DNA from: Abditibacterium sp. | GTDB lineage: Bacteria; Armatimonadota; Abditibacteriia; Abditibacteriales; Abditibacteriaceae | NCBI GenBank assembly: GCA_030448265.1 | Contig: JAUJNG010000002.1 | Location: 310,001-374,000, forward strand | Direction: 5' to 3' | DNA: 64,000 nucleotides | Shown here: in pieces, positions 1 to 64,000 of the stretch | Numbering within the stretch: position 1 is the first letter of the stretch | Layout: every line of letters starts with the position of its first letter | Notes under the pieces: generated by a model | What the model was told of the DNA's origin: nothing | The model's database searches: none | The model's input: the letters and a program-made list of their open reading frames with translations, nothing else | Program-made: the position numbers and the translations under genes

Positions 1-9
1 GCTCGCGTC

Positions 10-1107
10 TCATAATTCGTTCCTTTGCTTCAAAAAGTGCTGATAGATTTCCTCGAATAAGCGCACGTCAACGAGCGTATCGCTCGCCGAGGAATGAAAC
101 GGCTCATTGAGCGCCACGCCGTGCAGGAAGTGTTTGGCTTCTTCACGATAGGCCCATTGCGGCGAAGCGAACTGCTGCAAAAGTTGTGGCGCTGCGGCGT
201 TGTGCGCGGCGCGATAAATTTCCACGGTCGCAGGCGCATTCTTCTGCATTAGCGGCGGCGCGGCGGTTTTGAGCCAGCCGCCTTCAAAATAAATCTGCGT
301 GTGCTCTTCCCAGGCGTGGAACCGGTTGTAGGCGCTTTCGACAACGGCGCGGGTGCCGCCAATATCGAGCACCACGATGCCCGTCATGCCATCACCATCG
401 AGATGCACATCTTCGACGCGCGCCGTGCCTGCGGTATCGTCCAGGAAAAAGCGTAACAGGTTGACGTTGTGTGTCCACTGCTGCAAATAGCCCAGATAAG
501 CGTCCTTCCATTGTGGCGGCAGCCACTGTGGGCATTCATCGGGCGAGGGCGGCGGTGTTGTGCCTGCGGGCGCGTCAAATCTTTTGACGTTGGGGTCTTG
601 GGCGTAAACCCAGTTGCCGCCAAAACCGTGATTGCGCGCGAAAACCACGTTTCCGGCCTCGCCGGACGCGCGCCAGGCATCGGCGTGTTGTTTGAGCAGG
701 ATATTTCCCGCATCATAGCGCTTCATGTAACCGACCATCAGGCGTTTACCGCTGGCTTTTTCGGCATCCACGATGCCCTGAGCGCGCGCAACCGAAACCG
801 CCATCGGCTTTTCCATGAAAACGTGCTTACCGGCGCGCAGCAAATCTTCCGCAATGGCGCCCTGCAAAGCATAGGGGCCGGAAACGCCGACGGCTTCGAT
901 GTCGGGGTCGGCGGCGATGTCGAGATGCGACGCGTAAACCCTGGGAATGCTGTAGTAATCGGCGACCTGTTGGCCCAGTTCGGGGCGCGCTTCAGCAATC
1001 GCTTGAAAATCGCATTCCGGCAGCGACTTAAAGTTGGGGATGTGAATGTTCTGGGCGACAAAACCGCAGCCGACATAGCCAAAACGAACGGGACGATGAG
1101 TTGACAT
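10..1107 (-). CDS. Gfo/Idh/MocA family oxidoreductase
   Basis: N-terminal Rossmann start VRFGYVGCGFVAQNIHIPN, GKHVFMEKPMAVS motif typical of the Gfo/Idh/MocA family; ends in an ATGA overlap with a gene running off the left edge. Confidence 0.9.
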   Translation of the reverse strand: MSTHRPVRFGYVGCGFVAQNIHIPNFKSLPECDFQAIAEARPELGQQVADYYSIPRVYASHLDIAADPDIEAVGVSGPYALQGAIAEDLLRAGKHVFMEKPMAVSVARAQGIVDAEKASGKRLMVGYMKRYDAGNILLKQHADAWRASGEAGNVVFARNHGFGGNWVYAQDPNVKRFDAPAGTTPPPSPDECPQWLPPQWKDAYLGYLQQWTHNVNLLRFFLDDTAGTARVEDVHLDGDGMTGIVVLDIGGTRAVVESAYNRFHAWEEHTQIYFEGGWLKTAAPPLMQKNAPATVEIYRAAHNAAAPQLLQQFASPQWAYREEAKHFLHGVALNEPFHSSASDTLVDVRLFEEIYQHFLKQRNEL

Positions 1108-1135
1108 AAGGAATGAAAAAGGGGGCTAATTTCTC

Positions 1136-1882
<747 letters not shown>

Positions 1883-1893
1883 GGGTTTCTCCT

Positions 1894-2748
1894 TTAAGCA
1901 CCGCCTGGGTGAACGAGCGGGAATAGAATATGGTGACCGCGCTGCAAACCTTCGTCGAAGCGGTCACCGGAATAAATTGGGTCTTCGTGTTCGATGGCGA
2001 TGCCGCCGTTGTAGCCGATTTCGCCGAGCGTTGCTACAAATTGCGTCCAGTTGATTTCCCCGTAGCCAGGAATGCGGAAACGGAACGGAGCCGCGTAAGC
2101 GCCCCAGCGATAACGCTCTTCGGACAGCATTTCGGTGTCTTTGGCGTGAACGTGGAACACCTTCGATTGATACTCTTTGAGGGCGCGAATGTGGTCGATG
2201 CCCTGCCAGAAAAGGTGCGAGGGGTCGAATTCGAGGCCCAAGGCTTCGGAGGGCACCGCTTCAAACAGCGCATCCCAAATAGCAGGGCCTCCGCCGAAGT
2301 TGCCAGGTTTTTGGGGCGGCGGGCCACCCAGAGCCATCCAGTTTTCGAGCGCGATTTTCAGCCCGCGCTCCTGTGCGTGCGCGCAGATCGGCTCGAATCG
2401 CTCTTTGAAAAGTTCGAGATTGCCTTTCCAACTGCGCGAACTGTCGAAACCGCTCATCGAAGCGACTACCTTCACGCCCAACGCTTCGGCAATATCGAAA
2501 ACGCGCCGGTAGAACGTCAAGGGGTCGGCTTGAACGGCGGGAGTCCAGGCCAAGTCGTAAAAGGCCAGCGCGGTGATTTCGACGTTGCGCTTTGCATAGA
2601 GCGCTTTTACTTCGGCTAATGCAGAGCCTCTGCTTGACGAATCGACCGTCAGATCGAAAGCACTGGTGCTAAGTTCCAAAGCGGGAAACCCATAACGCAC
2701 CGCTTTTTCCACGTCGTTGACTTGTGAAGCCAAAAATCCTAATTTCAT
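1894..2748 (-). CDS. Sugar phosphate isomerase/epimerase (xylose isomerase-like TIM barrel)
   Basis: LGLEFDPSHLFWQGIDHIRAL, VFHVHAKDTEM motifs of AP-endonuclease-2-like TIM barrels. Confidence 0.88.
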   Translation of the reverse strand: MKLGFLASQVNDVEKAVRYGFPALELSTSAFDLTVDSSSRGSALAEVKALYAKRNVEITALAFYDLAWTPAVQADPLTFYRRVFDIAEALGVKVVASMSGFDSSRSWKGNLELFKERFEPICAHAQERGLKIALENWMALGGPPPQKPGNFGGGPAIWDALFEAVPSEALGLEFDPSHLFWQGIDHIRALKEYQSKVFHVHAKDTEMLSEERYRWGAYAAPFRFRIPGYGEINWTQFVATLGEIGYNGGIAIEHEDPIYSGDRFDEGLQRGHHILFPLVHPGGA

Positions 2749-2885
2749 AGCTGCTAACCTCTTCTCCCCTTCTCTTCACCGCCTCTGGGATATCTATAAG
2801 TTGGCCCGTTTGGCATCTAAAAGACGATACATAGGACACCAAATTTTTTGCACACAACGCCAAAGCAATCTTTAAACTGTGTCGG

Positions 2886-3644
2886 GTGCCGAACACAAGG
2901 TTTGAACTGCTTTATGCCGCGTCTTATCGCGCACCGCGTGGACAGGATTTCCCGCCGCATCGTCATACTTGCTGGGAATTAGTTTTCTACCGAAAGGGAA
3001 ACATCGAAGCGCCCATTGGCGATGAGATCTTTTTGACTCGTCCTGGCCTGCTGCTTTGCACTCCGCCTGGAATCGTGCACAGCGAACGAGCTTTAACTGC
3101 TTACGCCAACGACTTCATCGCGCTTCAAGCTCCCGCCGACACGCCGTGGCCGCGCGCCGTGAGCGACGACGCAATTGGAACCCTCAGTTACCTGTGCCGC
3201 GCTCTGGTAGCGCATTCGCGAAACCCAGAGAAAAACGCCGAATCGGCGATGCTTCCTTTTCTGCTGGCACAATTCGATCATTTTTTGCTTTCGCGGCGCG
3301 AAGAAGCCGCGCCGCGCAGCGGAGAAATGCAGGTGCGCGCCGCAGAGCAGCTTTTCGACGAGCTTTTTGCAACTTCGTTAGAAATGCGCGATGTCGCGGC
3401 CCAACTCAACATCGCGCCGTCGGCGTTGCGTGCCCATTTCGCCTGTTTTCGCGGTTACAGCCCCAGCGAGGGTTTGCTCCGAGTGAGATTACAACACGCT
3501 CTCGCGCTTTTGCGTTCGTCCGACCTCTCGCTCCAACAAGTCGCCACCGCGAGCGGCTTCTATTCGCCCAGCCATTTATCGCGCCATGTCAAAACCGCAA
3601 CCGGTTACTCGCCAGGACAATGGCGACAGAGCAAACAATTATAG
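2886..3644 (+). CDS. AraC family transcriptional regulator
   Basis: C-terminal HTH: LQQVATASGFYSPSHLSRHVKTATGYSPGQWR; cupin-like N-terminal region. Confidence 0.87.
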   Translation: MPNTRFELLYAASYRAPRGQDFPPHRHTCWELVFYRKGNIEAPIGDEIFLTRPGLLLCTPPGIVHSERALTAYANDFIALQAPADTPWPRAVSDDAIGTLSYLCRALVAHSRNPEKNAESAMLPFLLAQFDHFLLSRREEAAPRSGEMQVRAAEQLFDELFATSLEMRDVAAQLNIAPSALRAHFACFRGYSPSEGLLRVRLQHALALLRSSDLSLQQVATASGFYSPSHLSRHVKTATGYSPGQWRQSKQL

Positions 3645-3696
3645 CCAGTGATTCTCCTGGAGTTCTTGTGGGACCAAGTGCTCTGAAAATGACACT

Positions 3697-4572
3697 TCAA
3701 ATCTTTTGTTTATGCCGGCGGCGATAGTCGCGGGGTGTCTGGGCGGTCACGTCTTTGAAGCGACGCGCGAAGTGAGCGTCGTCTCTGAAGCCAAGGCTTC
3801 GCGCGATGGCTCCATGCGTCATCGTGGTGCTATCCAAAAGAGTTTTGGCGGCTTCGATACGTTGTTGCGTTCGGAACTGCGCGGGAGAAACCCCACATTC
3901 CCTCGCGAATGATTTGCGAAACACCTGGTAGGCAAGGCCAACGCGCTGTGCCACTTCCTCACCGCTCAAAACACGATTCAAGTCACTTTGCAAAATTGAC
4001 TTGGCTTTGGCCAGCCACTCGGCTTCGCTGCGTGGTGTGGCTTCCGGCACGACTTCACCCAGAATCGATAGAAAGCGGTGCAGTTGGTTTAGATGTTCCG
4101 CTTGAGTGGCAGGGCGTTCGGCATCAAGCAGTTCCGCCATTTTCCTTCCCAATCCGCGCCAGTTTTTCACGGAGACAACGGGTTTCAACGGATTGAGGAG
4201 ATTTTGACGCCGCCACAAATCAAACACCTCTCCATCGAAGCAGGCATAAATCTCATCCCAGTGGGAGTTAGAGTCAGGCCCATAGCTGTGAGCGACTTCG
4301 GGAAAAACGAAAATCAAATCGCCCGCTCTCACCAGTTGACGGGTGCCGAGAATATCGCGGTAGTATCCGCCTCCACCAACAACAAGCACAATCGCGTATT
4401 GACCAAAAACGCGCATCTTTTGAGTCCCCGTCCCTCGGCTGCCAAGAATCGTGCCTGCGAAGGTGATTCGCCCCAATGGTAACGGTCTATCGTCTCGAAA
4501 GAAGAGACGGTTCTCCCCGATTAATGAACTCATGCCACCAAGTTCTACCAAAAAAGTAAAGTTTCGGGCCAC
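3697..4572 (-). CDS. AraC family transcriptional regulator
   Basis: C-terminal HTH: MTHGAIARSLGFRDDAHFARRFKDVTAQTPRDYRRR; cupin-like N-terminal region. Confidence 0.88.
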   Translation of the reverse strand: MARNFTFLVELGGMSSLIGENRLFFRDDRPLPLGRITFAGTILGSRGTGTQKMRVFGQYAIVLVVGGGGYYRDILGTRQLVRAGDLIFVFPEVAHSYGPDSNSHWDEIYACFDGEVFDLWRRQNLLNPLKPVVSVKNWRGLGRKMAELLDAERPATQAEHLNQLHRFLSILGEVVPEATPRSEAEWLAKAKSILQSDLNRVLSGEEVAQRVGLAYQVFRKSFARECGVSPAQFRTQQRIEAAKTLLDSTTMTHGAIARSLGFRDDAHFARRFKDVTAQTPRDYRRRHKQKI

Positions 4573-4643
4573 AATAGCAATGTTAAGTCAGGTGCAATGG
4601 TTTTTAACTGAAGGACACATTTAGGGAGCAAACAAACTAAATC

Positions 4644-5591
4644 ATGTCTGAACTTTTAGAGATGGCTTTCACCCAACCAAAGGCAGATCAAATCACCGCC
4701 AGCGGCCACGCACTCGACCTTTCGAGTGATAAATTCGGAACCCTGCGAGATTCGTCCGATGTGGCGTTCGATGCAGAACAATTGCACAAGAGGATGGATG
4801 AAGACGGTTATATTTTTCTTCCTGGCCTTTTGAATCGAGGTGAAGTCATTGAGGCCCGTCTCACCGTGGCCAGTCAGTTGATGGCCGAAGGGCATTTGGA
4901 GTCGGGAACCGACCCCATGGATTGCATCGCGGCGAAAGATGCACAGTTAGCATTTCGTCCGGATGTGGCCAAAGACAATCCTGCCTTGATGAAAGTGCTT
5001 TACGATGGCCCGATGATCGCTTTTTATGAGCGTTTCCTGGGCTGTGAGGTGCGGCACTTCGACTTCACCTGGTTCCGCGCCATCTCGCCTGGCGGAGCGA
5101 CTTATCCTCACACTGACGCGGTTTATATGAACCGTGGCACTCAGAACCTCTACACCTCGTGGACGCCCATCGGCGATGTTTCGCAGGAAATCGGTGGGTT
5201 AATGGTTCTCGAAGGCTCACACAAACACCAAAAAATCCGCGAGAACTACTCCACCCGCGATGTCGATGCCTTCTGCGAAAACAAGGTCGGCAAAGATTTC
5301 ACCGGCATGGGCGGCGGCGGAAACATCCGTTCCGGCGGCTGGCTTTCCAACAACCCTGTCACGCTTCGGGATGCTATCGGTGGCCGTTGGCTTACCGCCG
5401 ATTTTCGCATGGGCGATTTGCTAATGTTCTCTATCTACACGATTCACGCGTCCATTGATAACCGCTCCAACCAGATCCGGCTTTCCAGCGATTCGCGCTA
5501 TCAAAGCGCTGCCGAACCTGCCGACGAACGCTGGATCGGAGCCAATCCCATCGGTCACGGAACTCAGGCCAAGCGCGGCATGATTTGTTGA
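4644..5591 (+). CDS. Phytanoyl-CoA dioxygenase (PhyH) family protein
   Basis: PHTDAVYMNRGTQNLYTSWTPIGDVSQEIGGLMVLEGSH (HxD), distal TIHASIDN. Confidence 0.85.
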   Translation: MSELLEMAFTQPKADQITASGHALDLSSDKFGTLRDSSDVAFDAEQLHKRMDEDGYIFLPGLLNRGEVIEARLTVASQLMAEGHLESGTDPMDCIAAKDAQLAFRPDVAKDNPALMKVLYDGPMIAFYERFLGCEVRHFDFTWFRAISPGGATYPHTDAVYMNRGTQNLYTSWTPIGDVSQEIGGLMVLEGSHKHQKIRENYSTRDVDAFCENKVGKDFTGMGGGGNIRSGGWLSNNPVTLRDAIGGRWLTADFRMGDLLMFSIYTIHASIDNRSNQIRLSSDSRYQSAAEPADERWIGANPIGHGTQAKRGMIC

Positions 5592-5768
5592 AAAAAGCAG
5601 CCACTCACTTTTTGTCTTCGCAAAACTCTTTTAACCCTAGAAATCGCTGAGGTTGAGAAGGACTCTGCCGCCAAATGCTCTTGAACAAGTTGGTGCGGAA
5701 AATTTATAGCTTAGTCTCCGCCTTCATCTGGAAAGGTTTGCGTTTCTGCCCCGTTCCAGCGCGCCCTT

Positions 5769-6806
5769 TTAATTTGCGGTGGGTTGGAGGAGTTGAGAAA
5801 TGGATTCCGGCGTGGCGATTTTGCCTGGCAGGGCGTGGAGGCTCCACCGCGTCACCAGAGTTTTTGATTCGCCCATCTTGAGACTATAAAGCGGTGACAT
5901 CAACTCGAGTTCGATGTAATGCGCCGCGCCGCCCTCGCCGTGGTTATAGAATTCGACCGTCAGCCCCGCGCCCTCGACGCCTTCGGGATATTGGGCTTTG
6001 ATTTTCTCGGTGCGCTGCACAAACGCCACGCCGTCTTTGACCGCCGCGATGGAAACCACCGGAGAATCGGCGCCCAATTTATAACCGCCGCCCGATGTCG
6101 GGGTGATTTTCAAGAGCCTAGGACGCGGCGTTGGCGTGCCAATTTGAGTCGGCGTTTCCACCAACGGTTCCACCCTGGCGGTTTTGGGCAGCGTCCCATA
6201 GGGATGATAGCCCCACAAATACGCCGATTTCTCGTTGAGCGGCACATAAACCGCGTCGGGCGGCGCGACTTGCGTCACCGGCCAGATGGCCAGAACGCGC
6301 GGCTCGCCCTCGACTTTTTCCAGCGTTTGCGACACCACGAATTCGCCCGCCGCGTTGAACGAAAATTCCCGAATCACGCGCACCCCAAAACCGCGCCACA
6401 CGTTGCCGGTTGTTTTGAATTTGCCGTCGGGCAAAATCTGCCCGATATGTGCGGCGCCGTCCCAGGTCGGCTCGGGCGGCCACAGGCTGTCGGTAAAGGT
6501 GTTCCAAACCGGATGCGGCCCAGCGAAAGTTTTGTCGCCGCCGTAGTTCTTGTAGCCGTTGCCTTGCAACCTTTCGGGGAGTGCGTTCCACAGCCAATTC
6601 GCGCCACCGATGGCGCCAAAGCGCATAACGCGGCCCGAAAGCGACGGCACAATCACGGCCTCGGTTTTTCCGTCGCTGAGGCGATACGCTTCGTGACCGT
6701 GATAAGTCGTTTTCTCGACCGTCGTGGCATGACACATCGCCACCAGAAAAAACAAGGCGGAAAGCAGCAAAATCGGCTGAAAAGCAAGAGTGTTTGAAAA
6801 AGACAT
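5769..6806 (-). CDS. Secreted DUF4380-like protein
   Basis: Signal peptide; EAVIVPSLSGRVMRFGAIGGANWLW pattern resembling DUF4380/aldose-epimerase-like beta-sandwich proteins. Confidence 0.6.
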   Translation of the reverse strand: MSFSNTLAFQPILLLSALFFLVAMCHATTVEKTTYHGHEAYRLSDGKTEAVIVPSLSGRVMRFGAIGGANWLWNALPERLQGNGYKNYGGDKTFAGPHPVWNTFTDSLWPPEPTWDGAAHIGQILPDGKFKTTGNVWRGFGVRVIREFSFNAAGEFVVSQTLEKVEGEPRVLAIWPVTQVAPPDAVYVPLNEKSAYLWGYHPYGTLPKTARVEPLVETPTQIGTPTPRPRLLKITPTSGGGYKLGADSPVVSIAAVKDGVAFVQRTEKIKAQYPEGVEGAGLTVEFYNHGEGGAAHYIELELMSPLYSLKMGESKTLVTRWSLHALPGKIATPESISQLLQPTAN

Positions 6807-6827
6807 ATTTTTGAGTTTCCAATCGGA

Positions 6828-8648
6828 TTAGACCTCTTCTTTTTCGCTGAGCGCGATGAGACCAAGGAGTGCGCCCCAATGATAAAAGCGGTCGGAGTGG
6901 TCGTATCCGCAGCCCTGCCCTGTATCGGCGTGGTAATTTTCGTGGATGTGGCCGTGCGACCTCCACTCTTTCAGCAGCAGCGCGGCGCTCTTGTCGGCCA
7001 AAATTTTCGATTCGTCCCTCAATCCGGCGCGGCGCAGGCCCAGATAAACCAGATAGTTCATCGGCGCCCAGATTCTGCCGCGCCAGTAGTGCTGGTCACC
7101 ATACGCCGGATCATCGCGCGCAATCGAAGGCATGATCCATTCGCCGCCGAATTTTTCGGGATTGAGGAAATGTTCGTCCATCATGCGCCGCGCTTGTGCG
7201 GGCGTGGCGGCTCCGGCCAATAACGGATAGAAATTCGTGGGCGAATGGCGTGGCGAGAACTCGCCGCTATCGGTGCAACGGTTGGCGAAAATACCTTTTT
7301 CTTCGTCCCACAGCCGCGCCAACTGTTCCCGAAACGTCTCGGCGCGCGCCCCAAGTTCCTCGGCTTCCGAGCGTCCTAATTCGCGCGCGATAGCCGCCAG
7401 AGCTTCGCAGTCCGCGACGTAGAGCGCGCTCAGTCCGGCGTCTTGAAGCATTAAGCAGTGGGTCGAGGCATCAAAGGGCACTTCGTCATACATCGGCGAG
7501 TTATCCAGGCCCGATTCAAGCGAAGCGCCAAAGCGTTCGCCCACGCCCTGTTTGGGATATTCCCAGATATGGCCGGTGTGCGGCTCGTAAGTATCCGAAC
7601 CCCATGCCAGAAGCCCATCCACGACGCGGTTTTCGAGCCACCAGCGATTCCAGGTCAGAAGGTCTTCAAAAGCGAGTTCGAGGAGCCAACGGTCGCCGAA
7701 ACACCTGAACAGTTCCCAAATCGTAATCGAACCTACCGGCGGCTGCGAGCGGTCGAGACTTTTGAAACCGTGCGCGTTGGAAACATTGGGCACAAAGCCA
7801 TCGGGCGCTTTTTCGCGCAAAATCTCGATGGCGTTGGCATAGGCCAGTTCGCGCGAACCTGTAGCAGATAATGATGCGGCGAAAAACGTGTCCCAGCAGA
7901 AAAGAACCCAACCGCCCTGACGACTCGACCAAATCCGCGAAACCGGCGAAATGACGCGCTGTTTCGACGGATCATAGATGGTGTCCCACGCCATGCAGGT
8001 CTGGATGGCGCTGCGGAGTTCGGCTTCGTCCGAACCGTCATGCGTCACTTCCGCACGCTTCTGCGTTACGATGGCACGAACGTCTTCGAGCGAACGCTCC
8101 TTACCCGTGAATAAAGCGATTGGCGCATCGAGTGGAAGCGCCAGATAAGGCCCCAGCGCACTGGTTTGCGGTTCTTCAACTGGCGCGATGCTCGCTCCGA
8201 GACGCCAATTCTGGCCTTTTGCAATGGCCTCCAATGCGGAATCTGCGCGCACGATGGAACCGGCATAATTCCACAAAAAACCACCTTCAGCAATCAAAAG
8301 GGGGGTCTTAATCTGGCGTTCGCGCGAAATCGAAGTCACCAGGCAGAGCCACTCGTCGCCGTCGGTCGCGGTTTCCACTTCGAGTTCCACGCCGCGCCAC
8401 GTTATCTTCAAACTGGTGTAGCCGCCGTCCCAGGCGCGCGCGCCTGGCACGACGGTCTCAGCGTCGTCGCCCAGGCGCCCAATGAGGGCTTCGCACAAAT
8501 GGCCGCCGTCGCGGTATTCCTTGATTCCCAGTCGAAACGCGAGGCCCGACGGCAAATGGACGTGCGACAAAACGCTGCGCGTGTCCCAGGTGTTCCAACC
8601 CTGCGCCAGGCTGTTCTGAAACTGCTCGTAATGTTGTTTGGGCGTCAT
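6828..8648 (-). CDS. Glycoside hydrolase, trehalase/GH63-like (alpha/alpha)6 barrel
   Basis: WDTFFAASLSA, SGLDNSPMYD, WRGRIWAPMNYLVYLGL motifs of MGH1/GH63/GH37-type enzymes. Confidence 0.82.
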   Translation of the reverse strand: MTPKQHYEQFQNSLAQGWNTWDTRSVLSHVHLPSGLAFRLGIKEYRDGGHLCEALIGRLGDDAETVVPGARAWDGGYTSLKITWRGVELEVETATDGDEWLCLVTSISRERQIKTPLLIAEGGFLWNYAGSIVRADSALEAIAKGQNWRLGASIAPVEEPQTSALGPYLALPLDAPIALFTGKERSLEDVRAIVTQKRAEVTHDGSDEAELRSAIQTCMAWDTIYDPSKQRVISPVSRIWSSRQGGWVLFCWDTFFAASLSATGSRELAYANAIEILREKAPDGFVPNVSNAHGFKSLDRSQPPVGSITIWELFRCFGDRWLLELAFEDLLTWNRWWLENRVVDGLLAWGSDTYEPHTGHIWEYPKQGVGERFGASLESGLDNSPMYDEVPFDASTHCLMLQDAGLSALYVADCEALAAIARELGRSEAEELGARAETFREQLARLWDEEKGIFANRCTDSGEFSPRHSPTNFYPLLAGAATPAQARRMMDEHFLNPEKFGGEWIMPSIARDDPAYGDQHYWRGRIWAPMNYLVYLGLRRAGLRDESKILADKSAALLLKEWRSHGHIHENYHADTGQGCGYDHSDRFYHWGALLGLIALSEKEEV

Positions 8649-8684
8649 TTTTTTAGAAATGTGTGGTCTGAATTGGAGTGCTGC

Positions 8685-10067
8685 TTAAAACGGCAAGCGC
8701 GCGGTGGCGCGGGCGAACTCTTCGGCGGCGCGCTCGCGGAGTTGGAGGCGTTCCTCTTCCTCGGTCAATTCGAAACGCACCACGGTGTCGCGCGCATCGG
8801 CAAGTGGAAGGGTGGCTTGAGGAGTGCTACCGAAATTGAAAAACGTGTCGTCAGGCGAATCGAAGGTTTGAACGCCTGGGTTCCAGTAGGGATAAAGCGT
8901 CGCTTCGGTTCCCGTCGCCAAAACGCGCCCGTTTTTCACTCTTCCGAGCAAATCGGGCAAATTGACGTGGCCAATCACCGGTTCCAACAGGTGCGCGTAA
9001 AGCTGCCTGCCGTTTTGGGTGAAACGGCCCCATTCGGGCTTGGCGAAATCGGCAGCGCCGCAACCATAAATGCTTTCGCCATTGAGCACGAGCCACTGCC
9101 CGACTTCTTCCAGAATCTTCAAACCCTGCGAGGGGAGATGGCCACGCGCGTTGGGGCCAATGTTGAGCATGAGGTTGCCGCCTTTGCTGACGCAGTTGAC
9201 GAGTGCGCGCACCAACGCCTGAGCCGATTTCCAGTTTTGGTCATGCGGGTCGAACGTCCAGCTATTATTGATGGTCATCCACGCTTCCCACGGAACGCGC
9301 TGGCCCACAGCGTTCGTGACCGGCGCGCGCGGGATGTTTTGCTCGGCGTGATCGTAGTCACCGACATAAGCGGGCGGCTCGGCCTGCTTGATGGCTTCAA
9401 AGCCCAAACGGTCGTTGATCACAATGTCGGGAGCGATGCGGCGAATCTTCTGGAGCAGTTCACTCGCGCCCCATTTTTCGCCGATGAAATCCCAGTAGGA
9501 AAAATCGAAGACCATCACATCTATTGGGCCGTAGTTGCTCAAAAGCTCTTCGATCTGGCCGTGCATATATTCGAGATAGCGCGGCCAGTCGCATTTCTCA
9601 TCGCGCTCGCGCGAGGCTGGGTCGTGGCGCAGCGGATGCTGGCGGTCGCCCCACGCTGGATAGTCACCGTGGTGCCAATCGACAAGCGAATAATACAATC
9701 CGACGCGGATGCCTTCTTCCCGAAGTGCGTCCACATATTCGCGGATAATGTCGCGACGCGCGGGCGTGTTGGTGGCTTTGTAGGAGGTGAGCTGCGAATC
9801 CCACAAACAAAAGCCGTCGTGGTGTTTGGCGGTCAAAACGCAGTATTTCGCTCCGGCCAGACGCGCCGCCTTGGCCCACTCGCGGGCACAACCGGCGTCG
9901 GGCTGAAAACTGTCGAAATACCGTTGATAGGCCTCAACCGAAAGCCGCTCCGTAGAACGGAGCCATTCGCCGCGCCCTGCGATGCTGTAAAGCCCAAAAT
10001 GCAATGAAAGGCCGAAGCGCGCTTCGACAAACCATTTCATGCGATTGGAAAGAGGGGTATGAGTCAT
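8685..10067 (-). CDS. Alpha-L-fucosidase (GH29-like)
   Basis: MKWFVEARFGLSLHFGLYSIAGRGEW, LTAKHHDGFCLWDSQLT, GNLMLNIGPNARG; start set at internal ATG 10067 (ORF track opens at 10226). Confidence 0.87.
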   Translation of the reverse strand: MTHTPLSNRMKWFVEARFGLSLHFGLYSIAGRGEWLRSTERLSVEAYQRYFDSFQPDAGCAREWAKAARLAGAKYCVLTAKHHDGFCLWDSQLTSYKATNTPARRDIIREYVDALREEGIRVGLYYSLVDWHHGDYPAWGDRQHPLRHDPASRERDEKCDWPRYLEYMHGQIEELLSNYGPIDVMVFDFSYWDFIGEKWGASELLQKIRRIAPDIVINDRLGFEAIKQAEPPAYVGDYDHAEQNIPRAPVTNAVGQRVPWEAWMTINNSWTFDPHDQNWKSAQALVRALVNCVSKGGNLMLNIGPNARGHLPSQGLKILEEVGQWLVLNGESIYGCGAADFAKPEWGRFTQNGRQLYAHLLEPVIGHVNLPDLLGRVKNGRVLATGTEATLYPYWNPGVQTFDSPDDTFFNFGSTPQATLPLADARDTVVRFELTEEEERLQLRERAAEEFARATARLPF

Positions 10068-10119
10068 AGGTTTAATCTTTGTGAATTCTTGTGTCGCGCT
10101 TAATACGATGAATGTGGGT

Positions 10120-11007
10120 TCACAGCGCAATCCCTTCCTGGACAGCCACGCTGCAGATATATTGCGCGGCCAGACGATACTCTTCGGCGTTGGGCAAATG
10201 CTCCAACATGACTGGAACATCCGCACTCAATTTATTCAACTCGCGCAGGAACGTAACATAATCCAATGCTCCGAGACCTGGCCGCACTTCATCAAATTGC
10301 ACGGAGACGCCTTCGCCAAGCGTAATGTCCTTGGCGTGACAGCAGCGAATCTGGTCGCCCAGTAAGTGAAAGCATTCGCGCAAAAGCGCGGCGTTATCAA
10401 AAAACAGCGATGGCGAATGGATCATGTTGACGGGGTCGAGATGCACTCCAAAGCTGCTGCGGTCAATCGCCTTAATCAAGCGCAGATAGCTGGCAGGCGA
10501 ATCGGGGAATATCCACGGCATCGGTTCGAGGGTGAACACGCTTCGCGTTGGTTGCACCGCGTCAATGATTTTTCGCGTCGTCTCCACGATCATATCAAAG
10601 GTTTCTTCCGTCAGATTCGCGGGATGCGGCCCATACCACGAGAAGGTGCCTCTGGAACCTGCCGTATTGACGCAGCAAATCGCTCCGATACGGTCGGCGA
10701 GTTCCAGCCCACGAATGCACTTCTTAATGGCCTGAGCGCGGGTGTCGGGGTCGCTCGATAAGGGATTACTCCATGCGCCCACTTCGGCGATCACAATGTC
10801 GGCGTTTTTCGCCGCGATTTCATAGGCTCGCACGGTCTGGTCATCGGCATCCGGCTCCACGGGGCACTTCGCCGCGCGGTAGCCGTTGCGTTGCAACGCC
10901 TGCACCCAGGCCTCTGGGCTATCTATAGTTTCAAAAAGTGGCCCGCCTAATCTCATTGGTTTGCTTTCTCCATCAAACAGTAGAAGTGCGGTCGAGTTCG
11001 ACCGCAC
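10120..11007 (-). CDS. Sugar phosphate isomerase/epimerase (TIM barrel)
   Basis: SFGVHLDPVNMI, IRCCHAKDITLGEGVSVQFDEVRPGLGALDY. Confidence 0.85.
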   Translation of the reverse strand: MRSNSTALLLFDGESKPMRLGGPLFETIDSPEAWVQALQRNGYRAAKCPVEPDADDQTVRAYEIAAKNADIVIAEVGAWSNPLSSDPDTRAQAIKKCIRGLELADRIGAICCVNTAGSRGTFSWYGPHPANLTEETFDMIVETTRKIIDAVQPTRSVFTLEPMPWIFPDSPASYLRLIKAIDRSSFGVHLDPVNMIHSPSLFFDNAALLRECFHLLGDQIRCCHAKDITLGEGVSVQFDEVRPGLGALDYVTFLRELNKLSADVPVMLEHLPNAEEYRLAAQYICSVAVQEGIAL

Positions 11008-11058
11008 TTCTACTGCTATTTTCTCTTTGTTACTTAAAGCGAAGGAGTGCTCCGTCTG

Positions 11059-13257
11059 TCACCGGCGGGCGGTGCGGACTGCAGGCACGTCCACCGTCAG
11101 GATGTTGACCGAGATGCCGCTGATCCACAGTTCATTTGTTTTGTGAGGATTGATGGTCACATTACGCAGAAATCCAAAACGGCGTCCTGGGCCACTAACT
11201 TCTACCCAGTTCATTCCATTATCCGTCGAGTAGTAAAGCTTGTTCCATTCGTCGCCAGGGCGCTTGCCCCAGACGGCAATGCAACCGTTGACGGCAGAAA
11301 TATTTTCGGCTGTGGTGAAGTCGCCCACGGTCGTCCAAGTGTTGCCGCCGTCCTCAGAACGACTAACCCCTTTTTTCACGCTGACCCAAACCTTGCCGGC
11401 AGTCGAAGGATCGACACTCAGGTCGGTAATCATGGAATTTCCAAAAGGCTGCGCGGCCGATTTTTCCCAGGTGGAGCCACCATCGGTGGAACGATAGAAA
11501 CCACGGGCAGCTTCATTATTCTGGCTTCGCATCGTGAGATAGCGGGTATCAGGTTCCCTGGCGTCAGCTTCCAGGTGAGACTGGCTCGGGGAGTAGCGAT
11601 GTCCGGTGTCCACGCCGTCGGGAAGGCCGGTGGCTTTCGTAAATGTGGCGCCGCCATCAGTGGTGCGATACACGCCTGGATTGTTGTTCTTGCGGTCGCC
11701 ACGATAGCCGAGGAGAACGAGAAAATCGGTTGTGCTTCCAGGAGCGTTGATCGCCTGGATAATGCCTTCGTCGGACGCGGGAAGACCGGACTTCGAAATA
11801 TCCACTTCCGTCCAGTCTTTGCCGCCGTTGGTGGAGCGATAAATCAAGTTTTTATTTGCCGATTGATCGCCGCCCGCCGCAACCAGGGTTTGCCCGTCAT
11901 CGCTCGACATCGTATAGTGGAAGATCGCGTGCTTATCCATAGATCGGCGCGAGCTATATTCCGCATTTCCACTTTTGCCGGCATCGTTGATCACAAACAC
12001 GCCCTGATCCGCGACGGAAATCAGCGCCATCTTCGGGTTAGCGCGTGGGAAGCTGATTTTGCCGTCCACCATCACGCCTGCCATCCCGCTGGCGCGTGGC
12101 GGATAATTCCAGGTCGCGCCGGAGTCTTCGGTAATAACCAGCGCCTTGCCACCGGTCATGAACCAGCGAGAGGGTTTCGTGGGATCCTGCACGACCATAT
12201 CCCGTCCGCCGGAAACCTTCCCATCGGGAGCGGGGACGAGATAAACCGGCGTGTTCCTGGGATCGAGTTTCATGGGAAGCTCAACCCAGGTGTCGGGGCT
12301 GCCATCCTTAGAATGTTTGGCAAAACCACCATCCATGTGCATGGTCACAAAACTATCGTCGGCCAAAACCGTGGCACTGATTGGCCCCTGTCCGTGCATG
12401 CGGTCTATGACCCTCGTCACCTGGTAGGTTTTCGGGTCGTTGTAGTCGGTGGCTGTGACGTGAAAGCCGTAGATATTAGAGGCGAAATAGCCGCTGCCGT
12501 CGGAGCGGCGGGCAATCGAGAACACGGTTGGACGATGCCCCATCGGACTTCTGGCGCCGCCGTTGTTGTCCCATACGTTGGTGAACGTCTTGCCGTGGTC
12601 GGTGGAAACAAACAGTCCGCCGGTGGCTCCTACCCAGATTTGATCGGGGAATTTCGGATGCACATAAGTCGTCGTTACAGCCACATTGTCGAAGGTGTTA
12701 CCCGCCACTTTGTTCCAGGTTTCGCCACCGTCTGTTGTGTGCCAGAACCAGCCGGTTTCGCGATTGCGCGTGGCCGCCAGCCACATTTCGGTAGTGCTGC
12801 CAGGCTGGAAAATAATCGAATTCGAGCCGCGCGAGCGGGACTGGTTGATGCGGTTAAGTTGAATTTTCCACGTCTTGCCGCCATCTGTGGACTTGTAAAG
12901 GTTTCCTCCCGTGACGAAAACCACGGTGTCGGGGTCATTGGTTGCAACAGCCGAACCGTGCACGAAGTAGTCGTTGTTCGTGAGGTCGTTCATCAAATAC
13001 TTCCATGATTGACCGGCGTCATCGGAACGCCACATACCGAACACATCACCATAGGCATACAAACGACCGCTGGAGTGGATGCTAAAGCCGCTCACCCATC
13101 CGCCGATGTCCAATGGAATCGAACGAACGCTTACTTTAGAAGCGCCGGTTTGCGGAAGTTGGGCAAGGAGTTGAGGAGTTTGAGGTGGAGAAACCTGGGC
13201 CTGGCAAGAGGTGGTCAGGAGTGGGGCTGCCATCAGGAGGGGAAAGTATTTTTTCAT
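11059..13257 (-). CDS. Secreted BNR/sortilin-like repeat protein (GH74/xyloglucanase-like beta-propeller)
   Basis: Repeated STDGGKTW / SEDGGNTW / TTDGGETW Asp-box motifs; lipoprotein-like signal MKKYFPLLMAAPLLTTSCQA; start at ATG 13257. Confidence 0.82.
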   Translation of the reverse strand: MKKYFPLLMAAPLLTTSCQAQVSPPQTPQLLAQLPQTGASKVSVRSIPLDIGGWVSGFSIHSSGRLYAYGDVFGMWRSDDAGQSWKYLMNDLTNNDYFVHGSAVATNDPDTVVFVTGGNLYKSTDGGKTWKIQLNRINQSRSRGSNSIIFQPGSTTEMWLAATRNRETGWFWHTTDGGETWNKVAGNTFDNVAVTTTYVHPKFPDQIWVGATGGLFVSTDHGKTFTNVWDNNGGARSPMGHRPTVFSIARRSDGSGYFASNIYGFHVTATDYNDPKTYQVTRVIDRMHGQGPISATVLADDSFVTMHMDGGFAKHSKDGSPDTWVELPMKLDPRNTPVYLVPAPDGKVSGGRDMVVQDPTKPSRWFMTGGKALVITEDSGATWNYPPRASGMAGVMVDGKISFPRANPKMALISVADQGVFVINDAGKSGNAEYSSRRSMDKHAIFHYTMSSDDGQTLVAAGGDQSANKNLIYRSTNGGKDWTEVDISKSGLPASDEGIIQAINAPGSTTDFLVLLGYRGDRKNNNPGVYRTTDGGATFTKATGLPDGVDTGHRYSPSQSHLEADAREPDTRYLTMRSQNNEAARGFYRSTDGGSTWEKSAAQPFGNSMITDLSVDPSTAGKVWVSVKKGVSRSEDGGNTWTTVGDFTTAENISAVNGCIAVWGKRPGDEWNKLYYSTDNGMNWVEVSGPGRRFGFLRNVTINPHKTNELWISGISVNILTVDVPAVRTARR

Positions 13258-13347
13258 GAGGTTCGGAATGAAGCGAGGCCAACAGTCGACTTCTCGCTTC
13301 AAATCGTCAGCGGTTGCCCTTGCAATCGCTGAAGACGTTGCAGGCGG

Positions 13348-15429
13348 TTATGTGGGCGACGACACCTTCATTTGCCCCGCACCGACCGCCCAGGGCACGA
13401 CGCCGTATTCGTAAGCGCCGATGTCGGGCAGACCGACGAGATTGTCGTCATACGGTGGGACTTCGACGCCTTTATCAATTGCGGCGCTGGCAGTGCTCTT
13501 AAGCTGGTAATTACGCAGGGCCATGTTCGCGTTCGTTGCATCAACGAACGGGTCAGCACTGGTCAGGATGTTGTTGCTGATTGTCGCTTTGAGTAGCGGT
13601 GTGGTTATCCCGCCATTCCATCCTCCAGCCCCAATGCCGTTAGACCAGATGTTGTTGCGGATAATGCTGCCCTCGCTGGAAGGGCTTCCGGTATCCAGCC
13701 CCGCTCCCTTTGGTAAGTCGGAGATGCCGACATTGTTCAGAATCCACATATTCTGGGGGCCTCTGGCCGGATCCCAGTTGATGTTGAAGGGACGCGTCAC
13801 GTTGTAGACCACGTTGTGGTCAACGATGCCGTGGGACGCGAAGTCGAAGTAAATGCCATACCGGCGTTCGCCCTGCAGGTTGTAAATGACGTTGTGGTCG
13901 ATGCGGACGTATTGGTGGTTCGTGCCCAGCGAATCAATCGCCGCCGAGTCGAAGGAGCGCAACATCACGTCGTGAATCAGGTTGTGGTGAATGCGCGCCC
14001 GCACATCGGTCGGACTCTTCGTGCTGTTTTTCAAAGCGCGGAAGTTGATACCCTGCTGCGGCGAGTTGTAAAGCGTGTTGTAGCCGAATTCGTGATCATC
14101 ACTGATGATGACCGCATTGCCCCCTGGATCGTAGGTTTTGCCGAAGTTGACCATGCCGGCCTCACTGACGCTAAAGTTGAGGTCGCGGAAGACGTTGTTG
14201 AGCACTTTGCTCCCGCGCCCGAAGACGCTCAGACCCGATCCGGCGCTGTAACGCACTTCGCTGTTCTGGAAGGTGTGGTTGGTGCCGCTCAGAATCAGTC
14301 CTGACTTCTGCTGCCATTGCATCTGGTAGTTGCCGGTCAGGTCGGTGAAGTGCGAAACGTGGTGGGCCTTCATCGAATCAATAACGATGTTGCTGGAATC
14401 AGCGACTCCGCCAGGTGTGGCGTTGCGGTTGGCCGCGAGGTTGTCGGTCGTCAGCGAGGTTGCAAAAAGATTGATGCCGCGCAGCGTCAGGTAGCTGTCG
14501 CCGTCGAAGTTGAATCCATAGGTGCGACGCTTGGCTTCGACCGCTCCCGCCGCCGGTTTTTTACCGTTGGGCGTCCGCAGGTAAATCTGCTTTGCATCCG
14601 TGTCAATGAACCACTCGCCGCGATCTAAGGCCGCCGCGATGCCGCCGCTGTCCTTCAACGCGTTAAGCGTCGGTTGGAAGAGGTAGAACTCGGTGCCCTC
14701 GCCTATGCTCCATGCGCCATTGCCTCCGCGCGTATCGATGCCCTTGGCGGTGATGCGGCCCGCTGTCGCCGAAACGACGACGCCAGTCTGGCCCTGCCCG
14801 TCGGTGCCGTTGCGCGAAAGGTTGACCCAGATTTTGGCCCCCACCCAACGAGCGGGATTGTCGGTAAAATCGGCTTCGTGGAACGTCGCCAGATCGTTGC
14901 TCTTGAGAGCGGGATCGCTCTTGGAGAACGTGACCGAGTCGGCAATCGCCAGTGTCGGGCGAACCAGATCACGGCTGGTCTGGTTGGGCCAGCGCACCAG
15001 TTCCATCATCTGACGATTGTGAAAAACCTGATTTGAGTTGTAGTCTGCGCTTTCGTTCTCGAAATGGTAGTTCCAGGGCATTGGAGCGCGGTAGACCTCG
15101 TTGCCGACTGAAGTCCAGGCGCCTGCAATCGGGTTGGTGCCATTGACGGTCACAGACTCGTTCCCATAGTTCTGAATCGTAATGCGGGCTTTGGATGTGC
15201 CCGAACGCGCAGTGGAAACGGTTTCGCGGTAGGTGCCGCCGCGCACCAGGATAGTGTCGCCCGACTTCGCGGCATCAACGGCTTTCTGAATCGTCCGCAG
15301 CGGCGCTTTCATCGACGTGCCGGACTGAGCGTTGTTTCCCTTGGGCGAAACGTAATAGGTCGCCGCATTCGCAGCACCGGCGGCTCCAAAGGTGGCCGCG
15401 ATACAGGCTAAAAATACTCTGTTTTGCAT
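13348..15429 (-). CDS. Secreted right-handed parallel beta-helix protein (pectate-lyase-like)
   Basis: Signal peptide; ATYYVSPKGNNAQSGTSMKAPLRTIQKAVDAAKSGDTILVRGGTYRETV. Confidence 0.85.
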   Translation of the reverse strand: MQNRVFLACIAATFGAAGAANAATYYVSPKGNNAQSGTSMKAPLRTIQKAVDAAKSGDTILVRGGTYRETVSTARSGTSKARITIQNYGNESVTVNGTNPIAGAWTSVGNEVYRAPMPWNYHFENESADYNSNQVFHNRQMMELVRWPNQTSRDLVRPTLAIADSVTFSKSDPALKSNDLATFHEADFTDNPARWVGAKIWVNLSRNGTDGQGQTGVVVSATAGRITAKGIDTRGGNGAWSIGEGTEFYLFQPTLNALKDSGGIAAALDRGEWFIDTDAKQIYLRTPNGKKPAAGAVEAKRRTYGFNFDGDSYLTLRGINLFATSLTTDNLAANRNATPGGVADSSNIVIDSMKAHHVSHFTDLTGNYQMQWQQKSGLILSGTNHTFQNSEVRYSAGSGLSVFGRGSKVLNNVFRDLNFSVSEAGMVNFGKTYDPGGNAVIISDDHEFGYNTLYNSPQQGINFRALKNSTKSPTDVRARIHHNLIHDVMLRSFDSAAIDSLGTNHQYVRIDHNVIYNLQGERRYGIYFDFASHGIVDHNVVYNVTRPFNINWDPARGPQNMWILNNVGISDLPKGAGLDTGSPSSEGSIIRNNIWSNGIGAGGWNGGITTPLLKATISNNILTSADPFVDATNANMALRNYQLKSTASAAIDKGVEVPPYDDNLVGLPDIGAYEYGVVPWAVGAGQMKVSSPT

Positions 15430-15649
15430 AGTTGTTCCTTTGCGCTGCCATTGGGCAACGCAGGTTATGGAGAATTGACACAGGGATGTGGCAATGAGGA
15501 CAAATTCTTATTTCCTGAGCGTGATTTGAAGTTCGTGCCCTTTCCAACCAACTTTGGTTTCGCACTCGAACCAGTGGAAAAAATTTTCTATAGATGCATC
15601 CACACCACCGCGACAGCCGAATCTGTTTTCCGGTTGCCAAGCAGGAGGT

Positions 15650-16231
15650 TCACTCACCGGTGTGCGGCCAGTCATCGCTGCGAAACGGCACGGCAGGGTA
15701 ACCAACGGCGGTGAAGTCGCCCGTCGTATCGGGCGCGGCAACTTTCCAGGCGCCGGAAGCTGTAGTCAGGGGAGTTTGGGAAAGTTTATAATCGGTTCGG
15801 ATATGACGAATCATCGGGAAACGGGCCGAACCTGGAATTTCGAGAGCCGCATCGTAAGATTCCTTGACCGTCATCTCCATGTTGGACTGGCCCGAAGCAA
15901 GCCAGACTTCGCCAACAAGGATATTGGTGCGAGTGACGGTGTTTTTACCTTTGATGACGAGATCGGCAGGTGTAGCGTTAGCAGGAAGCGCAGGAAGGTC
16001 AACGCGCCATTTACCGGCTGCATCCGCAGTGGTAGCTGCGGTTTTGCCAGAGAAAGAGACGGAGACTTTTTCTCCGGCGTCGGCGGTGCCCCAGACGGGA
16101 ATCGGCTTGTCGCGCTGGAGAACAGCGTTGTCATTGAATAAAAAAGCGGGAACAACATCGGCGCGAACTGGCGCACTGAAGCGCAGCGCACTAAGGCTGG
16201 CGAGTCCCAGGCAAAATAGGGGCTTAAGCAT
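15650..16231 (-). pseudogene. Truncated sialate O-acetylesterase-like protein (N-terminal part only)
   Basis: Signal peptide, LFNDNAVLQRDKPIPVWGTA, GEVWLASGQSNMEM; homology-like sequence breaks at TGDFTAVGY then unrelated PAVPFRSDDWPHTGE*. Confidence 0.72.
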
Positions 16232-16395
16232 AATATCTAATAAATTCCTCGTTCTTCCCGCTTTTTAATGACCATTTGAGTGACCGCTGCAGCCTTTCAA
16301 AGGCGGTTAAACCTGTCACAATGGGTGGAAACGAAATCGCCCTGCCTCTGATCCTGAATGAGCGCGCTTGCCATCGGACTCGAAATAGGTAGTCG

Positions 16396-16429
16396 CCATT
16401 GGGTAAACCTTTACCCAATGGTAATTATA
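16396..16429 (-). promoter_or_regulatory. Candidate LacI-family operator plus -10 box
   Basis: Perfect inverted repeat CCATTGGGTAAA-CC-TTTACCCAATGG (16396-16421) followed on the minus-strand upstream side by TATAAT (16424-16429). Confidence 0.7.
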
Positions 16430-16545
16430 CCCATCTGGAACGCGCTTTAAACATCGGAGCGTGGTTGTTCTTCCGGTGCCGTTTCTTTTTCCTAAAATGG
16501 TAGGAGGTCGCGCTCACTGCCGCTTAAGCGAGATACAAACAGGAA

Positions 16546-16677
16546 TCAAGTTTTGCCGTTAGGGGCCTTCATTGAACGATAGAGCAGGCCCGAGTATTCG
16601 ACCTTTTGTCCATAAGCAACGGCCTACGCGCCTGCGGCTAAAGCCAACACAACGGCGGTTTTCAGAATTTGATGCAT
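16546..16677 (-). pseudogene. Decayed secreted-protein gene start (signal peptide with in-frame stop)
   Basis: Minus-strand reading MHQILKTAVVLALAAGA*AVAYGQKVEYSGLLYRSMKAPNGKT*; signal-peptide-like followed by in-frame TAG. Confidence 0.5.
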
Positions 16678-16685
16678 AGTCTTCT

Positions 16686-17945
16686 TCAATTGGCTTCGAT
16701 GGCGTGTCCCGAACCGCGATAAAGGCGCAGCGGCCCATCGAGTTCGACCTTAAGCACCGTTGCGCTGGGGTCGAGTTCACTTTCGGGCACCTCAATCCAC
16801 AACACGCCTGGCACGCCCGCCCACGGCGCGCCGCCGATCATGCGGTGCGCGACTTCACGACCCGAACCAACAACTGAAACGCGCTTCACCTTGTTCAACA
16901 GACCCTTAACTGCGACTTCATCCCACGGACGGTCAAAAAGGAAGAGATAGAGCGTGGTTTGGTCGCTGGAAAGCGTGCTGGCGCCGTAAAAATGACCCGC
17001 AGGAAGTCCCGCGCCGGTCGAATAAATCGCTTCTTGGTGCGGGCGAATCCATCCGCCGAGGGCTTCGAGCCGTTCGACGTGTTCAGGCTGTATTGTGCCA
17101 TCCTGACGCGGCCCGATGTCGAGGAGCATATTGCCGCCCATGCCGATGCACTCGCAAAACATTCGCACCAACTGGCGCACCGATTTGTGGTTGTGGTCGT
17201 TGGGTTGGTAGCCCCACGAATCGTTGATGGTGACGCAAAACTCCCACGGCCCTTCGGGAGCCACAATGGGCACGCCCTGTTCGGGCGTTTCGTAGTCGCC
17301 ATAGCCGCCCATGCGCGAGTTCAAAATGACCTTTGGTTGCCATTGGTGGAGTGACTCGCTGAGTTCGGGGTAACGCCAATATTTTTCCTTCGGCTCCCAA
17401 CTGCCGTCGAACCACAACAATTCGGGCTGGTAGCGAGTGCAAAGTTCATTAAGCTGCGCGCGATGAAACGCCAGATAGCGTTCCCACTGCGGCGAATCGT
17501 CAGCCAAAGTCCAGGATTCGTCGGCGTTTCTCATTTTCTCCGCGCCGCGCGCTTCGATTGGAACCGCCGAGTAATCGGGGTGCGACCAATCGAGATGCGA
17601 AAAGTAAAGCCCGACGTGCAGCTCCTTTTCCCGAAGCGCCTCACAGAATGGCCCCACCAAATCGCGCTCGGCTTTCAAATCGCTTTCCTGCGTCGGCCAC
17701 AGCGCGAAACCGTCGTGATGCTTGGTGGTGAGAACCGCGTATCGCGCGCCTGCTCGCTCGAATAAATTGGCCCACGCTTGCGGGTCGTAGTTGGCGGCGG
17801 AAAAGCCTTCGCGCTGGGCAAAGTAGTCAGCGTGAGAGATCTCGCCGTTGAACCACGACCACGATTCGGGAATGCCCTTAACCGAATAAAGGCCCCAATG
17901 AATGAAAATGCCGAGCTTGGCGCTCGAAAACCAGGGTTGAATCAT
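16686..17945 (-). CDS. Alpha-L-fucosidase (GH29-like)
   Basis: MIQPWFSSAKLGIFIHWGLYS, LTTKHHDGFALWPTQES, GNMLLDIGPRQDG; start at ATG 17945. Confidence 0.9.
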   Translation of the reverse strand: MIQPWFSSAKLGIFIHWGLYSVKGIPESWSWFNGEISHADYFAQREGFSAANYDPQAWANLFERAGARYAVLTTKHHDGFALWPTQESDLKAERDLVGPFCEALREKELHVGLYFSHLDWSHPDYSAVPIEARGAEKMRNADESWTLADDSPQWERYLAFHRAQLNELCTRYQPELLWFDGSWEPKEKYWRYPELSESLHQWQPKVILNSRMGGYGDYETPEQGVPIVAPEGPWEFCVTINDSWGYQPNDHNHKSVRQLVRMFCECIGMGGNMLLDIGPRQDGTIQPEHVERLEALGGWIRPHQEAIYSTGAGLPAGHFYGASTLSSDQTTLYLFLFDRPWDEVAVKGLLNKVKRVSVVGSGREVAHRMIGGAPWAGVPGVLWIEVPESELDPSATVLKVELDGPLRLYRGSGHAIEAN

Positions 17946-17949
17946 GTGT

Positions 17950-19038
17950 TTATCCGTTTGCCCAAATACGTCGCGTGCGGTTTTGGTTGGGCAGTTCGAC
18001 GACCTTGCCGCCGTCCAGCACACTTTCTATGGCGCCGAATCCGATTTCGTTGATGTGAACGAAGGCCTCATCGCTGCAATCGGGCTTGGCACCGCCATCG
18101 AGAAAGACAGCGATCTGGCGGTAGGCTTGGGTGAAGGGGCCTTTGTCCTCTAACTCGCAGAACCCGCGAATTTCGACTGGCTTCCCTTCTAAATCCCACG
18201 CCTGGGGTTCGATATACATCCCGACCCGCGCGCGGCCCCTTTCACCGAAAACGTCGGCGTAGAAGCTGCCCGCGTCGCCGTGAGAACCCACATGAACGCC
18301 TAAAACGCCGTCAGAAAATTCAATGGAAAGATGCTCTAAACGCGGCTCGATCTCAAATCCCGCTTCGATGTTCTGGGAGCGAGGATCGTCAGGGGGCACA
18401 AAACCGCGCGCCCTCACCCGCAGCGCGCGGCTGTTTTGGTTGGTTGCGGTGGCGAATTGGCACACCAAATCGGTGGTGTGCGAAGCATACGACAAAATTG
18501 CGCCATCGCAGTAACCGATCACACTTTGCACGCGGCCAATCAAACCGTCTTGCACCAGTCGTTCCATCCAAAGCACGCGCGGCGACCAGTGACGCGAATA
18601 GGAAACCGTGATGGCTGCACCGACTTCGCGCGCCAACGCCAGCAGTTCGTCCATTTCGGCGAGGCTGCACGTGGGTGGTTTTTCGAGAAAAACCAGGCGC
18701 GGACGCGCTCTCAAAACCCGCTTCATCACCTCGAAATGGTGTGGGCCACGCACGCACACCGCGACCACATCGAAGCGCTCGCTTGCGAGCATTGCTTCGA
18801 GGTTCTCAAAGAGCGTGGTGTCGGGAAAAACGGCGCCCCATTTCTCCCTAAATCCCTCGCGCGCGGCGGGAAAGGGGTCGGCGGCCGCCGCGAAATCGAA
18901 GCGGTCGCAGTGCAGGAGGCCACCCGCGTGACAGTAGGGCGCGGCACATTCGGGCGAGCCGTAGCCCTGTGCGATGGCGCCCAGACCGATAATGGCGGCT
19001 CGGTAACGGGGAAGGGATTCATTCATAGAATTTCTCAA
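17950..19038 (-). CDS. Gfo/Idh/MocA family oxidoreductase
   Basis: YRAAIIGLGAIAQGYGS, RLVFLEKPPTCSLAEMDELLALA. Confidence 0.88.
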   Translation of the reverse strand: MRNSMNESLPRYRAAIIGLGAIAQGYGSPECAAPYCHAGGLLHCDRFDFAAAADPFPAAREGFREKWGAVFPDTTLFENLEAMLASERFDVVAVCVRGPHHFEVMKRVLRARPRLVFLEKPPTCSLAEMDELLALAREVGAAITVSYSRHWSPRVLWMERLVQDGLIGRVQSVIGYCDGAILSYASHTTDLVCQFATATNQNSRALRVRARGFVPPDDPRSQNIEAGFEIEPRLEHLSIEFSDGVLGVHVGSHGDAGSFYADVFGERGRARVGMYIEPQAWDLEGKPVEIRGFCELEDKGPFTQAYRQIAVFLDGGAKPDCSDEAFVHINEIGFGAIESVLDGGKVVELPNQNRTRRIWANG

Positions 19039-19076
19039 AGGCGCGCAGTGACAAATTCCGCAGTCAAAAAAGGGGC

Positions 19077-19901
19077 TTATGCCTCTTTGTTGACTGCGGC
19101 ACGCTGGGAACGCGCGGTGTTCCGGCGTTCCTGCCAGACGAAACGACGCTCCGGCAGACCTTTGTCCTTGCGCGGCACGGGAGGCGCGCCAAACATCATG
19201 ATGAGCGCGCGTCTCGGCCTTTCACTCTCGTTGGGCGCCGTGTAATGGAGGGTTCTGGACGGGTGAAACGTTGCTCCGCCTGCGGGAAGCGGGCAAATCG
19301 CGGGATTAGAGATGTCAACCTCGACATCGGGTGCGAGTTCCAAGCCGTGAATGCGTGGGTCATTGTTGATCGGCTGATGCAACGCGATTTCCAACTGGTG
19401 CGAGCCAGGAATGAACTGCATACACCCGTTTTGTTCGTCAACATCCTGCAAGGGCATCCACACGCTTAAAGAGCGATATTCCATCGCTGGATTCCAATAT
19501 GCTTCGTCTTGATGCCAGGGCGTGGTGGCTCCATGTTTGGCCGGTTTGAAAATGGCGTGCGAACCTTGCGCTTCCATGTCTTCGCCCAGCAACTGCCGGC
19601 AGATGTGGAGCGCGTTGGCGCGAGCGAGGGTGTCCCAGAGTTCCGGCGCGAAATTTTCCGGCTGCAGAATTTGGGGGAGCGCCTGTTCTTTGCCTTCCTC
19701 GTCGGTTCCGGCGAGATCGAATTGGGCCCCCGTCTCGAATCCGGCCTTGGAGGCGAAAATTCGGTCGTAGGCGGCGCGCATCATTTCAATTTCGGCGGGC
19801 GTCGAGAGTGCGGGCAACGATAGGAAGCCGTTGGCAGCGAAAAACTGCTTTTGCGATTCGGAAAGGGAAACGGTGGGTTGGTGAGTAAGATTTTGGCTCA
19901 T
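19077..19901 (-). CDS. Phytanoyl-CoA dioxygenase (PhyH) family protein
   Basis: TPWHQDEAYWNPAMEYRSLSVWMPLQDVDEQNGCMQFIPGSHQ, distal SRTLHYTAPN. Confidence 0.9.
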   Translation of the reverse strand: MSQNLTHQPTVSLSESQKQFFAANGFLSLPALSTPAEIEMMRAAYDRIFASKAGFETGAQFDLAGTDEEGKEQALPQILQPENFAPELWDTLARANALHICRQLLGEDMEAQGSHAIFKPAKHGATTPWHQDEAYWNPAMEYRSLSVWMPLQDVDEQNGCMQFIPGSHQLEIALHQPINNDPRIHGLELAPDVEVDISNPAICPLPAGGATFHPSRTLHYTAPNESERPRRALIMMFGAPPVPRKDKGLPERRFVWQERRNTARSQRAAVNKEA

Positions 19902-19954
19902 GGTTCAAATTTTAGAAGTTCGGGCGTGTCCATTATTGACCTCAAGGGCGTATT

Positions 19955-21031
19955 TCAAGCCTGTGAGGTGCGGACATCGGGATGGAAAATTCCGTCCACC
20001 AAAAAGGCGCCAATGCGAATGGCTGTGCCCAGAGATTGGGCATCTTTTTCGGGCGAAATCTGCAGGGTAAGTCTGTGTTTTTCGGGCGCGAGGTCGTCGG
20101 CCAGAAGCGCGTAGTGAGCGCGCTCAAAGTGGAGAGCGTATTCATCCCAACTGCTCACGGTTTGGGGCGAACCACCGTCAATCGAGTATTTGATTTGGCC
20201 CGAATCGCTGGCTTTCAGCCAGTAAAGTCCAACGCCGCGACCTTCAAAGTCGAACTCAAGGCGCGTCAAGGGTTCGCTCGCAGCGATGCGATGGGGAAAA
20301 TGACCGGCTAACGACTCGTTTTCGCGCGTCCATCCTGGCGCTTCGATTTCCCAGGCGGCCACCAAACGTCCGTTCTCAATTGGCGCTTCCTCCAACGCTG
20401 GCGGCAACGGGCGCGGCGCGAAAAACTGCGGGTCCTGAAGCGCGGCTTCCAAAAATATTTGCACTGAATCGGCGTAAATTTGGTAGCCAGCGTCGAGTGG
20501 GTGGCAGCCATCGAGCATTAGCTCCTCCCAGGGCACACCACCGACAACCTGTTGCCACAAATCGCGCCCGCCATGAACAAAAGGCAAATCGTAATGGCGC
20601 GCGATGGCATCGTGTGCGGCCACCGATGGCGGGAGTTCGCCGCGCTCGTAAAACGGAAGATGGGAATCTCCCGTAGTTGCAAACAAAACAATGGCAGTTT
20701 GCGGGTTGTGACGCCGAATCTGGCGCACAATGCCTTCCAAAGAGCGGCGGATGCGAAGCGGCGCGGTATCGAAATCGTTGACACAAAATTCGATAAAAAT
20801 TAGGTCAGGGTTATGTGCCAATACATCGTTCTGACAGCGAAATGCGCCCAAATCTGAGCCGGTGCCGCCCACTCCCGCGTTGAATGCGGAAATGGGCGTC
20901 GCGGGCCACGTTTTTTTCAGCCACTGCGTCACCAGCGCGCGCCAGGAATCGCGGTCTTTGTCGGTCGCGCCGTAACCGTCGGTAATCGAACCGCCGAAAA
21001 AGACCACTCGCAGCGCCTCGCGTTCTTCCAT
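19955..21031 (-). CDS. SGNH/GDSL hydrolase family protein
   Basis: VVFFGGSITDGYGATDKDSW-like block, NAGVGGTGSDLGAFR, DGCHPLDAGYQIYAD; start at ATG 21031. Confidence 0.85.
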   Translation of the reverse strand: MEEREALRVVFFGGSITDGYGATDKDRDSWRALVTQWLKKTWPATPISAFNAGVGGTGSDLGAFRCQNDVLAHNPDLIFIEFCVNDFDTAPLRIRRSLEGIVRQIRRHNPQTAIVLFATTGDSHLPFYERGELPPSVAAHDAIARHYDLPFVHGGRDLWQQVVGGVPWEELMLDGCHPLDAGYQIYADSVQIFLEAALQDPQFFAPRPLPPALEEAPIENGRLVAAWEIEAPGWTRENESLAGHFPHRIAASEPLTRLEFDFEGRGVGLYWLKASDSGQIKYSIDGGSPQTVSSWDEYALHFERAHYALLADDLAPEKHRLTLQISPEKDAQSLGTAIRIGAFLVDGIFHPDVRTSQA

Positions 21032-21047
21032 GCCTGTTTCCTGAGAT

Positions 21048-23333
21048 TTAATGGGAATCACCGCCCCCAACTGCGCCAGAATCCTGCGCGGTTTGGGCCT
21101 GCAAAACATAGGTTTCGCCGCGCGTTGTCGGCCACTCTAATTCGGTGCCTCGCAGTTCGCCCAAATGCAGCGGCGTCGCGCAACGCACGCGACAGATGTT
21201 TCCGTTTTTGCTCTGGATAGTGGCGCTTTTGACGGCGCCATTTTCCCACGCCAAACCGACCTCGAAACCGCCGCGCGCCCGTAGCCCCTGAACCGAACCG
21301 CTCGCCCAGTCTTGCGGCAAAGCGGGCAAAAATGCGATGTGGCCTTCGTGCGATTGCATCAGCATCTCGGCAATCGCCGCCGCGCCACCCAGATTGCCGT
21401 CGATTTGGAACGGCGGGTGACTGTTCAGCAGATTCGGCAACGTTGAATGCGTTAAAAGGGACTGTAAATTGGTGTAAGCGGCTTCGCCATCGCCCAGACG
21501 CGCCCAGAAATTGATAATCCACAGGCGGCTCCAACCGGTGTGCCCTCCGCCGTTGGCGAGGCGCCGTTCGAGTGTCACCCGCGCCGCTTGCAACAGTTCA
21601 GGTGACGAGGAATGCGTGATTTGCGCCGCCGGATGGAGAGCGAACAAGTGCGAAACGTGGCGATGGCCTGGTTCAACTTCGTCCCAGTCGTGCGACCATT
21701 CCATCAGTTGCCCATGCTTTCCGATGCCGTGCGGCGGCAACTTTTCCATCGCTTCGCGCCATTGCGCGCGCAAGTTCTCGTCGCAGCCCAGAATCTCGCT
21801 GGCGCGGATTGATTCGTCCAAAACTTCGCGGATGATCTGCGTGTCCATCGCCGCGCCCATGCACAACATTCCTTTCGAACCGTCGGGCAAGAGAAATGCG
21901 TTTTCCGGCGAATCCGAAGGGCCGCTCACCAGGAAACCACGCTCATCCGGCACCAGATAATCCACAAAAAAAGCCGCGCATTCTCGCAGGGGCGGATAAG
22001 CACGCTCGCGCAAAAACGTCTCATCACCGCCAAAGAGAAAATGTTCCCAACCGTGCGTCGCGCTCCACGCCAGGCCCATCGGCCACAACCCACATCCCAC
22101 GCTGTCGGCGGGAGCGGTGAAGCCCCAGATGTCGGTGAGGTGATGAGCAACGGCGCCGTTGCAGCCATAAAGTCGCCGCGCGGTGTCACGCGCCGAGGGC
22201 AAAAGAGATTCGAGGAAGTCGAAGAGCGGTTGGTGACACTCGGCGAGATTAGCGACTTCGGCGGCCCAATAGTTCATCTGAAGGTTGATGTTCAGGTGAT
22301 AATCGCTGCTCCACGGCGGCGTCAGGCTTTCGTTCCAGAGGCCCTGCAAGTTGGCGGGTAAGGTTCCAGGACGGCTGCAGGCGAGCAGCAAGTAACGCCC
22401 AAATTGAAAATAAAGCGCCGCGAGATGCGCGTCCTCTTCGCCGTGTTTAAGCCGTTCCAAACGCTCATCTGTCGGCTTGTCCACAACCCATTTCGGCGTT
22501 TCTCCCAATTCGAGTTGGACGCGCTTGAACAATTTCTGATGCGCCTCGACATGGCGCCGCCGCAATTCTTCGATTCCCAACTTCTCGGCGGCGTCCAGTC
22601 GCGTCCTGACCTCACTTTGCGGCTCCGAACCGCGAAAGTCGGTGGCCGCTGCGAGCAAAATCGTCGCGGATGTTGCGCCGGTGACGTAGAGACCGTCGCC
22701 GCAGGTTTCGAGCCGTCCGTCGTCGGTTAAAACGCGAAGTTGGGCGACAAAATGCACGCCCGCGCCTTCACAACGGCCTTCTAAAACCAAATCCTGCCCG
22801 TCCACATGGCAATGAGCATCGGCTTCGCGGCTCAGGCGCAGCGAAAAATCGAGCGCATTTTCGGCTTCCGATGCCAAATGTAACACCAGAACATCATCGG
22901 GCGCGCTGGCGAACAGTTCGTGCGAGACTTTGGTTTCGTTCACACGGTAAGAAACGCGCGCGGTAGCGGCATCTAAATCGATTTCGCGCCGGTAATCGCG
23001 GTGGTAATCGTGACCCGCGAAATCGAGCCACAAATCGCCAAGAGACTGGTAGGGTCTGATGCGTTTGGGAACAGCCATCATCGTCTCTGCCAACTGCTCG
23101 GCTTCCTGCGAGCGATCAGCCAGCAGCAACTCCCGAATTTGGGGCAAGGCTTCGAGTCCGGCAGGATTGATTACATCGCGCGGGCCGCCCGCCCAAACGG
23201 TTTCTTCATTGAGTTGCAGGCGCTCGTGCGAGACGCCGCCGAACATCATCGCACCCAGACGCCCGTTGCCGACTGGCAAAGCGTTGTCCCAGCGCGCGGC
23301 GGGTTGATTCCAAAAAAGTAAATTGGGATTCAT
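21048..23333 (-). CDS. Glycoside hydrolase family 95-like (alpha-L-fucosidase)
   Basis: [64 protein letters not shown]. Confidence 0.92.
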
Positions 23334-24613
23334 GGTTTCTCAAGCAAAATCGGCACATTCGCCGTAGCCGCGCCGCCTTTGTCGTCGCGCGCAAAAACGA
23401 AAATCCGATACGCTCCCGCCGTTTGCGGCACCGTGATTTGAGCTTTGCCATCGCCCAAATCCTCAATGCCGTCTTTGAAGAACTGCGGCGCTTTTTCGGC
23501 ATCGCCGCCGTCTTTGCGGTCGTCACTCTCGCGCGATAGCAGCCATTCGATTTTGACAGGCCGTGCGCTCGAAACCCCAATCGAAACCGGAATTTTCGTG
23601 CCCGTTGGGAATTTTTCGCCGTCTATTTTAATCGGCGTAATCGTGGGGCAAGAAAACTCCGGCGCGCGGCCCGTCCACAGTTTCGTGAGCGAATCCTGCG
23701 CGCCCACGCGTTCGCCGCTCTTCAAAAACAGACCGAACCAGGTCGCGGTCGCTTCCTGTTTATGGCCCCAGATAAAAGCGTAGGAGCCGAGACAACGCCG
23801 CCCATCGCCCAAAATCCCGTCCAAATAAGCGCGCTCATACTGCCTCGCTTTTTGCACGCTGGTTGGCTCAATCGGGGCCTTCCACGACGTCTGCGGAGTT
23901 TCCCAATGGCCGTTTGGCCCCCATTCGGTCACGAAATAGGGCCGCTCGAATTTCCATTCGTCGAGTTGGGCCGGCAAGTTCGCAAGCGGGGCGTAAGTGT
24001 TGATGCCGATGATGTCCACATTGGGGCAAAGCTCGTTTATTTCGGCGGCTTTGCTGGGAGTCATGCCCGCCACCACAATGACCGTGGGATGGTGCGGGTC
24101 AAGCTGTTTGACAACTTTCGCTAATCGGTTTACCCCGCGAAAAATCGGCTCGCGCTGGTGTCGTTCGTTGCGCTGCAATTCGAGTTCGTTGCCAAGGCCC
24201 CACGACAGCAGCGCCGGATGCGATTTGTATTTTGCGACGTAAGCGCGCAAGCGTTCTTCTATCGCCGCGACGACCATTTCATCGCTAAAATCGGTGCCGC
24301 TTCGCGCCGGTGTGATGTGAAAACCAAGCGTCACAGTCAGGCCAAGTTTCGCCGAGCGGTCGAGCGTGCTTTGCGCGTCGGCTTCGTGATAGGTGCGCGC
24401 CGAATTGGCACCCGCGCGGGCCAGTTCTCCGATAGGCGCGGAGAACTTCCATTCATCGTGGCCCCACACGCACGCGCCTTTGGCGAAATAGGGCGCACCA
24501 TCGCGCAGCAATTGCCAGCCGTGGGCCGTCTTTTCGACTTTGACAACCGAGGCGCCAGCCGGAAAAACAGCGGCCATCAGAACTAAAACCAGCAAACCAA
24601 GAGATGCTTTCAT
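23330..24613 (-). CDS. Secreted glycoside hydrolase, GH2/GH5-type TIM barrel
   Basis: Signal peptide; [33 protein letters not shown] overlap with the following GH95 gene. Confidence 0.78.
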
Positions 24614-24622
24614 AAACGCCGT

Positions 24623-25384
24623 TTAGATTCCGACCATGACGTTGCCGCCGCACACCGGCAAAAACGCTCCGGTGATGAATCCCGCTTGCTCCGACGCCAA
24701 AAACGCGACGGCGTGGGCGATGTCGGTGTCATTTCCGCGTCGCCGCAGCGGAACTGCCGAGGCGTAGCCCTCATGGACTTCTTTTCCGGCTGCGCGGTCT
24801 TTGTCGGTCACAACCCAGCCTGGCGCGATTTGATTCACCGTGACGCCATGCGGCCCAACTTCGCGCGCCAGACAGCGCAAAACGCCATCCATACCGCGTT
24901 TTCCCGCAGCGTAGGCACTGTGCAGCGTGTAGCACTGCAACGCGGCTTCGCTACTGATGCCAATGATGCGCCCACCTCCGCGCTCCACCATCGCGGGCGA
25001 AAAGGCTTGCGTTATCAAAACAGTCTGCGCCACGCAGGAGCGAAACTGGTCTTCAAAATCTTCGAGCGGCTGCTCTAAAACCGGCTTCCAGGTGTATTTT
25101 GAGACGGCGTTTAAAACCACAATCGTTGGAGCGCTCAGCTTTTCATCTATCGCGGCGCGCATTGCGGTCACCGATTGGGCGCTGCTCACATCGGCCTGGA
25201 TTGCATGAGCGCGTCGGCCCAATCCTTCGATTTCGGCGACCACCTCGGCGGCTTTGTCGGCGTTGGAATGGAAATGCACTGCGATGTCGGCACCGCAACC
25301 CGCCAGAGTGCGCGCGATGACGGTGCCCAACTCACCAGATGCGCCCGTGATAAGCGCCGTTTGGCCGGATAAATTGATGGTCAT
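24623..25384 (-). CDS. SDR family oxidoreductase
   Basis: TALITGASGELGTVIARTLAG, YAAGKRGMDGVLRCLAREVGPHGVTVNQIAPGWV. Confidence 0.9.
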   Translation of the reverse strand: MTINLSGQTALITGASGELGTVIARTLAGCGADIAVHFHSNADKAAEVVAEIEGLGRRAHAIQADVSSAQSVTAMRAAIDEKLSAPTIVVLNAVSKYTWKPVLEQPLEDFEDQFRSCVAQTVLITQAFSPAMVERGGGRIIGISSEAALQCYTLHSAYAAGKRGMDGVLRCLAREVGPHGVTVNQIAPGWVVTDKDRAAGKEVHEGYASAVPLRRRGNDTDIAHAVAFLASEQAGFITGAFLPVCGGNVMVGI

Positions 25385-25455
25385 TGAGGAACTGAGAGTT
25401 GAAACAAAAGTCGGTGAAAAGCGGCCAAAAATCTTAAATCAGAAAACAGACAAAG

Positions 25456-25481
25456 AAGTCGCTGCTTGGGGGCAGCGACTT
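25456..25481 (-). terminator. Putative rho-independent terminator of the GH2 gene
   Basis: Perfect 10-bp inverted repeat AAGTCGCTGC-ttgggg-GCAGCGACTT immediately 3' of the GH2 stop on the minus strand. Confidence 0.6.
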
Positions 25482-25492
25482 CTTCCTTGTAA

Positions 25493-28400
25493 CTACCAGT
25501 TGTAGTAGCGGTAAGGTTCGTCGCCCAGTTCGAAATCTTCGCGGTAGTCGGGATGATACAGCGTGGCAACTTTAGCTGCCTGAGCGCGGCCTGACTGGAG
25601 CATCAACGCTTCGGACGTGTTGGAGCCGATGCCACCACCGCCAAACTTGTCCCACACGCGCACGGCGATTACGTTTTTACCTGGCTTAACCAGATTCGCC
25701 GGAATCGTGTAAACGCGCTGGACAGAGTAGGCAGCGCTGTTCTCCTTGCCGACGCCTCCGATGCGGACACCATTGAAGTAGGTGTCGTCGTGGTCGTCAA
25801 CCGAGCCAAGCGACAGCTTCAAATCCTGGCCTACCAGTGCGGCAGGAACTTCGATGACTTTACGGAAGACCGCTTCACCATCGGCGTTTTTCCAGGTGTC
25901 GCCATACGAATCCATGTCGCGTGGCACTTGAACAGTCTGCCACGCGGCATCATTGAAATCGGCGGCGACAGCCCGTTTGGCTGCTTCGCTGATGCCAGGG
26001 TCGGCGTGACCTTTGTCGGGCGAGGGCGAAGCGTCCAGACGCTGAATCTGTTTCCCGCGCCAATCGCCTGCAACAGCAACAATTACGGGCTTTTCTTCAG
26101 CGCGCGGCGAGAAGAACTGCTCGTCAGATGTGAAGCTCGCCCCCAGGTTCGCCAGAATCTGTGACAAAGCGCGTGTCTGACGCCAGCGTGTAAAGCGGAA
26201 ATACGTCTTCTCGTCGGCGGGCAGGTTGCTGGGATCAATTTGCGACCACAGCATCACACCGTTTCCAACTGCGCGGCGTGCCAACAAGCCATCGGCGCCG
26301 ATTTGCCAGCCTTCGCCTCCCGATGCCACCCATGCGCTGGTGGCATTGCGCCAGCGCAAATCGGATGCGCTTAAGCCGCGCGCTTCGGCCCAAGCAGGTG
26401 CCTGCAATGAACCAACGAAATCGGTCTTCTCCATGAGTTTCAGACCGGCTGCGCCTGCTGCACTGCGTCGCGCCAGGAACAGCACTTTACCGCCACCCCG
26501 CGCGAAGTTTTCCAGTTGCGAGTCACTGATGGTCGCATCCGCCCCAACGATAACCAGGCCGGAAGCAGGCAAAGTTGTAGCGCTCTTGAACTGCACACCC
26601 AGCGAGTTGAGCAGAGTTCTGCCCGCCTCGCCGCCAATGTAGCTCACCGCAGTCCGCGGCGCGAGAGGAGCCGTCGACGCGTAGTTAACAACTTGACGGG
26701 CCAGACGCTGCGCGGCGGGATCAAGCGCCGCATGATCTTCCAAATCGAGTTGGCTCCAGACAATTTTGCCCTTGCCGTAATCGAGTTCCATCAACGGTGA
26801 ATAAGCCAGGTCGAACTCGGTTTCGAGTAAAGGACGCCAGCCGGAACGGTGCGGCTTTTCGACCGCTGCCGAAGCGACAGTGCCACGATTTCCCCAACGC
26901 CAACCGGCGTATGGGTAGGTGGTTTTGCCGGCACGAACGTCTGGGCCTTTACTGTTCACATAGTCGGGACGAGGATTAAGCAAGGTGCTGTGACCGCGCC
27001 AGTCGCGCAAATCGGCGTCATCGAAGCCTTGCGTCGCTGCGTTTTCGCCAACTTTGAACACACGCCGCGACTGATACTGGGAAACCCGTAAGCCCAGATA
27101 TTCGCGCAGCCAGTGCGGGTCGTGCCCCGAAAGCAGCACGCGACCGCCATTTTGCACGAAGCCTTTCAAGTCGCCTGGCAGCTTGGCGCCGGTTTTAAGA
27201 GCATTCCGGCCAATCACCAGCAACTGACCATTGGCCCGTCCGTTCCACGGTGAAACGGTGTAGCCCAGAGCGCGCAACATCTCGCTTGATTTGCCTTCGG
27301 GGTCGAAGACGCTGATGTTTGCTTTGGAAGCCACGGCGCGTGGCCAGACGCGAAACTCGAAGCGGTCGGTGTGCTTGACCTCTCCAATGGTGGCGTCCAT
27401 AGAGATCACACCACCGGTTTTGCTCGTCACGCTTGGAGATGCAAACTCAAGCGGCACGAAGAGCGTTTGGCCGACAGCAATATCGCCACTCTTTTCGCCG
27501 TTAGCGACCGGCTTACCATTCAGGGTCGCCGTCCAACGCAGCGTGTATCTCTGCACGGTGCGCGAGTCGTTGAGCAACGCAACTCGCTTGGGGACGGCTT
27601 CGCCCGCATAGTAGGAGTGATCCTTGGCGGTAAAAGCTGCCACATCGCCAGCTTGAGCCGCGCCGACAATCCACGCCAGCGTGTCGCTGTTGTTGGCGCG
27701 CAGTGCTTCACCCGCAGGAGTGAGTTTTCCGTTGACCCTAGCGTAACCTCTGTCCCACGGCACCATGCCGCCCGTCATGCCCATGGTGCGCCACGAACGC
27801 CAGGTGTTGCGAATAAACAAATCCTGCAACTGCATCCAGCTCGGTGCATTGTCGCGCGACTCCATGAACTGTGCCCACTGGTAATCCTGGTCTTTGACGA
27901 AACGTTCCGCCGACTGTTTGCGGTAGTCTGCAGATTCCAACTTGTATGCATCGTTTCCGAGATAGATCGCAGCAAATTCGGTGAGCCAGTTTTCGCTTTT
28001 ATACGCGTTCTGAAAGCCGTTCCGCCCGCGCATTATGCTGATATTGACGGGCGTGCCGAATTCGACAAATGCCAACGGCATCTGGCCGTTCACCACGTAA
28101 TTGGAAAGCCATTCTTCGCGTTCTTGCAAAGGAATGAAGTTGAGATAGTTGTTGAGCGTGTAAATGTCGCCTGCCGAGCCGCCATTGTGAATGAACACAG
28201 GGCGCGTCGGGTCAAACGACTTGATGATGCTCACGCCAAGTTCGCCGAAGGGAATCGCCCCTGAGGTTGGGGTGCCTTTAGCAGCCTCGACTTTGCGAGA
28301 CGCTTCGATGGTGCCGATATAAGCCGGATCGCGGTATGCGCCCATCATGTTGCCCGATGTTCCCCACATGATGATCGACGGATGATTGCGATAGCGGCGC

Positions 28401-30268
28401 ATTATGCGTTCGGTCGCGGCGCGATAAGCGGCCACTTTTGCGGGCGAATTGATGTTGTTGCCCATCCAGCCCATGTGCGGCATGATGCCCGAAATCGGCA
28501 TACCACCACGGTCGGCGACTTCAAACCAATCGGTGAAACGCACGGCGCTGCTGCGCTCTTCGATGCTTTCAGGCCATATCTCGCCAAAGTTGTAGCCCAG
28601 TTCAAATGCCTCGTTCAGCGTGTCGCCTGCTCCCATCGGGCTGCCGCCCAGCAAGAACGGGCGCATGCGGAACGGCGTGCCGTTGAGGAAGACCTGCCGA
28701 CCCTCAATCCACGTTTCGCGGAACCCGAATTTGGCTACCGGCTCATCGTCAAGCCCCGCGCCCTTGGCGCTTAAACGCAGGGTATAGAGGTTCGGCTGTT
28801 TGTAATCCCACAAACGCGGGTTGTCCCACGCCCAATTGACTTTCACACGCTGTGTCGCACCGGCTATAACATTGACGGTCTGGGTGAAACGCTTTTCTTC
28901 CCTCCCGTTCTCGTCCACCAGACTGCCGACAAGCTGCACCGGCCCGCTTTGCGTCACGCCGGACAACTCGATGTCCACGCCCAGTTGCTTCTTGCGGACG
29001 CTCGGTTGAACATAAACGTCGCTGACATAAACGCCGCGAGGACGGCTCTGCAACGTGACGTTGCCCACGATTCCAGCGGACTGCAGTTCCTTCTTGGCCG
29101 TCCAGTTCTGACCAGGCGCGTCGCCCATCATCACCAGGGCCTCGCCTGGTTCAATGGTAGCGACCACAAAGGCGCGCAGCGTGACTTCTTCTCCTGCCTT
29201 CACCAGATTCGTGATGTCGAGTTCGCCTTCGGGCCAGTTCACCGTTCCCGCGGGCTTGTCGTTGACCCAGAAGGTGGCGTCGGTGCTGATGCGCTGAAAG
29301 TCAATCGAAATATGACGACCGTTCCAATCGGCGGGCACTTTGAAGCGGCGCTCATACCACGCACCGGAAAGAGTTTTGCCATCGCCCGTGAGCGTTGTGC
29401 CATTGTAACTCGTCCACTGCGGTCCGGTGCCTTTGGCGATCATTTCCTGATGGCGACGCCAGTTGCCTGGCACCGCCATATAGCCCCAGCCCTGCTTCGG
29501 CGCAGTATTGGTTTGTCCAGCCACACTTTGCGCGGGCGAAAACTTCCACCCACCGTTGAGGTTGACGCGTGCGCGTTTGGAACTCTGAACTTCCACAGGC
29601 TCGCCGCCCCAGGCGACTTTTTGGGTAGCAGGCCACGGCGCATCAATCGGAATCACCGGTGGCGCCACTGCTGACGTCACTGCTGGCGCCACTGCTGGCG
29701 TCGTCAGCGAGCTGGCAGCAACTCTCACGACGAGGTCGTCGATCTCGAACACTCCCTTCGATCCCCACAACCCAGGCTGAAGCTGCAATTGTGTGGCGTC
29801 TGCGGGAACCTGCAGAGTGACTTCTTTAGTGACCCAATCCGAATTGGCCGTCAAATCGGGAATCGCCGGATAAGTGCCAACCATTTTGTTCTGGTCATTC
29901 AGAAACGTCAGGGAAACTCGCGCGCGATGCCAGTTCTCAGGGCCTTTCTCGTAATTGGAAAGCTTGAGGCGCGCCGAAACAACGATGGCCTTGGCACGTT
30001 CGGGCAGCTTGATCACCTGGTTCAGGGCCGCGCCATCGCGCAGTTGCACCCAGCGGTTTCTGGCGTCGCCTGCCAGAGAGACGTTTTCTTGACCCCACAT
30101 GATTTCCCAACCAGCGGGTTTGTTCCCCGCCGCAGCTTGATCGAACGTGCCCTGCGGCAAAAGCGGCATGGGCAGCGTTTGAGCCTGAGCAACACTTCCA
30201 AAACCGGTCATTGCCATATATGATGCGGCTACCATAGCCGGCGCAATGTAAGAATGTTTTCGTTTCAT
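25493..30268 (-). CDS. Very large secreted GH2-type glycoside hydrolase (1591 aa)
   Basis: Signal peptide; LSGAWYERRFKVPADWNGRHISIDFQRI, KFGFRETWIEGRQVFLNGTPF, WGTSGNMMGAY; CBM-like N-terminal region. Confidence 0.85.
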   Translation of the reverse strand: MKRKHSYIAPAMVAASYMAMTGFGSVAQAQTLPMPLLPQGTFDQAAAGNKPAGWEIMWGQENVSLAGDARNRWVQLRDGAALNQVIKLPERAKAIVVSARLKLSNYEKGPENWHRARVSLTFLNDQNKMVGTYPAIPDLTANSDWVTKEVTLQVPADATQLQLQPGLWGSKGVFEIDDLVVRVAASSLTTPAVAPAVTSAVAPPVIPIDAPWPATQKVAWGGEPVEVQSSKRARVNLNGGWKFSPAQSVAGQTNTAPKQGWGYMAVPGNWRRHQEMIAKGTGPQWTSYNGTTLTGDGKTLSGAWYERRFKVPADWNGRHISIDFQRISTDATFWVNDKPAGTVNWPEGELDITNLVKAGEEVTLRAFVVATIEPGEALVMMGDAPGQNWTAKKELQSAGIVGNVTLQSRPRGVYVSDVYVQPSVRKKQLGVDIELSGVTQSGPVQLVGSLVDENGREEKRFTQTVNVIAGATQRVKVNWAWDNPRLWDYKQPNLYTLRLSAKGAGLDDEPVAKFGFRETWIEGRQVFLNGTPFRMRPFLLGGSPMGAGDTLNEAFELGYNFGEIWPESIEERSSAVRFTDWFEVADRGGMPISGIMPHMGWMGNNINSPAKVAAYRAATERIMRRYRNHPSIIMWGTSGNMMGAYRDPAYIGTIEASRKVEAAKGTPTSGAIPFGELGVSIIKSFDPTRPVFIHNGGSAGDIYTLNNYLNFIPLQEREEWLSNYVVNGQMPLAFVEFGTPVNISIMRGRNGFQNAYKSENWLTEFAAIYLGNDAYKLESADYRKQSAERFVKDQDYQWAQFMESRDNAPSWMQLQDLFIRNTWRSWRTMGMTGGMVPWDRGYARVNGKLTPAGEALRANNSDTLAWIVGAAQAGDVAAFTAKDHSYYAGEAVPKRVALLNDSRTVQRYTLRWTATLNGKPVANGEKSGDIAVGQTLFVPLEFASPSVTSKTGGVISMDATIGEVKHTDRFEFRVWPRAVASKANISVFDPEGKSSEMLRALGYTVSPWNGRANGQLLVIGRNALKTGAKLPGDLKGFVQNGGRVLLSGHDPHWLREYLGLRVSQYQSRRVFKVGENAATQGFDDADLRDWRGHSTLLNPRPDYVNSKGPDVRAGKTTYPYAGWRWGNRGTVASAAVEKPHRSGWRPLLETEFDLAYSPLMELDYGKGKIVWSQLDLEDHAALDPAAQRLARQVVNYASTAPLAPRTAVSYIGGEAGRTLLNSLGVQFKSATTLPASGLVIVGADATISDSQLENFARGGGKVLFLARRSAAGAAGLKLMEKTDFVGSLQAPAWAEARGLSASDLRWRNATSAWVASGGEGWQIGADGLLARRAVGNGVMLWSQIDPSNLPADEKTYFRFTRWRQTRALSQILANLGASFTSDEQFFSPRAEEKPVIVAVAGDWRGKQIQRLDASPSPDKGHADPGISEAAKRAVAADFNDAAWQTVQVPRDMDSYGDTWKNADGEAVFRKVIEVPAALVGQDLKLSLGSVDDHDDTYFNGVRIGGVGKENSAAYSVQRVYTIPANLVKPGKNVIAVRVWDKFGGGGIGSNTSEALMLQSGRAQAAKVATLYHPDYREDFELGDEPYRYYNW
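29655..29702. repeat. 12-bp minisatellite within the GH2 gene (linker)
   Basis: Units actgctgacgtc / actgctggcgcc / actgctggcgtc; encodes TPAV-APAV-TSAV-APPV. Confidence 0.75.
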
Positions 30269-30315
30269 AAGAATATCTGGACGTCCATAGCACGCCCTAC
30301 CTTTGTTGCTACTTT

Positions 30316-30349
30316 TGGGTTAGCGACCAGAATGGGTTAGCGACCAGAA
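30316..30349. repeat. Perfect 17-bp tandem duplication
   Basis: TGGGTTAGCGACCAGAA at 30316-30332 and again at 30333-30349. Confidence 0.95.
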
Positions 30350-30356
30350 CACAACA

Positions 30357-31118
30357 TTACTTTGCAGGAGATTGTGGGCGGCGAAAGTAATCGGCCTCGC
30401 CCGAAACCACATAAACCATCGGCTTATCTACAACAGGCACTTTGTCGTTTCCAATGGTGCCGTTGGCATCCACGTATTGCATGAAGAAAGCGCGGCGCGG
30501 CGCATCCGAATGGTTTAACTTGGAGCGATGAAGAGTTAGACCGGTGAAGGCCACCGCCTCACCCGCCTTTAAGATTGCGGGAACGCCGTCGCCTTCAACG
30601 GGAACTTCTAAGTGCCACGAGTCAGCACTTTTCTGCCCGTGGGGCAGAATCCCATTGAGATGACTGCGCGGCACAACCCAGACGCAGCCGTTGTGCAAAT
30701 CCACATCGTCCAGGGGAATCCAGACCGTCATGTTATTCTCCGGCAGCACCTTGGCATAGCCATTGTCCTGATGCCAGGGGAACTCCGATTTGCCCTTATC
30801 GGCATCGGGGAACTTGGTGACGAACTGGGTATAAATCCACGCCAGATTCGCCCCCAACACCTGTTGAACCAAAGGAATGTGCGGCCCGTTCAAGCCGTAG
30901 TCGCGCACAGGCGCCGAATAAGCCGTCATTTGACTGCGGAACAAGGTCGGCGGATTGGGGCCTGGATCGTCGTAATGCAGAGGACGGTTGCGAAATTTCG
31001 CTTCTTCCGCGCGCAGTTTCTCGATGGTTTCATCCTCCATCACACGACCTAAAAGGCACCAGCCTTCCTGGTTGTATTGATCAATCGTTGCTTGAGTGAG
31101 TGGAGTTGTCTGAATCAT
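30357..31118 (-). CDS. Phytanoyl-CoA dioxygenase (PhyH) family protein
   Basis: FPWHQDNGYAKVLPENNMTVWIPLDDVDLHNGCVWVVPRSH, distal LTLHRSKLNHSD. Confidence 0.9.
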   Translation of the reverse strand: MIQTTPLTQATIDQYNQEGWCLLGRVMEDETIEKLRAEEAKFRNRPLHYDDPGPNPPTLFRSQMTAYSAPVRDYGLNGPHIPLVQQVLGANLAWIYTQFVTKFPDADKGKSEFPWHQDNGYAKVLPENNMTVWIPLDDVDLHNGCVWVVPRSHLNGILPHGQKSADSWHLEVPVEGDGVPAILKAGEAVAFTGLTLHRSKLNHSDAPRRAFFMQYVDANGTIGNDKVPVVDKPMVYVVSGEADYFRRPQSPAK

Positions 31119-31259
31119 TGCTGCTTCAACGTGATGTGTTGTTTGAGTGACTTTGTCCTAATGCACCCTGTGCATCTTCGGGTATCTCGCTCTTTTACCT
31201 TGATCTGCCAGGAGTGAAAGGCTGGTATAAAGAACGACTAATGACGACTCTAAAAATCT

Positions 31260-31835
31260 TCAAGTGGGATTTGGAACGACCTTGATATCGTCCACGCTGA
31301 ACTGGCCGCTCGGACCAAACACCGCGACTTGAATTATCAGCGTCTTTGCATTTTTCGGCACATCGCAATTCTGCGAAATGACCTTCCACCCGCTGTCTTT
31401 ATTCAAACGCGGGCCACCAAACTGAGACAAGCTCTTCGCATTGGCATCATGGAAGTCCAGATTCAAACGCGGTCCTTGCCAACCTTGCTTGCCCATCTTG
31501 ACTTTTGTCGCTTTCATGCGCGCCGAAATTCGCAGAGTCTTCCATTGTGGCTTCAACGCAAGTCGATAGGTGATGAACGGTGTGTGGCGCTTATCGTTGG
31601 GCGCCACAACGACATAATGATTGACCCGTCCAGCTTTAGTTTCTTTGACTACTTTGGCATTGGGAGAAAAGCCACTCCAGCCGGTTGGATTGCCCTTTTT
31701 ATCTAAGGCTTCAAAGCTGCCCGCAGCGAGCACATTTTTCGGCGCTTGAGCTTGAGCAGACATCGGCAAGAAGAATATTTCGCAGCCAAGAGCCAACGAA
31801 AATAAACCGAGACGTGGTTTAATGAATGGTTTCAT
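31260..31835 (-). CDS. Secreted carbohydrate-binding-module-like protein (beta-sandwich)
   Basis: Signal peptide; AAGSFEALDKKGNPTGWSGF..., C-terminal FGPSGQFSVDDIKVVP typical of CBM4/9/22-like modules. Confidence 0.6.
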   Translation of the reverse strand: MKPFIKPRLGLFSLALGCEIFFLPMSAQAQAPKNVLAAGSFEALDKKGNPTGWSGFSPNAKVVKETKAGRVNHYVVVAPNDKRHTPFITYRLALKPQWKTLRISARMKATKVKMGKQGWQGPRLNLDFHDANAKSLSQFGGPRLNKDSGWKVISQNCDVPKNAKTLIIQVAVFGPSGQFSVDDIKVVPNPT

Positions 31836-31936
31836 GATAATATCAGAAAAATGCGCGTTTTTGGTTGATTTTGCAAAGAACGGGCTTTGTAAAAGAGTGT
31901 TTTGTAATTAGATCATTGGCTGGCTGATCCATACCC

Positions 31937-31968
31937 AATGATGGGTTGCCAAAATGATGGGCTGCCAA
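31937..31968. repeat. 16-bp imperfect tandem duplication
   Basis: AATGATGGGTTGCCAA / AATGATGGGCTGCCAA, one mismatch. Confidence 0.9.
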
Positions 31969-32020
31969 GTGGAAAGTGCATGCACCGCGTTAAGGCTCGG
32001 AGCAATTGCTGAGATGAATC

Positions 32021-32056
32021 AAGCCGTTGATGTCCCGTGACGGGCACCAACGGCTT
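32021..32056 (-). terminator. Putative terminator hairpin of the DUF1559 gene
   Basis: Hairpin AAGCCGTTG...CCCG-tga-CGGG...CAACGGCTT just 3' of the minus-strand gene. Confidence 0.6.
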
Positions 32057-32080
32057 GTATTTTGATTCAGCCTATATAGA

Positions 32081-33007
32081 TTATCTGGGGCTAAAAGTGA
32101 CGGCGCCTGCACCAGGGCCGCTGTATTCCGTGCCTGCAGCCAGTGAACTTCGATGGTTGGAACCAGAGGTTTGAGCATCTGTCGGATTGACGGCCGTCCA
32201 GCCGGTTGAAACCGCGCTTCCCTTATACCATTTGACGTGACCATCGGCCATCAGGAAGTTGGCACCTTCAAAGTGGCGACCGACCAAATACCTACCTCCG
32301 CCAAATCCTCCATTGTTGCTGAATGCCGTATCGGTCATGGTGCCGGTTCGCCCGCCCATAAAGCCAGTGGCGTAGGCAGCACTCTGATTGCCTCTGTCGC
32401 CGGATGTGAATAGATGCCCTGGATACCCGTTACCTCCAGCCGAAGCGTCGCCACTGTTGGGGGTAAAACCATTGCGGGATTCTGCCACTACATCGGCAGC
32501 ATTAGCGCGATTTTGAGTTTCAAACAACAACACTGTGCGCGCCGGACTGTTGAATGCGGCCAAAGCACCGCTTACACCAGCCCTTAGATTATTGTCTATT
32601 TGCAGGGTAGGATTTGCAGTGATCGCACCGTTAATGGCATAAGAAATATCCTGTGGGCCACCGCTGGTAATGTTTGCGCCGGAGCTGGGGCAGCCGTAAA
32701 CACCGATGCTCTTAACGTAGGGATAAACCTGTCCACCCCACCCTGCACCAATGCCATGATTGGTTCCTGGCGTTCCTGCACCTTTGCGCAAACCGTTTGG
32801 ATACGTTTCATCGTAATCCTGCGTATATTGCATAAGAGCCAAACCCAACTGTTTCAAATTGGACTGACAGGACGAACGCCGCGCATTTTCGCGGGCGCGT
32901 CCGAAGACAGGAAACAGGATCGCGGCCAGGATAGCTATGATGGCTATGACCACAAGAAGTTCTATAAGCGTAAAAGCTTTGCGTTGCGTTAATCGATGAT
33001 TGTTCAT
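32081..33007 (-). CDS. DUF1559 / prepilin-type N-terminal cleavage-methylation domain protein
   Basis: [71 protein letters not shown]-terminal MADGHVKW; start at ATG 33007. Confidence 0.93.
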
Positions 33008-33018
33008 TTGATTTCCTT

Positions 33019-34092
33019 CTAAACAGACTTTGGTGCAGACGTGCTGCTCCGAATGACAAGTTGACTCTTGACTTCTCGCGTAATGGGTGGCCCCTGAAGG
33101 GTGCCATCCAAACGGTCGCACAAGATTTGAACGACGGTGTGACTCAATTCCTTGACGGGACGGCACATCGTTGTGAGCGGCACAAAGGCGCCGCGCGCCG
33201 CAGCGGTATCGTCGCAGCCAATAACACTGACATCGTCAGGAACCCGTAAACCGGCGCGCATCACGGTATGAACAAACGCCGCCGCCGCGTTGTCGTTGAC
33301 GATGCAGACACCCGTTGGGCGCTCGCGCAACGCCATGAACCTCGCTGCATGTTCAATTCCGGCGTCCTCGTAACCGGTCTTACCCCATACCCACTCAGGG
33401 CACAGCGCGAGGTTGGCTTCGGCGAGGGCGCGCTCGAAACCCTCGTAGCGATTGCTGGAGAGCACTTGGTCGCCATGTGCGAAGAAACCGAGGTTGCGGT
33501 GCCCCAACTGGATCAAATACTTTGCTTGGAGGTAACTTTCCTGAGCTGTGTCGAGCAACACTTGATCGGCCCGAAAAGGTTGGTTTTTTGAAGCGGCGCG
33601 CGATGACGTCCAACAAACAAGAATACCGCCCCCATCCACATATTGTTTCAAGACATCGTAAGCGTGGGGTTCAAGACCTGTGCTGGAGAACAAAATCGCC
33701 TGGGGATTTTGACGACACATCTGGCGCAAAACCGCAGTTTGACGCTTATCGACTTGCTGCACATAAAGCGGCAGCACATGATCATCAATCTGGAAACCCC
33801 GCTCGTCCAAGCGATGGCAGATCTCCGACTGCGTCATTGACGCTACACCCAAATCCATGCTGCTAAGCAAGCCGATGGTGTTGGCGCATCCCCCGTTACG
33901 CAGCCGCTGTGCGTGGGGATTAGGCTCAAACCCCAACTCGCGCGCCTTTGTTAGCACTGCTTCGCGCGTCTGCGCCGACATGCGCCGCTTGCCACTGAAA
34001 GCGCCGGAGACGGTGGCAACCGAGACCCCCGTCATTCGCGCGATGTCCTGAATCGTCGCCCTTTTTTCAACCCGCTCCATGACCTGGTTCAT
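33019..34092 (-). CDS. LacI family transcriptional regulator
   Basis: [47 protein letters not shown]; periplasmic-binding-like C-terminal domain. Confidence 0.95.
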
Positions 34093-34094
34093 AT

Positions 34095-34124
34095 TTGAGT
34101 AATCCTTTACCCAAAAATATTATA
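34095..34124 (-). promoter_or_regulatory. Candidate LacI-family autoregulatory operator plus -10 box
   Basis: TTGAGTAATCCTTTACCCAA (34095-34114) next to minus-strand TATAAT (34119-34124) immediately upstream of the LacI gene; matches the perfect palindrome at 16396-16421. Confidence 0.65.
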
Positions 34125-34476
34125 CCCATTTATCCCAAATTTCAAACATTTATTTTTTGGCGGCTATTTTAGGATCTGTAGTCACCAACAGGAGTTGCCG
34201 TGTCGCGCTCTTCAGGCAGGGACAAGTTCCGCAGTGTGTCACCATAAAAAGCATCAGCGCGGAAGTTCACGCTCATGCCCTGATTTCACATTTCGTTTGG
34301 CGAGGTCTGTTAAAGGTTGAAAAACTTGGGCACTTCTACCAAAGGTCTTCCCTTGACCGTTGGCAGCGCAAAGGCGCCTGTCTCCCTTCTAAAGCCTCGC
34401 CATTCCAAATCCGTGCCTCGCGCGCTCCTTCAATTTTCGGCGGGCATTTCAGAGCAGTGACTCTCGGTGCATGCAC

Positions 34477-36798
34477 TCAAGCGCGAAATTCAAGATCGAC
34501 ACTGCCAGAAACCAGTTCTATCGTCTGAGAAGAAGGTTGGAAGTGGTTGGGCAGGCGCAGTGTGATGTTTTGGGGAATGCGGGAACTCAGCTTCAGCGAA
34601 AGTGCCCGTCCATTTTCCGACCAAGAGAGATCGACCGTCACTCCACACCGTGTCGTGATTCCCCGCACGTTTCCATGGGGCCATGCATCTGGTAAGGCGG
34701 GAAGCAGGTGCAAAAAGCCTGGGCGCGAACGAACCAGCATTTCACAAACCGCTGAGACAAAGCCCATTCCGGCCTCGATTTGAAAGGGAGGCTGCGCTCC
34801 TTGCCCCCAATACATCGACAGCCCCTGGGCGCGCCAGTCGTTGTGCCAGGTCAGCAGGTTCGGCGTGGTGCAACTACGCAGCAACATTTCCAGGTTCTCC
34901 AGCGCCCGTTCACCCTGCCCGCTGCGTGCCCAGAGGTTAGCCATAAAGGCGAAACTCCAGCCGGCCATGCTACTCAGCTCATTTTGGCGCAATTCCAGAG
35001 CGCGCACTGCCTGTGCGTAAATTTCCGGTGTGTCTTCCGGATTGATCTCCCAACTGGGAAACAGCCCATACAAGTGCGACATATGCCGGTGGGTCTGAAC
35101 GTCGGCCAGATCCGCGTGCATCCATTCGCGCAAACCACCCTCCGCATTGGTTGCATAGGTTGGCAATGCGGCCAGAAGCTGCCGGTAGTTCTCCTCCCGC
35201 TCATCGGTTTCTTCCAGGACTCGTAACGCTTCCAGCAGATTGTAGAGCGTTTCGCGGCAAACCGTCACATCCATGGTCGCATCCGCCACTGTTATCGGTT
35301 TTCCGGCGGGGGAATTCTCTGGCGAGATAGAAGGCGAGAAATGCGCGATGCCATCGCGAATTTCGACGAAGTCAAGGTAAAAAATTGCAGTTTCTCGTAG
35401 CCAGGGCAGCGTGCGTGTCCGAAGAAACTCGCGGTCTCCGGTTACCAGCCAGTGTTCCCACCAGTGCTGCGCCATCCATCCGGCTCCAGCCGTCCAGTGG
35501 ACGAAGTCGCCATGACGCACCTGCCCATGTGTTCCCATTGAGGTGGGCAGCATAATCCCGCGGCAGCCAAACAACTGTCGGGCATTAGTGCGATATTCAT
35601 CCCAAAACTCAAAGAAATAATCCGCCAGCGGTTCGATAAGATGTGCGAGGCCCGTCTGCGGCGCGGGCCAATACGTCATCTGCACATTGATGTTGTTATG
35701 GTAATCGCTGGCCCAGGCTGGTTTGTAATCGCCATTCCAACGGCCCTGAAGGTTCGCCGGCCAGGAATCTTCGCGAGTCGAAGTAACCAGCAGGTGGCGC
35801 TGGCAGGCCACCATGCGTTCGACCAGTGCGTTAGGGACATCGCCTTCAAAGGCCTCTTGCACCAGCACATTGTTTGGCTTGCCGCGATCCGCCTCGTCCG
35901 CCCCCAAATCCAGAGAAAAAGCGTTGACTAGAGGCTCGTGAATCTCAAGGTGTCGCTGAAGGAGCGTTTCGTAATTTGTTGGAAGCGACCCCATCTCTTC
36001 GAGCAAACGGGGTATCGCGGAATCGGCAGGTTCATTCCACCAACACTTGACCAGAAACAAAGCTGACCCAGCGTCTTGCACACCCGTCCAGGCGCCTCCC
36101 CAATACTCATCATCGTATGTGCTGCCTCCGCCGAGGGGCATGCTCTGGAGAACCGCACCGAATTCACGGCCATCTTCGTAACGCCCCATGTGGGCGTGCC
36201 AGCCGGTTCCCTGGCGTGCGTCCCAGGTAATGGGCGGCAACTCCCGATGTGGTTTCCGACCTGACCCGTAATCCGTCACATCCTCCACGCCGTGCGGACG
36301 CAGACGGCAAGCCATGCGCAAATCTCCCTGTGCCCAGCCGTCAACCGTGAGGACGACGACATCATCGGCGCGCGACACAAAAAGGCGACGCTCATGGTGG
36401 CGTCCCTGCATTGTCCATGCAACGACAACCTCGCCGGTGTTCAGGTCGAGTGAGGAACGATAATCCCGTGTCGCTGAGATGTCGTGATGATGAATCCATA
36501 TCTCGCCGAGAGGGTGGTAATCGGCGGTGTCGCAGTGATAATCAACCGCTTTGAGCGCAGAGGGGAAAACAGCGGCGGCCTCGACCCAACGGCCTTCGGC
36601 TTGCAGACGGCGGATTTCTGGCAGTTGGGGAGCCAGATGGGGCAGTTCACCCCGCGACTTCTCGATCCAGCAACGGTGATGGTTGAGCACGACCCAGTCC
36701 TGGGCTACATGGCCAAACACGAGTGCCCCCAGTGGCCCGTTGCCAGTAGGTATGGCATCTTCCCAGCGATTAGCTGGTTGATTCAAGGTAAAGGACAT
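34477..36798 (-). CDS. Glycoside hydrolase family 95-like protein
   Basis: NRWEDAIPTGNGPLGALVFGH, VLNHHRCWIEKSRGELP, PANLQGRWNGDYKPAWASDYHNNINVQMTYW; start at ATG 36798. Confidence 0.88.
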   Translation of the reverse strand: MSFTLNQPANRWEDAIPTGNGPLGALVFGHVAQDWVVLNHHRCWIEKSRGELPHLAPQLPEIRRLQAEGRWVEAAAVFPSALKAVDYHCDTADYHPLGEIWIHHHDISATRDYRSSLDLNTGEVVVAWTMQGRHHERRLFVSRADDVVVLTVDGWAQGDLRMACRLRPHGVEDVTDYGSGRKPHRELPPITWDARQGTGWHAHMGRYEDGREFGAVLQSMPLGGGSTYDDEYWGGAWTGVQDAGSALFLVKCWWNEPADSAIPRLLEEMGSLPTNYETLLQRHLEIHEPLVNAFSLDLGADEADRGKPNNVLVQEAFEGDVPNALVERMVACQRHLLVTSTREDSWPANLQGRWNGDYKPAWASDYHNNINVQMTYWPAPQTGLAHLIEPLADYFFEFWDEYRTNARQLFGCRGIMLPTSMGTHGQVRHGDFVHWTAGAGWMAQHWWEHWLVTGDREFLRTRTLPWLRETAIFYLDFVEIRDGIAHFSPSISPENSPAGKPITVADATMDVTVCRETLYNLLEALRVLEETDEREENYRQLLAALPTYATNAEGGLREWMHADLADVQTHRHMSHLYGLFPSWEINPEDTPEIYAQAVRALELRQNELSSMAGWSFAFMANLWARSGQGERALENLEMLLRSCTTPNLLTWHNDWRAQGLSMYWGQGAQPPFQIEAGMGFVSAVCEMLVRSRPGFLHLLPALPDAWPHGNVRGITTRCGVTVDLSWSENGRALSLKLSSRIPQNITLRLPNHFQPSSQTIELVSGSVDLEFRA

Positions 36799-36972
36799 AA
36801 TTCGGCTTTTCACTTTTTTCCAGGTTTTGTCTGAGTGCGAACAGTCGAAGAAATTCACGGCAGGCTGAATTAGATCGGTAGATGAGGGCGAACCGGCGCC
36901 GTCCGAGCATTGGATAAGGGACACCGGCGGCGCACTTCTTCCAATAACCATTCGTAATGAGATTTGGCCTCA

Positions 36973-37430
36973 TTATTCACCAGTGTCCGGCAAAAATCTA
37001 CGAGAGAAAAGCCAGCACCCTGAAGCGCGTGCAATCATCGATAGCTGTGAACTGGTAAAGGTTGCGTCCTTTTTGCAGGTGTTCACTTGAACTCGATCTC
37101 CAGGAACCGGACGTGTGTAACGCCTGGACTGGCCAGAGCGAGTCGAAGGGCGCAGCACAGACACGCCATGCGCCTTCAACACCTTCCAGATCGTGCGCGT
37201 GGACAGGCGCAACTTATCTAAGCGCAACAGCTTGCGCGCCAGACCTCTTGGCCCCAGCTTGCGCGTGCGCCGCAGATGCAAGATCAACGCTTCCAGGTCG
37301 GGCGTGACCTTGCTCTGGCGCAGCTTGTGAGGACGACGGCTCAGCGAGCGCAACCCTGCTTCGCCTTGCTCCTGATAACGGCGCCACCACTTGAGCAACG
37401 TTTTCTTGGAGATGCCGCAACGGCGTCACG
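36973..37430 (-). pseudogene. IS481-type transposase remnant (frameshifted, truncated)
   Basis: CGISKKTLLKWWRRYQEQGEAGLRSLSRRPH..., RYTRPVPGDRVQVNTCK then frameshift into GRNLYQFTAIDDCTRFRVLAFLS*. Confidence 0.75.
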
Positions 37431-37440
37431 TCAGCGCTCA

Positions 37441-37875
37441 TCGCGTGCGGCAGTAAATAAAACCTCCGAGGATTCGGTTAAAGCAACCGAATTCCACTTT
37501 TCGTCGCGGCATTGGCGACAATATGGCTGGCATATCCCAGTAGCAACGCCACAACGGGCGCCCATCCCGTCTACCAGACTGCGGCGTGAAAAATATTGTC
37601 ATTACCCCGATCCGGCCAGAGAAGGCAGAAGCCCGCGATGCTGATCGCTGCGACTGACGACCAGAGCAGGTAACAAGAACGGCTTGACCTGCGTGTTGGG
37701 GATTTTCAGATGCTTGATTTTCGACTCTGACGCATCCAGGTCAGGAAGCAGCGCGCCAAAAGCTGCGGCAGCAGCTAAAACGCCCAGATCGACCTGCAAA
37801 ATTTCCGGTGGTAGTGGCGCCAGAAGCCACAGCGTGCTAACGCCAAACAGGGTATGAGTCGGCCACGTCAATGGG
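37441..37875 (-). pseudogene. Decayed YdjM-like (LexA-binding / metal-dependent hydrolase) paralogue
   Basis: LTWPTHTLFGVSTLWLLAPLPPE...LLPDLDASESKIKHLKIP...DQHRGLLPSL, then frameshift and stops; remainder GWAPVVALLLGYASHIVANAATKSGIRLL*PNPRRFYLLPH, parallel to the intact copy at 38373. Confidence 0.8.
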
Positions 37876-38372
37876 CGCCCTTTCGCGGCAGCGAGGGTCG
37901 CACCCGATGGAGTAAAAATTTGTAGAGAGGAGGTGCTGTTGTCGAGTAAGGCGCCCAGAGGAGTTTCGCCCTGTAAGAACCGGATAACAGCGGTTTCTAC
38001 CTTGGGAGAACCATCTGCTGCATAATGCAGTTCCAGAATGGAGGTCGCAAAATGCTCAAAACCAGCCACCACAGGTGTGATGACTGGTTCGAGACTTTTA
38101 TATGACTCGCCTGGCCGCGCCCTCGCACTTTCGAACCGCTCATTTACCGTATTCATTTGAGTGCCAATAAGGTGGTTCAGGTTCTGAGCGCGAGCGTGAG
38201 ATTAGCTGCGAGTCCATGAAGTCTGAAGTCCAAGCGTCAGTGACTTGACCTCTTTTGTCTCTTCCGCGACTTGTTTTCTCACACTGCGCCTGTCCAATGT
38301 TTTACCGTGCAACTGCGTTACTACTCGAAAACATGGTCCGATCTATATCCAAACTCATAATCTCGGCAGCAT

Positions 38373-38933
38373 TTGCCATTCTGCCTTCGGCCGAAGAAAG
38401 GAGGTGACATGACATGGCCCACACACGCATTGCTTGGCATCAACTCGCTTTGGCTGCTGACTCCCCTGCCACCAGAACTCCTCCTCTACGACTTCGGCAC
38501 CTTGTCTGCGTGCGCAGTGTTAGGCGCACTTTTGCCCGACCTTGACGCTTCAGAATCCAAGATCAAGCACCTAAAAATCCTCGGCACCAACTTCAAGCCA
38601 TTTCTGCTTCCGGCTCAAGTTGTCCATCGCACCGATCAACATCGTGGTTTGCTGCACTCGCTGTGGGGATTAGGCATGGCCATTCTGATTGTTGCACCCG
38701 TTGCATTTTGGATTGGTTGGGCGCCGGTTGTTGCTCTTTTGTTGGGTTATGCCAGCCATTTGCTCGGCGACTCGGTGACGAAGAGCGGTATCCGATTGTT
38801 GTATCCATCCAAAGTCCGTTTTTACCTTCTACCGCCTGGCTTTCGCTTCACAACCGGGACGTTCGCAGAAGAAGCGTTGTTAGTGCCACTGGCGCTCTTG
38901 GCTTCAGCCCTGCTATTGAGCAGCCTGTTCTAA
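38373..38933 (+). CDS. YdjM/DUF457-like inner-membrane metal-dependent hydrolase
   Basis: MTWPTHALLGINSLWLL, LLPDLDASESKIKH, DQHRGLLHSLWGLG, GYASHLLGDSVTKSGIRLLYP; probable start at ATG 38409 after GGAGGTGAC. Confidence 0.8.
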   Translation: MPFCLRPKKGGDMTWPTHALLGINSLWLLTPLPPELLLYDFGTLSACAVLGALLPDLDASESKIKHLKILGTNFKPFLLPAQVVHRTDQHRGLLHSLWGLGMAILIVAPVAFWIGWAPVVALLLGYASHLLGDSVTKSGIRLLYPSKVRFYLLPPGFRFTTGTFAEEALLVPLALLASALLLSSLF

Positions 38934-38976
38934 GCAACTAAATCCTCCTCCTGAATCGGGACTTATCTTGAAATAA

Positions 38977-39696
38977 TCAATTACTCGCCTTGATTTGAGG
39001 ACGTAAATCAACCCAGAAGTGCCGCAAATGCAACGGAGAGATCTCGAATGAGCGATTGAGGCGGTGGTCGAGATGGCTGGTGCACCCTTGCCAGTGAGTG
39101 TGCAAGCGGTTGAGATTCGGCAGTCCACGAGACGCCGTGTGGGTGTTCACTTCGTTCCAAATCGCATCGAAAGTAGACGATTGCACGTAACCGATCATGG
39201 TAGCCCATGCCGAACCATCCCCATAACGATGAGATTGAGCCTGAAAACGAACGATTCCCTGAGTGACATACTTTTCGTTGAGCAAATGTGTTCTGGACGG
39301 TGGCTCACCGAGCCGTTTGCACTCGACATCTAACACCTTTTGCTTCCAACGCATTCGCGTTTCTTGGGGATCGATGAACCGCCAACGGATGTCGGGACGC
39401 TTCTTTTCGTATTCTCTGTCACCTTGATTTGCGCGGTCACGTCCTGCCAACCCGTCGTAACCAGGAGTCGTCACACCGCGCGCCGTGCCGCGTTCATTGA
39501 CTACATCATGGAGATGACCTGAAAGACACAGGCTGACTTCCACTTCGTCGTCGGGAAAATTGGCATCAGCACGCGCTTCGGCTTGCAAACGCTCCAACGC
39601 TTCCAAAATAAGTCCCAGAGCGAACTCGGCTTGTTCATCCCACGAACGCACTTCAAAGACAAGCAGCGGTCGGGGCCGCGAAGGAGGGAGAGACAT
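38977..39696 (-). CDS. Putative PD-(D/E)xK nuclease-like protein adjacent to DNA methyltransferase
   Basis: KRPDIRWRFID ... VLDVECKRLGEP ... YVTQGIVRFQAQSHRYGDGSAWATMIGYVQ, consistent with a D...ExK active site. Confidence 0.6.
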   Translation of the reverse strand: MSLPPSRPRPLLVFEVRSWDEQAEFALGLILEALERLQAEARADANFPDDEVEVSLCLSGHLHDVVNERGTARGVTTPGYDGLAGRDRANQGDREYEKKRPDIRWRFIDPQETRMRWKQKVLDVECKRLGEPPSRTHLLNEKYVTQGIVRFQAQSHRYGDGSAWATMIGYVQSSTFDAIWNEVNTHTASRGLPNLNRLHTHWQGCTSHLDHRLNRSFEISPLHLRHFWVDLRPQIKASN

Positions 39697-39698
39697 CG

Positions 39699-42600
39699 TT
39701 AATTACCGCTCCTTTGAGACGCCAGGGCTTCTTGTTGATTCCAAACCTGAACCAAGGTCGCTTCCGCATCTTCACGGGCCGCCGAGGGAGTCCAGAGACG
39801 TTGTTCGTTGCGCTTGACGATGAGAATATCCGAACCGCTGACGATGCGGGCCAACCCCTCGACGTAGATTTGCCTTGATCCAAAGGGCATTTGAGAGGAG
39901 CGATCCAAAAGGCGCAGAACCTCATCCCACTGTGCCATCGGTTCGCGTTTCCACGTCTCACGTTCCTCACGGTAGCAAATCCCGAATCGCACCGCGAGAA
40001 CGGCGGGGCGTAAGCCCTCCGCAACGCGCCGCGTCGCGATAATTTGCCAGCCCATTTCGGTTTCTTCGCCAAGATGCGTGTTCCAAAACTCGCTAAATGC
40101 GCGCAGATAAAGGTTCAAGCTGGCTCTCGATTCGTCCGCGTCCAGTTCGTCGGCGAAACCAGCGGACGGGGCGTCATTGGATATCGAGAGTGGTTTGAGC
40201 GCCTCGCTTTCAACCCCGTTGTAAAACAAGTCGAGTCCAACTTCACAGAGATCGTGCACTAAATCACGCTCGGCGGTGCTCAATCCATACAACCTGAAAA
40301 CCGCCTCATCAAGTTCGTCTTCCAGATGGCGTAAGTTCTCTTGTGCTTCGGTAGAAAACAGCAGAGTTTCATCTTCGATGGCGCGAAGCTGATCGACGAT
40401 CTGCACTATACGCGCTTTCAATTGGCGCCCTTTAGCATCCTCGTGCGGCAAGCAAAACGGGAACTGCCGGAATTCGTTGAGGATGATCTGTTCGTGCCAA
40501 ATGCCAAATTTATTGTCCGAAAGAAAGAAGTAGTAACGCGCCAGCGATGACCACAAAACTCCCAACGCAACCTTTGCTACGTCAAGGCTTGCATCATCAT
40601 CGTGTATAGGAAACGAATAAATTGAGTGGCGAGTGGCGTAAGGTTCGGTTTCGAGGCGAGCGATAATTTGGCAGAACTTCTCCTCGACGCGCGACGGCGC
40701 GCCCTTTATCAACAATCGCGTATTCTCGAAAAGTCTCGCTTGTCGTGGGCGGGATAAGAATGAGGGAGGCTCTTTTAAGTCCGTCTCGGAGTGCATTCCG
40801 TAACTCTTGAAGTATTTGACTGGCAACTCATTCAATCGATCTGCCCACTCAGGGCGCACCTCTCTATCTCCTGCTTCCTTGAAACCTTCTCCACTTTCGC
40901 CGCGCAGAAACGAATGAGACTGCAACGTCGGTTGTAATCGAAGCAAGCTCAAAAGAGCCGCATCGCGGTGATTGCCCCACCAATACACCTTCCACAAGCG
41001 GTCGTCGGCCAAAAGGTCGCTTTGGGGCACAGTTTTCAAGTCGGCGCGCGAAAGCACTACGACGCGATCTTTGCCGATTAAAGCCGTTTTCTTGGCTGAC
41101 CAGTATTCAACGAGGCTTTCTCCTTCTCCTTTGCTCCACACAATGGATGCAAACGGAGCAATAGCACCCGAAAAGAACAAATCGCGCACATGAACAAAGT
41201 TGGTGACTTGATGCAATTGGACATGGCTTAACCAATGATGGCGAAATTCACGCGACTTCTCGCCTTGCTTGAGCAGCACACCCGTTGAAACCAACAGGCC
41301 ACAGCGTCCACCTTCGCGCAATAAATCAAGAGCACGATGGATGAACTGCTGGGACGGCTCATTGTCTCCAACGGGCAGGTCGCGTGCTTTGCACCACGCC
41401 AAAGCCACGCGCGAGATTTGTTTTTGGCCTTTACCCGAATCACCCCAAGGGGGGTTGCCAACCACGACATCGGCACAATTGGAAAGGAACTTTCGCTGCA
41501 CTTCGGGATCGAGCGTGGCCGCTTCCACATCGAAGGCGTTTGCAGCCAGCACAATGTCGAAATCCAATTCGCCTTTAGGCCGTCGGTCGTTGTAGAGCAA
41601 GTGCGGCAAACGCGGATGTTCTCGAATCGCTGGCGGTTCTTGAGAATGCAGAAAGGCCAGATACAAACTAAATGCTGCGACTTGGGCAGCGTGAGGATTG
41701 ATTTCGATGCCAGCGATTTGATTTTTAAGGATGTCAAGCAGTTCGTCGCGCTCTAAAACCGCGCCGCGTTGCGCGGCCTGAAAGCGCACGATGCGCCGGA
41801 ACGCTTCAACCAAAAAAATTCCCGAACCAGCCGCCGGATCGAGAACACGGGGCTGAGTGGCTAAAATTTGTGGCGTCAAGGTCTGCGACAGAACCCATTC
41901 GACTAAGGTCGCAGGCGTGTAATGGCTTCCCGCATCACGCCGTGCATTGGCCTTGAGGCCATCGCGCACGCCGGTTTCGGTGTGATAGAACTCTTCGTAG
42001 ATGCTTGAAATGAGTTCGATGGGCACGATGCGAAAATCGTAGGCCCAAAAGAACAGGCTTTCTTGTCCCGCTTCCTCGCCACACAAGAAGCGCCGTAGCA
42101 GTTCCAAGTGTTCGGCTTGAACGACCTCGCGTTCGTTGGGAGGTGATGGGAAAATGTCGCCGTGAAATGTGGCGTCCAAATAGTCAAAGAGTCTGTAAGT
42201 GAAATCTCGATCATGCAGCACTTTCAAATAAAGCCGCGCTTCCATCTCCGGATCAACGAAAGGTTGTTCTGTCGGAGCATCCAGTAAAGCGATCCATTCG
42301 GGACGTTCCTGTGCTATTTCATAGAAATCTTCGGGCAGCAAGATTTGCCGGTCTTCAAGGTAACGAATGAAAATGGAGCGTCCAATCAGGGCGTGAGCGT
42401 GTTCCAGCTGCAACTTCGGCCCATTTGCGCCATCCATCAAGCGTCGACGCACAACTTTCAGATGGCGAATCAACGACTCGTCTGCGCGGTTGACCGCTTT
42501 GCCCAGCTCATTCCCCTCGAAAACCAACCCCGACTCGATTTGTTCACGCGCGAAGCGAGCCAGTTTCTCGGTCACTTCCGCCAATGAGCGTGCCACCTCC

Positions 42601-42986
42601 AACAAGCGCTTTTCGCGGACATCTTCTGTGTGCGCTATGGGTTGACTTCCCAAATCGTAAACCGCGATTTCGCCAGGACTCGCCAAAAACAATAATCGGG
42701 GACGGGCCATACACCAAACCTGATTGAAAACGCGACGCACCGCGTCATCACCCGCTGATTCTTGACGTGCGAAGACCACAACTGGATTGTTACCTACAAA
42801 GAGAATGCGCTCCGCTCCAACTTGAGCCGCCAACGCCAACCATTCTCCCTTGTCCAACCAATCCTCACTTGAGATCGCGGGCGCCTCACCGTGACCGTTG
42901 GGGCGAGAAGTCGCTTCCCACAATGCGCCACCTTCAAAGTCCAAAAGGTGGTAAGTGGCCTGAAGCAGATCAATCGAAGCATCCAT
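39699..42986 (-). CDS. Large N6-adenine DNA methyltransferase / type IIG-like restriction-modification protein
   Basis: VLDPAAGSGIFLVEAFRRIV (motif I), VVGNPPWGDSGKGQKQ (NPPW motif IV), GSHYTPATLVEWVL; alternative upstream start at 43001. Confidence 0.85.
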   Translation of the reverse strand: MDASIDLLQATYHLLDFEGGALWEATSRPNGHGEAPAISSEDWLDKGEWLALAAQVGAERILFVGNNPVVVFARQESAGDDAVRRVFNQVWCMARPRLLFLASPGEIAVYDLGSQPIAHTEDVREKRLLEVARSLAEVTEKLARFAREQIESGLVFEGNELGKAVNRADESLIRHLKVVRRRLMDGANGPKLQLEHAHALIGRSIFIRYLEDRQILLPEDFYEIAQERPEWIALLDAPTEQPFVDPEMEARLYLKVLHDRDFTYRLFDYLDATFHGDIFPSPPNEREVVQAEHLELLRRFLCGEEAGQESLFFWAYDFRIVPIELISSIYEEFYHTETGVRDGLKANARRDAGSHYTPATLVEWVLSQTLTPQILATQPRVLDPAAGSGIFLVEAFRRIVRFQAAQRGAVLERDELLDILKNQIAGIEINPHAAQVAAFSLYLAFLHSQEPPAIREHPRLPHLLYNDRRPKGELDFDIVLAANAFDVEAATLDPEVQRKFLSNCADVVVGNPPWGDSGKGQKQISRVALAWCKARDLPVGDNEPSQQFIHRALDLLREGGRCGLLVSTGVLLKQGEKSREFRHHWLSHVQLHQVTNFVHVRDLFFSGAIAPFASIVWSKGEGESLVEYWSAKKTALIGKDRVVVLSRADLKTVPQSDLLADDRLWKVYWWGNHRDAALLSLLRLQPTLQSHSFLRGESGEGFKEAGDREVRPEWADRLNELPVKYFKSYGMHSETDLKEPPSFLSRPRQARLFENTRLLIKGAPSRVEEKFCQIIARLETEPYATRHSIYSFPIHDDDASLDVAKVALGVLWSSLARYYFFLSDNKFGIWHEQIILNEFRQFPFCLPHEDAKGRQLKARIVQIVDQLRAIEDETLLFSTEAQENLRHLEDELDEAVFRLYGLSTAERDLVHDLCEVGLDLFYNGVESEALKPLSISNDAPSAGFADELDADESRASLNLYLRAFSEFWNTHLGEETEMGWQIIATRRVAEGLRPAVLAVRFGICYREERETWKREPMAQWDEVLRLLDRSSQMPFGSRQIYVEGLARIVSGSDILIVKRNEQRLWTPSAAREDAEATLVQVWNQQEALASQRSGN

Positions 42987-43214
42987 AACGCCCCAAAACA
43001 CACCCGTAAAAGCGGTTTCACTGCAACCAGATAAGACAGTGGGTCGAAGGTATCCCCAATGACATACGTAACAGACAAGTGTTTTGGCTATTGGGATTTT
43101 ACCTGATTTGGCCTTTGGACAACCAGAACGTAGAACGGCCCAGTCCGTGGAATTTTGCCCGAGGTAATCGAAGACATTTATCTATAATCTCCTTGTTGAT
43201 CAGTAGGACATGGG

Positions 43215-43637
43215 TTACGGCTTTGTCTTAGTTCCACCAACCAGTGCAATCAAACCATTGAAGACGGCAACGATGCCTTTTTGCAGAAGCGCGAAGCCTT
43301 GTTTCAGAATCTGGTTTCCCAGATTGGTGATGAAGCCACGGAACAACTTGCCCGCCTCGCCAGGGATGAACGCTGACAGGAGATAAAAGACAAAGAAGAC
43401 TACCAGCAATCGACCACAGATTTCGATGAGCCAGACGAAGGGACTGCCATAGCCTGTTACGCCTCGAAACGAACCGCCAGCCCAACCTACCAAGCTTGGA
43501 ATAATCCATAGTAGGGATAGCGATAAACCTCCGAGAACAAGCAAATGGGTCAACCAACCCAGCGGTATGTAGGCCGCTGGATCAGTCAAGGTCGTTGAGC
43601 CGCATTGCCCGCAAACGCTAGCACCAGGCGGATTCAA
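43215..43637 (-). CDS. Zinc-ribbon plus transmembrane small protein
   Basis: GASVCGQCGS knuckle, two hydrophobic segments; reading frame open upstream with further cysteine knuckles (see findings). Confidence 0.5.
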   Translation of the reverse strand: MNPPGASVCGQCGSTTLTDPAAYIPLGWLTHLLVLGGLSLSLLWIIPSLVGWAGGSFRGVTGYGSPFVWLIEICGRLLVVFFVFYLLSAFIPGEAGKLFRGFITNLGNQILKQGFALLQKGIVAVFNGLIALVGGTKTKP

Positions 43638-43836
43638 GTGCCTGCGCCGCGCGTTACAGAGCCTGCCACCAAACGAGCGGCCACACGAGGTGCAGAGCGG
43701 CCCATCAGCAGAGATTCGACGGCATTCTAAACAGTAACGGATGGCATACTCCTCGGCACGCGCAACGTGCGATGATCTCGATCAAACTTGATCTGGCAAG
43801 AACTAAAACGCACCCCAAATTTTACTTCAGCGGAAG

Positions 43837-45375
43837 GTGGAATCGATAATGCTGACACGGATTGTCGAGAATCTTTTGATGGGCGCATTCAACCGCGCTC
43901 AAGATCGGCGAGAAGTTCAAACCCCGCCTCCAGAGCCGGTTCCCGTAGCCGTGCCTCCTCCAGACTTCGCGGTTCTGGGCCACATCATTCCTACTGATGG
44001 CTCATCGAGACGAGAGCCAGTAGCGCTCTCTCCCGAAGCGCGGCGTCGGCATCTTTATATGCTGGGGGCGACCGGCACCGGCAAGACGAACCTGCTGCTG
44101 CGCCTAATCGAGTCGGACGTTCAGAACGGTCAGGCTTTTTGCGTGATCGACTTGCGGGGTGATTTGGTTGACCGTGTTTTGCTCCGCTTGGCTGCGACCG
44201 CGCCGCCCGAAGTCTGGCGCGAGCGGCTGCTGTTGCTTGACCTGCGAAACACCCAGCACGTCGTCGGCTTCAACCCACTCGCCGAAGAAGGCGAGGCTCA
44301 TGGCCGTGCCCTTCATCTTTTGTCAGTTCTCAAGCACCAATCCGATTCTTGGGGCGTGCAACTTGATGAAACGCTTCGCAACTGCTTGCTCGCGCTGGCC
44401 GAAACCAAGTGGTCGCTGTTGGAAATCGAGCCGCTGCTCACCAACGTTACTTTTCGCGCTCAGGTGATGGAGCACGTTTCTGACTCGCGGGTGCGTTCCT
44501 TCTTCGGTCGCTATGACGCCCTTTCCACTTCCAATCAAGCGATGTGGTCTTTGGCCGTCCTCAACAAGATCACTCCTCTGCTGTCGATTCCGGCACTGCG
44601 CCTGATGTTCGGACAGCGCCAGACGTTTTCCTTTCGCACCCTTCTCGACCGGCAGCCAGGCATGATCGTGCTGGTTTCCCTCGCTGTTGACCAACTTCAT
44701 GAAGCGGCGCGTCTAACAGGCGGCTTGCTGGTGAGCAGCTTTCAAACGGCCATCATGTCGCGGGTCGATCAGCCGGAAGCGCAGCGGGTGCCGGTCAACC
44801 TCTATATCGATGAGTTCGAGAGCATGGCGAGTGACCGCTTCGAGGCGATTGTTTCCGAAGGGCGCCGCTTCGGGCTGGGGCTAACGCTCTCGCATCAAAA
44901 TATCTCCCAACTTTCATCCAACCTGCGCCACGTTCTTCGCAACAACGTCCACACCCAAATTTACTTCCAGACCGGAGCACTTGACGCGGCTGATTTGGCT
45001 AAAGAAATTAGCGGCGAGCAGAGCAGCGATGAGGTGCGAGCTACCTTGATGTCACAGGGTGTGGGGCAAGCCTATCTGGTGCGGCGTGGCCAGCCCAGCG
45101 CCCGTTTGCAGGTGTTGCATTCGCCTGACCCGCGCGTGAGTCAGGAGCAGGTGCGGGAGATGCGTGAAGGGTCCTTTTCCACCTACGCTCGCCCTCGGGA
45201 GGTCGTTGACAGCGAAATCGCAGAGCGTGAGCGTGGGTATAGTGGAGTCGTAACATCCTCGAAATCAGCAGCGGAATCGCCTCCTGCCTACGAGATCCGT
45301 CACAGCAAGAAAAAGAGTTTCAAACCCTCGAATCCCGATGAGGATTCTGGCAAAGGCGGCAATCATGAAGCTTGA
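43837..45375 (+). CDS. Type IV secretion/TraG-VirD4-HerA-like DNA-translocation ATPase
   Basis: LYMLGATGTGKTNLLLRLIESDVQNGQAFCVIDLRGDLVDRVL (Walker A/B region), VNLYIDEFESMASDRFEAIVSEGRRFGLGLTLSHQNISQL. Confidence 0.85.
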   Translation: MESIMLTRIVENLLMGAFNRAQDRREVQTPPPEPVPVAVPPPDFAVLGHIIPTDGSSRREPVALSPEARRRHLYMLGATGTGKTNLLLRLIESDVQNGQAFCVIDLRGDLVDRVLLRLAATAPPEVWRERLLLLDLRNTQHVVGFNPLAEEGEAHGRALHLLSVLKHQSDSWGVQLDETLRNCLLALAETKWSLLEIEPLLTNVTFRAQVMEHVSDSRVRSFFGRYDALSTSNQAMWSLAVLNKITPLLSIPALRLMFGQRQTFSFRTLLDRQPGMIVLVSLAVDQLHEAARLTGGLLVSSFQTAIMSRVDQPEAQRVPVNLYIDEFESMASDRFEAIVSEGRRFGLGLTLSHQNISQLSSNLRHVLRNNVHTQIYFQTGALDAADLAKEISGEQSSDEVRATLMSQGVGQAYLVRRGQPSARLQVLHSPDPRVSQEQVREMREGSFSTYARPREVVDSEIAERERGYSGVVTSSKSAAESPPAYEIRHSKKKSFKPSNPDEDSGKGGNHEA

Positions 45376-46288
45376 TCCAGCCCTGTCGTCGGCGCCCCAA
45401 GCGCCCGATAGCACGAAAGAGGGAGCAGCCAAAAAACAGCGGCGCGAACCGCGCAGCCGCTTCAAACCGCGCGCTGAGGCGGGTATGCGGTTGGAAGAGC
45501 GCGACGAACAGTTGCTCTGCGATCTTTTGTTACACCGTGCGATGTCCCGAGGGCAAGTGCAGACGCTCTATTTCACATCGCTGGTGCGCTGCAACGCGCG
45601 GATGCGCCAGCTTTTCGACCATCGCTTTGTAACGCGATACTACTCGCCTATCGCCCCATTTGGTGCTCAGGCGATTTACATGATCGGAAAAGCCGCTTTA
45701 CCCCTCGTCGCGCGACGGTTGGAGATGGACCTGCCGGAAGCGGCTCGGATGGCCCGCTGCGGTCATACGCCCACTTTCATCGAGCACACGCTGGCGACCG
45801 TGGACATTTATATCGCCTTTCGTCAGGCACTGGAGGAGCGCAATGGTGTAGAGATGGAACGCTGGCTGCCCGAAGTGCAGTGTCGCCATGAGTGGGAAAT
45901 TCGGCCTTCGGCGGGTGGAAAGTGGCGAACGGAAACTTTCAAGCCGGACGGATTCGTTCGAATGGCGCGCAAGGGCGGCGAGTATTTCAACTTCTTCATC
46001 GAAACGGATTTAGGCCACACCTCATCGAAGCAGTTCTTGGGCAAGCTGATGACGCACCAACGCTACTTGGAAAGCGGTTTGTTCCGTGAGGTTTACGGAA
46101 GTGAAACGTTCAAGACACTGGTGATTACGACAGGAGAACGCAGACTTCGTAATCTCATGGAATTAGTGTCAGCTCAGAACAGCGCACTTTTTTGGTTTTC
46201 GACGCTGAAAACTGTGAGGGGAAGCGAGATTTTAAACGCGGTTTGGAATGCCCCACTATTAGATGTTCCTGTAGCTCTGATTCGTTGA
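45365..46288 (+). CDS. Replication-relaxation family protein
   Basis: MRLEERDEQLLCDLLLHRAMSRGQVQTLYF...MRQLFDHRFVTRYY, EHTLATVDIYIAF, PDGFVRMARKGGEYFNFFIETDLG. Confidence 0.8.
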   Translation: MKLDPALSSAPQAPDSTKEGAAKKQRREPRSRFKPRAEAGMRLEERDEQLLCDLLLHRAMSRGQVQTLYFTSLVRCNARMRQLFDHRFVTRYYSPIAPFGAQAIYMIGKAALPLVARRLEMDLPEAARMARCGHTPTFIEHTLATVDIYIAFRQALEERNGVEMERWLPEVQCRHEWEIRPSAGGKWRTETFKPDGFVRMARKGGEYFNFFIETDLGHTSSKQFLGKLMTHQRYLESGLFREVYGSETFKTLVITTGERRLRNLMELVSAQNSALFWFSTLKTVRGSEILNAVWNAPLLDVPVALIR

Positions 46289-46297
46289 GGGCGAGGC

Positions 46298-46813
46298 TTA
46301 ACGGTAAAGTTTGTCCAAGCTGGGAGGGTTGATTTCACCCTTCTCTTCCATCACCCTCAATCTTTCTTCGGTCTCTTCCTGCGTCATGAGCACACCTTCT
46401 CGAGCTAAATAGACCTTCAGTTGTGCCAAATCATTGTGCAATCTTAGAAGAGTCAAGTGATGTTCGTTTCCCGACTCAAACTTTTCGAGGAGCGTGTGAT
46501 GTCCCATAGAAATGCCAAGCTTTCGATCTTTGCCTTCCGCTATCATGGCACGAATAACACGCGCGTCCCTCATAAACCGCTCGGCAATATTGAAGACGTT
46601 ATCCAGAGTTTCCTCTGGAGAATAGGGAGACTCGGCATGCGGAGATTCAAGGCCTGCCGGATGTGCGTGCCTCTCCACATTGGGTGGATCATCAACCCTT
46701 AATCCGGAAAACTGACTTCCCACCTCCTGTTCCGCTGGGTGAGGGTTTATCTCTTCTGGTAGATGACGCGGGAGATCTTGTGGGGAAGGATTGAAAAGAC
46801 TTTCAGGATTCAC
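46298..46813 (-). CDS. Hypothetical protein
   Basis: Intact 171-aa ORF; helical C-terminal half; no family recognised. Confidence 0.5.
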   Translation of the reverse strand: MNPESLFNPSPQDLPRHLPEEINPHPAEQEVGSQFSGLRVDDPPNVERHAHPAGLESPHAESPYSPEETLDNVFNIAERFMRDARVIRAMIAEGKDRKLGISMGHHTLLEKFESGNEHHLTLLRLHNDLAQLKVYLAREGVLMTQEETEERLRVMEEKGEINPPSLDKLYR

Positions 46814-46927
46814 GGATTGCAGCTACGGGTAAACTAACTCAAAGCTACGCTAGACAAAACTGACTGTCAACTTGCGCGTGGCCTGAAACAATCGGAACTG
46901 GGAAAAAGGCAAAGGAGGCAATCGCAA

Positions 46928-47572
46928 ATGACGGCGCCGCTACAGCTTCGCGTTCACCACTGGCTCCCGCTGGTTCGGAATGTGCTCGGCCCTGGCGGGC
47001 GCGCTGTAGTGTGGGTTCAGGGTTGTTCGCTGGCGTGCAAGGGCTGCATGGTTCCCGAAACGTGGTCAAAGCGAGAGGGCGAATTGTATGATCCCAATGA
47101 ATTAGCAAGGGAATTATTGATGCATCCTGAAGTTGAGGGCATTACGGTCAGTGGCGGCGAGGCGACAGATCAACCCAATGCTGTAGTTCAACTACTGAAG
47201 TTTTTCAAAGAAGCTGGCAAGAATACTTGGGTTTACACCGGCTATACGCTTGAAGAATTAGTGGCGCGCGATGATTTGGAAACCGACCGGTTGTTGTCGT
47301 TAACCGATGTTTTGGTGGATGGCCGCTACGATATCCTTAAAGCGGGTGTTTATCGTTGGAGAGGCTCCTCTAATCAGCGCATCATCCATTTAACCGATGT
47401 GATTACGCCCACTGCGGAAGAAGCTTCTTGTAGTGGAAGTGTCGAAGTAACTCTGGATGGCCAAGGCCGTCTGCTCGTCGTTGGGGTGCCGCCACCAGGG
47501 TTTCTACCAGAATTCAAAGCAAAGCTCGAAGCCCGCGGCCTTCGAGTGAACAACCGCCATACTTGGAAATAG
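46928..47572 (+). CDS. 4Fe-4S single-cluster radical SAM protein, NrdG/activating-enzyme-like
   Basis: VWVQGCSLACKGCMVPETW (CxxxCxxC), GITVSGGEATDQ, NTWVYTGYTLEEL. Confidence 0.88.
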   Translation: MTAPLQLRVHHWLPLVRNVLGPGGRAVVWVQGCSLACKGCMVPETWSKREGELYDPNELARELLMHPEVEGITVSGGEATDQPNAVVQLLKFFKEAGKNTWVYTGYTLEELVARDDLETDRLLSLTDVLVDGRYDILKAGVYRWRGSSNQRIIHLTDVITPTAEEASCSGSVEVTLDGQGRLLVVGVPPPGFLPEFKAKLEARGLRVNNRHTWK

Positions 47573-47675
47573 TTTCATCAAACGGATCTGGAGCAGTTAG
47601 CCGAGACTAAGCACGGTAGACAGCCATCATAAACAAATTAAGCCTCTACTCTGAAGAATAACGCCTGAGAACATT

Positions 47676-50300
47676 ATGTCCGTTTCGGAAGCTCATCGTT
47701 TTTTGCACGGTAAATTGCCTCTTTCCGACCCCTATCGCGTCTGGGTGGTTTCCGGCCAAACACAGGACGTATTTTTCCATAACTATTTTCACGGATGTTT
47801 GAAGGTTCGTCGTGCGCTGGAGATCTGGGCGCTGGAGGGAGGCGTAGAACTGACTCTATTCATCGACCGCAGGGGCCATCTCAGCTTCGACGGCAACTCT
47901 GATCCTCAAGAGGCCGAACAGATTTTTGGCGGCCTCAGAAGGCGGCGTCCTACTCCACCTGGCATGAAGCCCTATGAACCAGGGGGAACAACTTCGACTG
48001 CGGCACCTTCCTCCTCAAACCCACATGAGACGACTCGTTCGGCTCAAAATGGAGGTGGAGCAAGAACAGAAGCGACTACCCACTCCCAACAGAATGCTCA
48101 AGAGGAAGCCGAACGTGCGCGAGAGGCGGCGGGCGGAAATGCAATGGCGGTGCTGAACACTTTCGGCAGAGTGTCCCAATTACTACACAATAACCGTGTT
48201 TCCAACTTGGTCATCGTCGAAGACTTCTATCTCCTGCAACGCTCTTTGCGCGTTGTTCCCGCTAATATCCCAATAGCGAACGACCTACTTACGATGGTGC
48301 AAACCGATTGGGTAGGTCAACTTTCGCATTCCAGTCGGATCTGCTTTTTGTGCGTTGTGCCGGGGAGCCAGGAATACATGGAAAGCGAAGTGTTGCCCCA
48401 CAAGCGTTACCCGCAAGTCTTCTACAACGAACTCGACGGGCCGAAAGACAAAGAAATTCAGCACGCATTGAGCCGCCTCGCCTCGCGCCACGGTTTTCGT
48501 ATCCTCAGAGAAGACGCCATAGCTCAAACACTGACGCGCCACGGGCATCTATCAACGGCTTTGGGCACGATCAAGCGCATCGTCAACCAAGGGCAACGGG
48601 AGATCACCATGAATCATGTGCTCAACTTGCCGTCCATCAATGAAACAGCCGTCCAGCAGGTCAAAGACCAATTGAATACAATGGCGGGTCTTCAGGAAGT
48701 CAAAGAGAAGCTTCTGCGTTTGGAAAAGAAGGCACGCAGTTTTCGCAGCAAACTGGAAAACGGCGATTCTCAACTGCCCGAGGACACGCTGCACCTCGTT
48801 ATCACCGGCAACCCGGGCGTCGGTAAAACAACGGTAGCTCGCCTCATAGCCCCCTTCTTTCATGCACTCGGTTTTTTGCGATACGACGGATTTAAGGAAA
48901 CTACCGCGTCAACGATCTTAAGTTCAAATCGCAATCAGAGCGGCGAAAATATGCAGCGCCAAATCGAGGAAGCGATAGGCGGTGTCCTTATCATCGACGA
49001 AGCTCATCAACTTGGAAATAAAGAGACGATGGGCACGGAAGAGGCTGTCGCCGCGCTCGTGCCGATGGCCTGGAACCATCGCCATGAACTGGTAATTATT
49101 CTCGCTGGCTATGACAATCGGATGCATGATCTCTACAACATGGATCAAGGCATGGAGCGCCGCTTCCCCGAATCGGGCAGGCTGCAATGCGCCGACTACT
49201 CCAAAAGTGAATTATGGACGATTATGGAGCAAGACTTCGAAAAGCGTGGCTACACCATGGCGCCCGACGCTCAGCCCCACTTCAAAGCCCTGCTGATAGG
49301 ACGCTCTTTGCGCCGGGGTTTCAGCAATGCGGGGGGAGTCAAGAACTTAGTTGGCGACATTTTGGAACGTTTCGAAGCATCCGGTTCATCTTCTCGCGTG
49401 CTCACGCGGCAAGCAGTGCCACCCATCGTGCGGCGCAATGCCAAAATATATGATGAAGCCATGCAGCGGTTGAACGCAATGCAAGGGTTAGAACCAGTGC
49501 GAGAAGCAGTTCAGCGATTGATGCAAAGCATCGAATATGACTTGACCGAAGCCGAACACGGTCGCGGCGCGGAAACTGTTGCCTTGCATCCCGGCAATAT
49601 GCTCTTGGTGGGATCGCCCGGCACCGGCAAATCAACTGTAGCTGGCATCATCGCAGATTTGTTGTTTGGAATGGGGTGCATCGAACGCCAAAGATACCAC
49701 CGAGTGGCTCGTGGTGAACTTATTGGACGATTTCAGGGATATACAACCGCGAATGTGCAAGCTGCATTAGAACAGGCCCGCGATGGTGTTCTGTTCATTG
49801 ATGAGGCACATCAACTCCACAAAGGAGAATGGGATTCTTACGGCGACGAAATCATCTCCGAATTGAACGAGAAAATCACTCATCCCGATTATAGTGGGAC
49901 AGTCTTTATTTTGGGAGGCTATGAAGAAGCGATTGATGCTCTGCTTCAGAGGGTCGATCCAGGAATGACCCGCCGATTTCCCCGTCGCATTCGTTTTCCC
50001 TCGTTTACGCCGCAGGCTTGTGCACGTTTAGCACAGACGCATTTGGAAGAAGAAAACTATCAATGGGAAGACGGCCTGATGAGCCAAATCGCGCGGCGGG
50101 CCGAAGAGGAAACGCAGCGAAAGGGTCGCCACTTTGGGAATGCAGGATGGGTCGAGGAGTTCGTCAAGGAAGCTTTGGCAGGCATGAAGTCCCGAATTGT
50201 CCAGTCCCGAATGCCTGCGGGACACGTTGACCGGCGGCGCCTCATGGTGTGCGATCTTCCCGATGGGCTGGCTGAGGACACTCTCGAAGAAATCGACTAA
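47676..50300 (+). CDS. Multi-domain CbxX/SpoVK-type AAA+ ATPase
   Basis: Two Walker A motifs (GNPGVGKTT; GSPGTGKST) and Walker B motifs (GGVLIIDEAHQL; DGVLFIDEAHQL); extra N-terminal domain. Confidence 0.92.
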   Translation: MSVSEAHRFLHGKLPLSDPYRVWVVSGQTQDVFFHNYFHGCLKVRRALEIWALEGGVELTLFIDRRGHLSFDGNSDPQEAEQIFGGLRRRRPTPPGMKPYEPGGTTSTAAPSSSNPHETTRSAQNGGGARTEATTHSQQNAQEEAERAREAAGGNAMAVLNTFGRVSQLLHNNRVSNLVIVEDFYLLQRSLRVVPANIPIANDLLTMVQTDWVGQLSHSSRICFLCVVPGSQEYMESEVLPHKRYPQVFYNELDGPKDKEIQHALSRLASRHGFRILREDAIAQTLTRHGHLSTALGTIKRIVNQGQREITMNHVLNLPSINETAVQQVKDQLNTMAGLQEVKEKLLRLEKKARSFRSKLENGDSQLPEDTLHLVITGNPGVGKTTVARLIAPFFHALGFLRYDGFKETTASTILSSNRNQSGENMQRQIEEAIGGVLIIDEAHQLGNKETMGTEEAVAALVPMAWNHRHELVIILAGYDNRMHDLYNMDQGMERRFPESGRLQCADYSKSELWTIMEQDFEKRGYTMAPDAQPHFKALLIGRSLRRGFSNAGGVKNLVGDILERFEASGSSSRVLTRQAVPPIVRRNAKIYDEAMQRLNAMQGLEPVREAVQRLMQSIEYDLTEAEHGRGAETVALHPGNMLLVGSPGTGKSTVAGIIADLLFGMGCIERQRYHRVARGELIGRFQGYTTANVQAALEQARDGVLFIDEAHQLHKGEWDSYGDEIISELNEKITHPDYSGTVFILGGYEEAIDALLQRVDPGMTRRFPRRIRFPSFTPQACARLAQTHLEEENYQWEDGLMSQIARRAEEETQRKGRHFGNAGWVEEFVKEALAGMKSRIVQSRMPAGHVDRRRLMVCDLPDGLAEDTLEEID

Positions 50301-50336
50301 GACAACGAAATCTCAAAAATCCGCTTAATCAAGACT

Positions 50337-52070
50337 ATGGCGCACCTCGGCATCGACTTGGGCACTTCCAACACCTTAGCCGCCTACTTCACAGCGGATA
50401 AGTTGACTCTTGCGCGTGTAGACGGGCGCCCCGCCGTTCCCTCGGTTATCTCTTTCGATGAAGAAAGTGGCCTACCCATCGTCGGCGAAACGGCACTCGA
50501 TTTGTGGGCCGAGCCGGAGCATGATCCCACTCACGTCTTTCGCCGTTGGAAGCTGAAGATGGGAGAGAATGCTTTGCTTGGCGTTCTGACTTTGGGGCAG
50601 GCTGCTCAGAAAACGGAGATTTCACCAGAAATGCTCACGACCCTTCTGGTGGAATATATCGTTGACAAGATTTCGAAAGATTTGGGTGGTGAACCCATTG
50701 AGTCCATCCTCGTTACCGTGCCTCACGGTTGGCGGCGCGCTCATGCCGAAAAGTGCCGTGCTACACGGCAGGCAGCCGCTCAAGCGAAGATTGGTAAGAG
50801 CAATATTCCCGTTCAACCCACCACGTTGAGTGAACCCGTTGCGGCTGCGGCCTACTGGATTTGGGAGCACCAACGCGCGCGTGTCGAAGGGAACCTCAGC
50901 ACAGAGTTGGAAGGGCACAATTTACTGGTCTGCGATATGGGCGGCGGCACGTTCGATTTGAGTCTGATTCGGGCAGGCGCATCCGGTCGAACTTTGGACG
51001 TGCTCGATGCGGCGAACAATGATTGTGGCGGCGATTATGTGGATGCGTTGCTCTGCGCCTGGGTGTGCCGCCAGTTCAACGAGCGATTCCAGGTTTCATA
51101 TCCAGTAACTGCTGAGGACGTCCTCAAAGAAATCGGATTGGGAAAATCCCGGTTGGTGTGGTTGCGGCGCTGGTTAGTTGATGCACAGCGAAGTCTGAAA
51201 CAGCCCGTTTCCGAGCGCGTGTTACGCCCTGGTAAAAGGTTCATCCCAGTCAAAGCCAGCTTCACAGATGCTGAAGGCAACAGTTTGCGAGTCGAGTTGT
51301 CGCTTGAAAAATACCTCGAATGCTTGCAGCCGTTCTTTGAACAAGGTCGGGATTTGTTACGAGGATTCTTGTCCAGAATGCCGCATCCTCTCTACGCGAC
51401 AGTATTTTGCGGGGGTGGTAGTCGAATTGCTGGGGTGCGGGAACACATTGTTGCGCCGGTTCTGGGCGAGATTTATGGGGATGAGGCGGAAAGCGTTCTG
51501 AACCGCATCGCGGTCAATCCTCAACGTGTTGACGAGGCCATTGCACTGGGTGCAGCACTTGTTGCTAACGGGCAAGTGAGCGTGCAAGAGAACCTGCTTT
51601 ATGATATTGGACTGGCAATGAGTGTCGAAAACGAGATGCTCGCCAATGCTTTGGGCCTACCCAAAGACGACCCAGTCTTTGTGCTCTCGCCAGCCCTTTC
51701 CAAAGGCACGCCTCTTCCTGCAACCGTCTCAAACACGCAACTTGCGATTACTTCTACCCGAGATAAAAACGAGTTGCGCTTGAGCGTTTACATCTTCGAT
51801 AACGTATCCAACCCCTGGGTGCAGATTTGGACTCTTCCTCAGTCAGACGATGAGGCGGCGGACTGGGCTCTCAGCGTAGACACCGATGGAGTTTTGACCT
51901 TTACTTTGCAACCAGGAAGCGGTGAAATGGCAACCGTTTCGGGACAAGTAGAGCGCCAGAGAAAGCAACAGAGTTCGATGCTTATCGCAGGCCCGCGTCA
52001 GGACAAGCGGGAATTGCGTCTCATTTCTCCTGCCATGCTGCGGGAAACGATTAGCAAGCTCAAACCCTGA
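50337..52070 (+). CDS. Divergent Hsp70/DnaK-like ATPase
   Basis: MAHLGIDLGTSNTLAAYF, LVCDMGGGTFDLSLI, ATVFCGGGSRIAGVREHI. Confidence 0.92.
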   Translation: MAHLGIDLGTSNTLAAYFTADKLTLARVDGRPAVPSVISFDEESGLPIVGETALDLWAEPEHDPTHVFRRWKLKMGENALLGVLTLGQAAQKTEISPEMLTTLLVEYIVDKISKDLGGEPIESILVTVPHGWRRAHAEKCRATRQAAAQAKIGKSNIPVQPTTLSEPVAAAAYWIWEHQRARVEGNLSTELEGHNLLVCDMGGGTFDLSLIRAGASGRTLDVLDAANNDCGGDYVDALLCAWVCRQFNERFQVSYPVTAEDVLKEIGLGKSRLVWLRRWLVDAQRSLKQPVSERVLRPGKRFIPVKASFTDAEGNSLRVELSLEKYLECLQPFFEQGRDLLRGFLSRMPHPLYATVFCGGGSRIAGVREHIVAPVLGEIYGDEAESVLNRIAVNPQRVDEAIALGAALVANGQVSVQENLLYDIGLAMSVENEMLANALGLPKDDPVFVLSPALSKGTPLPATVSNTQLAITSTRDKNELRLSVYIFDNVSNPWVQIWTLPQSDDEAADWALSVDTDGVLTFTLQPGSGEMATVSGQVERQRKQQSSMLIAGPRQDKRELRLISPAMLRETISKLKP

Positions 52071-52116
52071 GACAACTTGCACGACCGCCCTTAAAGACTC
52101 AAGGCGACTCCCCACC

Positions 52117-53277
52117 ATGAGCCAATCTTCCAACAACCGCGTGCCGTCCAATTCCAAAACGATGTCGGTGCCCCCTCTCGTGAGGTTGTTGGCCGCGTTT
52201 CTGAGCCGCCGCGATGTGATTACATGGTCGGAGTGGCTACCCGTGGTGGAAATTGCCGCTGCGACACCACAAGAATGGGTTTCAGCCTTTTGCACACTAA
52301 ATGCCGCTGACCAAGGCGCGTTGCTCGACCTGCTCCGCCCTAGCGAGGCCGGCCCTTTGGCTGATGCGCTTCTCACCATGCTGGCAGCGCGCTTCGATAA
52401 GGTCGAGGACGAACATATCCGACAATTACTTCTCGAAGAGGGAGCATCCGTTTATGCGCGAAATGCCGAACAATGCCTTCACTTGCAAGAACAGGCGAGT
52501 GTTTTAAGTGAATCTGTGGGGGAAATTAGCGACCGCCTCCATCAGGGTCTCGATGCAGCATTGCACGTGCAACGCCTGCAAGAAGAGCTGTTCCGATTGC
52601 GTGCGGACGAAAACGTGCAGGATCCTCAGTTGCAAGAACTGTATGCACTTGAGACTGAAGTCGCTCGACTTGAAGTCCAGAAACGTATTTCGTCCCGTTA
52701 TGATTGGGAGGCTCGTCAAAAGCATCTTCGACAGTTGCAGTTAAACGTCGAAGAAATAAACTACCGCAAACAAAGCCTCGAAACAGACATTTCAGATGCC
52801 ACTGAAGAGGAAAATGCGCTCACTAAAGCTCTGGGGGAGTTGGCAGAAAGCTATTCGGAAATCCAAAATGAAATTAGTGGCTTGCACAACGAAGTCAGAA
52901 AAGTCGAACAGGCCTACTCCAAGTCTCAACAACAGGCGAGGGCACTCGATGACAAGCTTCGTGGGGCGCAACAAGACATCTGCAAATTCAAAGAAGAGCG
53001 GGCGCGCATTGCGGAAGAACTGAAAAAGGTCGAGCAGGAACATCGTCAATTCGACGAACTGCGCCGCAATGAATACTCTCGACTCAAGGAGTTGCACACC
53101 GGTGCCTCTTCCGCTAATGCCAGGGAGATTGTGCAAAAGATTGACGAGATTTTCCAACTTCTCCCTGTGGATAAAGCTGATGAAGGTTTCGCTTCCCCCA
53201 AAGCGCAACCACGGCAGCAAGGAACAACTCAAGCTGGAAGAGGAGGGCAAAAGCCACCTTCCACTCGAAAACCCTGA
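52117..53277 (+). CDS. Coiled-coil protein of unknown function
   Basis: Long heptad-rich segment (aa ~120-340); intact ORF in tight same-strand cluster. Confidence 0.7.
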   Translation: MSQSSNNRVPSNSKTMSVPPLVRLLAAFLSRRDVITWSEWLPVVEIAAATPQEWVSAFCTLNAADQGALLDLLRPSEAGPLADALLTMLAARFDKVEDEHIRQLLLEEGASVYARNAEQCLHLQEQASVLSESVGEISDRLHQGLDAALHVQRLQEELFRLRADENVQDPQLQELYALETEVARLEVQKRISSRYDWEARQKHLRQLQLNVEEINYRKQSLETDISDATEEENALTKALGELAESYSEIQNEISGLHNEVRKVEQAYSKSQQQARALDDKLRGAQQDICKFKEERARIAEELKKVEQEHRQFDELRRNEYSRLKELHTGASSANAREIVQKIDEIFQLLPVDKADEGFASPKAQPRQQGTTQAGRGGQKPPSTRKP

Positions 53278-53302
53278 CAATTGAGACATCAAAGGAGAAC
53301 CC

Positions 53303-54760
53303 ATGAGTGGCCCCAAGTGTGCTGACGTCGAGCCAAGTTACTACGCAGATTCCTACTCCCAGTATGAGCGAGCTACCACTATCGCGCAGTCAGAAGACGC
53401 AGCGATGAGGCTGCTGCTGCGCGAGGCCGAAAGCATCTATCGCGAAGCTGAAACTCTTGCTGGAAGACTCAGTGGAGATGTTTCATCTCTCCCAACACAC
53501 TTTGCACGACTGGCACCCGACGCGACGCGTGAGGTGTCTGTTCTGGCCGAAGCGATGAGGCAAAGCGTCCGCACCGCAAGAGATCAACTCCGCAAAGCAC
53601 AGGAAGCCAGAGGCGTTTCCCAACAGTCCACTCAAACCACAAGCGTATCATATGCCCGTGCTAATGCGGCTCATAGCCAGGGCGCAGCGCAAGATGGAAC
53701 TGTTCGTGGTTTGTTCAACTCGGTAGCCCATGAACTCAAGGAGGCTGTCGAAACCTCGCGTCAGGCAACAGATGGGGTGAGAGCCGCTGCGCGTTTGGCC
53801 CGAGAAGCGCGTTCCGCCGCGCAGAACGTGCAAAGCCGCCTGAGTGCCTTGCGAGCAGAAGCGGATGCCTATCTGCGGGCGGAAGAAGAAGCGAAGCGCA
53901 GTCAACAAGAGCAACAACGTCAAGCAACGATAGCAATCGGCCAAGCCAATGCCGCGCTTAAGAGACTGGAGAATCTGCCACACGAAAAGTTCCGGCCTGG
54001 CGAGGTTGGAAGATTGCGCCGCAGTGCGGAGAGGATCGAGCGATTACTCTCAAGCGCGGACTATGAGGAGGCGACCGAGGCCGCCCTTTTACTTCAGCAC
54101 TCCGCAAAGCAGTTGGATCAAGAAATCACAGTTCTGCAACAGGAGCTCGAGAGCCGTCGCACTGAAGCCGAAACTCTGGCTGGCACTTTAGAGGCGTGCT
54201 TCGGGGGAACAAATCGCCAGCTATTGGAAGAGTGGGCCGACGATCCTGCTGCTTATACAAAGGTAGAAGCAACTCTGGAGGGCATTCGGGTTGCGCTGAA
54301 AAGCGAGCAGTTCGAGTTCGTGGCCGCTCAGGCGCCCACCACGATGCGGGCATTAGAGGAAGCTACAACTTCTGCCGCCACAAACAGCGGTCAGCACATC
54401 GCGCGGCAAGACACCGACCAAGCTGTTATGGCATCTCTAAAGGAGATGAACATGGACGTCTTTTATACAGAGGGCACGAGAACAGAGCCTTCTAAGATCG
54501 TTGGACAAACTTCGGATGAAACTGGTCGAGGCGACATCGAAATTTCCAACCCACTCGTTGGCAAAGTAGATTTTCTTGTTGAAACGGCGAATGGCGATGC
54601 GTCTTGCGTAGCCGCAGTGCTCGAACTGCAGGAGCGTTTGGCACAGCGCGGCGTAAACTGGAAGACCACCGACTGGGGCCACGCGAGTGGTGTGCAGTTT
54701 TCTGGCGAAGTGGAAAAGCAGAAGCAGCAAACGCAAGCCAAAACAAAAGCTAAAGGCTGA
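53303..54760 (+). CDS. MSGPK-start coiled-coil protein with C-terminal globular domain
   Basis: RBS AAAGGAG upstream; long Ala/Glu/Arg-rich helical segment; non-coiled C-terminal ~120 aa. Confidence 0.7.
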   Translation: MSGPKCADVEPSYYADSYSQYERATTIAQSEDAAMRLLLREAESIYREAETLAGRLSGDVSSLPTHFARLAPDATREVSVLAEAMRQSVRTARDQLRKAQEARGVSQQSTQTTSVSYARANAAHSQGAAQDGTVRGLFNSVAHELKEAVETSRQATDGVRAAARLAREARSAAQNVQSRLSALRAEADAYLRAEEEAKRSQQEQQRQATIAIGQANAALKRLENLPHEKFRPGEVGRLRRSAERIERLLSSADYEEATEAALLLQHSAKQLDQEITVLQQELESRRTEAETLAGTLEACFGGTNRQLLEEWADDPAAYTKVEATLEGIRVALKSEQFEFVAAQAPTTMRALEEATTSAATNSGQHIARQDTDQAVMASLKEMNMDVFYTEGTRTEPSKIVGQTSDETGRGDIEISNPLVGKVDFLVETANGDASCVAAVLELQERLAQRGVNWKTTDWGHASGVQFSGEVEKQKQQTQAKTKAKG

Positions 54761-54808
54761 AAGGCTGGCTTACACTCTGAATAAAATACTTCGAGAGAAA
54801 TTCGCATT

Positions 54809-55441
54809 ATGGCAGGTCTTCGCCTTCAACTTTCTCGCGCTGAGGATGTCGCTCGCTTCCGTGAATACGCACGCCAAGTCGCGGCCACACGCGACATAAA
54901 CAATCCACAGATGCGACAACATTTACAAGAGCAGGCTCAGGCTTGGAATGTTCATTCGGTCGATGCCGAGCGAGTGTTGCAGGAATTGGTAGGCAGTTCT
55001 AAAGCATTACCTGTCCCCAAAGCACCTGTCCCCGAAGCGCTGCCTCCTTCCCAGAACGCGCCTCTACCCAAAGCGCAGAATTCTAATTCTCTGGCGACAG
55101 CTGCCAAGACACAGGAGACTGTCCCTCCTCCCCCACCGACGACTCACGTGACCACACCGGCCCAAAGTGCTTTACCTGCCAATCGGCAGGTGGAAATCCA
55201 GATTGTAGTGACCAACTCGCTACCGCCAACTGAGTCTGAAAACGGGATGCCCACCGGCAATATTCTCAATGTAGACCATCCAGTGTCAGTTGAGAATCCG
55301 CCCGATGCATCCGAAGAATTTCTCGACAATGCTCTCGCACTTTGTATAGCTGTAGTGATAACACTGATCTTGGTTGTAGGAGTTGGGTTAATCGGATGGG
55401 TTATTATCAACGTCTTCGCTCCCAAACTTCTAACTTCTTGA
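54809..55441 (+). CDS. Tail-anchored membrane protein with Pro-rich linker
   Basis: Short N-terminal domain, Pro-rich linker, single C-terminal TM ALCIAVVITLILVVGVGLIGWVIINVF. Confidence 0.7.
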   Translation: MAGLRLQLSRAEDVARFREYARQVAATRDINNPQMRQHLQEQAQAWNVHSVDAERVLQELVGSSKALPVPKAPVPEALPPSQNAPLPKAQNSNSLATAAKTQETVPPPPPTTHVTTPAQSALPANRQVEIQIVVTNSLPPTESENGMPTGNILNVDHPVSVENPPDASEEFLDNALALCIAVVITLILVVGVGLIGWVIINVFAPKLLTS

Positions 55442-55546
55442 TGTTGCTTCTCAGCAACTCGGCTCGCTAACAGCCTTTTCCGCCGCTATCGTTCATCCAG
55501 AGCGCAGCTTTATCAAAGCCAAATTTCGCTCTGAGGAGTCAAAACA

Positions 55547-56158
55547 ATGGCGACACGAGGCGCAATAGCACGCCTGACACACGCGTTACCCCTGCACTGG
55601 GCGGGGCGCTACCACCACTGGGATAGTTACCCAACCGGATTGGGACGGGAATTGTGGAATATATTCCAAGGCCACTTCGAGCGGGACTTGGACAGAATGC
55701 TTGGCGTTCTCATCGACGAACACCCTGCGGGATGGAGCACAATCCTGGGCGCAGATTTCAACCTCCAATCAGGATGGAGCAACTCATTAGGCGATTCAAA
55801 ACCTGAAGAGGAATCACCAGAAATGGGTGTCAGTCCCAGTTGTTACTGTCACGGCGACAGAAGCGAGGAGGAGTGGCTTGTAACCGACGGGAATGCGTCC
55901 GGTTCGGGCGTCGAGTGGGCTTACGTCTTCACCAGCGTTTTCGCCCACAACGGCGCAATGGACTCAGAAGAACGGCTTTGCACGATGTTCGTGCTCTCAT
56001 CCTATTTTGATTCCGGCGAAAAGATGATCGGGATGTTCGGCATGGGCGACCCAAAGGCTCACTGGCGCATTGCGGCAGTGGTTGACCTGCAAGGCGCTGA
56101 ACCAGATTGGGAGTGCATTGAAACTGCTTCGGCGCCGCTTTCAGAACCGATTCAGTAG
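55547..56158 (+). CDS. Hypothetical protein (MATRGAIARL...GRYHHWDSYPTGLG type)
   Basis: Intact ORF with RBS; recurring TRG...GRY.HWDSYPTGLG N-terminal pattern of uncharacterised proteins. Confidence 0.65.
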   Translation: MATRGAIARLTHALPLHWAGRYHHWDSYPTGLGRELWNIFQGHFERDLDRMLGVLIDEHPAGWSTILGADFNLQSGWSNSLGDSKPEEESPEMGVSPSCYCHGDRSEEEWLVTDGNASGSGVEWAYVFTSVFAHNGAMDSEERLCTMFVLSSYFDSGEKMIGMFGMGDPKAHWRIAAVVDLQGAEPDWECIETASAPLSEPIQ

Positions 56159-56220
56159 TTTACAGAAAGCATGGTCAAAGAATAGGCGTGGGGGCTAACA
56201 CCATCCTGTTCTCGTTTCAC

Positions 56221-56247
56221 ACCCGCACCTTTCGAGTGCGGGTTTTT
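56221..56247 (+). terminator. Rho-independent terminator
   Basis: ACCCGCAC-ctttcga-GTGCGGGT followed by T-run, 3' of 55547..56158. Confidence 0.8.
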
Positions 56248-56554
56248 ACTGTTTGGATTTCAGCAGCATCAGCGATTCTTCCAGTCGGTCGATGAACTCT
56301 TTGAACGGGATTTCAATCGCCTCGCAGAAAGCTCGCAGTTCGATGATATCAAGTCGCCTCTCACCGGTCTCGCACCGACTAACGAAGCGTTGATGATGGT
56401 TCAGCCTGTCAGCAACCTGTTGCTGCGTCAGACCAGCTGATTTGCGTATCTCACGCAGTTGGCGGACGCACAACTCGTATTCCTTCGTAAAGACGGATTT
56501 TTCGATCTGACCCCACCCCGATGAGGAGGATAAGGTCGCTTGCCCTTCACACAA
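56246..56554 (-). CDS. XRE family HTH transcriptional regulator
   Basis: LREIRKSAGLTQQQVADRLNHHQRFVSRCETGERRLDIIELRAFCEAI. Confidence 0.88.
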   Translation of the reverse strand: MCEGQATLSSSSGWGQIEKSVFTKEYELCVRQLREIRKSAGLTQQQVADRLNHHQRFVSRCETGERRLDIIELRAFCEAIEIPFKEFIDRLEESLMLLKSKQ

Positions 56555-56630
56555 AAACCGTCTAAACTGCCGTGCCAGACGAAAATCGTCTAATCCTTGT
56601 CATTTGACTACGCCATTAGGAGGCAAGCAG

Positions 56631-56876
56631 TTGAAGCGCTACATTTCGGTTCGGGTGGTGGACGCTGGCGGCAAGCCCACCTATTACGCCAGGGTTGTCC
56701 TCTACGTCTCACAGACGCTGGCATCCGGCCCACTGCCGGAGAAATACACCAACAGCAATGGGTTGGCTGAGTTCGAGACTGACCTCGACGCTTCGGCGCG
56801 GATTTCCGTGTCGGTCAACGGGCACGAGCAGGTGCGTTCTGGGCCAATCCAGGCGGACTACAAGGTCACCCTTTAA
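56631..56876 (+). CDS. Small Ig/carboxypeptidase-regulatory-like beta-sandwich protein
   Basis: TTG start 7 nt after AGGAGG; MKRYISVRVVDAGGKPTYYARVVLYVSQ...NGLAEFETDL. Confidence 0.6.
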   Translation: MKRYISVRVVDAGGKPTYYARVVLYVSQTLASGPLPEKYTNSNGLAEFETDLDASARISVSVNGHEQVRSGPIQADYKVTL

Positions 56877-56906
56877 GCGGGACTGACCAACAACAGGAGG
56901 AAAATC

Positions 56907-57605
56907 ATGGACGATACGGCAGATATGCCAAGAGAGCTTCAGATCGCCCTGTCCTACTTGGACGACATCGACGGGCAGATCGAGCGGCGAATCAAGTCTG
57001 AGACCCACAACGTGCTCATCCGCGCGCAGACGGCGCAGGAGATCCAAAAGGGCGACTTAGCACTGGCTCACCGCGAACTCGACAAGCTGGCGGCTCAGGG
57101 CGTGGAGGTCAAACCAGCCCGTTCGATGGTGTTCTTCAAGGAGGGGCTGCTCGATTACGCGGTTGCCACTGCGGGCGGGCCGGAAACGGGCGATCAGACC
57201 AAGTGGCTCAACAAGGCGGCGGAAGCGTTCGGGAAGTCGATCCAGGAAAGTCCCGACGCCGAAGCGTATTTCAACCTCGGCCTGGTCTACAAGATTCTCA
57301 AGCGTAAGTCCTCGGCGCTTGAAGCGTTCCACCAGGCGGAACAGTCGAGCGACGCGGAGCTGAGCCTCAAGGCGCGCAAGGAGATCGGTCGCCTCGATCC
57401 CGACGGTCGAATGCAAGGGGCGGCCACCGGTTCAGCGTCTTCGGGGGGCGGTGGAGTTGCCATTGGAGGCCCATCCAAAAAGCCGCATTGGGGTTTCATC
57501 GGCTGGGGCATCGGCTCGATCCTCTTCGCCTGGATTCACCCCTTTCTCTTCTTCGTAGGCGCTGGTCTCGTCGCCTGGGGCGCCTTTAAAGGCAAACCCG
57601 ACTAA
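56907..57605 (+). CDS. TPR-like protein with C-terminal membrane segments
   Basis: RBS AGGAGG; DAEAYFNLGLVYKILKRKSSALEAFHQAEQ; hydrophobic C-terminus. Confidence 0.7.
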   Translation: MDDTADMPRELQIALSYLDDIDGQIERRIKSETHNVLIRAQTAQEIQKGDLALAHRELDKLAAQGVEVKPARSMVFFKEGLLDYAVATAGGPETGDQTKWLNKAAEAFGKSIQESPDAEAYFNLGLVYKILKRKSSALEAFHQAEQSSDAELSLKARKEIGRLDPDGRMQGAATGSASSGGGGVAIGGPSKKPHWGFIGWGIGSILFAWIHPFLFFVGAGLVAWGAFKGKPD

Positions 57606-57645
57606 CCCGTTCTTTTCAATCCCAATCTTTTACCCGTAATCTCTT

Positions 57646-58608
57646 ATGAAATTCTTTTCCCGTAAAGCCTTCCTTGTCCTCGCGCTGTTCGTGCTCGCGG
57701 CAGCCAACCCAGCCTGGTGCCAGAAAGCGCCCGGCAGCTTCGTGTCCGGCCCTCATAAGGGGTATAGTCAACCGCATAAACATAATGAGGTGTGGTCGCG
57801 CGTCAACGCGAGCCAGACATGGACGATGCTCCGACGCGACAACCGGACATTCACAGCCATTCCCGAACGGCGCGCCACTTTGAACGGCATTCGAGGAACA
57901 ATTGTGGCCTGGAGTGGAGGCGCACCTTACGGAGGAGATAGCGACAAAATCTTCATCCCTGACATTGGCAGCGCCAATATGCGGCTCTACTACCAAGAGT
58001 TTGGCAAGACGACCTGGAATCCCTATTACGGCACCATGTCACAGATCGTGCCTCTGGATGAAGGGCAGGTCGCCTCCGCCAAACAGGAAGTCGCCCGTCA
58101 ACAGGCGCAGGCGCAGAGCAAGAGCCAGAAGCAGTCCTTCATCCAGGCGATCCGACGGGGCGACATATCCGAGGTCCGCTCTCTGTTACGCCGCAATCCC
58201 GGCCTGGTCAACGCCCGGGCGACAGTTCCGCTCAGCCCCTACCGTGAAGAGAGTTTCTCGGCGCTGGGGGCCGCCGTCAGTTCCAACCAAGTCGAGATCG
58301 CCCGGCTCCTGCTACACGGAGGCGCTTCCCGTCAATTCCTCAACATCCACCTCTCCAACGCGGTTTATGGAGATCAAGAAGCGATGGTGAGGTTTTTGGT
58401 CGGAACCGGGGCGAACATCAACCTCAAGAAGTCGAACGGAGACACCTTGCTTCACCTGGCTGTGGAGCGCGGCTCCAAGAAGATGGCCCAGCTTCTCAAA
58501 TCGCTGGGCGCGGATCTTCGGGCCGAAAACAGTTCCGGCTACAACGCTTCGGAATATGCGACCCTGGGGCGCAACCCCGTTTTAGCCGACCTGCTGCGAC
58601 CGCGCTAA
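57646..58608 (+). CDS. Exported ankyrin-repeat protein
   Basis: Sec-like signal peptide; repeats NSNGDTLLHLAVERGSKKMAQLLKSLGADL-like. Confidence 0.82.
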   Translation: MKFFSRKAFLVLALFVLAAANPAWCQKAPGSFVSGPHKGYSQPHKHNEVWSRVNASQTWTMLRRDNRTFTAIPERRATLNGIRGTIVAWSGGAPYGGDSDKIFIPDIGSANMRLYYQEFGKTTWNPYYGTMSQIVPLDEGQVASAKQEVARQQAQAQSKSQKQSFIQAIRRGDISEVRSLLRRNPGLVNARATVPLSPYREESFSALGAAVSSNQVEIARLLLHGGASRQFLNIHLSNAVYGDQEAMVRFLVGTGANINLKKSNGDTLLHLAVERGSKKMAQLLKSLGADLRAENSSGYNASEYATLGRNPVLADLLRPR

Positions 58609-58636
58609 AGGCTGTGGAAAAAAGGTGGCTAAAAGA

Positions 58637-58665
58637 ACCGCAGGCGGCGACGCTTGCGGTTTTTC
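58637..58665 (+). terminator. Rho-independent terminator
   Basis: ACCGCAGGCG-gcga-CGCTTGCGGT followed by TTTTT. Confidence 0.85.
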
Positions 58666-58810
58666 GTTTGTGGATTTTGCTGAGTGAGGCTTTCTTGTTG
58701 CGCTCAAGCAACCGTGCAGGAAGCGAATCGACTCTTACTCTATGGTGGTGGGACAAGGAGCGTTGAAGCCCAGCTTCGACAAATCTTTTGCTCTTTGACA
58801 AGGAGAAAGG

Positions 58811-60625
58811 ATGTCCCCATCCACCGCAACTGCCCCGGCTCTCACCACGCCGGAGCCAAAGGCCACACGGCCTAAACTCGCACCTGGCAAACCGTCGTGG
58901 CAGGTCGTGCTGCTGCCCGTTGACACCATTGCGCCCAGTCCTTACCAACCCCGCATCCTCTTCGACGCCGAAGAGATGCTGGAACTGGTGGCAAGCGTGA
59001 GGGAACATGGCGTGCAGCAGCCGATTCTGGTTCGCACCCGCAAAGCTGAGATCAAGGCAAATGGCAGCAACAACGGCCATGCCAAAAACGGCACGTCGAA
59101 AGCCGTGCCGCCCTACGAACTGGTCGCGGGCGAACGCCGACTGCGCGCCTGCCGCGAGGCGGGACGCAAACACATCCCCGCCATCGTGCGCGATGATCTT
59201 TTCGACTCGCAAGCCGCTGAATTGGCGCTATCGGAGAACGTGCAGCGTAGCAACCTCTCCGTCATCGAAGAAGCGCGCGGCTACAAGCAGTTAATGCTCC
59301 GCTTTCGCATGAACGAGCAACGAATCGCAAAGAAGGTCGGCAAGAGCGTCGCCACCATCCAGCAAACGATGAAGCTGCTCGCTCTGCCCGAAGCCGTGCA
59401 GCAGTTGTTAGCCTATCGAAAGCTGACTGCGGCACATGGGCACGCGCTACTGCCGCTCGCCTCGCACGAGCAGGTTTGCACCCTCGTCGCGCATCATGCG
59501 GCGACCAACGCGGTCACTGCGGCTTCTCTTTCGCAAACGCTTCTGCCGAACCAGCAGGAACTAAAGCGAAAAGGGTTGTTGCAAGAGTTGGACTACCGCA
59601 CCAAGTTCGATTGGCGCAAGGAGTGCAAAGCGTGCCCATACAAGGCGTATGTCGCCAGTGGCTATGCGAGCTTCTGCCTCAAACCCGATGAGTGGAAGAA
59701 AAAACAGGAAGCGGCTGTCGAACGAGCGAAGGACGAAGCGGCGCAGGCGATGGAGCGAGTGCGCGAGGAAGCCCGCAAGCAAGAACAAGACGGGCAGGTG
59801 GACGTGACGCAGCTACCGCCAAGTTCCTATCGCCACCTCACGCACGTCGAAGTGCCGCAAGGCTGCACCGAATCATGCCCTTGCCGCCAACAGATCGCCG
59901 ATCCACGCGATGCCACCAAAACGATCCCGGTTTGCTTGAACACGGAGCGGTTTAAATCGCTCAAGGAAGCCGAGCGGCAGGCGCACGAGGACGCGCGCAA
60001 GCGGCGCTACACCTTGGAGTGGCAGCGAGCCGTCGCTGCTTTACAGAGCGAACTGGAAGCGGAACAATGGCGCAAGCTACCGGTTCTACTTTGCGCTCTT
60101 GTGTTGCGGACGGGCGCCCGCTACGGAAACAGCGACACATGGGAGACTCTGGCGCGAGGCGTGGCGCGTGAAGTGGGTCTTGCCTTGCCGTGGGACGAGT
60201 TGTTCTCAACACACGACGAAGTGCGAACGCTTGTCGCCTTGGAAAGTGCGTTTGCTGACGATGCCGCTCGATCCGATGTAGAACCGACAACATTGGAAGA
60301 CGAGCGGAATTCTCCTCACCCTTCTCGAATGCTTTTGTTCGCCGCCGCCCTGCTGCTGGCAGACGAAGCAAGCACGGCGGTTCGCTATGGCGGTGAAACG
60401 CCACGACTTACCTTCATCTTGGGAACAAGCCAAACGGAACAACGAGAATTGGCAATCTCGCATCATTCCGTAATCGCACCTCAGGACGATGAAACGTTAG
60501 ATAATCGAGACGAACAATTCGAAACGGAGTCGAATGATTCGGAAGAAGATTTCGACCCCGAAAACTACGAGGAGCAAGACGATTCTGACGACTGGTCAGA
60601 GGACGAGTCAACTCCCGAAGATTAA
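58811..60625 (+). CDS. ParB/RepB/Spo0J family partition-like protein
   Basis: IAPSPYQPRILFDAEEMLELVASVREHGVQQPILVR, YELVAGERRLRACREAG, ALSENVQRSNLSVIEEARGYKQLM. Confidence 0.92.
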   Translation: MSPSTATAPALTTPEPKATRPKLAPGKPSWQVVLLPVDTIAPSPYQPRILFDAEEMLELVASVREHGVQQPILVRTRKAEIKANGSNNGHAKNGTSKAVPPYELVAGERRLRACREAGRKHIPAIVRDDLFDSQAAELALSENVQRSNLSVIEEARGYKQLMLRFRMNEQRIAKKVGKSVATIQQTMKLLALPEAVQQLLAYRKLTAAHGHALLPLASHEQVCTLVAHHAATNAVTAASLSQTLLPNQQELKRKGLLQELDYRTKFDWRKECKACPYKAYVASGYASFCLKPDEWKKKQEAAVERAKDEAAQAMERVREEARKQEQDGQVDVTQLPPSSYRHLTHVEVPQGCTESCPCRQQIADPRDATKTIPVCLNTERFKSLKEAERQAHEDARKRRYTLEWQRAVAALQSELEAEQWRKLPVLLCALVLRTGARYGNSDTWETLARGVAREVGLALPWDELFSTHDEVRTLVALESAFADDAARSDVEPTTLEDERNSPHPSRMLLFAAALLLADEASTAVRYGGETPRLTFILGTSQTEQRELAISHHSVIAPQDDETLDNRDEQFETESNDSEEDFDPENYEEQDDSDDWSEDESTPED

Positions 60626-60670
60626 TTCTTCAGAACTCAGCGAAATAGTTTAAGCCTGTTTCGTTTTTCG

Positions 60671-61129
60671 TTACGAATTTCCCACCGTGCATCGAGCGAT
60701 GCGCGGTTTTTTCTTGGCTGTTTTGCATTGCTTGTGTTCAAGGCGGGCTTTTTCCAAAGCCCTCAACCGTGCCTCTCGCTCGGCCCAGTCGGGAAGGTAA
60801 GCCGAAAGAAAAGCCTTGAAGACGCGCCCGTGATTTGGGGCCAGCAAATGCACCAATTCATGCACGATGACGAACTCGCCTAACTCGCGGGGCAATTCCA
60901 GCACTTCGAGGTTCATGGTCAGCCGTCCGCGTGTCGAGATCGAGGCCCACTTGAGCTTCATCGGGCGCAGATGCAGCGAAGATAAGGGCACGTCCATCCG
61001 CGAAGCCCAGTGGCGCGTTGCCCAGCGCAACTCGTCGGCATCACGCCACGTCGCCACAGGCGAGGTGCCTTGGTTTTGAGACAGCGAGGCGATTGGCATG
61101 AGCGGGTTGGTGGAGGTGAAGGTGTTCAT
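60671..61129 (-). CDS. YgjP-like M48/SprT-type metallopeptidase
   Basis: FVIVHELVHLLAPNHGRVFKAFLSAYLPDW (HExxH-like HELVH ... H). Confidence 0.85.
   Translation of the reverse strand: MNTFTSTNPLMPIASLSQNQGTSPVATWRDADELRWATRHWASRMDVPLSSLHLRPMKLKWASISTRGRLTMNLEVLELPRELGEFVIVHELVHLLAPNHGRVFKAFLSAYLPDWAEREARLRALEKARLEHKQCKTAKKKPRIARCTVGNS
60685..60712 (+). terminator. Rho-independent terminator of the parB-like gene
   Basis: CCGTGCATCGAGCGATGCGCGG followed by TTTTTT; lies inside the 3' end of the opposing metallopeptidase ORF. Confidence 0.75.
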
Positions 61130-64000
61130 ACGCGGCGTAAGCTCAAGAGCGTATTGGCTGCTTCGATCAGTTTGGTGGGCGGCACCAGTGGGCGTAGAGC
61201 CTTATAGAGTGCCGTGCGTAGGCTGCTCTTTTGCGTTTCGTTCCAGGTGTAATCGGGGTATCGTAGAAACAATGTGTTCAATTCCGAGGCGCCATCGGCA
61301 TTGAGAGCCGAGGCGAGCGGGCGAAGCGCGACGAAAAGGGCGAAGGTGTTTTCGTCCACGTCCATCTCGCGGCGCTGTTCCTGCGCGTCAACCGCTTCCT
61401 GTGCCAGCTTGTTGAAGCCTTCGAGGGCTTGCTGGGTCGTGAGTTGACGGTCCTCGTAGGCTTCAGCCAACTGTTGAGCGCGTTCGCCGATGGCCAAGAG
61501 AAACGGCTTCTGATCGCCCTCCTTTTCCGCTGTCGCCTTCAGAATCTTCATCAGATTCAGCACCTTAGTGGTGTCCGAAGCATCGCCCTCGCGTAGCGCG
61601 GCCAGCTCTTTGGGGCCGAGGCTGTGAATCGCACCAGGCAAATCCAGGTTCGGCGCGTCGGTGTGTTCGCGCAGCAGGCTTTTGACTTTTTCGGTGAACT
61701 CTTTATCCACATAAGCGCGATCCGCATACGCCGAGCGCACCAGTTCATAAAGCTCCGCCAATCGTCCGAAATCTTCGATATAAGGTCGCAAATAGGCGTC
61801 GGGCGAAAGGATGTCGTAAAGGCTTTGCACCTGTTTGAAGAAGGTGAAGAACTCTTCGCGGGTTTTGGCTTCGCCGAACGCTTCGACGGCGCGCTCTTTG
61901 GCCTTGTCGTCCCAGCCCTGCGCGAAAGGCAGGTAAACCGGCGCTTTTTCCTTCATCAAGCGCGCGAAAAGGTCTTTCAGCACGTCGATGTTCTGGATCA
62001 CCGACGCAACGATATCGGAATCAAAAGCGAGCGCCTTCTCGATCTTCTCGAAGATGCCCACGAAATCCAGCACGAAACCGACCGGCTTCACTTGGCCGTC
62101 ATCATCTTCATAGGGCCGGTTGACGCGCGCGATGGCTTGTAGCAAAACGTGATCGCGCATCGGCTTGTCAAGATACATGCAATACAAGATCGGTGCGTCG
62201 AAGCCGGTCAGCAGCTTTTCGGTCACGATGAGGATTTTTGGCGCCTCGTTCTTCTTGGTGAACGACTTGCGAACCGCTTTTTCCTGTTCTTCGCTGAGGT
62301 AATGCTCTTTGAGATCGGCGGAATCGTTGTGCGCGGGCGAATAGACGACCTGCGAATATTCGGGCGGCAAATACTTGTCGAGTTCTCGTTTATAAAGCAC
62401 GCACGCTTCCCTATCGACGCCGACCATGAACGCCTTGAAGCCCATCGGCTCCACGTTCTCACGGAAGTGCTGCGCGACATAAGCGGCGATTTTCGCCACG
62501 CGCGCCGGTGCCTTCATCATCTCCTTCAAGACGACGGCCTTGCCCAGAACCGCGTTGAGTTCCTCCACATCGGCCACGCCTTCGGCATCGCGCAAGTCCA
62601 GAAACTCGCGCTCCAAGGTTTGGCGTTCGACGCGCATCTCGGAAGGCGCGAGGGCGTAGTTGAGCTGCACCGTCGTGCCGTCTTCGATGGATTCGGCGAT
62701 GGAGTATTTGTCGAGGTAGCCTTGCGGATCGCCGCCGCCGAAGACTTTGAAAGTGCCTTTGCCTCGGCTCAGGTTGTCGATGGGCGTGCCGGTGAAACCG
62801 ATATAAGTCGCGTTGGGCAGCGCGGCCATCAGGTAGTTGCCCAGGTCGCCGCCCGTGGTGCGATGCGCCTCATCCACCAAGACAACGACGCCCTCGCGGG
62901 TGTTGATGTCGGCGGGGATGTCATCGAACTTGTGAACCATCGAGACGACCAAACCGCGATAGTCGCTCTTGAAGATGCGCTGCAAATCGGTTTTGCTCTG
63001 CGCGACTTCGACGCTGCCGATGCCGTAAGCGGTGATGTTTTTGAACAACTGCGCTTCGAGTTCGGTGCGGTCAACCAGCATCAGCACCGTCGGCTTTTCG
63101 CTCGGTTTATCGGCGTTGTCGGTTCCACTCCCGCGTAGCAAGCGCGAAGCGATGGTGATCATCGTCAGCGTTTTTCCGCTGCCCTGCGTGTGCCAGATGA
63201 GGCCGCGCTTCTGCATTGGATCGGCGACGCGATCCAGGACGCTTTCGACCGCCCGCGTTTGGTGCTGGCGCAGAATAATTTTTTGGAGTTCGTCGTTTTG
63301 CGAGAGGAAAATGACGTAATCGCGCAGCACCTCCAGAAACCGCTCGCGCCCGAAGAACGCTTTCACTTTGCGCTCGAAATCGCCGCTTTCTTCGTCTTTC
63401 CAGTTGAAGAGCGCCCGCCGCGTCGTGCTCCAGGTTCCGCCGTAGAAGAAATCGAACAGCTGCGTGACCTCGAAGACCTGCGCCGAAGTGAAGAGTTCGG
63501 GCGTTTCGCGGTGGTAACGGCGAATCTGATCCACGCCCTGAGTGAGGCCGTCCTTTTTGCCCGCCGCTTTCGCTTCGCAGATGGCGACCGGCACGCCGTT
63601 GATGCAAAACACAACGTCCGCGCGGTTCTTGAACGCCGTTCCCTGCTGCGCCCATTCGTCGGTGACGTGGAAGCGGTTGGCATCGGGGTTGTCGAAGTCG
63701 AGGAGGCGCACGTTGCGCTCGCGGTTTTCTGATGCCACGAACACGGAGTTCTCGCCGCGCAGCCAGCCGAGCGCGTCTCGGTTGCCTTCGATAGTCGGGC
63801 GCAGCAGGTTTAGCTTGCGGATGATTTCGCCGACGTTCTTTTCATCGACAACGCCAGGATTGAGCGCCACGAGTTGCGCCCGCAGCACGTCTTCGAGGTA
63901 AAGCCCTTTGTCGCCGCCGCGCAGTTCGAGCGCCGTTGCGGGCGAAAGGTTCTCCCAGCCGATTTGAGCGGCGTATTTCAGGATTGGATTTTGGACGGCA
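61126..64000 (-). CDS. hsdR: Type I restriction endonuclease subunit R (partial, runs off right edge)
   Basis: GLIWHTQGSGKTLTMITIASRLL (Walker A), VVLVDEAHRTTGGDLGNYL, GFTGTPIDNLSRG; reading frame continues upstream of 63888 to the window end. Confidence 0.93.
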   Translation of the reverse strand, partial: AVQNPILKYAAQIGWENLSPATALELRGGDKGLYLEDVLRAQLVALNPGVVDEKNVGEIIRKLNLLRPTIEGNRDALGWLRGENSVFVASENRERNVRLLDFDNPDANRFHVTDEWAQQGTAFKNRADVVFCINGVPVAICEAKAAGKKDGLTQGVDQIRRYHRETPELFTSAQVFEVTQLFDFFYGGTWSTTRRALFNWKDEESGDFERKVKAFFGRERFLEVLRDYVIFLSQNDELQKIILRQHQTRAVESVLDRVADPMQKRGLIWHTQGSGKTLTMITIASRLLRGSGTDNADKPSEKPTVLMLVDRTELEAQLFKNITAYGIGSVEVAQSKTDLQRIFKSDYRGLVVSMVHKFDDIPADINTREGVVVLVDEAHRTTGGDLGNYLMAALPNATYIGFTGTPIDNLSRGKGTFKVFGGGDPQGYLDKYSIAESIEDGTTVQLNYALAPSEMRVERQTLEREFLDLRDAEGVADVEELNAVLGKAVVLKEMMKAPARVAKIAAYVAQHFRENVEPMGFKAFMVGVDREACVLYKRELDKYLPPEYSQVVYSPAHNDSADLKEHYLSEEQEKAVRKSFTKKNEAPKILIVTEKLLTGFDAPILYCMYLDKPMRDHVLLQAIARVNRPYEDDDGQVKPVGFVLDFVGIFEKIEKALAFDSDIVASVIQNIDVLKDLFARLMKEKAPVYLPFAQGWDDKAKERAVEAFGEAKTREEFFTFFKQVQSLYDILSPDAYLRPYIEDFGRLAELYELVRSAYADRAYVDKEFTEKVKSLLREHTDAPNLDLPGAIHSLGPKELAALREGDASDTTKVLNLMKILKATAEKEGDQKPFLLAIGERAQQLAEAYEDRQLTTQQALEGFNKLAQEAVDAQEQRREMDVDENTFALFVALRPLASALNADGASELNTLFLRYPDYTWNETQKSSLRTALYKALRPLVPPTKLIEAANTLLSLRRV

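What the first reader, a model, noticed from the sequence alone, without database searches (positions are those of the whole stretch)
46928..55441. Candidate undescribed system: radical SAM + tandem AAA+ + Hsp70 + two coiled-coils + tail-anchored membrane protein
Six consecutive plus-strand genes; the last five are separated by only about 25-50 bp. The order is: orphan radical SAM activase-like protein, CbxX/SpoVK-type AAA+ ATPase, divergent Hsp70, coiled-coil, MSGPK-start coiled-coil with a globular C-terminus, and a C-terminally anchored membrane protein. The cluster lies among restriction-modification, TraG-like and ParB-like genes. Combining two NTP-driven remodelling machines (AAA+ and Hsp70) with a radical SAM enzyme and scaffold proteins suggests a regulated protein-remodelling or conflict/defence assembly. 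The function is inference; the gene order is directly seen.
Basis: partly seen in the sequence, partly recalled or inferred. Interest (0 to 1): 0.85.

Follow-up and report, generated by a model that had tools for sequence, protein, structure and literature searches.

The report
Mobile radical-SAM/AAA+/Hsp70 coiled-coil gene system
Six adjacent bacterial genes encode one version of a recurring, apparently undescribed molecular machine that pairs an orphan radical-chemistry enzyme with a motor protein, here also a chaperone, and a coiled-coil protein that begins M-S-G-x-K; it is patchily spread on mobile DNA and may serve in defence against phages or plasmids, which has not been tested.

Summary
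The six genes are really there (46928-55441) and the gene set is not a local accident. Closest relatives lie in cyanobacteria. In 245 cyanobacterial genomes the equivalent Hsp70 occurs in 8, the double-CbbX AAA+ in 7 and the radical SAM (rSAM) in 8; the same 7 genomes hold all three, normally within 15 kb, with a coiled-coil protein starting MSG-x(0,1)-x-K like the window's MSGPK protein. All 11 full-length cyanobacterial MSG coiled-coil genes have an AAA+ beside them and an rSAM within 15 kb (one split over contigs). Genomes with a stand-alone rSAM of the same clade carry an MSG coiled-coil elsewhere (6/7); those with other clades do not (0/12). The window genome has no glycyl-radical enzyme, so the rSAM is an orphan. 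Sister modules pair with Mokosh-like helicases, PIN domains, kinases or GTPases, often on plasmids, which fits a conflict system; defence is untested. I found no published description. Inferred mechanism: rSAM modifies the MSG coiled-coil, AAA+ and Hsp70 remodel it, g6 links it to the membrane. No close relative of this exact version was found; g4, g6 and the g2 N-terminus match by position or motif at most.

The parts
46928..47572 (+). g1: NrdG/PflA-type radical SAM protein, orphan; CxxxCxxC at residues 33-40, GGE at 76, RGSSNQ at 145
   Evidence: Fer4_12 2.1e-34, Radical_SAM 2.6e-9; NrdG model 120 bits, below its 126.1 cut-off; 37% identical to the Calothrix system's rSAM; groups with MSG-type systems, SH-aLRT 89; no glycyl-radical enzyme in the genome
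47676..50300 (+). g2: N-terminal region (about 1-320, no family) + two CbbX/SpoVK/EccA-type AAA+ domains; Walker A 378 and 646, Walker B 439 and 707
   Evidence: EccA 1.3e-76, SpoVK 3e-76, CbbX 8.8e-66, all below equivalog cut-offs; same layout as the cyanobacterial AAA+
47676..48635 (+). N-terminal region of g2, with the motif VWVVSGQTQD, of a kind also seen in other AAA+ of these systems
   Evidence: hhalign: this region is shared between A-type and B-type AAA+ (prob 86, E 5e-6), but the single g2 sequence is inconclusive (E 0.02); AF2 model useless, pLDDT 38
50337..52070 (+). g3: divergent Hsp70 (nucleotide-binding domain intact; aligns with DnaK 5-441 only, so no DnaK-type lid)
   Evidence: HSP70 6.9e-19; motifs; scores cyanobacterial system Hsp70s (6e-24) better than E. 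coli DnaK (4e-13), but a haloarchaeal DnaK-like protein equally well
52117..53277 (+). g4: helical/coiled-coil protein directly after Hsp70; positional counterpart of the ~350-aa coiled-coil gene that directly follows Hsp70 in cyanobacteria
   Evidence: position; no significant sequence similarity
53303..54760 (+). g5: MSG coiled-coil protein; disordered N-terminal tail MSGPK..., long helices 11-381, C-terminal alpha/beta domain 385-458
   Evidence: hhalign to the MSGxPK family prob 70, E 4e-5; AF2 model pLDDT 74; N-terminal motif shared with the MSG coiled-coil families
53303..53317 (+). Codons 1-5 of g5, Met-Ser-Gly-Pro-Lys: the conserved N-terminal motif MSG-x(0,1)-x-K
   Evidence: residues 1-10 predicted disordered
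54809..55441 (+). g6: tail-anchored membrane protein, Pro-rich middle, one C-terminal TM helix; no relatives found
   Evidence: no Pfam/NCBIfam/PADLOC match; hydropathy peak 3.1 at residue 177
55547..56158 (+). g7: possible last gene of the transcription unit, function unknown (weak assignment)
   Evidence: 105 bp after g6 and before the terminator-like hairpin; no Pfam match, no plasmid homologue, none in related loci
56221..56243 (+). Terminator-like hairpin (ACCCGCACCTTTCGAGTGCGGGT + T tract)
   Evidence: pattern match only; 10 found against 11 expected by chance, but this one has 8 pairs, 6 of them G-C

Best explanation
The cluster is a divergent version of a mobile NTP-driven switch system built on a recurring core: an orphan activase-type radical SAM enzyme, an AAA+ motor, and a long coiled-coil protein with an exposed MSGxK N-terminus and a C-terminal alpha/beta domain; in this version also a lid-less Hsp70 and a second coiled-coil. 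Shown here: the core recurs as a unit, the rSAM clade tracks the MSG protein, the rSAM has no glycyl-radical partner, and the system is patchy and often on plasmids. Inferred: the rSAM chemically modifies a component, most likely the MSG coiled-coil protein, possibly its exposed tail. The CbbX-type AAA+, which by precedent (CbbX on the RbcL C-terminal tail, established knowledge) engages flexible tails, works with the ATP-gated Hsp70 to assemble or disassemble that protein. The remodelled coiled-coil then switches an output module: the tail-anchored g6 at the membrane here, and helicase/PIN, kinase or GTPase modules in sister systems. The biological role is most likely conflict with phages or other mobile elements.
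For: Perfect phyletic overlap of Hsp70, AAA+ and rSAM in the same 7 of 245 cyanobacterial genomes, clustered in the genome (nominal p about 1e-12). Every full-length MSG coiled-coil gene (11 in 10 genomes) has an AAA+ beside it and an rSAM within 15 kb, one split over contigs. Genomes with stand-alone A/B-clade rSAMs carry an MSG coiled-coil elsewhere in 6/7, genomes or plasmids with other rSAM clades in 0/12 (p 3e-4). The rSAM tree groups the window with MSG-type systems. No Gly_radical or NRDD in the genome. g5 is related to the MSG family and its tail is predicted disordered. Defence-like context: MkoA-like helicase (5e-102) and PIN in sister operons on plasmids, kinase+helicase of PD-T4-6/Hhe type in Rhizobium; kinase-, FHA- and PP2C-like neighbours in B-type loci (read by eye); conjugation and R-M genes around the window cluster.
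Against: No functional data. The window's version is very divergent (28-38% identity to the best relatives), has no zinc-ribbon coiled-coil or GTPase genes, and carries g6, not seen elsewhere. g2 N-terminus, g4 and g6 are linked by position or motif at most. PADLOC has no system-level match. The target of the rSAM is not identified; rSAM systems of the other clades lack the MSG motif, so the motif cannot be the only target across the wider family. Co-occurrence p-values ignore shared ancestry.
Confidence: 0.5

Rival explanations
1. Housekeeping or specialised protein-quality-control/assembly machine (for instance for a membrane or filament structure), not a conflict system: AAA+ and Hsp70 simply maintain a coiled-coil filament, and the rSAM matures one subunit.
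For: Components are chaperone-type; several cyanobacterial copies are chromosomal with metabolic genes beside them (L133, L136, L139); no toxin-like domain is seen in the core.
Against: Very patchy distribution (7 of 245 cyanobacteria, none of the other 290 genomes of the window's phylum at the thresholds used), plasmid copies, mobile-element setting, and interchangeable helicase/nuclease/kinase partners in sister modules.
Confidence: 0.25
2. Accessory of the mobile element itself (plasmid/ICE maintenance or establishment, or anti-defence) rather than of the host: the cluster sits between conjugation-type and ParB genes and helps the element.
For: Flanked by a coupling-protein-like gene, Replic_Relax and ParB; relatives on conjugative plasmids.
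Against: Many cyanobacterial copies have no mobile-element genes at their edges; restriction genes flank the window cluster, which fits cargo defence as well.
Confidence: 0.17
3. Chance neighbourhood of unrelated genes that happen to be adjacent.
For: No close orthologue of the whole window cluster was found; the N-terminus of g2, g4 and g6 lack detectable relatives.
Against: Short same-strand spacing, and the rSAM, AAA+ architecture, Hsp70-then-coiled-coil order and MSG coiled-coil recur together in other lineages.
Confidence: 0.05

Closest known systems
NTP-dependent conflict systems of Kaur et al. 2020 (MoxR-vWA ternary systems; DO-GTPase/GAP1 systems, some with Hsp70), eLife 9:e52696, PMC7159879
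   Same: Mobile multi-gene sets mixing NTPase chaperones, scaffold proteins and swappable effectors; some include Hsp70, one subtype a radical SAM effector; cyanobacterial relatives of the window system carry DO-GTPase2-like genes (PF19993 3e-15).
   Different: No MoxR or vWA core and no DO-GTPase in the window cluster; the AAA+ is CbbX-type; the rSAM + MSG coiled-coil core was not found described there, and the paper states GTPase-centric systems are nearly absent from cyanobacteria.
NrdG / PflA glycyl-radical-enzyme activases
   Same: Same short rSAM core, CxxxCxxC and GGE motifs.
   Different: No glycyl-radical enzyme in the genome; below the NrdG equivalog cut-off; partner is a coiled-coil/AAA+ system.
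CbbX (Rubisco activase), SpoVK, EccA AAA+ proteins
   Same: Both AAA+ domains of g2 are of this class.
   Different: Two AAA+ domains in one chain plus an unassigned N-terminal region; far below equivalog cut-offs; no Rubisco, sporulation or ESX genes among the window genes examined.
Mokosh anti-phage system (MkoA helicase)
   Same: Sister rSAM/AAA+/coiled-coil operons on plasmids contain an MkoA-like helicase (5e-102).
   Different: The window cluster has no helicase; the PADLOC library gave no match for the coiled-coil and only weak viperin-type matches for the rSAM.
Ycf46-like AAA+ / Ycf35 (DUF1257) / DUF2997 gene group
   Same: In a Paenibacillus plasmid DUF1257 and DUF2997 genes sit with an AAA+ and the same rSAM family, with a similar layout in Actinomycetota; the C-terminus of helicase-PIN-type coiled-coils resembles DUF2997 (prob 75).
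   Different: rSAM in a different clade, no MSG coiled-coil, no Hsp70.

Membership tests
rSAM / AAA+ / MSG coiled-coil core (defined here) | rSAM of the clade linked to MSG coiled-coils | tested here: met
   g1 groups with A, B and F systems (SH-aLRT 89), on a long branch
rSAM / AAA+ / MSG coiled-coil core (defined here) | Coiled-coil protein starting MSG-x(0,1)-x-K with C-terminal alpha/beta domain | tested here: met
   g5 sequence; hhalign prob 70; AF2
rSAM / AAA+ / MSG coiled-coil core (defined here) | AAA+ with the shared N-terminal domain | tested here: inconclusive
   motif present and in register, but single-sequence E 0.02; AF2 failed
Cyanobacterial A-type (Hsp70) subtype | Lid-less Hsp70 directly followed by a coiled-coil gene, and N-domain + double CbbX AAA+ | tested here: inconclusive
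   architecture and order met; sequence orthology of g3 and g4 not proven
Cyanobacterial A-type (Hsp70) subtype | Zinc-ribbon coiled-coil gene; DO-GTPase genes in several members | tested here: not met
   absent among the window genes tested around the cluster
Glycyl-radical-enzyme activase (NrdG/PflA) | CxxxCxxC radical SAM core | tested here: met
Glycyl-radical-enzyme activase (NrdG/PflA) | Cognate glycyl-radical enzyme in the genome | tested here: not met
   (genome 93% complete; controls ring in E. coli and others)
CbbX / SpoVK / EccA | Equivalog score | tested here: not met
   EccA 258 of 467, SpoVK 256 of 423, CbbX 222 of 459 bits
DnaK-type Hsp70 | Nucleotide-binding motifs | tested here: met
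   GIDLGTSNT, GGGTFD, GGGS
DnaK-type Hsp70 | Full DnaK score and helical lid | tested here: not met
   60.9 of 822.6 bits; alignment ends at DnaK 441
MoxR-vWA ternary system | MoxR AAA+ and vWA protein | tested here: not met
   no MoxR or vWA family among the cluster matches shown
Known defence systems (PADLOC 2.0.0) | System-level match of components | tested here: not met
   only generic AAA+ and coiled-coil matches; none for g1, g3, g6
Anti-phage defence system | Protects a host against phage or plasmid | not testable with these tools
   needs experiment

The most novel reading that the evidence does not exclude
The orphan activase does to the exposed MSGxK tail what NrdG and PflA do to a glycyl-radical enzyme: it abstracts hydrogen from the conserved glycine, giving a radical or a radical-derived modification on a coiled-coil scaffold that the AAA+/Hsp70 motors then read. 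That would be a new class of radical-SAM substrate, and glycyl-type chemistry used as a switch in a mobile, probably defensive, system.
Probability: 0.18. Interest if true: 0.92.

Novelty: new variant of a known kind. Interest (0 to 1): 0.68.

Why it matters
It links an orphan radical enzyme to a protein-remodelling machine and supplies a concrete candidate substrate with a five-residue signature. If right, a set of '4Fe-4S single cluster domain' and 'AAA family ATPase' genes with hypothetical neighbours on plasmids and in cyanobacteria belong to one family of systems. The sister operons also put the unexplained DUF2997 and DUF1257 (plastid Ycf35) proteins next to this rSAM family, which makes their chemistry testable.

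Tried and rejected
Close orthologues of g2 and g3: none in 291 genomes of the phylum, in plasmids beyond generic CbbX and DnaK, or in viral contigs. AAA+ hits in the same phylum (L006, L007) are ankyrin-CbbX fusions, not relatives of the system. g5 in plasmids: no match. N-terminus of g2 in phages: no match. rSAM alignment in viral contigs: none. Calling the Calothrix GTPase partner 'GAP1' was dropped: no Pfam GAP1 match. g4 as orthologue of the cyanobacterial ~350-aa coiled-coil: not significant. g5 C-terminus as DUF2997: not significant for g5 alone, only for helicase-PIN-type coiled-coils. AF2 model of the g2 N-terminus: useless. Fold search could not be run, machine busy. Promoter scan: 8 found against 4.7 expected, none convincing. 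No Rfam family or tRNA near the cluster. Literature searches found no description of the combination.
Full report
What is there. g1 is a short activase-type radical SAM protein (NrdG model 120 bits, just under its cut-off) with CxxxCxxC at 33-40. g2 has about 320 unassigned N-terminal residues and two AAA+ domains of the CbbX/SpoVK/EccA class, both with intact Walker motifs. g3 is an Hsp70 with its ATP-binding motifs intact that aligns with DnaK only to residue 441. g4 and g5 are helical/coiled-coil proteins, g6 a tail-anchored membrane protein. The genome has one such rSAM and no glycyl-radical enzyme or NrdD, so g1 is an orphan activase. The cluster sits among a conjugative coupling-protein-like gene, a replication-relaxation protein, a type IIG R-M enzyme, ParB and HsdR.

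Does the set recur? Close orthologues are absent from 291 genomes of the same phylum. A plasmid search with g2 led to Calothrix PCC 6303 plasmid pCAL6303.02, which holds an rSAM 37% identical to g1, a coiled-coil protein starting MSGEK, and an 848-aa AAA+ with the same layout as g2. A three-sequence rSAM alignment was scanned against 85,462 species genomes, giving 80 loci. Ten of them, nearly all cyanobacterial, have Hsp70 followed directly by a coiled-coil gene (usually about 350 aa) and then the rSAM.

Co-occurrence test. In 245 cyanobacterial genomes drawn evenly, the system Hsp70 (E below 1e-60) is in 8, the AAA+ (below 1e-100) in 7 and the rSAM (below 1e-40) in 8; the same seven genomes hold all three, clustered wherever contigs allow. 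The nominal hypergeometric p is about 1e-12, ignoring shared ancestry. A profile of MSG coiled-coil proteins finds 11 full-length genes in 10 of the same 245 genomes; each has an AAA+ next to it or a few small genes away, and an rSAM within 15 kb, except one locus split over contigs. Two fragments (G400, G347) have neither.

The N-terminal signature. Intact members of the MSG coiled-coil families begin MSG-x(0,1)-x-K: MSGPK (window, Rhizobium, Caballeronia, Bacteroidota), MSGEK, MSGRK, MSGKK, MSGYK, MSGSPK, MSGTPK; one exception is MSTNPK. Members too diverged for the HMMs still have it. In the AF2 model of g5 (pLDDT 74) residues 1-10 are disordered, 11-381 helical, 385-458 an alpha/beta domain. 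hhalign links g5 to the MSGxPK family (prob 70, E 4e-5) and that family to MSGEK (96) and to the coiled-coils of helicase-PIN operons (94).

rSAM and MSG protein go together. In an rSAM tree (quick method, some long branches) the window groups with the systems that have MSG coiled-coils, apart from those with helicase-PIN or DUF1257/DUF2997 partners. This gave a prediction: genomes with a stand-alone rSAM of the MSG clades should carry an MSG coiled-coil elsewhere. Six of seven do; none of twelve genomes or plasmids with other rSAM clades does (Fisher p 3e-4; two of the twelve are plasmid records only).

Sister systems. Helicase (MkoA-like, 5e-102) + PIN + coiled-coil + Clp-like AAA+ + rSAM on plasmids of Moellerella, Polaromonas, Photobacterium, Leisingera and Acinetobacter. 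AAA+ + rSAM + kinase-helicase + MSGPK protein in Rhizobium and Caballeronia. Kinase-, FHA- and PP2C-like genes beside MSGxPK + AAA+ + rSAM in cyanobacteria (domain calls by eye). AAA+ + DUF1257/DUF2997 + rSAM in Paenibacillus, and a similar layout in Actinomycetota. DO-GTPase2-like genes in some A-type loci. The AAA+ N-terminal domain is shared between A-type and B-type motors (prob 86) although their AAA+ cores differ; for g2 alone the match is inconclusive.

Mechanism. Shown: conserved core, orphan rSAM, link of rSAM clade to MSG protein, patchy and mobile distribution. Inferred: the rSAM modifies a system protein, most likely the MSG coiled-coil; AAA+ and Hsp70 remodel it; g6 couples it to the membrane; the purpose is conflict with mobile elements. 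CbbX acting on a flexible tail of its target is the precedent for the motor (established knowledge). The tail glycine as the chemical target is a specific guess (probability about 0.18).

Prior art. Kaur et al. 2020 (PMC7159879) describe conflict systems with AAA+, GTPase and Hsp70 components, one with a radical SAM effector, but I found no description of this combination there, and they say GTPase-centric systems are nearly absent from cyanobacteria. Other searches found nothing closer; the library is open-access only, so an unseen description remains possible.

Limits. The window's version is divergent and no intermediate was found. g4, g6 and the g2 N-terminus are unproven as counterparts. 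Gene calls in fetched loci were made by a simple ORF caller. Locus L046/L142, labelled Crocinitomicaceae, may be a mis-binned cyanobacterial contig. Fold searches could not be run.

Noticed in passing
L010, L011, L013, L014, L015 (plasmids of Moellerella, Polaromonas, Photobacterium, Leisingera, Acinetobacter): Conserved five-gene operon: MkoA-like helicase, PIN protein, coiled-coil, Clp-like AAA+, NrdG-like rSAM. A candidate Mokosh-related defence system with a radical SAM component.
   Followed up: partly
L017, L018, L019, L064, L079: NrdG-like rSAM beside DUF2997 and DUF1257-type genes and a (Ycf46-like) AAA+; links plastid Ycf35-type proteins to a radical SAM enzyme.
   Followed up: partly
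L164, L165, L166, L146: B-type MSG loci in cyanobacteria have several kinase-like genes and FHA- and PP2C-like genes nearby.
   Followed up: no
L045:6114-9959, L134:10765-14715: The ~350-aa coiled-coil of the A-type system is fused to the C-terminus of NB-ARC/TPR (STAND-like) proteins.
   Followed up: partly
L170, L171 (Roseomonas, Microvirga plasmids): MSGPK-family gene next to a truncated helicase with transposases nearby and no rSAM seen: probable decayed copies; in Microvirga next to a type I restriction gene and SIR2.
   Followed up: no
window 56907-57605 and 57646-58608: TPR protein with a C-terminal hydrophobic segment and an ankyrin-repeat protein downstream of the cluster, past the terminator-like hairpin.
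   Followed up: no
window 39699-46288 and 58811-63888: Type IIG R-M enzyme, coupling-protein-like ATPase, Replic_Relax protein, ParB-like protein, YgjP-like protein and HsdR flank the cluster: an integrated plasmid or conjugative element is likely.
   Followed up: partly
L046 / L142: Contig binned as Crocinitomicaceae carries a cyanobacterial-type A system; it may be mis-binned.
   Followed up: no
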